Assembly (NCBI GenBank): GCA_903813345.2
Contig: CAIIXF020000007.1
Span: forward strand, 38,858,671 to 38,922,670
Length of the DNA: 64,000 nucleotides
Direction: 5' to 3'
Source: Owenia fusiformis
Taxonomy: Eukaryota; Annelida; Polychaeta; Sabellida; Oweniidae
Part shown: positions 1 through 64,000 of the stretch, in pieces
Position numbering within the stretch: the first letter of the stretch is position 1
Layout of the letters: every line of letters starts with the position of its first letter
Notes under the pieces: model-generated
What the model saw: the letters and a program-made list of their open reading frames with translations, nothing else
Told to the model about the DNA's origin: nothing
Database searches by the model: none
Translations under genes and position numbers: made by a program

Positions 1-3000
1 GTGTTGTTGTGCGAGACACCACAGCTTGGACTGTGGGGCGTGTGTGTGAGATTCTACCAGAGGCTGTAATAAATGAACAGTTCCTGAAACCATTGTTAAT
101 CTCACTTGTTGAAGGTCTCAACTCTGAGGCCAGGGTAGCAGCCAATGTCTGTTGGGTAAGTAAACACATTATTACATTCATTTGTTGAAGGTCTCAACTC
201 TGAGGCAACGGTAGCAGCCAATGTCTGTTGGGTAAGTAAACACATTATTACATTCATTTGTTGAAGGTCTCAACTCTGAGGCCAGGGTAGCAGCAAATGT
301 CTGTTGGGTAAGTAAACACATTATTACATTCATTTGTTGAGGGACTTACTTCTTGGGTCAGGGTAGCAGCCAATGTCTGTTGGGTAAGTAAACACATTAT
401 TACATTCATTTGTTGAAGGTCTCAAATCTGAGGCCAGGATAGCAGCCAATGTCTGTTGGGTACTTTGTACTAAGAAATACTGAACGAAGAATTTAGTTTT
501 TGTTGATGAATTTATCAGCACTCCCAATTGTACTGCACTTGATTTCCCTTTTGCCGAAACATAGCTGTTTCAGTAACAAGATCGCTTCAGTTCCGGTTGA
601 GGTATATCATAAATCATCCCAATCGGCACAAACATGTAAAAGCATCATATGTTTCTGGAAAACAAAGTGATTTTGCATGAAATAGTTCATGGGAAACATA
701 GCTGTTTCAGTAACAAGATCGCTTCAGTTCCGGTTGGAAAGTTTGGTAATACTTTTTACTTTTTCCTTGATTACTCGAGGTATATCATAAATCATCCCAA
801 TCGGCACAAACATGTAAAAGCATCATATGTTTCTGGAAAACAAAGTGATTTTGCATGAAATAGTTCATGGGAAATCAATTTATTTTCCTAGTCAATTTCC
901 TAGTTTGAAGAGTACAGTGACTGTACAGTGTCTTTGAATGACAAATGATTTTGTGTGACTTATGTGAATGTCAAGATTATTGAATCAAGCAGCTAACTTA
1001 AACACAATTTCTTATACAATCAAGCACATCACCAAAGAAATCAACTATTTATCAAAATAATATTTGTGATTGTTTCTACAGGTATTCTCTTTTTATTATG
1101 TTTACAGGCATTCTCCAGTTTGGCCGAAGCAGCATATGAACAAGCTGCCGAACAGACTGCCCAGGATCACCATGACGATAGTGTAGAACCACCCACTTAT
1201 TGCTTGTCATCATACTTCGAGCCAATCATAGAAAAGTTGTTGGAGACAACTGACAGGTTAGTTACCTTCAGCTTTTTTCATTCAATCCAAGAGAGTATAT
1301 TGATTTGTCCATTTGTCCTCATCCAATCCATTTGAGCCTATGGATTTGCCCATTTCTCCACAATATTTTTTCACCATTAGTCCAGTTACAGATTTGTTAC
1401 ATATCTTTACAGACCTGATGGCAATCAACACAATCTGAGGAGCGCAGCTTATGAGGCCCTTATGGAACTTGTCAAAAACAGCCCTAAGGTATGTACATGT
1501 ATGTTGTAAAAGCTGTATATCTGAACACCTCTCAGGTCTGAATACTTCTCGATGTGAAAGCTTTTTCTCTATCCCATTTTTATGTCACCACCAGAAGTGG
1601 TGACATCATATTGTTATTATAATCTCAACTCCTCTGTGGACGTCATTTGGTGTCTGTAAAAAATTGGGTGTGTATTTCTATCATATACTCCTGTACACAC
1701 TGCAAGTCATTTGTGGCATTTGAAGAGATGTTCATGAATGGTTACTTTTTGAGAAAGTAATTATAATGATTATTAAAAAAGGCACCTACTAAAAGGATAT
1801 ATCAGGGCCCAGGCTAGGCTAAGTTAACATTTTGGTGATCTCAACAAGGTGCAATTTGCATGTTATATTATGATTAATTCAATTCACTTATTTTTTCCTG
1901 CTTTAAAACTTTACAATAAATTGTTTACTTATATGAACATGACTTGATGTGATTGTTCATTTAAATGACAATTCTGAGAGTATACTAGCATTCCTAAGTG
2001 CCATGTTATTTCTCTCTTTCAGGATTGTTACTTCACAGTACAGAAGACTACCATGGTGATATTAGAGAGGTTACAACAAGTCATACAGATGGAGAGTCAT
2101 TTGCAGTCCTCGTCAGATAGAGTCCAATTTAATGACCTACAGTCATTGCTTTGTGCAACATTGCAGGTTTGAATTAGATATTTGAAAGACTCACACGACA
2201 TTAAAAACTATGAAAAAAAACTATTTACTTGAAGTGACCTATTTGCATTTTGCATGCTAACTTAATTCAGCAAATATATCCCACGCGACTGACTTATTTT
2301 TCAAAGAGTGCAAAAAATGATATGCCTGAACTAAATAATTAATATCTCAATAACTACTGAATGAATCTGGATAAAATTTTCACAAACAGAAGATAAATTG
2401 GCCTGGCTCATGAAAAAAATGTTCTCATGAATTTTTTACTTAAATAAACAGGACTGGGTATAAATATATCATGAATACTCCTCCGGAATCCGCCGCTTCG
2501 CCCCTGTGGAGATTCAACGTCTGGTCAGAATCCAAAACTGAATTTGCAGCGATCGAATGTTCATTTTTCAGTTCAGAAAATATTTTTTATTTCTATTTTC
2601 GATGACCATTATTGGCTTCCAAGAGCCTAAAGAGCTCGAAATCGCAATCCATTTCCTCCACATGTTTGTTGTGATCGTATTTGGCCGCCATTTTGTACGA
2701 TTTGTTCACTAAAAACGACTTAAACACTGTTTAAATCGTTGAATTGAGAAATATTTTTCGAAACATCGCCATTTCTAGGTCAACAGGAAGTCCCCACGTA
2801 AGGACTAAATAAATCGGGCAATCTGATTGGATCATAAGACCGGCGGGAAAAAGTTAAGTTTTTGAAAGTTTAAATTCGACTGGAGTCGCCGGCAGTTGCC
2901 GGGGATTGATAAGCACGGGCGACTACGCTCGCCGGTAGCATGCTAAAGGTTAAACTGACTTACCAATTCTTGAACCAATGAATCCAATATTTGTATATTA

Positions 3001-6000
3001 TTTCTAGAGTGTTCTACGTAAAGTAACACCTGAGGATGCCCCCAAGGTGTCGGATCCCATCATGCTGGCTCTCCTGCGAATGTTTGAAGGTGCAGGACAG
3101 GCAGGGGGAGTGCAAGAGGATGCCCTGCTTGCAGTGTCAACACTAATAGAAGGTAACTATATTAACCACAATAGGTAACTATAGTAGTGCAGTCAGAATG
3201 AGGGTTTGGGCGTGCGTTCAGAGGGATTTTATGGGACATAATTTTTCATGTTGCTAGTATGATTTTACATATTTTTATGGATTATTAGATCTTAGTTTTT
3301 CAGCTTTTAGATTTTGTGGCCATTTTACCCCCCATGGGCTATAATTTGGACCCCTACTATAAAATTGGGCTAGAACTCCAAAAATACTAAGTAGAATGTA
3401 TCCAAATTACTAAGATATATTTGTATAGGCTAACTGAATATATGATAAAAATTTCAAGTCACATGGTGAAGTGGTTGCAATGAAAACGGATAAAACATAC
3501 CCTTCAGGTGTTGATTTTCAGGCCATTTTTTCAAAAATGATAGAGTCATTTCATGCATATTTTATCATCATTGTGTTAGGAAAGGTTAAAATATGAATAG
3601 AAAACTTCTATAATATATTACCAACAAACTTATATAAAGATTAGTCCACAGGATCTCAGATTTTGGCCTTATATGGGTCCATGATTTATACAGGGGCCTA
3701 TTTCACAGATTCGAACCCCCACATTGGATGGATGCTATAACTTTTGAAATAAGGGAAATACAGGTCTCATTTTTCAGATCTTCATAAATGACTGGTTTTA
3801 AGTACTGTATCATACTTTGGGAGCTGTTATGTGATTGGTTGCTATGGTAACCAGGGTTTTATGGAAATTCGGATCCCCACATTGGATGGATGTTACTATT
3901 TTTAAAATAAGGAATATAGGTGTCTCATTTTTTCAAGTCTTAGACAATGATTGATTTTAAGGATTGATTCAGACTTTGGGAGCTTGTATTAGACTGGTTA
4001 CCATGGTAACCAGGGTTTTGTTGAAATTCAGATCTCCACAATTGATGCATGCTATAACTTTTAAATACAGGCAGATACAAGTATAATATTTTCAGATCTA
4101 AAATAATAATAAAATGTGTATATTGTATTAAACTTTGGAAGCTAGGATTTACTTGGTTGCCATGGTCACTATGTTTCATTGTAATGGTAACTGTCGTTTT
4201 TGTTTTTAGATTCACCTTCATTCTAGATAGGTCAATACATGATATGAAATACCAAATTGCCATTTTATTCATAATTTTGGGATTTTTTCTATTTTATATG
4301 ATTTACATGCTCATGACTCAATAATACAAGAGATGCACAAATTGTTCGGCTCATAAAATATTAAATACTATACTAGTAAACAATACATGTACATTTATGT
4401 CTCACAATATTGCCTCATTCCATACCACTAGTTCTCACAAATATTCTGACTCCTAATTTGTTCATCTGTACTCATCATTACTTTTTCATTTTGCACAATT
4501 GCCTTTTGATTTAAATATCAACCATTTCTGTTGGAATGAAGGCTTGTTTTGACCATTTTGGAGAGGAGGATCCTCAGGGGATTTCATACATTCATGCAGT
4601 ATTGGGCTTGGCAGAATGGGTTAAGATTGGTCCCTTGGGGTTCACTGTATATAAAATTTGGCTGGGGTCCTAGGCTGAACCCTCAGATATCAATATGTTC
4701 CCATACCAATCTGTCAAATTTGAATGTATTCCCATACCAACCAAATTAATGCCCAAAAGCCATACCAAATGCCCAAATATAGGATCAATGTGATATCAAA
4801 TATCCAGATATAAAAACATGGCCATTCAAAATGTCTAATGCCCCAAGAAGAAGGCAGATCTTTCAGGAAAACAACCCAAAAACAACCTCATATACCTCAT
4901 ATTAAGGATATATACTAGATCAATGCCATATTACAAGTGAGGGGTAACATATTTTCCAAGACCATTCTCATACCAGTAAGTGGAAAAATCTGACCATTGC
5001 CATACCTCAAGTCATAATTTGGAGGACATTCTCATTTCTCATGTCAGATCCTAAAATTTAGGTCTATTGCCATACCAAATGTCTGAAGTACCCCACCTGA
5101 GCCAAGGATCCCCTCAAGGTTTATATAAAGTGAACTCCCTGGGAGACTGGTGGGAATGTTTCCACTTCCACATATAGGATTTGTCATTCACCCTCTTCAA
5201 AGGTGGGAGAGTTCATCATTGGCTCCAAAGTAATTCATTGCATTACATTAGCTGCTATGAAAGCAGTCAAGGACCAATCTTGAAAGACAGGAAGAGTTGA
5301 AATGTCAACACCTTCATAAGAGAGGGTAGTACTGTTCTGTTTTGGAGAATATCTCATGTGAACCAGCTCATATCATAATCTATTGATGTCAGTTAAAAAA
5401 TGTATTTTTGTAATTTTGCTGTACTTTTGCAGGTGAACAATTCAACTTTGGATTTTATTGTGTCAGGAATTTCTATATTGTTTCCTATTATGAAGAAGAC
5501 AACGTTAAGAACCCCAACTTATGTGAACTCTGTCCCTTTAGATGTCAGAAGCTCAACCAAACCCCTGTAACTGCAAACTTAGGACGACGTACTGTGTGAA
5601 GCTATATTAGCCTTCAATGCGCGCGTTACTGAATCTGAACAAAAGAAAAATAAATCAACTGAAACTGAAGACAAACAATTCTTAAAGTTGTTTTCTTCAA
5701 TAGGAAACAATACAGAAATTCCTGAGACCATAAAATTCCAAAGTTAAATTGTTCATCTGCAAAAGTACAGCTGAATTACAAAAATAACTGCCACTATGAT
5801 GAGCTGTTTCACATGAGATACTAGTATTATCAAAAACAGAACAGTGCTGCCCTCACTTATGAAGGTGTTGACATTGCAACTCTTTCACATTTGAAGAGGG
5901 TGAATTATCAAACCTGTGTATGGAAACATTCCCACCAGCCTAAACCCAGCTCTACCAAGCCAAACACTGCATGAATGAACTATGAATTCCCCGAGGAATT

Positions 6001-9000
6001 ATTAGTACCAGAATGGTCAAAAATAGCTAAAATGATGAGTAAAAACAACTTAGTAGAATATGTGTGAGAACTAGTAGAATGGAATGAGGCAATACTGTCA
6101 GATATACATGTAAAAATGCTAAATTAGGAGTAAAATGATAATTTTGAGCAATTTTGTGTTCAAAGTTGTGTATTGACCATTCTCAAATGAAGGTAAATCT
6201 GAAATCAAAAATGAAGTTTCCATGACAATGAAACATGGTTACCATGGCAACCAAGTAAATTGTAACCTCCAAAGTCTGACACAATACACAAGTCGTATTA
6301 TTTTTTAAGTTCTGAAAAGCTGATATCTGTATCTGCTTGAATTTAAAAGTTATAGCATTTATCAATTGTGGAGGTCCAAATTTCAATAAAACCCTAGTTA
6401 CCATGGTAACCAATCAAGTTTCAGCTCCCAAAGTCTGATTGAATACTTAAAATCAATCATTGTCTAAGATCTGAAAAAATGAGACATGTATCACCCTTAT
6501 TTCGAAAGTAATAGCATCCATCCAATGTGGGGGTCAGAATTTCCCTAAAACCCAGGTTACCATGGCAACCAATCATATGCCAGCGCCCAAAGTATAACAC
6601 AATACTTAAAACCAGTCATTTATGAAGATCTGAAAAAATGAGAACTGTATTTCCCTTATTTCAAAAGTTATGGCATCCATCCAATGTGGGGGTTCGAATC
6701 TGTGAAACAGGCCCCTGTATAAATCATGGACCCATATAAGGCCAAAATCTGATATTCTGTGGACTGATTTTTACATAAGATTGTTGCTGACATATTACAA
6801 AAGTTTTCTATTCACATTTTAACCCTTCCTAACAGACTGGTGACAAAATATGCACGAAATGACTCTTTCATTCCTGAAAAATTGGCCTGAAAATTGACAC
6901 CTGAAGGGTATGTTTTATCCATTAACATGGCAACCACTTAACCATGTGACTTGAAATTGTTATCATATATTTAGTTAGCCTATACCAATATACCATAGCA
7001 ATTTGGAAACATTCCACTGAGTATTTTTGGAGTTCTAGCCCAATTTTATAGTAGGGGTCCAAATTATAGCCCATGGGGGGTAAAATCGCCACAAAATCTA
7101 AAAGCTGAAAAACTAAGATCTAATAATCCATAAAAATATGTAAAATCATACAAGCAACATAAAAAAATATGTCCCATAAAATCCCTCTGAACGCACGCTC
7201 AAACCCTCATTCTGACTGCACTATAGTAATCCACTCAGCACAAGTTTAAAGGAATATATATTATATTAAAGGAATGTTCAATCCAAAATGTGTGAAAATT
7301 GAAGCTATAAGCATTTTGGGAACCATTGTTGTTTGTTAACGATCCTGTTATGTTGCAAATGTTGTAGTGCTAGGTGAGGCCTTTATGAAGTACATGGATG
7401 CGTTCAAACCCTACCTAGCAATAGGACTGAAGAACCATGCTGAGTACCAAGTGTGTATTGCTGCTGTAGGCATTGTGGGAGATCTCTGTAGGGCTTTAGG
7501 CGACAAAGTGCTTCCGTTCTGTGATGAATTGATGCAACTTCTCATGGAAGACCTCAGTGTAAGTACCAACATCAGTGTCAGTACAAACATCAGTGTAAAC
7601 CAACATCAGTGTAAATCAGTATCAGTGTAAATCAGTATCAGTGTAACTACATGTAGTGCCAAATTAATGACGAAAACAGTTATATGAACTGATATAAGTT
7701 TAGTCTGTAGAAGTTATTGCAGTTAACAAAGTTTCACGAGTTTATCTTGTACATTTCAGAATAATGGCCTACATAGATCTGTCAAGCCTCAGATACTGTC
7801 AGTGTTTGGTGATATTGCCTTGGCCATTGGACCTGCATTTAAAAATTATTTGGAGGTTATCCTGAACACTCTCAACCAAGCCTCTCAAGTTACTGTTACA
7901 GACCAGGTAAGAAAAAATGAAAAAGTTAAATTAACTGATTCAGATTAATTTTATTAGCCACCTGCAGCGAAGGATTAACTCTGCGACTCGATAAAAAAGA
8001 ATTATCAAAGCTCATCAAGAATGGGCGATCTTGCACAGGTACTCATATAAGAACCTCAATGTCTGAATTTGGTTGGTGTTCGCATCTAAACTGAATGCTT
8101 GTCAGCCTTGTCAGGATGTATTGATGTATTGATAAAATGATGATGTTTATGTGAAGCAGATATGTTCTTGTAATTGGCCTAATACCCAACAATAAGTTGT
8201 CGGTTTAACTAAATCTATTACTAAGGACAACTATATTTTTCTTACTCGGGTGGCTATGATATGATAGTTTATGAAATGATAAATATACATGTAATATCTA
8301 ATAATAGGATGACTATGATATGATATGATATATTTTACTAGGATGACTATGATATGATATGTTATATTTTACTAGGATTACTATGATATGATATGTTATA
8401 TTTTACTAGGATTACTATGATATGATATGTTATATTTTACTAGGATTACTATGATATGATATGTTATATTTTACTAGGATTACTATGATATGATATATTT
8501 TACGAGAATGACTATGATATGATATATTTTACTAGGATGACTATGATATGATAGACTACTTAAATGAGCTGAGGGAGGCATGTCTGGAGGCTTATACTGG
8601 CATCATCCAAGGACTAAAAGGTGATATGACAACACCCTCTCCCACAGGTTAGTGGTGTTTACAGGCCAGGCCATGCCAAAGTTTTCCTCTGGTTCACACT
8701 CTCAAGAATTACACACATTGCAAGAATTAATATATGTACTTTCGAGAATGATCCATATCTTTATTTCAAAGATATTTTTAGCAATGGATAGTCAGAATTT
8801 TAGGGTATCTCTGGTATTAAAGTTATATATGGTCATAACAAATACACCTTTGTTCATATATGGTCATAACAAATACACCTTTGTTCATATATGGTCATAA
8901 CAAATACGATTCAAGTGCACCTGAAGTAGTTGATTTATCTCATATATTATTAGAAACAAAACTATAAAATATTTCTTTTGTTCTTTGTTTACACTTATAA

Positions 9001-10926
9001 GATGTTTGATGAGTTGATACAATTAGAACCTTGAGCTGAAGCTACTAAATAATGAGATGATATTGTAACATGTTATAATAACAAGTTATCTCTTTACTTA
9101 TCAAATGCCAGCTCCTCCTGAATTAACTTATAGGATGAACTACTTGTTCTTGGGTTGACAGCTAATACTTACATGCATTATCACATGTATTATATCATAT
9201 CTTCTTTCATATCTGTTGCCTTGAAACTTCAAAATGTCCACACAATTGGCAGCAATTCTGAAATTTCACTGATTTATGCTTTTTTATGTGCAAATTGGGG
9301 ATTTTTAACAGTAGAGTGTAAATATTATAACGTGACATATTTCAAATTCATGAATAATTGGTTCATTTGTGATTTGGGACTCTGTTTTCTATTAATAATA
9401 AAATGTATTCTTACCGACGTATGTGAATGGGTTTGTGTTTCAGCTGATGTCAACCTGATGTTGCCGCATATTGAACACATCTTTGGATTTATTGAGTTCA
9501 TTTACATGGATGCTGACCACAGTGACGGTTGCATTGCTGCCAGTTGTGGCATCATAGGGTAAGTTGTGACATAATGTGGTGAGTTGTGACATAATGTGGT
9601 AAGCTGTGACATGATGTGGTAAGCTGTGACATTATGTGGTAAGCTGTGACATGTAAGTTGTGACATAATGTGGTAAGTTGTGACATAGTGTGGTAAGTTG
9701 TGACATTATGTGGTAAGCTGTGACATGATGTGGTAAGTTGTGACATAATGGGGTAAGCTGTGACATTATGTGGTAAGCTGTGACATTATGTGGTAAGTTG
9801 TGACATAATGTGGTAAGCTGTGACATAATGTGGTAAGTTGTGACATAATGTGGTAAGCTGTGACATGATGTGGTTAGTTGTGACATAATGGGGTAAGCTG
9901 TGACATGATGTGGTAGGTTGTGACATAATGTGCTAAGCTATGCAATTCTAAGACCAGGCTGTGTTTAATTTTTTACAGCTGATGATGTTTAGAGCAGGAA
10001 AGACATAAAGGTGTCAGTTTTAGAAATGACTTTGTCAAACTGAATAATGTTGATGATAAAATCTAATAATTTGAATATTTTGAATAGCCAGTTTGGTTAA
10101 GTCTTACCTTACTTCAAAGGAAATCTACAAAAATGGGTGTATATGAAGGAATACACAGAATATGAGATGATTAGGAACTGATGGCTATATTATAATACAA
10201 TGGATCCATCACATTTTCAGTGATCTACTGGTGGCATTTGGACCCACTATCCTGCCAATGGTAGAGAAAGAAGTGATCCAATCTGTGCTAACCAAGGGAC
10301 GCAGGTCTAAGACCAACAAGGCTAAGTCACTGGCCAACTGGGCCACCAAGGAGGCTAGGAAATTAAAGAATGCACAGTCTTGGTGAGTGAACATTCACAA
10401 GTCCTGTTTTGGATTTGCTGTTTCTCATCCTTGTTAATAATTCACCATTCAAAGGTTTGAATAAGACCACCCACTTGGGGAGGGTTGGAAACTGGACATG
10501 CAGTGCTTTCCAAGAGGGAGGTATTTGATTTACTATTTCGTACTGGGAGTAGGGACTTTTCAAATGTATATTCCTATGTTTATATTTGACCAATTTGCTT
10601 GAGTGGTGTCCAATGTAAGATGCCTTATGTATTAAACACTATCATGCTTTTCAGAAGTTAAAAGTTTGTAAAAATTGCTTCATGAATTTGATTCTCGGTA
10701 AATTATTATTTCCACAATAATGTGAATGTTAAATAAGTAATATAATGCTTGAAGTGGTCAAATCATTGTTGTTCCCATCCTAAAATTGTACCAAATGAAA
10801 GGTGGAGATAAAATAGAAATGCAATCTAACATGAAAACTTCTTAAAATGAAAGAAACGCAATGGAATTATCAGCTGATCAAGAGAATGTTGAATTTTAAG
10901 AATATAATATCATTTTCTTTTCCAGA
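1..10926 (+). CDS. KPNB1: Importin subunit beta-1, C-terminal half (10 exons, 5' part outside window)
   Basis: Importin beta-1 is the HEAT-repeat receptor that carries importin-alpha/NLS cargo through the nuclear pore and releases it on RanGTP. Coding exons read from splice sites and continuity with the family: 1-155 (partial), 1108-1256, 1413-1488, 2023-2166, 3008-3152, 7368-7558, 7760-7906, 8536-8647, 9444-9558, 10221-10382, plus one base of the stop codon at 10926. Phases agree at every junction, giving about 464 residues, roughly half the usual 876. Recognisable stretches include [87 protein letters not shown] and [19 protein letters not shown], all typical of importin beta-1. The protein ends KLKNAQS, close to the usual family terminus. 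Several introns carry tandem repeats that start at the splice sites. Very sure of identity; exon edges are by eye. Confidence 0.96.
111..465 (+). repeat. 76-bp tandem array copying a KPNB1 exon end and its splice donor
   Basis: Copies start at 111, 187, 263, 339 and 415, so the period is exactly 76 bases with about 4.7 copies. The first copy is the last 45 coding bases of the first visible KPNB1 exon plus its donor GTAAGT and about 30 intron bases. The later copies lie in the intron and keep the exon-like part and, in four of five, the GTAAGT donor. Copy 4 is the most diverged at its start. Confidence 0.93.
557..870 (+). repeat. Direct duplication inside KPNB1 intron
   Basis: A segment of about 45 bases beginning GAAACATAGCTGTTTCAG is present at 557 and 693. 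A following segment of about 95 bases beginning AGGTATATCATAAATC occurs at about 600 and 778. The second copy has about 35 extra bases between the two parts. The copies are nearly identical, so the duplication is recent. No coding content. Confidence 0.85.
2450..2945. other. GC-richer block in KPNB1 intron, possible old mobile element
   Basis: Unlike the AT-rich intron around it, this stretch holds several CpG-rich words (CCGCCGCTTCGCCCC near 2490, GGCGACTACGCTCGCCGG near 2920). No ORF, TIR or target duplication was found. It may be a fragment of a dispersed element. Low confidence. Confidence 0.25.
3187..7221. mobile_element. 4.0-kb foldback (long inverted-repeat) element in KPNB1 intron
   Basis: The left arm begins GTGCAGTCAGAATGAGGG at 3187 and the right arm ends with its reverse complement at 7221. 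The two arms pair, with about 85-90% identity by eye, along at least 3187-4600 with 5950-7221, and again along 5150-5510 with 5690-5950, leaving a loop near 5510-5690. The element is flanked by TATAGTA at 3180-3186 and 7222-7228, a probable 7-base target duplication (5 bases if the ends are drawn slightly longer). No credible gene lies inside; scattered ORFs are under 115 codons. The superfamily is not recognised. Confidence 0.85.
4625..5146. mobile_element. Small insertion inside the left arm of the foldback element
   Basis: The left arm of the foldback element contains about 520 bases that the right arm lacks. The ends resemble an inverted repeat: GGGTTCACTGTATATAAA near 4638 against TTTATATAAAGTGAACTCCC near 5120. 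The interior is rich in repeated CATACCAAATG-type words. This looks like a second, smaller element nested in the first. Confidence 0.55.
7552..7640 (+). repeat. 16-18-bp repeat copying the KPNB1 donor after the 7368-7558 exon
   Basis: The exon end plus donor (CTCAGT|GTAAGT) is followed by about five further copies of CAGTGTAA with spacing 18, 18, 16, 16 and 16. The first is the real splice site. Later copies read GTCAGT, GTAAAC, GTAAAT and GTAAAT, so they are weakened donors. Confidence 0.8.
8297..8535 (+). repeat. About 30-34-bp array copying the acceptor and start of the next KPNB1 exon
   Basis: Seven or more units end in TTTTACTAGGAT plus (G/T)ACTATGATATGAT. The last unit is the true acceptor TTTACTAG|GATGACTATGATATG of the exon at 8536. 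Upstream units keep the TAG acceptor and the first coding bases (D-D/Y-Y-D-M). A looser first unit lies near 8247. Each unit is a potential 3' splice site. Confidence 0.88.
8835..8910 (+). repeat. Short tandem repeat, about 31 bp, in KPNB1 intron
   Basis: Three near-perfect copies of ATATGGTCATAACAAATACA followed by CCTTTGTTCAT. Confidence 0.8.
9559..9955 (+). repeat. 20-bp minisatellite starting at the KPNB1 donor after the 9444-9558 exon
   Basis: The unit GTAAGTTGTGACATAATGTG begins exactly at the donor and is repeated about 19 times with small changes (GTAAGC, GTGAGT, ATGATG). Most units therefore carry a donor-like GTAAGT or GTAAGC. Reading frames through the array give repetitive MSQLTT-type peptides, which are artefacts. 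Confidence 0.92.
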
Positions 10927-11480
10927 TACTGTGGGAAGGAGAAGAAGCCAGGAAAAGGCTTAGTGACAATAGAAGAGCTGTGAGACCCCACATGTGTGGA
11001 GATGAGACGCCACATGTGTGGAATGTCTAGAGATGTGTTAGTCTGACTGACTGTCTGAATGACTTGTTAGTGAATAATGTGCGCGAGTGTAAACATTAAA
11101 TGCGCGAATGAAGCAAGTGTATGTATGAGACGTTTGCGATTATGATATCATGACACATCATCTCATTTACATACTCAATTAGTCCCTAGAGGGGTATCAT
11201 TAGCCCCTAGAGGGGTATTATTAGCCCCTAGAGGGGGTATCATTCAATCAGCATTAAAATAGCCCCTTTTTGTCAGGTGGCTCTGTGAAACATACACAAA
11301 GTTTAATTGAATGCTGAAAATCTTGGTCTTATCACATTATGCAAATAAAATGTATGGATTTGGACTAAGAAAAGAAATGTTACGAATGCCATCCCCAAGA
11401 GAAAATTAGACATTCTCATGGACTACATGTTTCATATTTAACACTGGACTGATTCTGTGATCTAAATGCAATGAAATAAA
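10926..11480 (+). other. KPNB1: KPNB1 terminal exon and 3' UTR
   Basis: The last intron has a good donor (GTGAGT at 10383) and a pyrimidine-rich acceptor ending at 10925. The exon after it is almost entirely 3' UTR, because the stop codon TGA is completed by its first base. AATAAA polyadenylation signals lie at 11344 and 11475; the second is the likelier end. The stretch contains a three-copy GC-rich short repeat with core CCCCTAGAGGGG near 11190-11245. An open frame of about 18 codons ending in a stop at 10981-10983 lies here but is out of frame with the spliced coding sequence. Confidence 0.7.
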
Positions 11481-13802
11481 GCTAGAATACTTGCTACAAC
11501 TGAATTATTGTTATGCTGAAACTCAGGAATCAATTTTATATTGCCAAAAAGTTATTTAATATCATAAAAAGCTGATATTGCAAAGTATTCTAGCTAGCTG
11601 TGCCTATTAAAGGTCTGCCCTCTCAAATACTTCCAAATATGTCTTATATTACTTTCAGGTTTGTCATTTTGGATGATTGACCTTTGCCAAATTGAACTCC
11701 TGCAGTTTAGTTTTCATAATACAGAATGCATTTACACAATTCATAGCTGATGTTCAAATGACATAATTACAATATGAATATATTAACAAATACATGTACT
11801 CAAATTCTTGAAAGTAACTTTTTATGTTTCATTGTGAAAATGTCAAGTTACTGTAGGGTAATATGGACCTAGTTTGAAGTACTTTAAAGGGCAAGACGTT
11901 AAGTTACTGTAACTGCTCAGGGAAATTCCTCTTTCAAACTTTGCTTCAGCTGCCTTAATCATCTCACAATAGATGTATCTCAGAAATGCAGATCTCAATT
12001 TATCATAGTTAACTTAAAGTGCATTTTCATTTGTTAGATTCACCATTTGAATTCTGATTATATACAGATTTATGCTATTCAGTAGGTTTATGAAATTACT
12101 ATTTAATATGTTTCTCGGAACCTTTTGAATGACCTCTTTTAATCTAACGAAGATGGAGAAATGAAGTAAAGTTTGGATGAGAAACTTCATATTTGGTTCA
12201 TTGTCAAAACATTATTGCCAAAATGTATATTCAAGATTTCCAATTATCAAATTGTCAAATTGTTCATTCAGATTCTCTTTGACATTTAATGATTCCAAGT
12301 GATTCTCAGGAGAACTAGTCACATTGCTCTCAAATGAATATTTACTGTCACATCTTCCCTGTGCTTTTTGAAGACAATTTGTAAAACAGTACAAAATTGA
12401 AAAGTTTACTGAAAATGGAAGTAGTTTCAATTCAGACTTATGTAGGAGTTGGAATCCATCAAAAGGTTTGCCAATTTTGAATTCTCATGTGCTTTCAAGG
12501 GTTTTCATTTGTGTGCAATGTATCAAGATCTCCATTTTCTTGTCAAGTCAACAGGGATGTATTCTCAGTGTATATTCTCCAATCATGAATGCAGTATTAT
12601 TATGAATATGTGTGACACATTAATAAATGTGTGTCAATGACACATCAGTGAATGTGTGTCAATGACATATCAATTAATGTGTGCCAATGACACATCAATA
12701 AATGTGTGCCAATGACACATCAATAAATGTGTGCCAATGACACATCAGTGAATGTGTGTCAATGACATATCAATTAATGTGCATCGATAACACAAAAACG
12801 AATGTTGATGTGGGTCAATGACTAAACAATTAATGTGTGTCAATGACATGCCAATGAATGTGTGTCAGCGACACATCAATGAATGTGTGTCAGTGATGTA
12901 TCAATGAATGTGTGCCAATGACACGCCAATGTGTGATTATGAATGATCAATGCAAGTCAATGTATACTTATGAACTGATGATGACTGTAAACGTGCTGAA
13001 ACTGTATTTTGAACATACTCATGCATTTCTCATATCTGTAAAGCAAATACTAATATATGCATGTATGGAATATTTCGAATGCATCCCACATACTATGTGC
13101 TCAACGTCCAAGCTCACCAAGAAAGCAACATTACTGTATTTATTTTTCTATACAATACAATTGATTGTTTCATATATTGTAATGTGTTTAGCCTGGTTGG
13201 CACATAGTATGTCTCAAGTAAACCTTGCTTTATTAATGAAATCATTTATATATGGTGCTTTTTCACCAAGTTTATCATGAAACTCTGGAGTTCTTCTTGT
13301 CAGTGCATTGTTTAAAGTTATATCTCAAAGAGGTTGTTTCCTTGTATTTTCAATGGATTTTTGGCTCTTTGCACATTGTTTGAACTTAGAGTGTGAAGTA
13401 ATTTTGTAATATTGACTCTGGTCAACAGAGGGCAGCACCAGGTTGCCCCAATATACCTGATGAGGGGGATCAATTAATTTTTGAATTTGAACTTTTGCAT
13501 TAACAGGAAGAACTACTTGTAGTTGTAATCGTTAGGCCACAAGAAATAATATTGTATCTCTGTACATTTTCAAAAAGATAAATAAGATTATTTTCAGTGG
13601 CCTATTTCATTTTGCTCCATTATGACACATGGGTGCCTGCAGTATGTCTGTTATTGTGTGTGATATTGCGCTGGTGTAGTTAAAACAAAGGAGGTGTGAC
13701 AATCCCATGTTAATTGCATCACATACATTTGATCTGATTGGTTGGTGGCATCAAGAGGATCTGATTATCATGGGAATGGAGTACTCCTTTGTCAAAATAC
13801 AA
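11481..13802. other. Intergenic stretch, no gene seen
   Basis: AT-rich sequence downstream of KPNB1. Open frames of 60-122 codons occur but show no domain, codon bias or splice context. The only structured part is the 25-bp minisatellite listed separately. Confidence 0.6.
12605..12940. repeat. 25-bp minisatellite
   Basis: About 12 degenerate copies of TGTGTGTCAATGACACATCA followed by (A/G)TGAA or ATAAA. Each unit contains the short palindrome TGTGTCA..TGACACA. No link to a gene is visible. Confidence 0.85.
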
Positions 13803-14843
13803 ACATTCAAATCTAACAATTGGTGTATGGGGGTGGGTACACTGAATAAGTTTCTGTCACTCATATAATAAACACATGATCTCTTTATACCAAGTAAAAC
13901 TACCAATGAGATTTTCTGCAATTTTTTCTAATTTCCAGGCACCGCAAAATACAGGATGTCCTTGGAGTCTCTACACTTTACACAGACTTTGTATTGTGAT
14001 TGTAAAGAGACATGGACACCCTGTATGTGTACTCAACAATTGTAAATACTAGCACTCCACGAAAATACTTTCCAAGTACAGGGTTATGTAAAAACAGCCA
14101 AGCTAGATTTGAATGTTTGCATCAATTTTTGTTATGTAATACGAAAAGTAACCAAAAGTTGGGTTGAATATGTCCTCAAAGGAAGATTTGTATACAATAT
14201 GATGTACTAAAATCCAACTATCAATATCTATTGCCAAGTTCGATTTGAATGTTTGCGATAATTTGTTATTAAAAATATTATATAAACCCACACTAGGGTT
14301 AAGATGTCCTCTTTGTACCATACGACCCTTCTTCAAATTAAGGGACATTTTTGTAATAAAGTTAAAATAGTAAAACAGATTTCGTTTTGTTGCTTTTAAA
14401 TGTTGTAATTTCTTCAAATATTGTGTCATTCCAATGCTTGCGCTGATAGGTGTTATTTTCTGTATCTTCGTCAACATTTCTTTTTATACCACGGATTTCT
14501 ATTGTCATCAATTCAATTACTAGTATATTAGCCAACTAAATTAGCGGATGATTTAATCCTCGGCCTCACAGAGCAGAAAACTGGTGCAAGATTGGGTGAG
14601 GCAAAATCATCCAGTTTTCTGTTCAGAGACCGAAGATTTTTCGTCGCTATAGTTGTTTATACGTTTTTCTTCGACAAAATATTCTTCGTTCACACAATAA
14701 AGCTGGTCTAATGAACGCCTCTATAGACTACTTAGACCAACAAAAGGTGTATGGGTGGCCAGGCACCACTCCGCATTTATGTTACCCTTTGCATTAGTTC
14801 GACTTGCTTCTCAAAAGAGAGCTTAGTTTATAACTTGACTGCT
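13803..14843. repeat. Tandem 1.8-kb unit, copy 1, left part (A)
   Basis: This segment is essentially identical to 31667-32710. It is the first part of a duplicated unit whose remainder lies at 30899-31666, beyond a 16-kb LINE-based insertion. It includes a 124-codon open frame on the minus strand (14103-14477) that is identical in the other copy; no family is recognised. A hairpin near 14550-14635 pairs CCTCGGCCTC..CAGAAAACTGG with CCAGTTTTCTG..GACCGAAG. Confidence 0.88.
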
Positions 14844-15191
14844 GAGACGACCCCTGAAATGGAGTAGCCATACTTTTTTTTGGAGCTCCTGGAAAAGTTT
14901 CTTATTTGCTCATTTTTGACAACATAGTGAGATTTATATAGGATTCTAACTACATACACTTGTGTATAAAGGACTAGAGGCCATAATACAGCAACTTTGG
15001 ATTAAAACCGTCAAATATTTGGATATATTTTGGACTTCAACTTTTTTGTATGTAAGTAAATATAGCTGAGCAATATTACTGCAGATTACATATACACATA
15101 AACATTGTTTAAGCCTATTATGTGGCTCTGTATAAACACTAAATAGCCACTTCTCTATATCAACATACACAAGTAAGGGACCATCTCAAAC

Positions 15192-16741
15192 ATGGAGAAT
15201 ATTGTTAAAAACACAGAACTATGGGTTAAGCTAGAAGCCAGAGGAATGGGCAGAATGAATGAATATGAACTACTTGACAAACTTATATCACAGGCTGATG
15301 ATAGAATTCGACCGGATGTAATAAAAAGAGACAATATAATTGGTGTGCAACTATTCAGTGGCTCCTACATAATTTATACTGACAGTCTTGGAACAAAAGC
15401 CAACTTATTATCTCTTGGCTCTTTATGCGTCAATGGAAAGCAGTTCAAAATAAGTGACTACTTCGCAACACCCAGCGCATCGTTTGGAGCAGGACGAAAC
15501 TCCACACGAGTATCAATACATGGTATACCACTTCATGTTTCCAACTCGGAAATTGAGCAGTGGGTGGACTCATTTGCAGAACGTACCTCAGACGTGAAAT
15601 TCCACAGCAGAAGAGCGACTAATGGAACACGACACAGTGTACTCACAGGGCATAGGTTTTGTTATGTGAGAAAAATAGTCAAATCGCAACCTAGATATTT
15701 AGACTACACAATACCCAACCCCTTCAATCCTCCAGAGCTAATCGAAATAGACAGAGTAATATATCACGATGGACAAGAAATCAACTGTCCACATTGCAGA
15801 GGCGATCATAATATCAATGACTGCCCAAAAAGATCAAAACCAAAGTGCTTCCAATGTGGTTTGGAAGGTCATCGCAAATCAGAATGTCTTCTGAGAACAT
15901 CCGATGAAACAACGAAGCCAAAAATCACTTGCTGGAAATGTGGTATTGATGGACACCGGAAATCGGCATGCCCGATGGAAACAACAGGTCGTCAGAAGGT
16001 CCAGGAACAGACAAAGCCGCAAGAACCAACAACTAAGAGTGCAGAGAGTGGTGCCAAAATAGCAGAGAAGCTCATAACACGTGCCCTTCAACCAGAAGAT
16101 AGCTCAATATCTTCTGTTTTTTTTTTTTTTTTTTTTTTTTTTTACTAAACTGACTTATATTTCCTATAAGCTCTGCTGTACCCCCTGATTTTGCCTCTGT
16201 TCCAAATCATGTTCAAACTACATTGTAAGTATATTTGCACTCATTGGTATAATTGTTTTCAAGAACACTTTTGACATTATGCCAAAACTTTACCTCATTT
16301 GGTCTATTATGATGTGACAAACCAATACTTTCGTTCAAATAGATGAATACATAGGCAGGTCCCCAACTGCATTTAATAGGTATGACAACACACATGTATT
16401 ATTTTGTCTAATATTGGGAATATACACTTTTTAAAGTGTCACCCAGTTCATATAAGCCTATTGTATTTTGTGTGTATTTCAAATAATAAATAAACATAAA
16501 CATATCTTCACCAGATGCCATGAAAATGGCAGATAAGTTCTTGGCTGAGTGCCACCAAAATACTTCAACCCCCGCTAAGAACATCTCAGATAATGCCAGT
16601 TGTGACTCTACAACTAAGCAAAAATCCTCTCTTAAAGTGCATCTTAAGAGAAAAGATATAAGCCCCCTTGAAATGAACAGTGACTCAAAGAAAAATAAGC
16701 TTGGATCCCCTATCATACTAGACATTGACAACAATGGTTAA
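15192..16741 (+). pseudogene. LINE ORF1: nucleic-acid-binding protein with three zinc knuckles, split by a retroposon
   Basis: The ORF is open from 15192 to the insert at 16115 and resumes in the shifted frame at about 16510-16741. The insert plus its duplicated target is 395 bases, which exactly accounts for the frame change, so the parent ORF was about 384 codons. Residues 199-211 hold a variant knuckle (C-x2-C-x3-H-x4-C). Residues 219-232 and 247-260 hold two canonical C-x2-C-x4-H-x4-C knuckles (GLEGHRKS, GIDGHRKS). The N-terminal part resembles gag/RRM-like ORF1 proteins only loosely. Expected role: binding LINE RNA in the retrotransposition particle. As it stands the first part would run into about nine phenylalanines from the poly(T) tract. 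Confidence 0.85.
16115..16501 (-). mobile_element. Poly(A)-tailed retroposon inserted in LINE ORF1
   Basis: The insert begins on the plus strand with TG plus about 27 T (a poly(A) tail on the minus strand). It is flanked by ATATCTTC at 16107-16114 and 16502-16509. The 387-bp body has no recognised tRNA-like promoter boxes and no long frame. It could be a SINE, a truncated LINE end or a processed transcript, mobilised in trans by a LINE. Confidence 0.82.
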
Positions 16742-18878
16742 TTTGTTATTTTCATATAACAAGCATATCTATGGAAAACCTACTGCTATGGACATGGAAT
16801 GTGAATTGCAACACACTGTTGTTGCAGGACTGTGGATTATATTATATACCTTTTATTTACATTAAATGGTAAATGTTTTAAGTGTAAATGTAAGGGGATT
16901 AAGGAATAAAAGAACCAGGTTCACTTTTTTTCAGTTTTTGAAAAAGCATAAAATAGGTATTTGCTGTATACAAGAATCATTTATTACAGATGATGTAGCA
17001 AAAACATGGGAAAAAGAATGGAAAGGGCAAATGTTTTATAATGCTGGAACAAAGCACAGTAAAGGTGAAATGATTTTAATTAGTGATAAATGTACAGAAA
17101 TATCAAATATGCAAGTCATACATGCTGAGTCAAGAATTTTAGGTATTTCATGTCAATATTCTGATAAGCCATTGTATATTTTTAATATCTATGCTCCAAA
17201 CCAAACAAAGGAAAAAATTGACTTCTTCAAAAAGGTAACCAGAACTATAAATCAAAAAAATATACTTGCATCATCTGTTTTGATTGGAGGTGATTTTAAC
17301 TGTACATTAAGTAAATTAGACAATATATGTGGTGAAATGCACAGTCAAATTGAAATCAAAGCCTTTAGTAATATGGTAGAAAGTTTAAAACTAAACGATG
17401 TTTGGCGATTACAACATGACGACTGTAAAGAATATACATGGAGGCACAAATCAAAAGCAATAATGAGAAAAATTGATTTTATTTTTACGAATGAAACCTG
17501 TTTTGAATATGTTGAATCCTGTGATATATTAAATGTACCAAACTCAGATCATAAAGGTATATACATGCACTTAGATTTCGGTGAATTTAAAAGAGGGCAA
17601 TCATATTGGAAATTCAATGATAGTTTTTTAAAAGATATAGTATATGTAAACATGGTAAACAATTTAGTCACAGAAATCACCCAGTTAGAAGAATTACAAT
17701 CATTACAAAAATGGGAGTATTTTAAATCCAAAGTACAATCAATCAGTATTCAATATGGAAAAACTAAAGTTAAAGAGAAACGACAAAATTTAGAAGGTAT
17801 CAATAAATCTTTGAAAAATGTTTCGATTAAGTTAACAAAAGATCCCCAAAATGTAGACCTGGTAAACCAAGCAAATCACTTAAAACTCATGTATGATAAC
17901 ATTTTAGCTGTAGAAACCAGAGGTGCCCAAATAAGGGCAAAAGTTCAATGGGCTGAAGAAGGTGAAAAAAGTTCCAAGTATTTTTTAGGTTTAGAAAAAA
18001 GCAGAGGAAAGAGTAAAATAATGAAATCATGTAGAGTAGAAAATAATTTGTACACCAATCCCAATGATATCATGGGTGCTCAAGTAAACTATTATAAAAA
18101 TATTTTTAGTGTAAACAGTAATTACTCCAGAAACAAACTGAATGAATATTTACATGGAGTAGTACTGCCCTCTTTAAATGAAGAGGAAATGCAATATTGT
18201 GAAGGACAAATAACTTAAGCTGAATGTACTCAGGCACTCAAAAATATGTCAAATACTTCAAGTCCAGGTCTTGATGGACTCACTACATGTTTTTATAAAT
18301 GTTTTTGGAACAAGATAAATGAACTTTATGTATCAGCTATAAATGATTGTTTTAATAATGGACAGTTGTCTACTTCCCAAAGACAAAGAGAAATTACTTT
18401 ATTATATAAAGGCAAAGGTCTGCCAATGGAGTGTCTTCCAAGTTGGAGACCAATATCATTAACAAACACTGATTATAAAATTTTAGCAAAATCATTAGCA
18501 AATAGGCTCAGAAAAGTAATTGGAAAAATAATTAGTCATGATCAATGTGGATATATACCAGGTCGCACACCAGCTACTGCTTTAAGACTTATTGATGATG
18601 TAATAGAACATTTATGTAACAATGACGATGAAGGTGTACTTGTAGCACTGGATTATTCCCGTGCGTATGATAGTTTAAATAAAGAGTTAATGTATGACAC
18701 ATTCCAAATTTTTGGTTTTGGTCCTGATTTTATCAAATGGATAAAAACACTTAATTCAAATGGGCTAAGCTGCATTAATTTTGGAGGTTGGCTCTCCGAG
18801 TGGATACCACTAAAGTCAGGTTTATCTCAAGGGTGCCCTGCATCTGCTTTTTGCTTTATTTTATGCTGTGAACTAGTG

Positions 18879-20385
18879 AGTAGTATATGGCGGGCCTTTC
18901 GACCCCCTACCTGCACCTGCACTATTCCACTTCCACCGGAAGTGACGTCATAGGTCACGTGTTCACTTCCACTTCCACCGGAAGTGACGTCATAGGTCAC
19001 GTGTTCCACGTTCCACTGAAAGTGATGTCAAAGGTCACGTGGTGGTGCACTGGGAGTGACATAACTGGCTCAAAGGTTACTCATAATTGATAAGAGAGTG
19101 GTTAAGTGATGATAAGCTATCTGTCTACTTCGTGGATGTTTCATTGTTATAGGTCAAAGGTTGATAACGAACTGATAAAACTGTGAAAAAGATAAATGCA
19201 GAACAATTTCGACCAATCACATGACTGGAATATACCAATTTGACCAATTATATTTGACACATACTTTATATGTTGCATAAGCTGTAGAAAAATCATGCCA
19301 CTTTATATCACTGGTCAAAGGTTATGTGATAAGCTATCTATCCACTTCATGGATGTTTCATTAATATAGGTCAAAGGTTGATAACAAACTGATGAAACAG
19401 TAAATAAGATAACTGCAGAACCATTTCAACCAAACAGGTTTTAGCTTGCAGAATTATTTTAACCAATCAGAGTACAGTAATTTTTAACCAATCAGGTTTT
19501 GACTTGCAGAATCATTTTAACCAATCAGGGCACAGTATGTTTGGATTATTTTAACCAATTATGTTTAGAGTTTCAGAATAATTTTAACCAATCGGGTTGC
19601 GGTATATTCTCATCCAATCAGATAAAAGAAAATCACCCAATAGAGGAGAATTTCTGCACAATTTAACAAGTTCAGACAGGTATTGAATATTTATAACCAA
19701 AAAGTCTCCTGAGTTATTTTAGAATATTTTTAAATTGTCAAGTTGATCAATTTGTGCTAATTTTTTCTCCAAACGATTACTTGATTCTTACTTTGGAGTC
19801 ATTTTAGAATATTTTTCCAATCTTCACGCTTGAGTGATTTTCGCTTATTTCTTGAGTTTGAGGTATTTAATCACCAAATGGACACAGTATTCTTACTCCC
19901 GATACATTTAAGAGCATTTTTACAATTTTCACGCTTGAGTGATTTTTGGTGATTCCTGGAGTTTGAGGCATTCTTTTACCAAACGATCACTTGATTCTTA
20001 CTCCTGGGTCATTTTAAAGTATTTTTTGAAGTGTCACGTTTCGGCGATTTCAGTCACTGTTGATCGATTTCTGCTAATTTTTGGAGTTTAAGGCATTTTC
20101 ACAAAATAGACACCCACCCACTATACAAAATAACACGCTTTAATAGGCATCTGTTAATTTAACATGCCACTGATAAAAATATAAACCCCTACAAGATAAA
20201 TAATAAAAAATGCTAACGTTAACAGTTTTACAGCAGAACATTTTCGACCAATCAAAGTGTATATGCAAATGAGCTGCAGAACCATTTCAATCAATCAGAT
20301 CAGATTATTGCACTCTTCGACCCCACCGCCGCCGCCGCCACCGCCGCCGCCACCGCCGCCACCGCCGCCGCCGCCACAGCCGCCA
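18879..20385 (+). repeat. Left terminal inverted repeat of the Polinton-like element
   Basis: From the tip inward: a pyrimidine-rich CCCCCTACCTGCACCTGCAC; two copies (18929-18963, 18966-19004) and one worn copy (to 19042) of a motif with CCGGAAGTGACGTCA and GGTCACGTG; a diffuse array of AACCAATCA-type words with GCAGAA spacers (19200-19625); about four 105-110-bp degenerate repeats (19720-20110); and a (CCG)n-type tract (20325-20385) at the inner edge. It matches the reverse complement of the right TIR at high identity. No coding content. Confidence 0.88.
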
Positions 20386-20496
20386 CTATCAACAACAACC
20401 CAACAATAACAGTAAAATGCATTTTAGTGCTTTAGTTGTTTATTTAATATACATATTGTCATTTATACAAATTATTTCATAGTCCATTGTTGATGA

Positions 20497-20931
20497 TCAC
20501 TGTCTGCGTTGACGTTTTCCAGGTGGGCCAGAATACACCATAACATCCCTCTTTTTCTTAGGTTTCTTAAAAAGTCTATTCATCACATTTCCATTATAGG
20601 TGTGGTCAAAGGAATCATTGTCACTCATTTGTCTGTAAACTCTCTTTGATGGCAGATCCCGTTCAGCCATTTCTTTCTGCTGCTTGTCAATTTCTGCCTT
20701 TGCCCTCTGATAAACAGCTTCAGTGGGACTGACGTGTTGAACAATTGGTTCGCGGACTGATGACACTGGTATCCACTTGAGTTTTCCTCGCCTACCATAT
20801 CCAGCGTGTTCTATGACTCTACCTTCTACCTGGGCTCGTATAAACTTCTTCCACACTTCTGGGTCATCCACATAAGGCACTATCTTAGGCATTGTTGCTT
20901 CCTCAGTTTCTCTCAAATATATGATGCTCAT
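20497..20931 (-). CDS. Unrecognised small basic protein with a C-terminal nuclear-signal-like cluster
   Basis: 144 codons, 60 bases after the preceding ORF. The N-terminus has a PKIVPYVDDPEVWKKF block. The middle is helical and charged (VYQRAKAEIDKQQKEMAERD). The C-terminus carries two basic clusters, KKPKKKRD and PGKRQRRQ, that resemble nuclear localisation or DNA-binding tails. An alternative Met is at residue 14. It ends about 110 bases from the inner edge of the left TIR. Function unknown; a DNA-binding protein of the element is possible. Confidence 0.6.
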   Translation of the reverse strand: MSIIYLRETEEATMPKIVPYVDDPEVWKKFIRAQVEGRVIEHAGYGRRGKLKWIPVSSVREPIVQHVSPTEAVYQRAKAEIDKQQKEMAERDLPSKRVYRQMSDNDSFDHTYNGNVMNRLFKKPKKKRDVMVYSGPPGKRQRRQ

Positions 20932-20991
20932 GTCTAAGGTTTCTCTTTATATTCTCATCGTAGTGACTAAAAGGGACTACGGAACGTTCAT

Positions 20992-21717
20992 TCACAAAAT
21001 CTCACTACGTTCTTCTTCCATCTCACCAGATGTATCTGTATCTTCTGAATCATGTCCGTCAATAGACGCTTCATCGTTAAACATTTCATCAGCGATATAA
21101 GAATATTTGGCCAAAGTTTTTCTGATAGCTCTCGACAGAGACATGTCTTGATCAACTAAGAATTCAATTTCTTCTACTATTTCTCGATGTACATCGGCAT
21201 CTTTGACTTCAATAAATAACCTCAGAATTTCACCATAGTCATTTAAAAACTCAGATTTTGCTTTGGGATAAAGTTTTGCTTTGAGCTTTTGAGTAATTTC
21301 CTTCTCTGGTAATCCCCTGGTAGTGTATTTTTCATACAAAGTGTCAGCTTCTTTTTTCAATACATCCAACACGTTCTGCTTCAGAGTAGAAAATGTATAA
21401 TTTTCCTTCAAATCTTCAGCATGGGGTTCATTTTTACCAGAGTCTTCATATTGGCAATATTTTTGATGTATGTCTGCATGTTTTGTGGTAATCAACACTG
21501 TTCCACAGTCTTTACAATGGGGGAGATGTAAAACGGAGGGGTTTCTTAGAGTAACATCATCAGGGCTGTCAACTTGGGACCACCTAATATGAGTGACTTC
21601 AAAATGTTGGACACCTAAGTCCAAATCTGAACACTTTTGTCCAAATTTTGAACACCTTTGGCCAACTTTTAAACACCTTTGGCCAAAGTTTGAGCACCTT
21701 TGCCAAACTTTGAACAC
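20992..21717 (-). CDS. Unrecognised acidic-tailed protein with a possible zinc-binding motif
   Basis: 241 codons on the same strand as the ATPase and downstream of it. The first 35 or so codons are read from a 20-25-bp minisatellite (21605-21720) and are probably not original. After that comes CKDC..H...C (possible C2HC zinc site), then a helical, charged middle rich in E, K and L, and a very acidic C-terminus (DSEDTDTSGEMEEERSE). No family recognised. Its position between the ATPase and a small basic protein suggests a structural or accessory role for the element, but that is a guess. The true start may lie in sequence displaced by the insertion at about 21725-22065. Confidence 0.55.
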   Translation of the reverse strand: MFKVWQRCSNFGQRCLKVGQRCSKFGQKCSDLDLGVQHFEVTHIRWSQVDSPDDVTLRNPSVLHLPHCKDCGTVLITTKHADIHQKYCQYEDSGKNEPHAEDLKENYTFSTLKQNVLDVLKKEADTLYEKYTTRGLPEKEITQKLKAKLYPKAKSEFLNDYGEILRLFIEVKDADVHREIVEEIEFLVDQDMSLSRAIRKTLAKYSYIADEMFNDEASIDGHDSEDTDTSGEMEEERSEIL

Positions 21718-21720
21718 CTC
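21605..21720. repeat. Short minisatellite at the 5' end of the middle Polinton-like ORF
   Basis: About five degenerate units of the type AACACCTTTGGCCAAACTTTG. On the minus strand they code for FGQRCLKV-like repeats at the N-terminus of the 241-codon frame. Confidence 0.8.
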
Positions 21721-21724
21721 AAAT

Positions 21725-21757
21725 TTTTCGCGCTCGCTACGCTCGCGATATCGTCAA

Positions 21758-21792
<35 letters not shown>

Positions 21793-22065
21793 AGGTACGA
21801 CAAATTTCCAATGAACATGCGTGACACATACGGGATTCGCGTGACAAATCCGAACAAATTGCGTTCGGTTTTTCCCGGCGTTCGTATTTTTACCGTATCG
21901 TAAACATATTTCGAAAAAATTTCTACAGAAATATTTTTGCTTGACAATTACCAGGTAAAATGCGTATTTTGCGTGACATTTTCTGTCACGCAAAAAAAAC
22001 TGGCGTGACTTCAAATTCTTCAGCAAATGCGTGACAAATACGCAAATTGCGGGACAGTTGACAGG
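21725..22065. mobile_element. Probable insertion between ATPase and middle ORF
   Basis: The stretch has a different texture: GCTCGCTACGCTCGCGATAT, a run of about 31 G (21760-21791), and several copies of GCGTGACAAATACG-type words. It ends near GACAGTTGACAGGCCTG, which overlaps the ATPase C-terminal codons. No clear target duplication was found. Frames through the G run give polyglycine or polyproline and are not genes. Confidence 0.45.
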
Positions 22066-22943
22066 CCTGCATCATCCATTGGACCTGGATACGTAGCATC
22101 CATCTGAGTTGGTTGAACAATGGTATTTGGTCGGAATTCCGACATATCTTGCCTCTGTTGAGCAGTGGAGCTCCCTGCCGTGTTATAAAAATGTTGAAAT
22201 GATGTATATGGAACACTTTCTGCAGATTGCTGCAATGCATTAGGCTTAAGCCTCGAACCATCTTCAGTTTCTTGCTTCAGATCCACCACTAAGTAACCAA
22301 ATGGATTTTCCGTAGCTTGTCTGTAAATGTCAAGTAAAATATGTGTCTTTCCAGGATACATTTGAGATGCCAAAACACTTATCTGTCTTTGATCCCTCGG
22401 GTTCTTGAACAGAACCAAGTAATGGCTGTTTAAGCTCATTGTTCTGCTTTCTCCATTGGGTGGGAAAATATTTTGTTGTAGCGTGATAATGGATATATTT
22501 TTGTGATGAGAACCCGCTGTGTATAGCAATGTAACTGCCTTGTTAAGGTCCGCCATGAGGTCATCTATCACAACCAAATTGGTCACATTTCCATCGAAGT
22601 AATCGGGCTTCATCAAGTCATCGCAAAGTCCCATAACAAACTCGATATGAGGCTGTTTTCTCTTTATTTCTGCATACAAAGGCTGCCATTGTTTGAAGAA
22701 CCATACTATTCTTTGTGGTGGTGGATTGATTAATTGTTCGGCTCTATCAATAAGGTCGACAACATAGGTTGTCTTTCCACATCCAGTAGGACCTGCAACA
22801 ATTTTAGTAAATGGATGCCTGAACTGTATAGGTGAGTCGAGATCGAAGTTAGTCTCATCTTTTTTGTGAATGTTTCTCATATGTCTCAGAAGAATATCCT
22901 TCCTGGCAAATGTGCCAGAACACACGGAGCAAATATAATCCAT
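22020..22943 (-). CDS. Packaging-type (A32/FtsK-HerA-like) ATPase with N-terminal zinc finger
   Basis: 307 codons starting at 22943. Residues 5-26 form a classical C2H2 finger (C5, C8, H21, H26). Residues 51-58 are a Walker A loop GPTGCGKT, and 123-128 are a Walker B strand LVVIDD. ITLQQN at 153-158 looks like the glutamine-containing motif after Walker B, and GSHHKNIS and LFKNPRD are further conserved-looking blocks. Such ATPases are thought to pump DNA into capsids in Polintons and related viruses; that role is inferred here. The last 15-20 residues appear to be read from a later insertion, so the native C-terminus is probably lost. The start is the first Met, immediately before the finger. 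It could be a degenerate but still open gene. Confidence 0.75.
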   Translation of the reverse strand: MDYICSVCSGTFARKDILLRHMRNIHKKDETNFDLDSPIQFRHPFTKIVAGPTGCGKTTYVVDLIDRAEQLINPPPQRIVWFFKQWQPLYAEIKRKQPHIEFVMGLCDDLMKPDYFDGNVTNLVVIDDLMADLNKAVTLLYTAGSHHKNISIITLQQNIFPPNGESRTMSLNSHYLVLFKNPRDQRQISVLASQMYPGKTHILLDIYRQATENPFGYLVVDLKQETEDGSRLKPNALQQSAESVPYTSFQHFYNTAGSSTAQQRQDMSEFRPNTIVQPTQMDATYPGPMDDAGLSTVPQFAYLSRIC

Positions 22944-23053
22944 GTTGCCACGTAGATGAGGTTGCGCTGAATGAATGAATCAAGCCTGCTTTTCACTTAT
23001 ATAGTTTTAATACATCCCTCTGTTGAATAAAATATGATAAAGGCACAAAAGGT

Positions 23054-23110
<57 letters not shown>

Positions 23111-23161
23111 GGTGGGGTCGAAGAGTGCAATAATCTGATCTGATTGATTGAAATGGTTCTG

Positions 23162-23777
23162 CAGCTCATTTGCATATACACTTTGATTGGTCGAAAATGT
23201 TCTGCTGTAAAACTGTTAACGTTAGCATTTTTTATTATTTATCTTGTAGGGGTTTATATTTTTATCAGTGGCATGTTAAATTAACAGATGCCTATTAAAG
23301 CGTGTTATTTTGTATAGTGGGTGGGTGTCTATTTTGTGAAAATGCCTTAAACTCCAAAAATTAGCAGAAATCGATCAACAGTGACTGAAATCGCCGAAAC
23401 GTGACACTTCAAAAAATACTTTAAAATGACCCAGGAGTAAGAATCAAGTGATCGTTTGGTAAAAGAATGCAGCTCATTTGCATATACACTTTGATTGGTC
23501 GAAAATGTTCTGCTGTAAAACTGTTAACGTTAGCATTTTTTATTATTTATCTTGTAGGGGTTTATATTTTTATCAGTGGCATGTTAAATTAACAGATGCC
23601 TATTAAAGCGTGTTATTTTGTATAGTGGGTGGGTGTCTATTTTGTGAAAATGCCTTAAACTCCAAAAATTAGCAGAAATCGATCAACAGTGACTGAAATC
23701 GCCGAAACGTGACACTTCAAAAAATACTTTAAAATGACCCAGGAGTAAGAATCAAGTGATCGTTTGGTAAAAGAATG
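23162..23777. repeat. 308-bp tandem duplication within the right TIR
   Basis: Two essentially identical copies start CAGCTCATTTGCATATACAC at 23162 and 23470 and each ends GGTAAAAGAATG. Absent from the left TIR. Confidence 0.93.
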
Positions 23778-24685
23778 CCTCAAACTCCAGGAATCACCAA
23801 AAATCACTCAAGCGTGAAAATTGTAAAAATGCTCTTAAATGTATCGGGAGTAAGAATACTGTGTCCATTTGGTGATTAAATACCTCAAACTCAAGAAATA
23901 AGCGAAAATCACTGAAGCGTGAAGATTGGAAAAATATTCTAAAATGACTCCAAAGTAAGAATCAAGTAATCGTTTGGAGAAAAAATTAGCACAAATTGAT
24001 CAACTTGACAATTTAAAAATATTCTAAAATAACTCAGGAGACTTTTTGGTTATAAATATTCAATACCTGTCTGAACTTGTTAAATTGTGCAGAAATTCTC
24101 CTCTATTGGGTGATTTTCTTTTATCTGATTGGATGAGAATATACCGCAACCCGATTGGTTAAAATTATTCTGAAACTCTAAACATAATTGGTTAAAATAA
24201 TCCAAACATACTGTGCCCTGATTGGTTAAAATGATTCTGCAAGTCAAAACCTGATTGGTTAAAAATTACTGTACTCTGATTGGTTAAAATAATTCTGCAA
24301 GCTAAAACCTGTTTGGTTGAAATGGTTCTGCAGTTATCTTATTTACTGTTTCATCAGTTTGTTATCAACCTTTGACCTATATCAATGAAACATCCATGAA
24401 GTGGATAGATAGCTTATCACATAACCTTTGACCAGTGATATAAAGTGGCATGATTTTTCTACAGCTTATGCAACATATAAAGTATGTGTCAAATATAATT
24501 GGTCAAATTGGTATATTCCAGTCATGTGATTGGTCGAAATTGTTCTGCATTTATCTTTTTCACAGTTTTATCAGTTCGTTATCAACCTTTGACCTATAAC
24601 AATGAAACATCCACGAAGTAGACAGATAGCTTATCATCACTTAACCACTCTCTTATCAATTATGAGTAACCTTTGAGCCAGTTAT

Positions 24686-26414
24686 GGTATGAGGTTCCAT
24701 ATCCATCCGCCAAAAGGTATGACCCCTATATAGTCCATTTAAAAACTCGTGGTATTGTTCTAAATAACGCCATAGTTGGCTTCTAGGGTACCTAGTATGC
24801 CACTATTTGGTATCAAAATAAAGAGGAGGAGTTCAACTTTCATTTGAATTACGAAAATAGCGATGTAGGTCAAAAATAGTTCCGACGGGAGCATGTTTAC
24901 TACGCGTTTGCCCATCATATCAGAATTGAGGAAGTGGTAGCAAACGCGAGTCACAATAAAAGGACGCTGATATCTCAAAAAGTAACCTGACTCCCTATAA
25001 TTTGATGTAGATCAATCGAACCCCTATATGAACAGGTACATTTTGATATATAACACTATGGGGGATAAGCGTTTTATAGTTGGTCACGAACGCCATATGT
25101 GCAAAGTATTGTTATGAATTTTCGAATTTGGTGTTGGATTACGGTACTCATACCTTAATATGAGGCCTAAAATTGTCTGCTAGTTGGCCAGAGACCAATA
25201 TTCTAGCAGAATTTGAGAACAGAATCGATTTTTTCGTTCTGCGTAGGGCAAACAATGATTTGAAATCACTTTCAACCATTGTGTGAGTATAAGAATGGTC
25301 ATAAGAGGCCCGTGGAGGGTCTGGAATGAAAGAAAGCCCTCTGAAATTCCGTCAAAATTGCAGGTTATTTCTTCATTTTTTGCTAAAATTACATGATTTT
25401 CAGGGCCCATATCTCAGTGAAATTGCTACAATGTAGCGATTTTTCATTTTTACACGCTAGATACACGTGTCAGGTCGACAGAAACAGTAAGCATGTGTGA
25501 TTTTTAAATTGCTACATTGTAGCAATATTTATTTCAAAATACAGGTGTGAGGGAAACTGCAATTTAGTTAGATTTGGGCGAAAATGGCCAAATTTCAGTC
25601 AAAATCCTCGGGACACAGGGCCTTTGTCTTAGATTTAGTCAATGATGCAACTCTTAGTAGAAGGTGTGCCATATAGGGAATGAAAGCTGTTTGTCAGACG
25701 TATCATTTTCTTCAATAAACTCAGAGATAGTCAGGTTAGATTTGTGACGTCACAGTGGCAAAGTTAGACTAGCATATTTAGACGTATTTGGGGTAGGGCA
25801 AATTAACCCTTTCAAGCCTAAATGGATAAATTTTTCACATATTCAGCCATTTCCGACGTTTTTATGCATTTTTGAACTAGAAATGATATTTTCTGCCAAA
25901 AAAAGTTGCAGAGACAAAAATCAGTGTGATGTCATAACACATTAAGGTATGAGGTTCCATATCCATCCGCCAAAAGGTATGACCCCTATATAGTCCATTT
26001 AAAAACTCGTGGTATTGTTCTAAATAACGCCATAGTTGGCTTCTAGGGTACCTAGTATGCCACTATTTGGTATCAAAATAAAGAGGAGGAGTTCAACTTT
26101 CATTTGAATTACGAAAATAGCGATGTAGGTCAAAAATAGTTCCGACGGGAGCATGTTTACTACGCGTTTGCCCATCATATCAGAATTGAGGAAGTGGTAG
26201 CAAACGCGAGTCACAATAAATGGACGCTGATATCTCAAAAAGTAACCTGACTCCCTATAATTTGATGTAGATCAATCGAACCCCTATATGAACAGGTACA
26301 TTTTGATATATAACACTATGGGGGATAAGCGTTTTATAGTTGGTCACGAACGCCATATGTGCAAAGTATTGTTATGAATTTTCGAATTTGGTGTTGGATT
26401 ACGGTACTCATACC
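24686..26414. mobile_element. Composite-transposon-like insertion in the right TIR
   Basis: Two 469-bp units in the same direction (24686-25154 and 25946-26414), differing at only about one base, flank a 783-bp middle part. Each unit starts GGTATGAG and ends CTCATACC, an 8-bp TIR. The whole is flanked by TTAT (24682-24685, 26415-26418), and the uninterrupted left TIR shows a single TTAT at the matching place. The inner junctions both read TTAA (25155-25158, 25942-25945). This fits two MITEs, each once flanked by TTAA, moving together with the DNA between them. No transposase is visible. Confidence 0.82.
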
Positions 26415-27186
26415 TTATGCCACTCCCAGTGCACCACCACGTGACCTTTGACATCACTTTCAGTGGAACGTGGAACACGTGACCTATGACGTCACTTCCG
26501 GTGGAAGTGGAAGTGAACACGTGACCTATGACGTCACTTCCGGTGGAAGTGGAAGTGGAATAGTGCAGGTGCAGGTGCAGGTAGGGGGTCGAAAGGCCCG
26601 CCATATACTACTCTAGTGGCATGTAAAATAAGCAAAGTCAGCACTATCAATGGTATACTCTACCTTTAGATATAATCCTAAAAGTTCAAAAGCTTTTTGC
26701 CATTTTGTTTCACAACTGCGGTATGGTATAACTCCACCTTTTTTTTTTTTTTTTTTTTTTACTTTATACCAGGATGTATTTATTAAAAGTTTGTGATTAT
26801 TATACAATTCTCTCTTTGTATTGCATTCCTTTTTTTATATTTAATTTTTTTTTTATTTCAGATAATTCAAAAAAGATTACATAAATTTTAAAATTTGTTT
26901 ACATAAGTTACCTGTTGCATTACATGATAATATTTCTCTTGGAGAGCTCTAATTTAAAATTATAGTACAAGACTCCACCATTGTTTTGCCGTTTCACTAC
27001 TTGCCACAATCAGCCTCACTGCCAGCATATCAAACCAGGCCCATTTTCCATCAAACCTGGCCCAACTACTATCAGGTGGATGTCCTTCAAAAATCAAGTT
27101 GGCATGGTTACCAAAGCCTAATAGTTGCCATGGTAACCGTAGAAATGGGGTAAAAAATGGGAGCAAAAAAGCACCCAAATCCACCA

Positions 27187-27960
27187 TTTTTTTTTATTAA
27201 AAAACTATATTTCAAATCAAAAACATATATACAGTACAATTAATACATTTACATATAAAGGTTACATGTTGTAAAATGATTTTTCCCTATTATCTATCAT
27301 TTTCAAAGTTTCCTGCTCATTCAGCAGATCACATTTAAACATATGGATAGCTATTTTTATAATCACACTTTTAAAATATTTTTCTTGTGCGAAATTTTCA
27401 ATACCAAGTTTTTGTTTATCATTGAGACAATTACAATCACAGGTGTTCCAAATATTTAAAACTTCTTTACACTTCACAAAATACATGAAATAGTGCATAT
27501 CATCATCAATTTCATTATCACAATATTTACATTTATCTGAATCTTGTATTTTACACTGTTTTAGATATTTGCCACTTGGATAAATTTTATGGATAATCTT
27601 CCATTGGATAATTTTGAGCTTATTATCTTTTGTACAATTAAAAAGTGTGTTCCACACATCCTTACTTATCAATGTATTATCATATTTAATATCACATTTT
27701 CTTGCCAAGACTAACTCTGATCGTATATACTTTGAATCTGATTTACATAATTCTCTATTTACAAATCTCAAGTTGTTATTATTCTCTTCATCTCCATACT
27801 TTGTAATTAACTCTTGTTTAACACATGCTTTTAAAATATTATACTGCAGCATGGTTTGTCAATTGTGCTGTACTTTTTGAACTATGACATTATATGAACA
27901 TAACATTCCATCTTTAACAATATCATTTATATAAATTACATCATTTTCAATCCAATGTTT
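27187..27960 (-). pseudogene. 5'-truncated LINE ORF2 C-terminus
   Basis: A minus-strand frame of 196 codons (27262-27852) shows LQYNILKACVK, TLFNCTKDNKLKIIQWKIIH and a finger of the form CKYCDNEIDDDMHYFMYFVKC, matching the style of the C-terminus of the large LINE ORF2 at 30.2-30.8 kb. A short T run at 27187 on the plus strand looks like its poly(A) end. It is a related but different LINE copy, carried inside the hAT-like element. No target duplication was identified. Confidence 0.8.
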
Positions 27961-28019
27961 AAAAAATAATGGTCCCAAACCATGGTGGGTCACGTGCATT
28001 ATCTCATGGAAATGGGCAT

Positions 28020-28316
28020 ACCAGTGCAAAGAGGGAAGGTCACTGAACAGAATCTTTTGAATTTTTCAGAAAACGTGCCCAATATAATGCTCTAACTGAT
28101 ACAATTTTTGAAATTTTAGAAAATTTTCTTAAACAAAAATGGCGGTCATAAAAAGGAAAATAGATTGTTTTTTTCAAATCAGTTTTTTTCATTTTTTTTC
28201 TTTTTCTATGAATGATATCAAATTTTCAAAGATTGTATCATTAGAGCAATACATTGGACACATTTACTGGAAAAATCACAAGATTCTGTTCATTGACCTT
28301 TCCTGAGCACCTACTT
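28020..28316. repeat. Imperfect hairpin, about 300 bp
   Basis: GGTCACTGAACAGAATCTT (28038) pairs with AAGATTCTGTTCATTGACC (28271) and pairing continues inward through T- and A-rich arms. A small foldback repeat or MITE inside the hAT-like element. Confidence 0.7.
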
Positions 28317-30898
28317 TTAGCTATTTTTCAGTCACATTTTCATAGGGCGGAAAAGGTTACTTCATCATGTTTAGGGTCATTCTGACCATGAACATTGTGA
28401 TCCTGGACCTGTAAATGGTATTTGGAACTTGTTGAATTGACTGGAGGTCAAAACAGAACTCTGTTATCTTTGTTCAAAAAATGTCTAAAAATACAAAAAA
28501 AATTGTCAATTCCTGTTTTGTCATTTCCTGTTAACTTCCATGGCACCTTAAGTATATGCATTGTGGCCATTTGAGGTATGTATGTAAAGCTGAGGCCAAT
28601 TACTTTCTAAATGTGCCATTTTAGAAAGAAATCGCCAAAATATAGTGCCGTAAACTGGAACTACTTTATTCGTTAATTTTCATCGGTGAAGCAGGGATTT
28701 TACCTAAAAATGAGTCCCTATGTTGGCGTAGTGATATTTAAAAATCGAGACGCAAACCCTATGTTAAATGTATGGTCAAGATGAAGGTTATGTATAGGGG
28801 AACGCAGAAATATAGTTATTGTATGGGCTAATTCGTTCGAAAATGGCGATATGTATCCCAAACTTTAATTTTGTTTTTTTTTTCAATATTTTTCAATGAT
28901 TTACCGTAGTGACACCTAAATGGAAATATAAACACTTCCGGTAAATATTCGGTTCAAGTGCGAATTTGGACAAACTTTTGCAAGTTTGACCAGGAAATCA
29001 CCTTTCATTTGGTATGTTAGTTACGTTTTTGATCGTATTGGGTATGTTAGAATCATATACATGTCGAGTTATTAGCATAAATGTCACAGTTTGAAGGATA
29101 AATGGAAATATAACACTTCCGGGAAATATTGTCACAAAAGCCTTTTGGACTTTTAGTCTTTATATACTATTCCCTATATTTTTAGAATATACCATTGATA
29201 GTGCTGACTGTGAAAATAAGACAGACTAATAATGTGAAAGGTACTGTAATATCTGAAACAGATGAAATTAAACTAGTTCAATACGCTGATGATATGTCAC
29301 TTTTACTTAAAGATGTTGCATCTGTCAAAGAGGCAATCAATATTATTGATGCCTTTTCAAATATATCTGGGTTAAAATTAAATAAACAGAAATCAGAAGC
29401 AATATGGTTAGGCAATAAAAAATTTTGTGTTGAAAAACCACATCAAATGGAAAATTTTCCCAAATAATAGGATTAAAATATTAGGCGTAACATTTTGCAC
29501 AACCAATAAGGTGGTTGAATTAGATGAGAATATTGACTGTAAATTCAAAAAATGTGAAGAAATAATGAAAAGATGGGCAGGTAGATGTTTAACCATGTTT
29601 GGTAAAATTACTCTCGTAAAATCACTAATGCTCTCACAATTTGGATACATTATGCAAAGTTTTATTTTGTCAGATAAGATTATTAAACGGATAAATTGTT
29701 TGTTTTTTAAATATATCTGGTCAGGTAACAAAGGTGTGTATAAAGAAGAAGATGTAAAAGGTGTAGTAGAATGTATTAAAAGAAATATATTGATACAGGG
29801 CAATGCAAAGGGAGGTCTAAATATGATAGATGTGAAACATTTTCAAGATGCTTTTGCAATTAAATGGATTAAACTTCTACTTGATAGAAACAAAGCAAAC
29901 TGGAAAAACCTCCCAACCTATCTTATTGACAAAATTTGTCAAGATTTTTCTATTTTACTGTCTAATGTTGAATTTAATCAGGTAAAGGGACTAGAAAGAA
30001 TTAAGTCCTCATTTTGGACAGATGTGTTGAAAACATGGATTATGTATAATTCAGTTAAAAGTAGTCCATATAATCAAATAACAAAGACTTGTTGTACAAG
30101 AACAATCCTTTATATTTTGATAACTGGCATCAAAAAGGTGTGTATAAAATAAATGATGTATGTAATGTAAACAATGAACTATTAAGCTATGATCAAATTG
30201 GGCAAAAAGTAGGTTTTAATGGCCAGACTTTTCTTCAATACAATTTACTTAAAGGAGTTTTTAACAAGTTAGACAGAATCAAGATTGAGGCATTAAAAAA
30301 CAGTGAAAGCAAAATATATTTTAATTGTATTCCTGTACAGAAAATCAATGTGCAATCAATAAGAAAAGGGTTTGTAAAAAACAGTTTAACAGAATCCAAA
30401 TCAGAAGAGTATTGGTCTGAGCAATTTGCTCAAACGGATTTCTCAGACTTTTATAAGATTTTGTTTAAATGTAACATTAGCAATAATGTTAAAGAATTTA
30501 TATTTAAATGTTTTAATGGAGCCATATGGACAGAAAAAAAATTACAAAAAATTCAGAAGTCAAATGGAATTTGTAAAATATGCAATGTTGAAGCAGAAAG
30601 TCATAAACACTTATTTGTCAATTGTACGAATGCAAAGGAATATGTAAATACTCAAAATTTAAAGTTTTCTGATCAAGAAATTTTATTTTATAGCAATGAA
30701 GGAGATTTTGAGAGCAAATGCCATAGAAACCAGCTAGTGTTTAAACACAAGTTTGAAATTTGGAAAATTAGAAATAGTAAAATCTATAACCAATAAGTTC
30801 TGTATTCCTGTATAAGTACCAATGTAACCATTGTATATATGTAAAAATTGTATAAATGCTGTTTCAATGTTAATAAATTAATTTAAAAAAAACAAAAA

Positions 30899-31666
30899 AA
30901 CTTGACTGCTCGCAGGCAGGGTACATGCTCCTATGTCAAAATTTCAGTGAAATCCTCTTGAAACATGAAATATTAATTGTATGGCATATACAAGACCATT
31001 GGTAATGTTACCATAGGGAATCGGACCTGCAGGCCTTACCATCTATACATGTTTTTTCTGTTTTGAAAAATTCGATATGTATGTATATTGTATGTATATT
31101 TCATAGCTTTTCAAAGAAATCTACAAATATTTCGTTGCGGTTTTATCTTTACATCGTAATTTCAATTACCGCCATCACTATTCAAACGAGTTACCTTGAA
31201 ATATCAAGACGACGTGCTATTCTCATACTTATAGAACTCAATGTGACTGTCATTCACCATTTATTAAGCAGTAAAAATTAATTTGCTTCATGGATGGCAA
31301 GATTTCCTGTTGAATGTCGAGCCTCGCATCATACGAATGTAATTTTAGGCGATCTGTCTGCATGGGGTGATACTTAACGGTTATACTCCAAGGTTTTGGA
31401 CCGATATAAAGATGGCCCATGTTATATACAGATCGATCGCCACCTTCATTTTGAAATATGGAAATTATAATCAACTAAATATAGATGTCGCATTCGTTCA
31501 ATTCGTCTACAATAAATTGACAGAACACATAATTGATGACAATCACAAATTAATGATAATAAAAATGACAATAAAAACTTGAATCAAAAGTCAAAAGTCT
31601 TTTCTGGGTCACAGCGAATGGCATGATTTCCTCGAGTCTCTTCAGTTGCAAGGCAACCATACTGGG
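30899..31666. repeat. Tandem 1.8-kb unit, copy 1, right part (B)
   Basis: It matches 32699-33459 almost base for base; visible differences are a 7-bp insertion near 31590 and CCAAGG against CCTAGG near 31390. It joins the A part at 14843 once the LINE is removed. The junction TGACTGCT|CGCAGG is intact in copy 2. Confidence 0.88.
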
Positions 31667-33459
31667 ACATTCAAATCTAACAATTGGTGTATGGGGGTGG
31701 GTACACTGAATAAGTTTCTGTCACTCATATAATAAACACATGATCTCTTTATACCAAGTAAAACTACCAATGAGATTTTCTGCAATTTTTTCTAATTTCC
31801 AGGCACCGCAAAATACAGGATGTCCTTGGAGTCTCTACACTTTACACAGACTTTGTATTGTGATTGTAAAGAGACATGGACACCCTGTATGTGTACTCAA
31901 CAATTGTAAATACTAGCACTCCACGAAAATACTTTCCAAGTACAGGGTTATGTAAAAACAGCCAAGCTAGATTTGAATGTTTGCATCAATTTTTGTTATG
32001 TAATACGAAAAGTAACCAAAAGTTGGGTTGAATATGTCCTCAAAGGAAGATTTGTATACAATATGATGTACTAAAATCCAACTATCAATATCTATTGCCA
32101 AGTTCGATTTGAATGTTTGCGATAATTTGTTATTAAAAATATTATATAAACCCACACTAGGGTTAAGATGTCCTCTTTGTACCATACGACCCTTCTTCAA
32201 ATTAAGGGACATTTTTGTAATAAAGTTAAAATAGTAAAACAGATTTCGTTTTGTTGCTTTTAAATGTTGTAATTTCTTCAAATATTGTGTCATTCCAATG
32301 CTTGCGCTGATAGGTGTTATTTTCTGTATCTTCGTCAACATTTCTTTTTATACCACGGATTTCTATTGTCATCAATTCAATTACTAGTATATTAGCCAAC
32401 TAAATTAGCGGATGATTTAATCCTCGGCCTCACAGAGCAGAAAACTGGTGCAAGATTGGGTGAGGCAAAATCATCCAGTTTTCTGTTCAGAGACCGAAGA
32501 TTTTTCGTCGCTATAGTTGTTTATACGTTTTTCTTCGACAAAATATTCTTCGTTCACACAATAAAGCTGGTCTAATGAACGCCTCTATAGACTACTTAGA
32601 CCAACAAAAGGTGTATGGGTGGCCAGGCACCACTCCGCATTTATGTTACCCTTTGCATTAGTTCGACTTGCTTCTCAAAAGAGAGCTTAGTTTATAACTT
32701 GACTGCTCGCAGGCAGGGTACATGCTCCTATGTCAAAATTTCAGTGAAATCCTCTTGAAACATGAAATATTAATTGTATGGCATATACAAGACCATTGGT
32801 AATGTTACCATAGGGAATCGGACCTGCAGGCCTTACCATCTATACATGTTTTTTTCTGTTTTGAAAAATTCGATATGTATGTATATTGTATGTATATTTC
32901 ATAGCTTTTCAAAGAAATCTACAAATATTTCGTTGCGGTTTTATCTTTACATCGTAATTTCAATTACCGCCATCACTATTCAAACGAGTTACCTTGAAAT
33001 ATCAAGACGACGTGCTATTCTCATACTTATAGAACTCAATGTGACTGTCATTCACCATTTATTAAGCAGTAAAAATTAATTTGCTTCATGGATGGCAAGA
33101 TTTCCTGTTGAATGTCGAGCCTCGCATCATACGAATGTAATTTTAGGCGATCTGTCTGCATGGGGTGATACTTAACGGTTATACTCCTAGGTTTTGGACC
33201 GATATAAAGATGGCCCATGTTATATACAGATCGATCGCCACCTTCATTTTGAAATATGGAAATTATAATCAACTAAATATAGATGTCGCATTCGTTCAAT
33301 TCGTCTACAATAAATTGACAGAACACATAATTGATGACAATCACAAATTAATGATAATAAAAATGACAATAAAAACTTGAATCAAAAGTCTTTTCTGGGT
33401 CACAGCGAATGGCATGATTTCCTCGAGTCTCTTCAGTTGCAAGGCAACCATACTGGGAC
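31667..33459. repeat. Tandem 1.8-kb unit, copy 2 (uninterrupted)
   Basis: This is the complete unit, A plus B, starting ACATTCAAATC and ending CCATACTGGGAC. It directly follows copy 1, so the arrangement is A-(LINE)-B-A-B. It shows what the locus looked like before the LINE arrived. It contains the same 124-codon minus-strand frame (31967-32341) and several 70-100-codon frames in B without recognisable domains; a genuine gene is not supported. Confidence 0.88.
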
Positions 33460-33464
33460 CGATT

Positions 33465-33755
33465 CGCGTCGTTCCACTACTGCCCTTGGTGGGGGCCCGC
33501 TACCATACTGTATGACTTCCGGGGTCTACTAATGCACGTTAGTGGAGGAACCAACCACAGTCTCACAATCTGTCTCCGGCAAGAGCGGCCAGAGAACCAA
33601 CCCATGCCAAGGGCCGGTAAACGGTTGGACCTTCGGACCGGGTGTCCGTAGTGCAATGATCAAAAACTCCGTACCTGGGGCTCGAACGCGGGACCTCCGT
33701 ATCCCACTACGTTCAACCCACAAAGTAATCTACCTTCACCACTAGACCACTCTGC
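33465..33755 (-). mobile_element. tRNA-derived SINE
   Basis: On the minus strand from about 33755 the sequence reads GCAGAGTGGTCTAGTGGT (A-box like) and later GCGTTCGAGCCCC (B-box like), the internal RNA polymerase III promoter of a tRNA. A non-tRNA body follows to about 33465. Spacing and a GC content above the surroundings support a SINE, not a functional tRNA: no anticodon arm or acceptor stem closes properly. Confidence 0.72.
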
Positions 33756-35470
33756 TTAGGTGTCAAAGTTTCTCAGAAATTAGTAGTTATAATTTTTACT
33801 TGGATTCATTTTACACGCATGTGCAACCGGGTACACATACAACAATTAATCCGATATTAGTTAGAATTCGAAATTGGGAGTTCGTACAAACCAGAACAAT
33901 CATCCAGGCTAATCGGCCCTTGCAAACATATAACGCCTTATCACATTTATAGATCTAAGATAAAAAAAAATATTGTAAAGAAGAAAGTGGAGGAAATAGG
34001 GAGACAATGATGGCGGTACTTTTTAAATCACACTGCGAGAAATGTAAAAGTGCAATTAGCCATCATAAGCTGATACCTCACCAATGGACAATGAAAGTTC
34101 TTGTCAGCATTTCTTCAACCGGGATGCAGCCTAAATATTTGAAACAACCTAATCACGTAATTATTTAGTCAGGTCGGCATAACAACAGTGAGTGAATGCG
34201 ATGGTTAAAATTATGTCCAATAAAATTAGTTAATTTGCGACTCGTCATTAACACAATAAGGAATTACAAATTCATTCATGCTAATTCATGGTTAGAACAC
34301 GTTGCAAATGTTAATACGATAAATATGTAGATTGTTCATGAATGTTTGGGTATTAAAATGATGCAGACATGAAACAATTTCTAGCCGAATTCACTCCACC
34401 CGACTGTTAACTTATAAGTCACGGTGGTTATACGGGCTGTTATATGCTGCTTTGAAACTAAAGATGCAATCACTTCGGATTGTCAGCGTTGTTGTAGGCC
34501 TTGATTTGGCGAAATCATTATCTTTTTAGCGTTTGTTTCAGTTGAATTTTACTGGACAGAATGATTTATGTAATTTAGGCGAATTTTATAGAGCCATATT
34601 TTTCTAAATTCCAAATTACATACTAGTAGCAAGCTGTACACTTTGGTTGATTGTGCTGAATGCGAGCTCGATTGTTTCAATTACAATAGACGTTAAAATT
34701 GATGAAATAGGGTTTTTGAGTTAAGTGTGTTAATAAGACCCATCCAAATGGATCAGACAAGCCGTTCAAAGAGGGACACTTAGGGGGTCTGGCCACCATA
34801 TCATTTCAATTAAAAGTCATTTGTTTGATTGATCACATCGACTTCATATCGGCACATTGTCCTTCGATTTTCAGTTTGACGACACCCCTCTCTACTGTCA
34901 TTTATTAAGGTTACCATGCCTCCGTATCTTAAGTTTTGGGAACAGAGCATATGGTTAAATAAAAAGTAGAAATTCAACAACCTTCATTTCTGTATTTCAG
35001 CTGACTATCATATACCTACTATTCAAACAACATATTCTTTATACTGTATACACCCACAAGGGTGTCATGTAAAACGTTGTAAATACTATATATGAGAAAA
35101 TAAGGCTGAATTGAATTGAAAAACAGTGTTTGTGGAAAAGGCACTGGGCGTGGTGGGTCCTCCATGCACACGAGTTGTCATCATGTAAGATTTGTCCAGC
35201 TTGAGGGAGCATGCTATTTTTCGTAAAAATACTAAGGAAACCTGACAAAAATATATCTTAACTCATATGTTTTGTTATACAGTTCCAAAGAAATGAATGT
35301 AAAATACAAAACTGCTCCCCCCAGTTTTTTCTACAAAAATAATGTTTAACCTTGAATGGATGGTGTTCCCACGTCTACGCCTTACGCAAACCCTTATTAC
35401 ATGTATTAAGTTGCATATTTAATTTTATGAGTTCTTGAAGACAGTTTATAATAGAATTTGTTGGATTTTG
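33756..35470. other. Intergenic stretch, nothing recognised
   Basis: AT-rich sequence. Open frames do not exceed 70 codons and show no domain. Confidence 0.6.
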
Positions 35471-35474
35471 GATT

Positions 35475-37120
35475 ACAATTATGGTTGTGATACTAATGTA
35501 AATGGACCATACTAATTTTGGATTTTTTTTGTTTTAAAGTAAATGGACCATACTAATTGTGGATTATGTTGTGATAATGTGAATTGACCATACTAATTTT
35601 GGATTATGGTTGTGATAATGTAAATGGACCATACTAACTTTGGATTATGGTTGTGATAATGTAAATGGACCATACTAATTTTGGATTATGTTGTGATAAT
35701 GTAAATGGACCATACTAATTTTGGATTATGTTGTGATAAAGTAAATGGACCATACTGATTTTGAATTATGTTGTGATAATGTAAATGGACCATACTAATT
35801 TTGGATTATGTTGTGATAATGTAAATGGACTATACAAATTTTTGATTATGTTGTGATAATGTAAATAAACCATACTAATTTTGGATTATGTTGTGATAAA
35901 GTAAATGGACCATACTGATTTTGGATTATGTTGTGATAATGTAAATGGACCATACTAATTTTGAATTATGTTGTGATAATGTAAATAAACCATACTAATT
36001 TTGAATTATGTTGTGATAATGTAAATGGATCATACTGATTTTGGATTATGTTGTGATAATGTAAATAAACCATACTAATTTTGGATTATGTTGTGATAAT
36101 GTAAATGGACCATACTAATTTTGGATTATGTTGTGATAAAGTAAATGGACCATACTGATTTTGAATTATGTTGTGATAATGTAAATGGACCATACTGATT
36201 TTGGATTATGTTGTGATAAAGTAAATGGACCATACTGATTTTGGATTATGTTGTGATAATGTAAATGGACCATACTAATTTTGGATTTTTTGTTTTAAAG
36301 TAAATGGACCATACTAATTTTGGATTATGTTGCGATAATGTAAATGGGCCATACTAATTTTGGATTATGTTGTGATAAAGTAAATGGACCATACTGATTT
36401 TGAATTATGTTGTGATAATGTAAATGGACCATACTAATTTTGAATTTTGTTGTGATAATGTAAATGGACCATACTAATTTTGAATTATGTTGTGATAAAG
36501 TAAATGGACCATACTGATTTTGGATTTTTTGTTTTAAAGTAAATGGACCATACTAATTTTGGATTATGTTGTGATAAAGTAAATGGACCATACTAATTTT
36601 GGATTATGTTGTGATAATGTAAATGGACCATACTAATTTTGGATTATGTTGTGATAATGTGAATAAACCATTCTAATTTTGAATTATGTTGTGATAATGT
36701 AAATGGACCATACTAATTTTGGATTATGTTGTGATAAAGTAAATGGACCATACTGATTTTGGATTATGGTTGGGATAATGTAAATGGACCATACTAATTT
36801 TGAATTATGTTGTGATAATGTAAATAAACCATTCTAATTTTGAATTATGTTGTGATAATGTAAATGGACCATACTAATTTTGGATTATGTTGTGATAATG
36901 TAAATGGACCATACTAATTTTGAATTATGTTGTGATAATGTAAATAAACCATACTAATTTTGGATTATGTTGTGATAATGAAAATAAACCATACTAATTT
37001 TGGATTATGTTGTGATAATGTAAGTTGACTATACTAATTTTGGATTATGTTGTGATAATGTAAATGGACCATACTAATTTTGAATTATGTCATGATAATG
37101 TAAATGGACCATACTAATTC
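35475..37120. repeat. 40-bp satellite, about 41 copies
   Basis: The unit GTAAATGGACCATACTAATT + TTGGATTATGTTGTGATAAT repeats head to tail. Variants include AAATAAACC, ACTGATT, GATAAAG and a shorter TTTTTTGTTTTAAAG form near 35521, 36286 and 36524 that suggests higher-order duplications. It ends about 530 bases beyond the PRIM1 stop codon. There are no spacers, so this is not a CRISPR-type array. Confidence 0.96.
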
Positions 37121-37182
37121 AGGTTGCTGACTTATTCTCTGCAGATAACATTCAACACAATTTTTTCCGTCACTTTTATACA

Positions 37183-37188
37183 TTTAAT
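37183..37188 (-). terminator. Possible PRIM1 polyadenylation signal
   Basis: ATTAAA on the minus strand, about 460 bases after the stop codon and just before the 40-bp satellite. No AATAAA is seen between. Weak evidence. Confidence 0.3.
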
Positions 37189-37649
37189 ATCTATAAGGAC
37201 GTTATATACACCTACATGTGATTATTTACAAATTTAAAAGTTGTGTATTATTTACATATTTGCATATCCAAATGTTCAATTTGTTTCTCGCTAATTTGAC
37301 ATTGTGCCCCAAAAACAGGTTAAAATCGATTTCCTCTGAGCTAAAATGTACTTAAACTCTTCATCACAAAGTTCAATCGATGGAAGAGCCAGCTAGGGAG
37401 GGTGCTCAGTTATAATAATTTCTCTCAGATGTTGAGTGTCCAATTGAACCACTTGCCATTTGGAAAATGTCCTTGTGGTTATACATATTCATCACTTTCT
37501 GATCTTGCTTGAAATGACTTTTTGGCAGTCTATACAATTTAGAACATCAACATCACACCTGTCAACTTAGTCCATGTTGTTGTCTCTTGCACATCAAATT
37601 GTCAGTTGCTCTGTTTCCAATCATATTAAAGAACACTGGTAGTTGTAGG

Positions 37650-40600
37650 CTAGAATTCTTTTCTCATATCTGGAATACAGACAAAATGAAATCATTTAGT
37701 AAAAACCATGATGTGCACAGTGGGACATAATAAAACAGTACCATTTACTGATAAACAGTACCATCTTCTGATAAAACAGTACCCTCTACTGATAAAACAG
37801 TACCATGTACTGATAAAACAGTGCCATCTACTGATAAAAAAGTACCACCTACTGACAAAACAGTACCATTTACTACCACTTGACCAAGGCTGTAGCCAGG
37901 CATGAGGCAAATAATTCACCAAAAGTTTACAGAAATATATATCATATATCTTTTTATGACAAAAGTATGAAAATGAAGTCTATGTGTTTTTGGCCCACCC
38001 TGTAGTTTACCCCATTTGCCTTCTTTTTCCATTCTGGCTACACCCAGTTATAAACTTGTGGAATTCTTAACTCTCATGTTAACATACGTGTCAGCTATTA
38101 CAAGTCAGTTGAATATAACATTACATCCTTTTGATACACACTTTTGATATAAATTACAGTAAAATGACTTTATGGGCCTCAGTGCATTGTTGAGTCTACA
38201 GAAAATGCTTACCACTTTGCTCAATCAATTTTCCTTTCCAAGATTTCTCAAGTTTTGTCAAGAAGTCTTCAAATATCTGTACAGGCCCCTTCAGACTTGT
38301 CCTTTTGTAATCTGAAATTAAGAATCTTGATGAGTTTCAGGAGTTATGAATGGGTTAAAATATGAAAGGTCATCGAGGTTTTATCAATCTTCAATAACAT
38401 ACACTGTACTTAAAGGAATATTCCTGGCCAGACCATTTCTCTCCTAATATGGTAGCTATAACCATATATATACTTTCCATATTTAGCAAAACATGGAAAA
38501 ATGTTTTGATATGGTCAATATTGATCACTTTAAAATGTAGTGCCGAATTCCAGTAGGCTGCCATCTTTTAATATTTCACTCAGGAAGTGACGTCATCGAC
38601 TCTCAGCTTTGCATATAACACTATAAGGAGCTATTAAGAATTACAAAACCAGCTGAATATTCTTTCTCAATTTTGTCTATGATTTAATCCTTCTAAAAGT
38701 CTCTTCTTTTATTCTAAGCTGACAAGCTCTGAACATATTTTTGCGCATAAAGTAAGGATCACTCATCTAGAAGTGATATTGTGATTGTCGATGACATCAC
38801 TTCCTGAGTAAAATCTTAAAAGATGGCAGCTTACTGGAAATGAGCACTTCATTTTTAAATTATCAATATTGACTATATTAAAACATTTCCCCATGTTTTG
38901 CTAAATATGGAAAGTATATATGATTATAGCTATCACATCAGGATAGAAAAGGTTTGGCCAGGAATGTTCCTTTAAGCATTCTAGTATGACCAACTGTGGT
39001 TTGGATCAAAAGCATCACTAAGGTTGAAAATATGACAGTGTCCTATTGTAAAACCTGTTGAATGGAACACTTTTGTAAGTGGATCACCTTTGAAAGTGGA
39101 ACACATTTGTAAGTGGATCACCTTCCAAAAAGGAATATAATTTTGAGGTTCAAAAGGCATCCAACTTGCACAAGTTCATTTTTAAATTTAATTAGGCCGA
39201 TAATAAGTCAATAGAGGAGTTTCAAAATACATGTAGCTTTGAAAATCTTGCTAATTCTAGTGACTTTTTAAAAAGAATTGGGCCAGATCCCCAAATTTCC
39301 AGGCTGAACTAATGTAAATTGTATTTAATTTATTGATTAAAGTTGTAATTTGTAAATTGCATTTTAGTCCACATTGCAGTCCTCCCTAAATGTCAAACCC
39401 ATTATACAAACAGTGTCCACAGACAGGCTTGGATAAATAGCTCAATTATGTTTGTGATACGCCAGAGGCTCGTCTCATTCTAGCTACATATAACTGAAAC
39501 CACATTTCAAATCAAATATTTCTTAAATACATTTTTACCTCTGATTTTTCTTTTCTCTTCATCATCAGATTTTTCAATGTTGTTGAGTTCCTCACAGATG
39601 TCGCTGTAAAACAGAAATACTGACATTTCACGCTACACTGCCCTCCAAAACTTTGGAAATCTTAATCCAACGAGGGAGCTAAGGTTGAGCTAACATTTGG
39701 AGTTGAGTGTAGATATTGCAACAAGAGTTATATTGCATGGCTTTATCTTTCACAATCAATTTGCACAACATACACTGATTCAAAACACCAATTGTTCTAA
39801 ACTTTATTACTTATTATACTCAACCAGGGCCAGGTAGGGCCACATACAAGTCTATACATGAATGTATCTGATATATGGAACAGCAATAGGGTTAACATCA
39901 TCTACATCTACATGTATATTACTAGTTATGCTCAATCAGGGCCAAGTAGGGTCACATATAAGTCTATACATGTATGTACCTGATACGTGGAACAGCCATT
40001 GGGTCAAAATCATCGACATCTTCAACATCAATGGGCACACAGATCCTCCCAGTCTTGGGATGTACACAGAATGGGGACTTGAGCAGATGGTTCACCCCTT
40101 TACTGACGTTGATATCCAGACGAGGGTAGCAGAACTGAAGCATGATCTCCTCAGGGAGATGCCACGATTTACTCATGTGACCCTGAAACATCAGTTATCC
40201 AATTATAGTGTGTGATGTCTATGCATGTCGCGTATGGGTGTGCGTGCAATTTCACCGATTTCACAAATCTATGAATCCTAAATAAATTGTTGCAACCATG
40301 AATATCATGATGTCATAGTAAGAGAGAATAAGCTTCTGGTAATAAATCATACTACCTCAACTCTATGATATCAACATACCAGAAGTTGGGATCATTTTGG
40401 GTTTTGTTTGAACAAGATAACAATAAGATTTATTTTCTCGCTTTAATTTACATGTACAATGTAAATATGTTTTCAAACTGAAATTCAGAGATCCTTTCCT
40501 TAGACAAATCAGATATTATCTACATAATCTATATCATTTAGAATTGTGACATCATTTTAGGACAGAAGTTCAGAATATCTTTCAAAGTTTTAAAGATTTT

Positions 40601-43600
40601 TAAGCAAATCTTGCTTACCTTTGCTTGGACATTTGCCACCATCAATTTCAGCAGTTCCCATCGCAAAATGGATGTCTGTGCGTCCTTACTTTGGAATTTC
40701 TCCGCCATATTCTCTCTCAACTGTATCACGGTTAAAGAAAACTGCATGCACTGTATTTGAAAATGTTATGATGGTCCTGTAGTGTATCTGTTGAACTTTT
40801 TTTCTGTTGAATTTTTTTTTATTAATGAAGATGAATAATGATTGATTTTGATCATGGCTGATTATTTTATTTAAGGCTATGAAGTGGTTTTCAGGATGAA
40901 TGAAATGCCCAATGGTCTTATATTGTGATAACTGTTCCTGAATAATGGGAGAGAGGGGGGGGGGGGTATTAGATATTGTTCCAATTCATGTAAGATTATA
41001 ATGTGGGATATTTGGGGTTTGTTTTCCTTATGACTGGTTGTACTCATTTATATTTCACCTTTTGGTATGTGCTCATTGGCTCTTTACATATTGGTATCTG
41101 AAATTTTTTCAAAAAGGATATCTCTGTCTGGTACAAGTGCAAGGACCTTTTTGCACTTTTCATCATCCCCTAGAAAATCTTGTTGTTTTATTGCGTAATT
41201 TACAAAATCTTCTTTAATGACATCAAGTGCTGCTCTGAAAATCAATAAAAAATAAATAAATAAAAGATAATTAGGGATCAAATAAAACTGTGAAGTTATC
41301 AAAATGTAATTAAGTAATCTGGGGAGTGAGTTTCTCTGGTAACTCCAGTGATTTTTGACCTGATCACAGCTTTCTCTGCCTGATAAAGAAATAGTAAAGA
41401 TGAATTTTTATATTTCTAGTTAACATCAATGTTAACTACATGCCTGCTTACTTTATTCCTTGCTGATTAAGTAATCTTTATGAATTAATCTTCATTTGAA
41501 AATATGTTTCCTTGAGAATTCCTCATCCCTTCATGATAGCTTACAGCTTATTAAGCTTATCAAGCTAAGCCTATTACAGCTTACATTGAAAAAAGCTTAC
41601 ACCTTATTAAGCTTATTACAGCTTATTAAGCTAAGCCTATTACAGTTTACAACAGAGATAGCTTACAGCTTATAACAGCGGAGATAGCTTACAGCTTATT
41701 TCAGCTTACTACAGCTTACAGCTTATTCATGAAAATATCACAATATTTGTTGCAGAACATTGAGTTACATATGTTAATTTCAATATATGTTGGAAAACAT
41801 AGACTTGCATATGTTAATTTCAATATATGTTGGAGAACATAGATTTGCATAAGTTAATTTCAATATATGTTGGAAAACATAGACTTGCATATGTTAATTT
41901 CAATATATGTTGGAAAACATAGATTTGCATAAGTTAATTTCAATATATGTTGCAGAACATTGAGTTACATATGTTAATTTCAATATATGTTGGAGAACAT
42001 AGATTTGCATATGTTAATTTCAATATATGTTGCAGAACATTGAGTTGCATATGTTAATTTCAATATATGTTGGAGAACATAGATTTGCATAAGTTAATTT
42101 CAATATATGTTGGAAAACATAGACTTGCATATGTTAATTTCAATATATGTCGGAAAACATAGATTCGCATATGTTAATTTCAATATTCTAATTTTATGAA
42201 GGCTGGGTTTACTTACTTCCCACAAAATAACAAACAATTACCGCTGTGACTGGAGAAACCATTAACATTTAAGCTTGTAGCCTTGGATGAATGAATATAA
42301 GTTTGATGATGATTACTTACTGTATTGAGGGATGGGATCTTTCAAAGAGAGTCACTTTCTTTGTTTGGTTGTCTCCTCCCTAAAAAGAGAGATATTCAGT
42401 TAACAGATATGACTTTCAATACTGATTTTGATTCTAAAAATCTAACATAATTTTTCAAATTAGGTGCATCAGAATAGTTTATTATCATAGCCATTTATGT
42501 TCAAAGATTTGTATGATACCACACAGGTGAGAAGTGGGGATTTATAAAGACCCTACTTCCATGACAAAGTCAAAATCCAACCCCCTTGGATAAGACTGCA
42601 TGTCAATTCCCGACCCTCCATGTGTGGAGGTCTCACACAAATGTTCATCCATTGTGACATCACAATAGCACATCAAATAGTGTCAACTCACCTTGACAAC
42701 CTGTAGATACTCAGAGACCGCAGAGCGTCCCATCTGGCTGAGTTTCCTAGCACCCTCATCACACACCCAGCAATGTATTCCTCTCCTACCAGAGTAGACC
42801 CACAACAAATGCTTGTAACCAAAATCCTCTGAAAGAGAAATGGAAAAGTAATTGGTACATTTCCTCATCATAGCATTGGAATGTCCAAATATTACATCCA
42901 GTTGCATATGCAGGGTTCAAAGTTTAGAAATTTTAGACAATTTGATGATTGACATAATCAGGCTTTTAATGAATGTGCCAATTGCTACTAAACTTATAGT
43001 AGGGCGTGTACACCTATAGCTTACCTGTCAACGCTCTGTTTAGTATTTTAATAGCCATAGTCATCAAAGGCCAACATTTATGACAAATGTCCGCTCCACT
43101 GGAATCATACCAAGTCAAAGTTAAAACAAATCTACAGAAAATGCAGTTACTGATACTATTGTTCTACAATAATTGCAGACTAGCTCTTGAGAGGAATCAT
43201 CTTTAAATACAGGCATATGGTTACCCTTTGCATTCTTTTGACTTCACTTCTTAAAAGAGAGCTTCGTCTTCACTCTTTCAGTTTACAATAAATCTCTGAT
43301 CTCACCGAGCCAATCAGAGTTCATCGTCGAAATATGGATGACTTTCTATGTGGTAATTTCCTCTAAAACCACCGCATAGTTAATGAGCACGTATTTAGCA
43401 CTATGTTCCTTCAACTTTGCTGATTGGTTGAGAAAAGATCAGCATGGTAGATTTGGAATGACTTATTACTCAGCTGTCAAAGGCACCAATATTTGTGGCG
43501 GGGTTGCTAAACTGTAATATTGTCTATACTAGGCAGAGGGTAGTTTATAACTAGACTCTGCATGCAGGGTAGCATATGGTTGGTAGCCAAATATATGGCA

Positions 43601-46011
43601 TCTCAAAATTGAATTTTCTGGCCCACCCTGTCACCTGTACATGCCATTTTGTTTAAACTACTGTTGTGCATATTCTGTACTGTACTTACGAGCAACAATA
43701 TCTGACATCGTCATAGTCTGTCATATCAATATCAAACACAAGTTCTTTCTCCTGAGCAATGAATGCTGATGCTTTGACGCAGTTGTGTTCTTTGGGCTGA
43801 AACAACAGCACAAAATGAAATATTATGAGGATTAAAATTCAGAACTCTATGCTCAACTTACTTGGGAATAGAGGGGTATACAAGACGATTGGTTATAAAG
43901 GTATTATATTTGGACAATTGAAAAAAACTTAAAAGCCACTATCACTATGTTAGACTTTTAAAAATCTTTTACATTATTATAGATCAATATTTGATCTCAT
44001 TTCTTTTTTCAGATGATGAATTTAGAATCATTTTAAGACTGCTGATGAAAAAATTGCTTCTTACAAGATGTGAAAAGACTGCCCCGATATCAATCTTATA
44101 TGGACACCGCTTCTGTATCTCTTTCTCCATCTCATTCTGGTCAGAGAATGACTGATATCTGATGTAGATGTCATCTTTCAAAGTAAATGAGAATTCACGC
44201 CTCTTGAAGTATGTCTTGGGCACTGTTAGAACAAAATACAATAAAATAAAAATAATAATACATCTTTGTAGCCCTTTGTATTTACCAAGTGGGGTTGTGA
44301 GTGTGTGCGCATCAAATAATTGTAAACCAAGAAAAGTAAATTTAACCCCCTAATGACCATAAAAGAACCCCATTTCTTCCTCTTCTAAAATGAAATCCCT
44401 CATAGACATAGACTCATTCCCTGGATTTATTTTGTTCAAATTGTTCTTACCAAAATCTGAGACCATCATAAAATTGAATGTCTATGCCAATAGACATGGA
44501 TTTATTTAGATGGATTTATTTGAATGGATTTATTTTGTTCAATTCAAATTGTTCTTCACAGTCAGAGAGAATGTTTCTGGCGAAATTCTGGGATTTCAAA
44601 TACATGTACTTGAAGTTGGGAAACCGGAAGGGCTTACCTTTTTTAATTCCCGAATCTCACCGAATCTCTCCGGAATTAGCTCATCTTGGTGACTGTAAAT
44701 TGCACAGCTGTATTCAATGGAGTCTTGTCATATTCAATCAGCCTCAATTTTAATCGTTTTTTGTCGACTGGTAAGAATACGCGGGGCAAATGGCAAGATG
44801 GATGACTTTTGACCTGACCTACACCTATGGCGGTGACGTCATCAATTTTATCTATACAAATTCTATTTGGTCACGTGACCTTGTGCCAGAAGTCCGACTT
44901 TTTGGTCAGTCGACCTGTTCAAAGTACATTTAGTAATAATTATCGCTTTTCAGAACAATTTAGGAAACAATATTTTCTATCTACGTCGATTACAAAGCAT
45001 CTAAGGTACGTAAATTTATATGAACAACTGAGTCAATAGGAATAAATAGCCCAACGAGAGTCGGCGGTCTTGAAAAATATTTGGATCTGGATGCCAGTCC
45101 TGGTATAGATATAGTTCCAGGGCAGTTCGAAGAACGTATTAGATGTCCGTGTTGTTCTTAAGGCGAAGCTATACTAAATAAAAAGTACAAAAAATAATTG
45201 CCATATTTTTTTTGATAAAGACACATGTTTTTAAAATCTGTTTACCTTGTATATGAATTGTATATCTTGACTAATGAAACATGTCAAAGTTAACATCACA
45301 CATAAACGCATTTTTCCAAACTATGAATTGGAGGTGCATGGATCCCCAAAGCTAGCATGAAGAGTGCGAAGTGAGGCTAATTTTTGAAAGTTTGAAGGAG
45401 TAGCCTTGCAACAGTCACGCATTTGCAAGAATTCAAAATTTCCAGATATAATCTTACCTTACCAAGGAACAATGAAGGAGCATGAAAATGTGTACTTCTT
45501 GCATTGTTAGAGTATAATAAAGCTCAAACCATTGTGAATTCTAAATATTTCATGTCCAACATTTTGTTTCCTGGAACTATTTTTTTACTCCATGAAACTT
45601 AAAAAAAATAGCCTCACTTCGCACTCTTCATGCTAGCTATGGGGAGCCATACACCTCAAAATCATAGTTATGAAAATTGCGTTTCAATGTGAGGATTTCT
45701 TTTATGTGTCTCTTTAGTCAGGAAATGCATTCACATACAAGGAAAACAGTATACAAAATCTTCTGACTTTATCAAAAAAATATGGCTCCCATGTTTTTGT
45801 ACTTTTGATTAACTTAAATGTCACCTTAACAAAATCTGAGACCATCATAAAATTGAAGTGTTGATTTCGATAATATGACAAGAGATCGATTCATAGTTTT
45901 TCACTTACCCCCTCCGTAGTGCAACCATCTGTAGTATGGTCCATACGGGAACAAACGTTTGTAGTACAATGGCAGTAAATCGGGCAATGTTTCACGATCG
46001 TACTCAGACAT
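37650..46011 (-). CDS. PRIM1: DNA primase small (catalytic) subunit, complete, 12 exons
   Basis: PRIM1 makes the RNA primers for replication within the polymerase alpha-primase complex. Exons on the minus strand: 45909-46011, 44065-44222, 43690-43796, 43025-43098, 42692-42828, 42321-42379, 41122-41234, 40619-40722, 39980-40182, 39539-39603, 38213-38311, 37650-37669. They total 1242 bases, or 413 codons plus stop; the family is about 420. The catalytic DxD is D109/D111 in FDIDMTD. The zinc ligands fit C121, C122, C128 and C131 ([11 protein letters not shown]). SGRRGIHCW and [18 protein letters not shown] (third catalytic Asp at 308) are intact. The start [13 protein letters not shown] fits the family. 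The protein ends in MRKEF, from a 20-base last exon. The intron between exons 7 and 8 is AT-AC. The gene looks functional. Confidence 0.97.
37735..37880. repeat. 21-bp minisatellite in the last PRIM1 intron
   Basis: About seven copies of AAAACAGTACCATCTACTGAT with small changes. Frames through it are repetitive and not genes. Confidence 0.88.
38410..38975. mobile_element. Foldback MITE in PRIM1 intron 10
   Basis: The left end TTAAAGGAATATTCCTGGCC matches the reverse complement of the right end, and pairing extends about 200 bases inward (ATGTTTTGCTAAATATGG arms, AAAGATGGCAGC, CAGGAAGTGA). Ends of the TTAAAGG..CCTTTAA type are common in animal MITEs. Confidence 0.82.
39817..40021 (-). repeat. 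Duplicated end of PRIM1 exon 9 with its splice donor
   Basis: The segment 39929-40021, which spans the last coding bases of exon 9 and its donor, is repeated with about 85% identity at 39817-39908 inside the following intron (112-bp offset). The copy keeps GATATATGGAACAGC for GATACGTGGAACAGC, but its donor is changed. Confidence 0.82.
40723..41121 (-). other. PRIM1: U12-type AT-AC intron of PRIM1
   Basis: On the minus strand the exon ends GACAGAG and the intron begins ATATCCTTTTT, the strict U12 donor consensus. It ends TTTCTTTAACCGTGATAC just before AGTTGAGAG. TTCTTTAAC is close to the U12 branch-site consensus TTCCTTAAC and sits about 10 bases from the AC end. Using these sites joins codon 251 correctly (phase 1) and gives a total length divisible by three. 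The nearest GT-AG alternative (GTAAAG at 41088) runs into a stop codon after joining. Confidence 0.88.
41530..41735. repeat. Degenerate short repeat cluster in PRIM1 intron 6
   Basis: Repeated ACAGCTTATTAAGCTTA and TTACAGCTTA words, many of them self-complementary around AAGCTT. No function seen. Confidence 0.7.
41745..42187. repeat. 40-bp minisatellite in PRIM1 intron 6, about 11 copies
   Basis: The unit TGTTGGAAAACATAGACTTG + CATATGTTAATTTCAATATA repeats with changes at few positions (GGAGAAC, GCAGAAC, ATTTGC, ATAAG). Different in sequence from the 40-bp satellite downstream of the gene, but of the same length. Confidence 0.93.
43225..43585. repeat. Copy of a dispersed repeat family in PRIM1 intron 3
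   Basis: It contains TTTGCATTCTTTTGACTTC, CTTAAAAGAGAGCTTCGTC and, at the other end, TTTATAACTAGACTCTGC. Related stretches are at 14780-14843, 32645-32720, 47385-47590 and 52690-52900. Confidence 0.72.
45183..45808. mobile_element. Foldback element in PRIM1 intron 1
   Basis: The left arm AAAAGTACAAAAA..CCATATTTTTTTTGATAAAG pairs with the right arm CTTTATCAAAAAAATATGG..TTTTTGTACTTTT. Inner arms also pair, for example GCTAGCATGAAGAGTGCGAAG with its complement near 45620. It has no coding content. Confidence 0.82.
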
Positions 46012-46140
46012 TTTTGGAGAATTTTTATTTGGCGCCAAATCTTTTTTACGATAGTGAAGGATAATTGAATGTCGTAAAACTAAATATTTTGTCCAGTCAA
46101 CATTTCAGATAAGATTGATGACACTAATACGAGGCATTCC
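46012..46140 (-). promoter_or_regulatory. Presumed PRIM1 5' UTR/promoter side
   Basis: The sequence directly upstream of the PRIM1 start. It has no TATA box; ATTTGGCGCCAAAT at 46027-46040 is a perfect E2F-like palindrome (TTTGGCGCCAAA) about 16 bases before the start codon. E2F control is well known for DNA replication genes in animals, so S-phase regulation is a reasonable inference. Confidence 0.65.
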
Positions 46141-46694
46141 AGGCTATCTTGCCATGTGTGTTATTTTCTTAATTTTAAAAATATTTTTTTTAAACACATT
46201 TTGCGACTATCAACAAGCAGAAAGTTAGAAAGTATTTTTATTTTTTTTGGTGCAATATTTGTCACTCCATATTTGTAAGTATTTTCAGCTTTTCAATTAA
46301 CTTTACACACTTTTTAAAATATATAATCCTTAAACGTATATTGTTTGATATTTACAGATAATAAGAGCCTTCAGATTGCAACTTTTTCTGGCATTGAAAG
46401 TATCTAAGTCGAATTGCGAACATGTAGATTAGCATGTATACCCGGAATATAATTAGTACAGTGGGGATCATAAAGAATTGCAAAAGCTATGAAAATTACA
46501 TGCTGTCGCACATGTAATAAATTCTTACCTCAGTGTATTCAGTGCTCTATTTTCACCGTCTGAGTAAGTCCAAATATAGTGGAATTTGTGTCCCTAATGA
46601 CAAATAAGAACTTCAAAAGTTCAAGTGAATATTCACATGTTATGCCGACTCTTCAAATGTAGAGGTGATTTTGTCGCCCGATTGCGCCGGAACA

Positions 46695-46840
46695 GAGGAT
46701 TGGCTCCCAGAATGCAACATGACACGTGCCAGCTTTCAAAATGCTGTCCCGCCATTTTGAAACCTGTCATGAGTAAATACGGTAACTGATGTTGCATTCT
46801 GGGAGTCAACCGTCCTTGGATAACAAACATGGCGATTCAT
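46695..46840. promoter_or_regulatory. Inverted pair of CTCCCAGAATGCAACAT motifs, possible promoter
   Basis: GGCTCCCAGAATGCAACAT at 46702-46720 and its inverted partner ATGTTGCATTCTGGGAGTC near 46789-46807 are separated by about 70 bases. CCCAGAATGCA is the core of the ZNF143/THAP11-type site found in animal promoters. No coding exon was identified next to it. It lies about 700 bases upstream of PRIM1. Confidence 0.4.
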
Positions 46841-47384
46841 GAAAACATTCATTCGATTTGGTAGGGATTTATCCATTATTTGCAGGTATGAAGCTTTGGA
46901 TTCATTTATTGTGCTACTTTAGTAAACGGGAATTATTTTTCTACCGCTTGGGAGAGTTTGAGACACAAAACTTGGAAATAAGCTCATTGCGACAACTTGT
47001 GAACGTTGAGTTTTATTTTTGTCCCCCACTGTACATTAATCTTTAAGCTTTTTAGGATGATAATGCAAGAACTAGTGCTTTACCCTTTAAAGCCTTAACA
47101 TCACAGTCACAGTTATAATTTGGGATAAGTAGCACCCTCACAACTACTTTTGTAATGAAATCTTGGGGTTGAAAATAAGTTGGATTAGTGGTTATTCACC
47201 TCAGCTTTTATTCAACAGCTTTGTGTCGACTACTGACAACATTTTACAACTCAAAACTTTCAAAACACAAGTAGTTGTGGGGGTGATTTTTAAAATCAAC
47301 CCAACATTTATGGGGGTAGCCGAAATCGTGATCTATACTTACCTTCTTCTAAGGCCACTATATCGTTGCCTTCGCCCAAAGATT

Positions 47385-47590
47385 ACCCTTTGCATTCGTT
47401 TGACTTCACTTCTTAAAAGAGAGCTTCGTCTTCACTCTTTCAAACTAAAATAAACCTGTGAACTGACCCGGAATTGACCAATGACATGCGCATATTTAAT
47501 TAGAACGCATTTGGCGTATGTTTCTTCAAGCTCGCTGATTAGTGGAAGAAAGGTCAGCACGTATCTGGCGATTTAAAATATTTAAAAAAA
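47385..47590. repeat. Copy of the dispersed GAGAGCTT repeat family
   Basis: Shares TTTGACTTCACTTCTTAAAA and GACCAATGACATGCGCATAT with copies at 43.2 and 52.7 kb. Confidence 0.72.
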
Positions 47591-47893
47591 TTATAACACG
47601 ATGGTCAGCTTTTTTCGAATGGTTCACGGTGTTCCAGATGAAATTACTTGTACAATAACGTAATCTTGAATGTTAGGCAAAAAAGTGGATGCGGTTTAAA
47701 ATGCTGCAATCTGATTAGTCAAAATGGCAAATTTCGAAAAACTGTCCAGCACAGTCCTTTTCTGAATGTTTTGATGATTAAGACAATTACTATGTGCAAT
47801 TTTTGCTCAAGTTTAACTTCCTGTGTCATCACAACCCTGATATATTTTTACAATATTGGAACACGGTCTAGGATTATACTCATCTGTTCGATA

Positions 47894-48528
47894 GGTAAAG
47901 ATTAAAAGGTGGATTGGATCAAGTGGATTGGATTCATGTAAAAGGTGGATTGGATCGGAAATCTTCAAAATATAGAATTACTTTAAGATTTTTTTCTATT
48001 GATCCCCCTCTGTCAGATTGGTGCTCTCTTCTCTTTCACAATGTCAAATAACAGATGTAATATTATTTTGCTTGGGTGGACTAGAAGAGTAACCTGGTAC
48101 CCACTTTCTGATAAATAATGTTATTAATTTCAGGGTAATTTAAGGCAATTCATAAATCATAAGGAAGAGCCATATCATCTGTTTTCAATCCAAACAGAAC
48201 ATCTAGTAGATGGGATCATCAACACATCAATTTGAATGACAGATTTTATCAACAAAGATCTATGTTTATTAACCTTAGAAAGTTGATTTACGAGGGAAAG
48301 CAGTTGAATCCTTATAGTATCCATCAACTAATTATATTGTATTTGTTGTTCTTTTGTTGTTCTGATTCCCCAAAGAGACCCAAGTGATCGCAAAATACTT
48401 TGAGAATGGAAATTTTGCTGAGAGGAAGATCAACAGAAAAAAATCTTCATATTTTTAAGATTCCTGATCCAATCCACCTTTTACATGAATCCAATCCACT
48501 CGATCCAATCCACCTTTTAATCTTTACC
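47894..48528. mobile_element. 635-bp MITE with perfect 8-bp target duplication
   Basis: The ends are GGTAAAGATTAAAAGGTGG and its reverse complement; pairing runs for about 100 bases and includes a repeated AAAGGTGGATTGGATC word. The flanks GTTCGATA at 47886-47893 and 48529-48536 are identical. The duplication length fits hAT-type or similar transposases. Confidence 0.9.
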
Positions 48529-48536
48529 GTTCGATA

Positions 48537-51500
48537 AGGCAAAATTGACAAAATTATTGAACTTGAAGAAATTGAGATAAAGATCTTGATTTGAGCTTGC
48601 CCCGAATCATAACTGCATACTGACTTTGCATTAGCATCACAGTGCAAAAGTATATGCATCTTTCCATCGTATAGCCCTGGCATCGGATTTAAACAACATG
48701 CATTCTAGCAAGCCAAAGATGTCATGGACTCTGAATTTGTCAGATCATTAGATTTCAAATGTAAAATCAAATTTCGAACCTAATGAAAACTACATATAGA
48801 AAGTGCTAGAAATTATTTAGGTGTAAGCTAGAATTAAACATTGCTTACTCTCAGGGTGTGATCAAAAGATTTGTCCGCTATTACAGAGCTTGTTAAAACT
48901 TCAAAATTTACCTTTACATATGTTTTTATACCAAAGACAATTACCTACTCCATGCAATGGATATACAACATTTGCAGTTAACCACTTTTGTTTGAAGCTA
49001 TTGAAAATGACACCAGAGTATCATACTTTAAAATGTACCATTTATTTTTAATGGCAGTGGAATGATAATACTGTACTCCCTGTTAATTTCCCAAATTTTA
49101 ATTTCGCAAATTTTAAGAAAACATGATTTTGCGGCTACAATTTTGTAAAGATTAATTTTCGTGATTTTACCACAATCGGGAAAAGCGCGAAACTAGATCG
49201 CACACGAAAAATACCGGGAGTACAGTATTTCCAAATGTTTATAGCATGAATCTGAAGGTATAATGATAGCTATATTAGGTCTATTTAATTCATTCATCAA
49301 AAATATTTAATAATGTCTGATTATTTTGTCCGCTATGACGTAGCTGTTTCACATCTCACATTTGAATCTGCTTTGTCACAGCGAACATAGAAATTAAACA
49401 TTATTTTTTAAAAATATTAAAATGCGAATGTGAATAGGAATTAAAAAAATATTTGGTTTGAGAATGTTCTATTCAATCAGCCCTATAGGTAAAATAAAAT
49501 GCCCTACATGTAAGAACCTTTTTGATTGCTACTGTCATAGTAATATAGCATAACACCACCTCTATTTGGTATACTATGCTAGATACTTTTATTAATGAAT
49601 TGTGGCATATACAGAATGGAATCACAGATTTGAAGAGGACCTGTAAAATGTGTTTGATAAGTTGGATGCCATACCTTTTGGTGGAGATATGTTCAAATTC
49701 AGGTTGCTAGGAGATTACTGATTGACACAAAATGTCACATTCTCAGTGCATAAGGGAGTATTTCAAAAGATCGATGATGGAGAATTTAAACTGTATTTGA
49801 ACAGTTTTGTGGTGAGGGGGTCATACGCCTTAAAAATTTGCTTTCCGACATTGTTTCCAGGAATTTTATTTCAGCAAATTTTGTTGGATGTAAACTCAGG
49901 ATTCTGCAGTGAGATACAATACAAGAGATAATCTTATGCTGATACTGTACAAAAATACAGATTGGAATAATTATAAAGATTGACTGTATTATGTTAGAAA
50001 TAGTGTGATTTAACGCAATCTATGATACATATCCACACTTCTCAAACACAGATGTGAGGGGGAAAGGGAGGGGGGTCACACATTAAATGTTCAAATATAG
50101 TTAATTTTCCATCATCGATCTTTTGAAATGCTCCCTAACTCTCCTCATATCACATGTTTGATAAAAGGTCCCATGTAAAGTTTAAACCCATTTGGCTTAT
50201 ATTGAATTCTTACCTAATTACTGTGATTGCACCTAATATCTTTCAAACATTTAAACAATTTAGTGTCTTATGGTTTAATCCTTCTATAGATTCAAATGTA
50301 ATAATGATTGCAGTTTTAGAAAAGCACTTTCATAAACCAACTAGACCCACTGTTACTAAAAACTGGCATAAGTGTTAAGTGGTTTTCAGGTCAGGTGTAA
50401 TAGTGACCAGTTTTAATTAAAACATCCTCCTGAACAAAATTAACAAAAATAACTACAAGCATGTAGCCTTAGTTCTTTTACTAACTATCATGGGTGAATG
50501 AAATAGGGATGTTATAATAGCCTTTCTTTAGAGTTTAAAATTGAAAAGAGTGAAAGTTTTGTAAAACTGCATTTAAACTGGAAGGTACTATTCATTTTAG
50601 TGGGATATCTGTAATTTTTTCTGTGGTAGATAATGTAAGTATTCGCAAATCTTTTCCCATGGAAAAATAGGTGGAAAAGTGCCTTGTAGAAAAAACAGTA
50701 TTGTTTTATCTCAAAAAGGTTGGTTAAAGAAATGATAATATAATCAGGATACCAATTTGTATTTTAGCACTTTCTACTTCAGTGTTTTCTTGTATCTTAT
50801 AAATGAATTAAGTAAATTGAGCAAATGTCCATAATTATGGTGAAATCGTTTTTTGGATTAGAGATCAAATTGAATTGCTTCCAATTTTGAAAATGTTATG
50901 ACAACTTTACTTCCATTTTTCATATTTACCAAATATAAATAAAGCAATGATCTTTGCCAAGACATTCACATTAAATTAGAAACTGCTGCAGTTGAACATT
51001 GGATATCTGTAGACAGGACCTTTCTATCAGTAAATTGTCTTCCAGACAAACACCGTCTCCATTTTCAGGATAAGGTCTCCATTTTAATAATGTTCTCATA
51101 TAAAGAGACAATATAGCATGAAATGAATGGGCTATTACATAGTATATGTTTGTATGGTTAATATAAGCCTTTAAATGATTTTAAGCCTTTAAATGATTGT
51201 ATGCTTAATATAAGCCTTTAAATGATTTTATGCTTAATATAACCCTTTAAATGATTTACTTGTATATTTCAGGTCATGACAACAGCGTTAGAAGATTAAT
51301 GACACACAATCATTGCGATTAATGACACACAAACATTGAGATTAATGACACACAAACATTGAAACAAAGCACAGACTGTTAAAACATACTCTCCAAATTT
51401 ACTGCTGTAATTTGAGACATTTTTAAGTGTGTAATTTGACATCAAGGATTTACATAGAGCTGTTATAAACACAGTGACATTTACTCGTATAAAACATAAA

Positions 51501-52689
51501 CTTACATAGGTTGTCAAACCTTATGTTGGATATAGAGTGCCCTTGTACTGAACGTCTACATGGCAGTCAAGGCTATGGATTTATAGGAAGCAAAAAAACA
51601 AAGATAAAAACCTGGATGAAAAAGTCAAAAATGTCAAATAAATATTATTTTACAAAATGTAAAAAGTAACATTAGTTCTTATATTTTTGGACCTAATGCA
51701 TTGAAAACAGCATTGTACTTTCATATAAGATTATCTGAATTTAAACAGATATATCAATAACAAATAATGAAAAACAAACCAGTATGGAAACAGAAAAAGT
51801 CATGTCTTCAACTCTCTGACTTGCAGTAAAGATGTTCCAAATGGCCTGTTACAAAAAAAATCGTCAAATATCCCACGATGGATTTCCGCCAGTGACAATA
51901 AGTGCTTTGTTAACGGTAAGTTGGACTGTATCTTTAACCTCTAATTAAGAAGAGTTGCAGAGGGTTCTTCATCTGAATAATGCAGGGGTATAGGGTGGTG
52001 GTGGGGGGGGGTAGGTCATGGTGTGTCAACCCTGTCGGAATGACGTCGTTTTCTTGTGGAAGTGGGTACTTTGTATGGATGGAGTGAACTGGCAGTTTGC
52101 CTTCAGCAAAGATTGTGAATTTAAAATATTCAATTAAAAAATTGAGAGCTCCTTTAGGCCCATTTTCTTGATAATTTGGTCTAAAATAAAAAATAAGGTC
52201 TTAAAAGGCCTATTTATGCCCTAAAAGGCCAAGTATTTGGGCCCCTTATTATTTGTTTTGTTCATCAAAAGTAATTATTTCTTTATTTTAGGTTTGGGAA
52301 TATGTAAATGTCTGGTATTTAATTCAGAGCCCATGCAGTGTGCAGCCTGTAGTGAATGGTCTTTAAATCTATTGTAAAATGAATAAACTTTTGATAGATT
52401 ACGTTTTTGTAATGTATTTGGTTGCTTTACAGTGTGACAAATGAATGTTTTGCCCTGTAGTTATTGTAGGCTCTAAATAGGAGATCTATATGATTCAGTT
52501 TTGAGGTCTTAATGACCACCAATGGATTTGTCATTGCTTTAAATGGGAGTTTGAATATGAAATAAAACTCAGCTACTTATGAAGGTATAATGCTACATGT
52601 CTGCAACTCTGATTGGATAGCTGGATTTCAATTGAATATTCTGATTGGATGAGGGAGACTCAAAGTATTATTTCCAATTTCAGATGAAG
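48537..52689. other. Intergenic stretch, no gene recognised
   Basis: AT-rich, with frames under 75 codons and no domain. It holds the small MITE above, a block of AATATAAGCCTTTAAATGAT repeats (51150-51260) and a few ATTGAGATTAATGACACACA copies (51290-51365). Confidence 0.6.
49071..49225. mobile_element. 155-bp mariner-like MITE
   Basis: Ends CTGTACTCCC and GGGAGTACAG between TA dinucleotides, with a partially pairing interior. A TA target and short TIR fit the Tc1/mariner group. Confidence 0.75.
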
Positions 52690-52900
52690 CTCTCTTTTAA
52701 GAAATTGACCAATGACATGCGCATATTTAATTAGAACGCATTTGGCGTATGTTTGTTCAAGCTCGCTGAATGGTAGAAGAAAGGTCAGCGCATACTCAAA
52801 CTGTCGCCGGTACCCGTTGTGGGGGCGGGGCTACTAAACTGTAATATGGTCTCTACTAGGCAGAGTGTAGTTTAACTAGACTCTGCACGCAGGGTAGAAT
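52690..52900. repeat. Copy of the dispersed GAGAGCTT repeat family
   Basis: Matches the 47.4-kb copy over GACCAATGACATGCGCATAT to GGTCAGC and the 43.2-kb copy over CTAAACTGTAATAT..CTAGGCAGAG..CTAGACTCTGCA. Confidence 0.72.
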
Positions 52901-53180
52901 GCACCATGATAAAAACATATAAAAAGATTTTATGTTTTCCTCTAGGAGCTTTTGAACCTTAATATTTTATATCAAATATTTGGACTGCATTCTGACATGT
53001 TCTATATTTAGAAAACTGTGTGTTCATAGTGACACAGGCTAATGGCATTATAAGTTCATGACTTATTAAGATACAGTTACTCATGTGTTCTACAGTTTGC
53101 CTTAGTCTATATTTTATGCTATGACGTTTTATATTAAGTGATTCGAGGAATCACTTGCAGCTACGCAGAAGTGCCATGTA

Positions 53181-53240
53181 CGAGGGTTGTCCCAGAAGTA
53201 ATGCACTATATACTCTTACTTACTTCTGGGACAACCCTTG
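53181..53240. mobile_element. 60-bp mariner-type hairpin
   Basis: CGAGGGTTGTCCCAGAAGTA at the left and TACTTCTGGGACAACCCTTG at the right form an almost perfect hairpin flanked by TA. The sequence looks like the two TIRs of a mariner element joined with almost nothing between them. Confidence 0.82.
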
Positions 53241-53987
53241 TATATGTGCAGTTATTGGAAGAATTGATGAATAAAATCACAATTTTGTAGAATGACTTTT
53301 AGACGCCATGCATTAAAATACTCATGACTAATTTTTTATGTTGGAAAATGTAAGTCACTTGTGTTGTTATAAGTTAGCAAAATTACCACAAAACAGATAT
53401 ACTAGCAGAAATGAAATACATACAAGTTGTAGATATTACATTCATATAGGTGGCAGATGAATGCAAAATGCAATAGAAATAGAGATGTTATCACATGGCA
53501 CTAATGTGATGGCTAAGATTGGACCAAAGTGTTTTTACATTTCAAATTGTTAGTACCTCAGTGTAAATACTCGCATCTGATTGGTCAATTAGCGGTCAAC
53601 ATTTTTGCCTGTACCCCACCTGTGCATCATGGGATATCATATTATTGGCCGCGTATGTTACTGTACTACACTTGTGAATTATGGGGAATATGACATCATA
53701 ATGTTTACAGAAAAAAACATGGTAGACGGACATTTTGCATTACGTTGATGGAAGTGATATTTTGACTTTGCTAGACGACAAGTAGAGCAAAAATACAAAT
53801 AGAAACGTAAATTTTACATTATAATTTACGAGTGAGTATGCAGTGATGTGCCGAAAACAGAGAGTATAACTACCTTCAGATTTTCTTAAAAAATTATTGC
53901 TGGCGTGGTTCGGAGAAAAGATTGTAGAACGAAGCCATGATTGATGACTGTCGTCTATATGTGTATTATTAGTTTCTTCTGACTAAC

Positions 53988-54160
53988 AAAACAATTGTAG
54001 ACCTCTCCATTCGGTCAACCGTCGAAATCATATACCTCGACTGTAAACCTTGAAACTACTGTTGACCTCGACCTTCGGTCTCAGTCAACAGTAGTTTCTT
54101 GGTTTACAGTCTCGGTATACAATTTTGACGGTTTACCTCTGGAGAGGTGAACAATTGTAT
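53988..54160. repeat. 170-bp imperfect palindrome
   Basis: ACAATTGTAGACCTCTCCAT pairs with the mirror sequence ending GAGAGGTGAACAATTGT, and GTAAACCTTGAAACTACTGT pairs with ACAGTAGTTTCTTGGTTTAC. Probably a MITE or foldback remnant. Confidence 0.72.
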
Positions 54161-54678
54161 AATGTTCACTTTGGTGGAGAATGTTCACTTTAAGAAGGTA
54201 TTCACATTTAACATATTCACTGTATTGAGATGATAAGATCAAATGTTCACAATAGATAGGTGTTCACAAATGTTCACAACAGAGAGGTGTTCATTACATT
54301 ACTTTGAGAAGTGTTCACTTATAGTGCAGAGTATACATTTACACCATTTTGGGATCCATACCTGTACTATACCTTGAAAAACACAAACTTTAGATGTTAA
54401 GGAATTACTCTTGATATATCAGAATGTATACTATAAAAGGAAGTTCAATGATAAGTGACAAATTTCCTGTTGACTTATAATTCATGGTATTTAATTTTTA
54501 TAGAGTTCTTGGTATTATGGGCAATATAACCAATAGTTTTTAATTATCTATGGTTCTTGGTATTCTTGGCAATATAACAAATGCAGGTATTCAATTATTT
54601 ATGGTTCTTGGTATTATGAACAATATAATTATTTAGCATATATATACTGTAAGCTGAATAGAATGTGAGGTAAACTAC

Positions 54679-54897
54679 TTGAGTTTTTATGACAGTGTAC
54701 TTTGTGTGTTATCAAGTATGCTGATGACTGGTTCAGACGTCAGCTTAAATCCCTTCAATCGTGCGGACATGTCACGTTTTACATATGGTAATAAGCTCAA
54801 ATCATACATTTTCATTGCCCTAATTTTGGCGGTTTGTATTGTCATGATTCTGATTTGGTTTGGTTTTGAGGTTATATTCTTTAGGACGTCATACTAA
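54679..54897 (+). CDS. Possible small membrane protein, 72 codons
   Basis: The frame has a single strongly hydrophobic segment (YIFIALILAVCIVMILIWFGF, split around residue 45-65) after a polar N-terminal half. No family recognised. It sits about 1.1 kb upstream of the RING gene in the same direction and could be chance; AT-rich DNA often gives hydrophobic frames. Confidence 0.2.
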   Translation: MSFYDSVLCVLSSMLMTGSDVSLNPFNRADMSRFTYGNKLKSYIFIALILAVCIVMILIWFGFEVIFFRTSY

Positions 54898-55993
54898 GTA
54901 CTTTAAAAATCAGGGCATTTAAAGACAGTTTCCATAGTAATATTTGTTTAAGATAACCTTTATTACCACCACTTTAAAATATGTACTTCAATTTGGAAGG
55001 TCATCAATTATATTAGAATTGTAAAATATTCATCCATTTATGATTAAGTTGAATGTCATGGATGTTTTAATGAGGAAGAAATGATTCAGTTTTTAAAGGA
55101 AATAATTCATGAAAAATAAAATTGTGATAACAGTGTTTTGGTTAATGTCATTTCAAATGGGATTGTTAAGAACGGTAAGTTTATGTTTACTTTTCATAAT
55201 TTAAAAAGAACTTTTATATTTTCTGATTTTGTTTTCATTTTGTAATTCTTGAATGATATTAAATACTCTATACAGTAAAACCTATCTTATATAAACACCA
55301 CCTAGACTGGCCAATAGTGTTCAAATTGGCAGGTGTTCATATTTCAATTTAGGCATATTGAAAAAGGGGACCAAAAAGGATTCACATTGATAGATGTTCG
55401 GATAAGAGAGGTGTTCGGATTAGTCTATTTCTGCTGTATTCAGATATACTTTTGGTTGAATGTTACTGGTGTCACTGGCGTAGTGTAGGTATTTTGTGAG
55501 TGTATGCCACAAGTGAGCGAATGATATCCCCATATCGCATGCTTTGACATCCATGTCATCATTTCTTGGATTTCTTTACAATTTAAAGTGTTCACTGCCA
55601 ATTCAGTTCTTTGCTTTTCAAATCTTGACCACCATTCTTTCTTATTGATTTTGACAGGAATAAGCTACAATCACACGTCTTTCAAGCTTTCAATAATATA
55701 TGAGTCTAAATCAATGTTGTTTTGTCAACTTCTATAATCAATAAACATATTACAGTATGGTTAAGGCATACTATATATCTGTTGATAAAAGATATTAAAA
55801 TCATAATTTATGTAATGATTTACCTGTCAACAGAGGAAAGGTTATGCAAGGTAAAAGACCCAAGCATTAAACTAATTTGCCCACAATCTGAAATGAAAAT
55901 TCAAAGTGGATTTCACACAAGGATTAATGTACAATCAATTTATACCAGGAGGATTTTGAAAAAATACTAAGGTTAAGACTCACTGTTGTTAAG

Positions 55994-56773
55994 ATGGTAG
56001 ATGCGGTTGCCGAGGAGATCACTGAGACTCTAACATGCCTGATTTGTATGGAACTTTACGAGGATCCTAAGATATTAAAATGTGGTCACTCATACTGCAA
56101 GGTCTGCCTACAGAACCACGGATCCAAGAAGAAACAGTTGAAACACATATTAAGCTTGGACAGTGGTGCATGGGGTGTAGAAAGGACATTACACAAGAAA
56201 TCTCTTGTGAGTACCAAGGCCTATTGCACTGTGGATTACACTGGTGAGGGCACCAATGCACATGTAGTTACAGCTGTAATTGAAGAGGAAGATGAACTTA
56301 TGCTAATTGACCCAGATCTACAAGCAGCCTTTAAGATCAAATCTGGAAGTAACCTTGGCCTGAGGGATAAATGTAAAATGTCAGATTCAAAGATGAGTCT
56401 TAAAAGTAAGAGATCAGATTCGATATCAAGTATTGCTAGTAAACTTCTACGTGGACATGAACCTCAATCTCCAGGGACAGTAAGACGATTGGCTGAAGCA
56501 AGGGGTGCTTTTGTGATAACATGTCCGCTATGTTTGAAAACAACGATACTGGAGACCGGAAAGGTGGAGGAGCTGCCCACAAATTATGCTGGCAGCGTCA
56601 CAATGATTTGGCGATTCACTCGCAAAGTACGAGCAAAGTTCTGTGCTCTCTTTTCAAAGAAATCAAAGAAGGAAGATAATGCGTACAATGAAATCTATGA
56701 AATTGGAACTCATGAAGCACCAGAGAAAGAAGCAAGTGGACCCGGATTGTTAATATGCTGTCTGTGTTTTTAG
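55994..56773 (+). CDS. RING-type protein (TRIM-like RING with large insertion) and CaaX-like tail
   Basis: 259 codons without an intron. Zinc ligands C15, C18, C30, H32, C35 and C38 form the first part of a RING (CLICMELYEDPKILKCGHSYC). The last pair, C177 and C180, comes only after about 138 residues, in TCPLCLKTTILETGKVEELPTN, which closely resembles the end of TRIM RING domains. The insertion is partly acidic and serine-rich. After the RING comes a strongly basic stretch (residues 208-227, RFTRKVRAKF..SKKSKK) and a C-terminus GLLICCLCF whose last four residues CLCF fit a CaaX prenylation signal with a neighbouring cysteine. Likely a membrane-anchored E3 ubiquitin ligase; no B-box or coiled coil. 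The start Met follows an in-frame upstream stop, and AAGATGG is a good start context. Confidence 0.8.
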   Translation: MVDAVAEEITETLTCLICMELYEDPKILKCGHSYCKVCLQNHGSKKKQLKHILSLDSGAWGVERTLHKKSLVSTKAYCTVDYTGEGTNAHVVTAVIEEEDELMLIDPDLQAAFKIKSGSNLGLRDKCKMSDSKMSLKSKRSDSISSIASKLLRGHEPQSPGTVRRLAEARGAFVITCPLCLKTTILETGKVEELPTNYAGSVTMIWRFTRKVRAKFCALFSKKSKKEDNAYNEIYEIGTHEAPEKEASGPGLLICCLCF

Positions 56774-58449
56774 ATCATGACAACTTGGCAACATTTATAA
56801 CAATAACATTTTTCTATACTTTATATCAAGTAGTTAATTACGGGAACTAAAGGAATCAATTTTATTTATGTCTGTGTTTTAAGATCACCACAACTTGGCA
56901 ACATTTAGAATAATGCATTTTTGTGAACTTTATAAACATTTAATCGCATATGCAATATAATGTGGTTTATTGTTTCAATTGCCTCAGGGAATTTTCCTGT
57001 TTACATAATTGGGGATTTTAGAAAATGATCATTTGGTTTTTGGTCACTTAAGTTTTCCAGAGAATGTGAGGATGCACTTAATTAAGCTAATTAGGATTTT
57101 ATGTGATATTAATTAACTAGATTAGGTTTGAATTTAATATTATTATGGTGATATTTAATTAAGCTAATTAGGCTAATCTAGCTGATTAAACTAATTAAGT
57201 GTTTTACTTCTTAATACTCCCAGATGGCAAATTAATATTAACCAAGAAGATAAATATAACTTAAGCTATGTACAGCAAATTGTTTATATTCGTATATGAT
57301 ATCCACTCCAATAAAAGGTTACATTAACCGCGACTAGATTTGATATTTATTTCATGTGTGAACTCATTTTGAGTCAGTGTATAGTTGAGCCAATTATTTA
57401 CATTGGAAGAGGAATTGGAAATCACACCTCCTGTTACAAACAATGGTGAATTTATTCATATTCTGTTAATAATAAGCATTTTCTGCAAAAATAGTAACAG
57501 CAATACCTGTGTACATTCAAAGGTCACCTCTCTAATCTGAATACTTCCGATTTTCGGAATGTTTTTTCTTTTTCATGTAATCTGTCATTGACTTCCAAAT
57601 TCAAAAACAGAAATATGAATATTTGCCAATTTGCAATTTGCAGAATGGCTCAAATAAAGAGAATGTGGGAAATGTCTTTTTTATCTAGTGTTCAAGACTG
57701 TTTCCCAGCTTCATAAAAAGAACATTTTCACCATTTACTCAACTCGAAAATTCACTTTTGGTTTATCAGTTGAGCTGAAAGTTGTCTCGAACAATTTTCA
57801 ATCCTCAGTCTAAATATGGCTTTTTTTAAGGCCGGTTCAATAGCCGACTTTGAATGGACCTGCATGCTTAGTTTGAAAATAGAATCATCAGAGAAGGTTT
57901 TAAACCATGAAATTGACTACCAGAAGCAATTGTTTTTGAACCCATTATCAGCTCTGAAGTTCAATGTACCTTAAATAAAGGATTGCTCACCTTTGATAGC
58001 GCTCTCATTCTTATAGAAAAACACACTAAAATATAAAGGAAGCTGTTTTAATGTATTCCCTGCTGAGTAAATTCTGAAGTATTTACCAAGGTCACTTTTT
58101 ATCAGAGTCAGGCATTTGCAGTTATGTGGCCAAAATTGTAGCTTCATATTTTGATAAAGTCATGTCTATTTAAGCATTAAGGCAACCAACAGATTCAGGA
58201 AAACCAAAACCATCAATAATTGATATTTTATAGTTTCTATTTATCAATTTTCTGAGCCCCTGATAAGGGAATAATAAACTTGTTTTTTCATCAAATACTG
58301 AATTATTCATTTATTATTGTATAATGAATTATGTATTGAATGTTTCATAATGTTTAATGTTTCATACAGATATTTCTTCCGTATTTGTAAATAGATGTCA
58401 CCTAATTTCTATTTTATTGTAATACTCTTTAACATTCTTCAGTAATATG
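56774..58449. other. RING gene 3' UTR and intergenic DNA
   Basis: An imperfect repeat of the gene end (TGTGTTTTTAGATCATGACAA at 56763 and TGTGTTTTAAGATCACCACAA at 56873) is followed by AT-rich DNA. An AATAAA lies at 57311. TTAATTAAGCTAATTAG-type palindromes occur at 57080-57200. No further gene seen. Confidence 0.5.
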
Positions 58450-58999
58450 CAGGGCCGTAGGGAGAGGGGGTTCGTAGGGCTCGTGCGAACCCCCCCCCCC
58501 AAATCTTGCCTAAAAAAATTCGAACCCACCCTTTCTGGCAATTATGCAAACCTCCAAACTTTGAGTAAACTTTTTGCAGTCTTTCAAAAATTTATCGTTT
58601 TTGATTACCCAAAGACAATTGAGTTATATGTCAAGATGGAAATATGTGAGATTTATAGCTTCATTTTGAGTAAAAAAGATTTTAAAAAAACAGAAGAACA
58701 AAAAACTTCTAATCAATAATGGGCGATAATAGGTATGCTCTTTGCACTTTAGGCCTGAAATACTGAAGTAATATCTTCAAAATGAATTCAAATGCACAAA
58801 CAAAGCATACCTACCAAGTTGAAATTATCTGATTGATGTACATAACGTCAAAATGGTCTAATTTTTGATATAAATCTGCAGAGAATTTTGTTGTGACACT
58901 GGGCCGTGATGCACCAAAATTGTGAACGCTAGAAAATTCTTACTTACAACGTTCTTATTTTTTCATGCTGTAGTTAGATCAGAGAGCAAGTATAAAGAT

Positions 59000-60360
59000 C
59001 ACTCACACAGAGTTGTTTACTGATTTTTGGATCCTATTTATTTATGAATAAACTTTACGAGTGGTGTAATACATGGAGAATGACACTTAACACAACAAAA
59101 ACAAAAATCGTCCATTTTAGATCGCAATCTCATGCCAGGAGTAATCATATATTCACATTTGGACCATCTAATCGTCTAGAATATGTTTCGGAATATCGTT
59201 ATTTAGGACTTACATTAAATGAACATCTGGACATGCGACAAACTGTTAAAATACTTGCAAAATCGGCAAATCGTGCCTTAGGAATGTTAATTGCAAAAAC
59301 AAATGTAAAGGGTGGACTACCTTATGCTGTATTCACGAAACTTTTTGACACCCTTGTTTCCCCTATTATGTTATATGGTGCCGGTATTTGGGGCACTCGA
59401 CAATACTCTGAATTGAATGCAGTTCAAAACAAAGCGGCGCGATATTTTCTCGGTGTTGGACGTACAGCACCAAATGGATCAACCAAAGGAGATATCTGCT
59501 GGACATCAGTATTTACCAAACAGAGAGTCGAGGTGACTAGACTCTGGTGTCGATTAAAAAACATGGCTACATATAGGACACCGAATCATATATCTAAATG
59601 GTCTTGCCGATATCGTAAATCTTGGGAAAATCTCACGCTGAAAATGTTACAAGATTTGGACTTCCCTCAGCTCATCGACAATGAAACTATTTCTCGAGTT
59701 AAACTCCATCTCCACGAGGTCAAAGAAGCGTGCACACGGGCAGATCACGTCGAATGGCACAACAGTCTTTGGGACGATAGAAATAACCCAATTAATGGCA
59801 ACAAATTACGAACATATAGACTGTTTAAAACACACTCTGTGGAACCCGCCCATTATACTTGCATTAACATGTCAAGGAGCGAACGCAAAGCAATTGCCCA
59901 ACTTAGAGGCGGAACACTCCCATTGAAGGTTGAAACTGGACGTTATCACAATACCCCACTCCAGGATCGTCGATGTCACTGTGACAATCACACTGTTGAA
60001 GACGAGATACACTTTCTTCTACAGTGCAATTCTTATGATGAACTTAGAACTCCATTGTTTCTGAAATGCCTTGAGGAAATTCCAGATTTTCACACTTTTA
60101 ATTATATTCAACAGTTTTGCTCTATTATGACTACACCAATGTTACAAAGGACATTGTCAAAGACACTGATTAATATGCTTTTAAAAAGGCGTTCTTTAAT
60201 TTAATAATCAAAAACTTTTAACAAGTGATTATTATGATTTTAAGTCTCCCATAGGTCGACACCGGCCGGGCCGAAGATTTTAACTGATATTGCATTATTG
60301 TACTATTTTATATATGGCGTGAGACGTTAATAAATATCTATACATACATACATACATATA
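59000..60360 (+). pseudogene. 5'-truncated LINE: end of reverse transcriptase and C-terminal region
   Basis: An open frame of 386 codons (59044-60204) begins within the thumb-proximal part of a non-LTR reverse transcriptase (LYEWCNTWRMTLNTTKTKIV, YRYLGLTL). It continues with KLFDTLVSPIMLYGAGIWG and NKAARYFLGVGRTAPN and ends in a C/H-rich stretch (RRCHCDNHTVEDEIHFLLQC). The catalytic YADD motif is missing because of truncation. The 3' end carries ATACATACAT repeats, the usual tail of Jockey/CR1-like LINEs. A different clade from the Tx1-like LINE. The frame is intact, so the insertion is fairly recent. Confidence 0.85.
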
Positions 60361-60529
60361 AAGCTCGTTGTACAAGCGATTTAAAATTGGGGGGAGGGGC
60401 AGGGGGTTCTATGTCTGCTAATTTCTGTGAATTTGTGGTATGTTGGGTCCAAATTTAAAAAAATCTGCCCGAATAAATGAACTTGGTCTTGGGATATTTT
60501 ACCTATTTTTTGCTTTTGCAATTGTTTGA

Positions 60530-61020
60530 GATTTGGTAAACTTGAGAAAATTTGGTAAAATTTTAAATTTTAGCGAATGGGCAAAAATTATGAAAATTTG
60601 GCAACAATGTAACTTTGGCAAAATTTATCCATTATTGGCATTTAAGAAAAATTGGCAAAATTTAAGTAAAATTTTAGAAACTTGTCAAAAATTAATTAAA
60701 TTAGACCAAAATTAAGAAAACTTTGCAAAATTTAAGCAAATTTGGCAAAATTGAGGTAAATTGGCAAACATACAGCAAATTTGGCAGAATTTCAGCAAAT
60801 TTGGCAAAATTTAAGCAAATTTCATCAAATTTGGCAAAATTTAAGCAAATTTGGCAAGATTTAAGCAAATTTGGTAAAATTGAAGCAAATTTGGTAAAAT
60901 TGAAACAAATTTGACAAAATTTAAGCAAATTTGGCAAAATTTAAGCAAATTTGGCAAAATTTAAGCAAATTTGGCAAAACTTAAGCAAATTTGGCAAAAT
61001 TTAAGCACATTTGGCAAATT
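60530..61020. repeat. 20-21-bp AT-rich minisatellite
   Basis: About 20 copies of AAATTTGGCAAAATTTAAGC, degenerate at the left and regular at the right. Frames on both strands give repetitive peptides. Confidence 0.88.
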
Positions 61021-61559
61021 TGGCAGAAAATATTAGAACCCCCCCCTGACAAATCCTGGCTACGCCACTGATATGTATGTATTTTGTTGCATGTTCTAAA
61101 GCTGGAAATTGTGATGCGAGTCTTGTTACGGTCATTGAGTAAAGTAAGATATGAGCCTTTAAAAAGGCATGTGATTGGAGTGAAAGATAAGCCTTTAAAA
61201 GGCATTGGGTTTAGTTTGATATGAGGCTTTAAGAGTTCATAATTCTACATAATAACAAGAGTAATCATCAGTAATGAGAATTATATGTGCATTTAACAGT
61301 TTACTGGAGAGTTATATATAATAAAAAGCTATTTACTATTGCACATCAAATGTAATGCATTATATATAATTAATGTGTAATACAGTAGTGGATGAGCTCG
61401 GACCACTTTTTTACTCACACTATTGCATTTTAATAATTATGTTAATTATTTGTAGTTTATCATTTGCCATTGATTTTGAAAATAATAGGGTCTAGTTTTT
61501 CAGCCTCTTCGAATAATTGCCATTTATACCCTACTTTTATGAGGGGGTTATTCGATAAG

Positions 61560-62215
61560 CATCAATAATTTATGTTATATATCTCCAATCAAATTTATAT
61601 TTCTAGGGAGTATGTATCTATATATAACAAGTTCCCATGACAAGTTTGATCATGCTTGGTCAAGTGGTTGCCATGGCAACACAACTTAAGTGCGAAAAAT
61701 TGTAAATATTTTGAATAAATTCACCAGTTCTTTTAAAGGTAAACGACTGCTAATCTCTTTGGATTGCACCAATCAGCGTGAAGTTGACTTTAAAAACATA
61801 TTTAAGGAGTTTTCAATGAAATAACATGATTAAAATGATTAATTGAATGATATATATGACTCTAGTCCATAACTCTATTTGGTCACTATCATTCACATTG
61901 CTCAAAAGTGGGCGTGGCACTTTTAAGTAACTATCTTGAGTAATTCATGTTATGTACCTCCAATCACATTCATACGTTCAGTGAGTATGTATGTATATAA
62001 AATTAGTTGATATAGCAAGTCTGATCATGTTTGGTTCAATGGTTGCCATGGAAACGTGCATGCAAACAATTGTAGCTATTTCAGATTAACAAGTAACTGC
62101 TAATCTCTTACCAATCAAAATAAAGTTTGAAACCATTTTTGGTCAATAAAACAACATGATTCAGATGATTAATTGGTAATTGGTTGCTATGGTAATACGA
62201 ATGAATGGCACTGTT
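61560..62215. repeat. Diverged tandem duplication, about 350 bp
   Basis: Two copies (about 61560-61900 and 61930-62215) share the order ATGTTAT..CTCCAATCA, GTATGTAT, TTTGATCATG, GTGGTTGCCATGGCAAC and CTGCTAATCTCTT, with about 70% identity. Confidence 0.68.
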
Positions 62216-62388
62216 CTTTGTTGATATACTTGTTTGGCTTATGTGGAGATGGTAGATAGATATATACATAGTTCATTTAGATTAATTTCTGTATTGTCCA
62301 CTGTTTTTCTTTAAAATACTATTTTAATTTCTACGACATATACATATTTACAACATCATATTATGTCCTTATTTAATTAGCTTAACTA

Positions 62389-62909
62389 CAGGGTGTCCCA
62401 AAAGTATGCCCCTGCTATGCAGACATATACCAATGTTGTCCATAGTATGTGTCCTATATCAATTTAAAGCTCGTCCAAAGTTACATTGATTTGTGTCTCC
62501 CTAGGCCATGTTAACAGCACCAATGTTTTTCATATATGATGCTTCAAATAGGGATGTGGCATTTTGTAATCCACCTAAAATTTTGTTAAGCTATTTTAGA
62601 AGAGTTTCATTGGAGTATTTACCCTCAATGTCCTCTTTTTAGAACTCAATATCCACCCTATTTTCGTCAATAGCACCCATATTAATGGTCACATTCAGGT
62701 CAGGGCTGTTTCCAGGATACTGAAATGAACTATATTTTTGGCCAAACGTTAAGTTTTGAAATGCTTGTAACCTTTTACCATTTGTGAGTTGAACCATGAT
62801 ACTTGGCAAATCAATGTAACTTTAGATAAGCTTTAAAATGATATATGGCACATACCATGGAGACATTGTATACGTCTGCCTAGGGGGGCCATACTTTCGG
62901 GACACACTG
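62389..62909. mobile_element. 521-bp mariner-like MITE
   Basis: The left end CAGGGTGTCCCAAAAGTATG and the reversed right end CAGTGTGTCCCGAAAGTATG form TIRs, with TA on both sides (62387-62388, 62910-62911). No transposase frame remains. The ends are of the widespread CAGGGTGTCCCAAAA type. Confidence 0.85.
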
Positions 62910-62933
62910 TACATATTAGTATGGTGGGGTAAG

Positions 62934-63493
62934 TTAGTAAGATAGTAAGGTAAACATTGTTCTGTAAATAATGTTTTGGTATCTTGATCCATTTGAAGTT
63001 GCAAGACAAATATCTTGTCCAATAGAATGCACAAGCCGCTGTTGTTTCTCATTTAAAGTCTTGTTCTCATTGCCCCGGAGGAGATTCATTAAATTCCTTA
63101 GGAGCATTTGGTATTTGCAAGTTCTAATGTTCTTGGGGGCCAATTAAATGAGGGGTATTTTGTTTTGGCATTGAATATGATGTGTCTTAGATGCGACCCA
63201 GCATTGGTCAATAGATCTTGTTCTGAATGGATATTCTTATGAAAAGCCTCTGCAATAGATTTTTGGGGGATGCTCCTTAAATTGCCAAATACAAGTTCAT
63301 TTTTCAATGAAGATTCTTTTGGGCAATAGAAATTGAGTTTATTCCCAAAATGAATACTAAGTCCACTTTTGAAGTTATCTAACCTTCTGTACTTTGGTGT
63401 AGGTTTGGTTGGATTAGGTTCACTCATATGTGTTTGGAACATATTGCGAAGAGAGTCTAATGTAACAATTACGGGACCACCGGTCAACACCAT
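62934..63493 (-). pseudogene. Decayed ORF pair of a probable mobile element
   Basis: Two overlapping minus-strand frames (63098-63493 and 62934-63143) read as one protein broken by a frameshift near 63110. LNEKQQRLVHSIGQDICLAT followed by SNGSRYQ resembles a block I associate with repeated invertebrate proteins thought to come from mobile elements. The upstream part has RRLDNFKSGLSIHFGNKLNF. I cannot name the family. The frame also ends abruptly, so this is a remnant. Confidence 0.45.
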
Positions 63494-63499
63494 TTCATC

Positions 63500-64000
63500 T
63501 ATATATTTGCAAACAAATGTGAATGATGAATCAATTACTTTTTCACATCTATTTGTGTTTTGGCATTTACTGGCTAGGTAATATTTATGGTAGAATTATG
63601 GTACATTGCTTCTACAGAAACTATGCAACGTCTACCGATTTTTGCATACAGGCTCCATTCTTTTTCAATGACTGCATTCAATATAGACTTTGATGCAGTA
63701 TCAGTTTGAAGTTTAGCTAGAGTTTCTCTTGTAGTTCCCTTTTGATATTTCTTTTATTTATCACAAAACAGGTACACTTGCTATAAAAGGCTGAATGTGT
63801 TAAGATCTATCAATATAAGAACACAGAGTAGTTTCTGTTTATTAATCAACCATGAGTTGATATCATTGACTAATAGATGATTTCAGTCATGTTTTCTTAA
63901 AACCAACTCCTATAATATGTTTTCAAAGTCAACTTTTTATTGATTGGTACAATCTGGAACTATGTGTAGATTTATCAAATTGTTTTTACTTCTTTATAAG
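63500..64000. other. Window end, nothing recognised
   Basis: AT-rich, with only short frames. Part may be the upstream remainder of the decayed element ORF. Confidence 0.5.

Follow-up and report, generated by a model that had tools for sequence, protein, structure and literature searches.

The closest described counterparts of the arrays discussed here are found in amphioxus, where they are called mirages: intron-exon boundaries are duplicated in minisatellite fashion, on the 5′ or the 3′ side, in units that measure 10-72 bp in Adh3 and 150-160 bp in the globin genes (PMC3087553). According to that source, splicing is regular, array length is unstable, the mechanism is unclear and the phenomenon is perhaps general in cephalochordates. 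It is the sole account of animal minisatellites over exon-intron borders that we found in the open-access literature, where we also found no count of such arrays at exon ends. A possible route to small tandem duplications is described in mouse and human cells, in which staggered breaks with little homology give rise to them (PMC8355091).

The arrays of Owenia fusiformis resemble mirages, as the latter are described in that source, in several respects. First of all, their tandem units span the exon-intron boundary, in five cases within the window (the whole stretch of 64,000 nucleotides that was analysed) and in 28 cases read by eye in a sample of the genome. Second, both 5′ and 3′ boundaries are duplicated, here at 15 donors and 13 acceptors. 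Third, mirage units run from about 10 to 160 bp, and 31 of the 32 units considered here measure 16-154 bp, the remaining one, at locus L024, being 260 bp. Finally, splice signals are kept in many but not all copies; here 8 of 336 dinucleotide bases have changed in 21 arrays. Mirages, on the other hand, were described in single cephalochordate genes, whereas in Owenia fusiformis 608 exon ends were counted and set against an expected number; the splicing and length instability of mirages are known in amphioxus, while the arrays here are known from the sequence of one assembly. They also recall the intron gain by tandem duplication described in potato (PMC4974935), where a small duplication likewise takes in exonic sequence and splice sites; unlike that case, the duplication here lengthens an intron already present, from one of its ends, and no new intron is shown. 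Furthermore, unit lengths of tens of base pairs and little homology at the joints of three two-copy arrays are reminiscent of fill-in at staggered breaks, although the breaks in that work (PMC8355091) were induced, in mouse and human cells, and are not tied to exon edges in that account.

At its left end the window carries, on the plus strand, the C-terminal half of KPNB1, modelled with 10 introns, all ten of them GT-AG (Table 1). The frame is continuous across these introns, and the product aligns in a single stretch to importin beta-1 residues 422-874. Arrays in the window were listed with Tandem Repeats Finder (TRF) at score 30, and four of the 20 KPNB1 splice sites are covered by them. A sequence-only reading had placed arrays at the splice sites of KPNB1 and PRIM1, and four arrays in KPNB1 and one in PRIM1 do include a real site; two more places in KPNB1, starting at 1077 and 3151, are graded weak because each is a short match between two copies that TRF does not list at score 30, and the one at the intron 5 donor adjoins an inverted-repeat element starting at 3185. 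The six KPNB1 introns then claimed are six places in five introns, 111-465 and 1076-1110 being the two ends of intron 1. Nor do the arrays start at the splice site, as was proposed; they straddle it, with an outer edge 69, 5, 18 and 17 bp inside the exon in KPNB1 and 42 bp inside in PRIM1, where the copy reads AT in place of the GT of the donor. Conserved coding sequence lies in the outermost copy of each KPNB1 array, which gives the direction as exon to intron; the intronic units thus derive from the exon edge by copying. Each array occupies one intron end, after which the intron continues into other sequence, and in the gene model the frame is intact when the exon-proximal sites are used.

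Table 1. Modelled introns of KPNB1 and repeats at splice sites of KPNB1 and PRIM1 (window positions)
Feature	Positions	Strand	Details
KPNB1 intron 1	156-1107	+	splice calls
KPNB1 intron 2	1257-1412	+	splice calls
KPNB1 intron 3	1489-2022	+	splice calls
KPNB1 intron 4	2167-3007	+	splice calls
KPNB1 intron 5	3153-7367	+	splice calls
KPNB1 intron 6	7559-7759	+	splice calls
KPNB1 intron 7	7907-8535	+	splice calls
KPNB1 intron 8	8648-9443	+	splice calls
KPNB1 intron 9	9559-10220	+	splice calls
KPNB1 intron 10	10383-10925	+	splice calls
KPNB1 intron 1 donor array	87-462	+	76 bp x5.0; exon end 155; 69 bp of exon in first copy
KPNB1 intron 1 acceptor, weak two-copy match	1077-1115	+	12/13 bases at 1077 and 1103, 26 bp apart; exon start 1108
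KPNB1 intron 5 donor, weak two-copy match	3151-3183	+	11 bp, AGGTAACTATA at 3151 and 3173, 22 bp apart; exon end 3152
KPNB1 intron 6 donor array	7554-7651	+	16-18 bp; exon end 7558; 5 bp of exon
KPNB1 intron 7 acceptor array	8305-8553	+	34 bp x7.6; exon start 8536; 18 bp of exon in last copy
KPNB1 intron 9 donor array	9542-9937	+	20 bp x20.1; exon end 9558; 17 bp of exon in first copy
PRIM1 exon 9 donor duplication	39805-40021	-	112 bp x1.9; exon end 39980; 42 bp of exon inside

Other repeats are present in the same DNA, whose G+C content over the window is 34.4%. KPNB1 intron 5 owes its length to an element at 3185-7223 with inverted arms (3185-3774 and 6634-7223, 92% complementary), flanked on both sides by TATAGTA as read by eye; it contains internal repeats of 159 bp, and repeats of equal period occur at locus L038. 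A dispersed repeat with the motif CACCAGAAGTGGT lies in KPNB1 intron 3 (around 1585), with two tandem copies in the kinesin gene L043 (around 8300-8460). Elsewhere in the window are a 40-bp array of 40.6 copies (35494-37119) and an exact 308-bp tandem pair (23160-23778). Three pairs of open frames are identical (31349-31579 and 33147-33377; 14106-14483 and 31970-32347; 24763-25011 and 26023-26271), and the identically repeated frames at 31006-33377, 14106-14483 and 24763-26271 are dispersed or duplicated repeats. From the look of their translations, we take the reverse-transcriptase-like frames on the plus strand at 15177-18950, and the minus-strand frame with a P-loop ATPase-like motif at 22023-22979, to be probable mobile elements.

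The wider question is whether arrays fall on exon edges more often than expected, and for this the genome (498,259,871 bases in 525 contigs) was sampled, with exon positions taken from Pfam searches for TCP-1, adaptin, myosin and kinesin. A first set of 49 loci, a subset of the genes found with many exons in little space, was picked before any sequence was viewed; exon models were improved by tblastn among paralogues, giving 252 exons in these loci, and PDB alignments tried for the missing exons left the gaps unbridged. The class of periods from 25 to 200 bp was chosen after these loci, and a rule (periods 25-300) was thus fixed in writing before 20 fresh loci were fetched (43,910 bp, 52 exons), found by the same Pfam searches with class-I tRNA synthetases added. 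The total sample comprises 69 loci of conserved genes with 304 exons and 608 exon ends; its loci are compact and come from conserved families, and its exon ends are the modelled ends of coding exons in one assembly. Under the null, each array is one duplication of a unit placed uniformly on exon ends and non-exonic DNA, with one duplication counted per array because an exon edge is possible only in the outermost copy.

The counts confirm that exon edges, splice site included, fall within small tandem duplications more often than expected by chance. By the automatic rule, periods of 10-500 bp give 25 junction arrays and 59 others over the 69 loci, with 9.4 junction arrays expected (P 4.8e-7), and periods of 25-200 bp give 22 and 23, with 6.1 expected (P 3.7e-9). 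Shorter and longer periods show no excess in these loci, with 2 junction and 32 other arrays at 10-24 bp (1.1 expected) and 1 and 4 at 201-500 bp (2.3 expected). In the fresh set, arrays lie over 8 of 104 exon ends and at 5 places elsewhere, with 2.0 expected at exon ends (P 1.1e-4); one of these five others (L051, 41 bp) sits, as read by eye, on an exon edge missed by the matches. The earlier suggestion that arrays gather at exon edges beyond chance is thus borne out by the 25 of 608 exon ends and again by the fresh loci. Either through their origin or through their survival, duplications at exon edges are about three times as frequent as uniform placement predicts, the cause being a matter of interpretation. 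The automatic rule counted three arrays that were rejected by eye (L044, 26 bp; L049, 40 bp; L004, 21 bp) and missed seven (L011; L016; L024, 83 bp; L032; L035, 76 bp; L035, 39 bp; L051, 41 bp) because the exon was unmodelled or the exon piece too long. A 21-bp array at L061 lies on an exon end and stands outside the 28 arrays read by eye, whose units are at least 25 bp.

These 28 junction arrays, 19 in the first 49 loci and nine in the 20 fresh ones, have units of 28-260 bp in about 2 to 34 copies, the most copies being in the adaptin-family gene L011 (82 bp x34, 2.8 kb). Together with the four KPNB1 arrays they form a set of 32, in which the exonic share of the unit ranges from 0 to 1 with a mean of 0.56 (KS against uniform, P 0.22) and two arrays begin within 3 bp of the junction. 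With so even a share and so few starts at the junction, the splice site is included in the duplicated segment without serving as its breakpoint. The reading frame has no visible influence on the arrays, 7 of the 32 units being multiples of three in length. Median identity is 95% in the 23 junction arrays of at least 25 bp and 86% in the 23 other arrays of 25-200 bp on the automatic lists, and in the three two-copy arrays the match extends at the ends by 2, 0 and 0 further bases. Two further observations belong to the sampled families. The kinesin gene L050 (G000:C2:23264000-23269900) was picked for its 159-bp array and excluded from every count; its 18 copies hold the acceptor with the first part of the exon, and the last of them continues into the exon. 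At G000:C9:37986009-37994334, twelve matches, all to roughly positions 18-84 of the myosin head, lie within 8 kb, and are perhaps tandem alternative exons.

Our preferred reading, which we consider rather probable, is that these are splice-junction minisatellites of the mirage kind, produced by recurrent small duplications at exon edges that are tolerated and then enlarged by ordinary minisatellite growth. A segment straddling the exon edge, mostly of 25-160 bp, is first duplicated in tandem, as the sequences show. The splice site at the exon body, that is, the first donor or the last acceptor, would continue to work and the extra copies would leave with the intron; the duplication would thus be tolerated because the exon-proximal site survives, which fits the intact frame of KPNB1. 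Some arrays then expand, reaching up to 34 copies, and the intron becomes longer; the copied sites show no visible retention by selection. Intron growth, one of the explanations offered by the sequence-only reading, is still a candidate, with an array of up to 2.8 kb observed in L011, and so is a bias at exon edges, whether in mutation or in survival. That duplications are lost in coding exons and free in introns is insufficient to make edges richer than introns; either more duplications at the edges or better survival there is needed. The copies give no sign of selection, and we lean towards a greater number of duplications, either at exon edges or throughout exonic DNA. A mutational excess in exon-edge DNA is favoured over selection as the source of the statistical excess, and fill-in repair of staggered breaks is a candidate cause.

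Exonic DNA as a whole might instead be prone to duplication, with duplications inside coding exons purged and those straddling an edge surviving by being spliced out, so that the excess would be a survivor effect. We regard this as unlikely, even though several features agree with it. The part of the unit that is exonic varies evenly between arrays, without centring on a fixed breakpoint, and the G+C content of junction arrays (38.9%) falls between that of exon pieces (42.3%) and those of intronic arrays (34.1%) and of the whole (34.8%). Arrays wholly within an exon piece number two by the automatic rule, one of which, at L032, is a junction array by eye. However, the exonic share shows no evident rise towards a wholly exonic unit.

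It is very unlikely that there is no bias at all and that the abundance of tandem repeats in the introns is enough to account for overlaps with splice sites, although our first tests pointed that way. Among the first 49 loci, with 95 of 108 modelled introns kept and 13 dropped, arrays covered 7 of 190 junctions (3.7%) against 14.8% of intronic bases, and a length-weighted test gave 7 junction arrays against 12.1 expected, thus no excess. The reason for this negative outcome is that most of the expectation came from four intronic arrays of 350-463 bp; at periods of 25-200 bp the same test had 7 junction arrays against 2 intronic ones. We set these tests aside, as long-period intronic arrays dominate their expectation and many exons were still missing. 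With better models and 141 complete introns, 8 junction arrays stand against 2.8 expected at 25-200 bp (P 0.0015), and 8 against 6.8 at 10-500 bp, which is no excess in these introns (P 0.35). A second detector, written for this analysis, gives 22 junction and 32 other arrays once array pieces are merged (7.3 expected, P 2.4e-7), 20 and 47 before merging (9.75 expected, P 7e-4), and, likewise before merging, 13 against 7.3 expected in the first set alone (P 0.02). The excess is thus clear with fuller exon models, with both detectors and in the fresh set. Equality with the expectation from repeat density, the outcome named beforehand as telling against the idea, is not what the 69-locus sample gives; the excess holds, though the first, cruder test had none.

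Selection could also have retained the copies as back-up sites, as the sequence-only reading had allowed, or as regulated ones, and an exact splice motif does recur in nearly all copies of some long arrays (33 copies at L011, unit 82 bp; 12 at L024, unit 91 bp). We compared copies with the array consensus in the 21 of 32 arrays judged to have enough of them, excluding the functional copy. The splice dinucleotides changed at 8/336 bases (2.4%) and the rest of the unit at 170/8,215 (2.1%; P 0.69), and away from the splice site the exonic (129/6,485) and intronic (41/1,730) parts changed alike (P 0.34). The seven positions around the dinucleotide changed at 44/1,169 (3.8%), above the rest of the unit. 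As copies within one array are non-independent, the comparison speaks for the absence of a strong signal and no more. The copied sites thus look neutral, with no sign of selection. The PRIM1 copy lacks GT and, with 7 of 32 units multiples of three, most inner sites would shift the frame. Selection for back-up sites therefore finds no support here, and we give it very little probability. An origin of the array-bearing introns themselves by tandem duplication of exonic sequence, a process documented in potato (PMC4974935) and proposed for amphioxus globins (PMC3087553), is extremely improbable, since each KPNB1 array fills one end only and the intron continues into other sequence.

Splice-junction minisatellites of the mirage kind probably occur in a phylum other than that of amphioxus, and their enrichment at exon ends has now been quantified. 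What was a curiosity of a few amphioxus genes becomes a pattern whose frequency can be stated (25 of 608 exon ends), with copies that are seemingly neutral. In a wider reading, which is possible and which we put forward tentatively, exon edges would be a germline hotspot at which about one exon end in 25 carries a junction minisatellite and from which introns grow at their ends; the process would be common to unrelated invertebrates and would contribute generally to the length of introns and to the raw material from which new splice sites arise. Why small duplications favour exon edges bears on how introns grow, how they are gained and how alternative splice sites originate.
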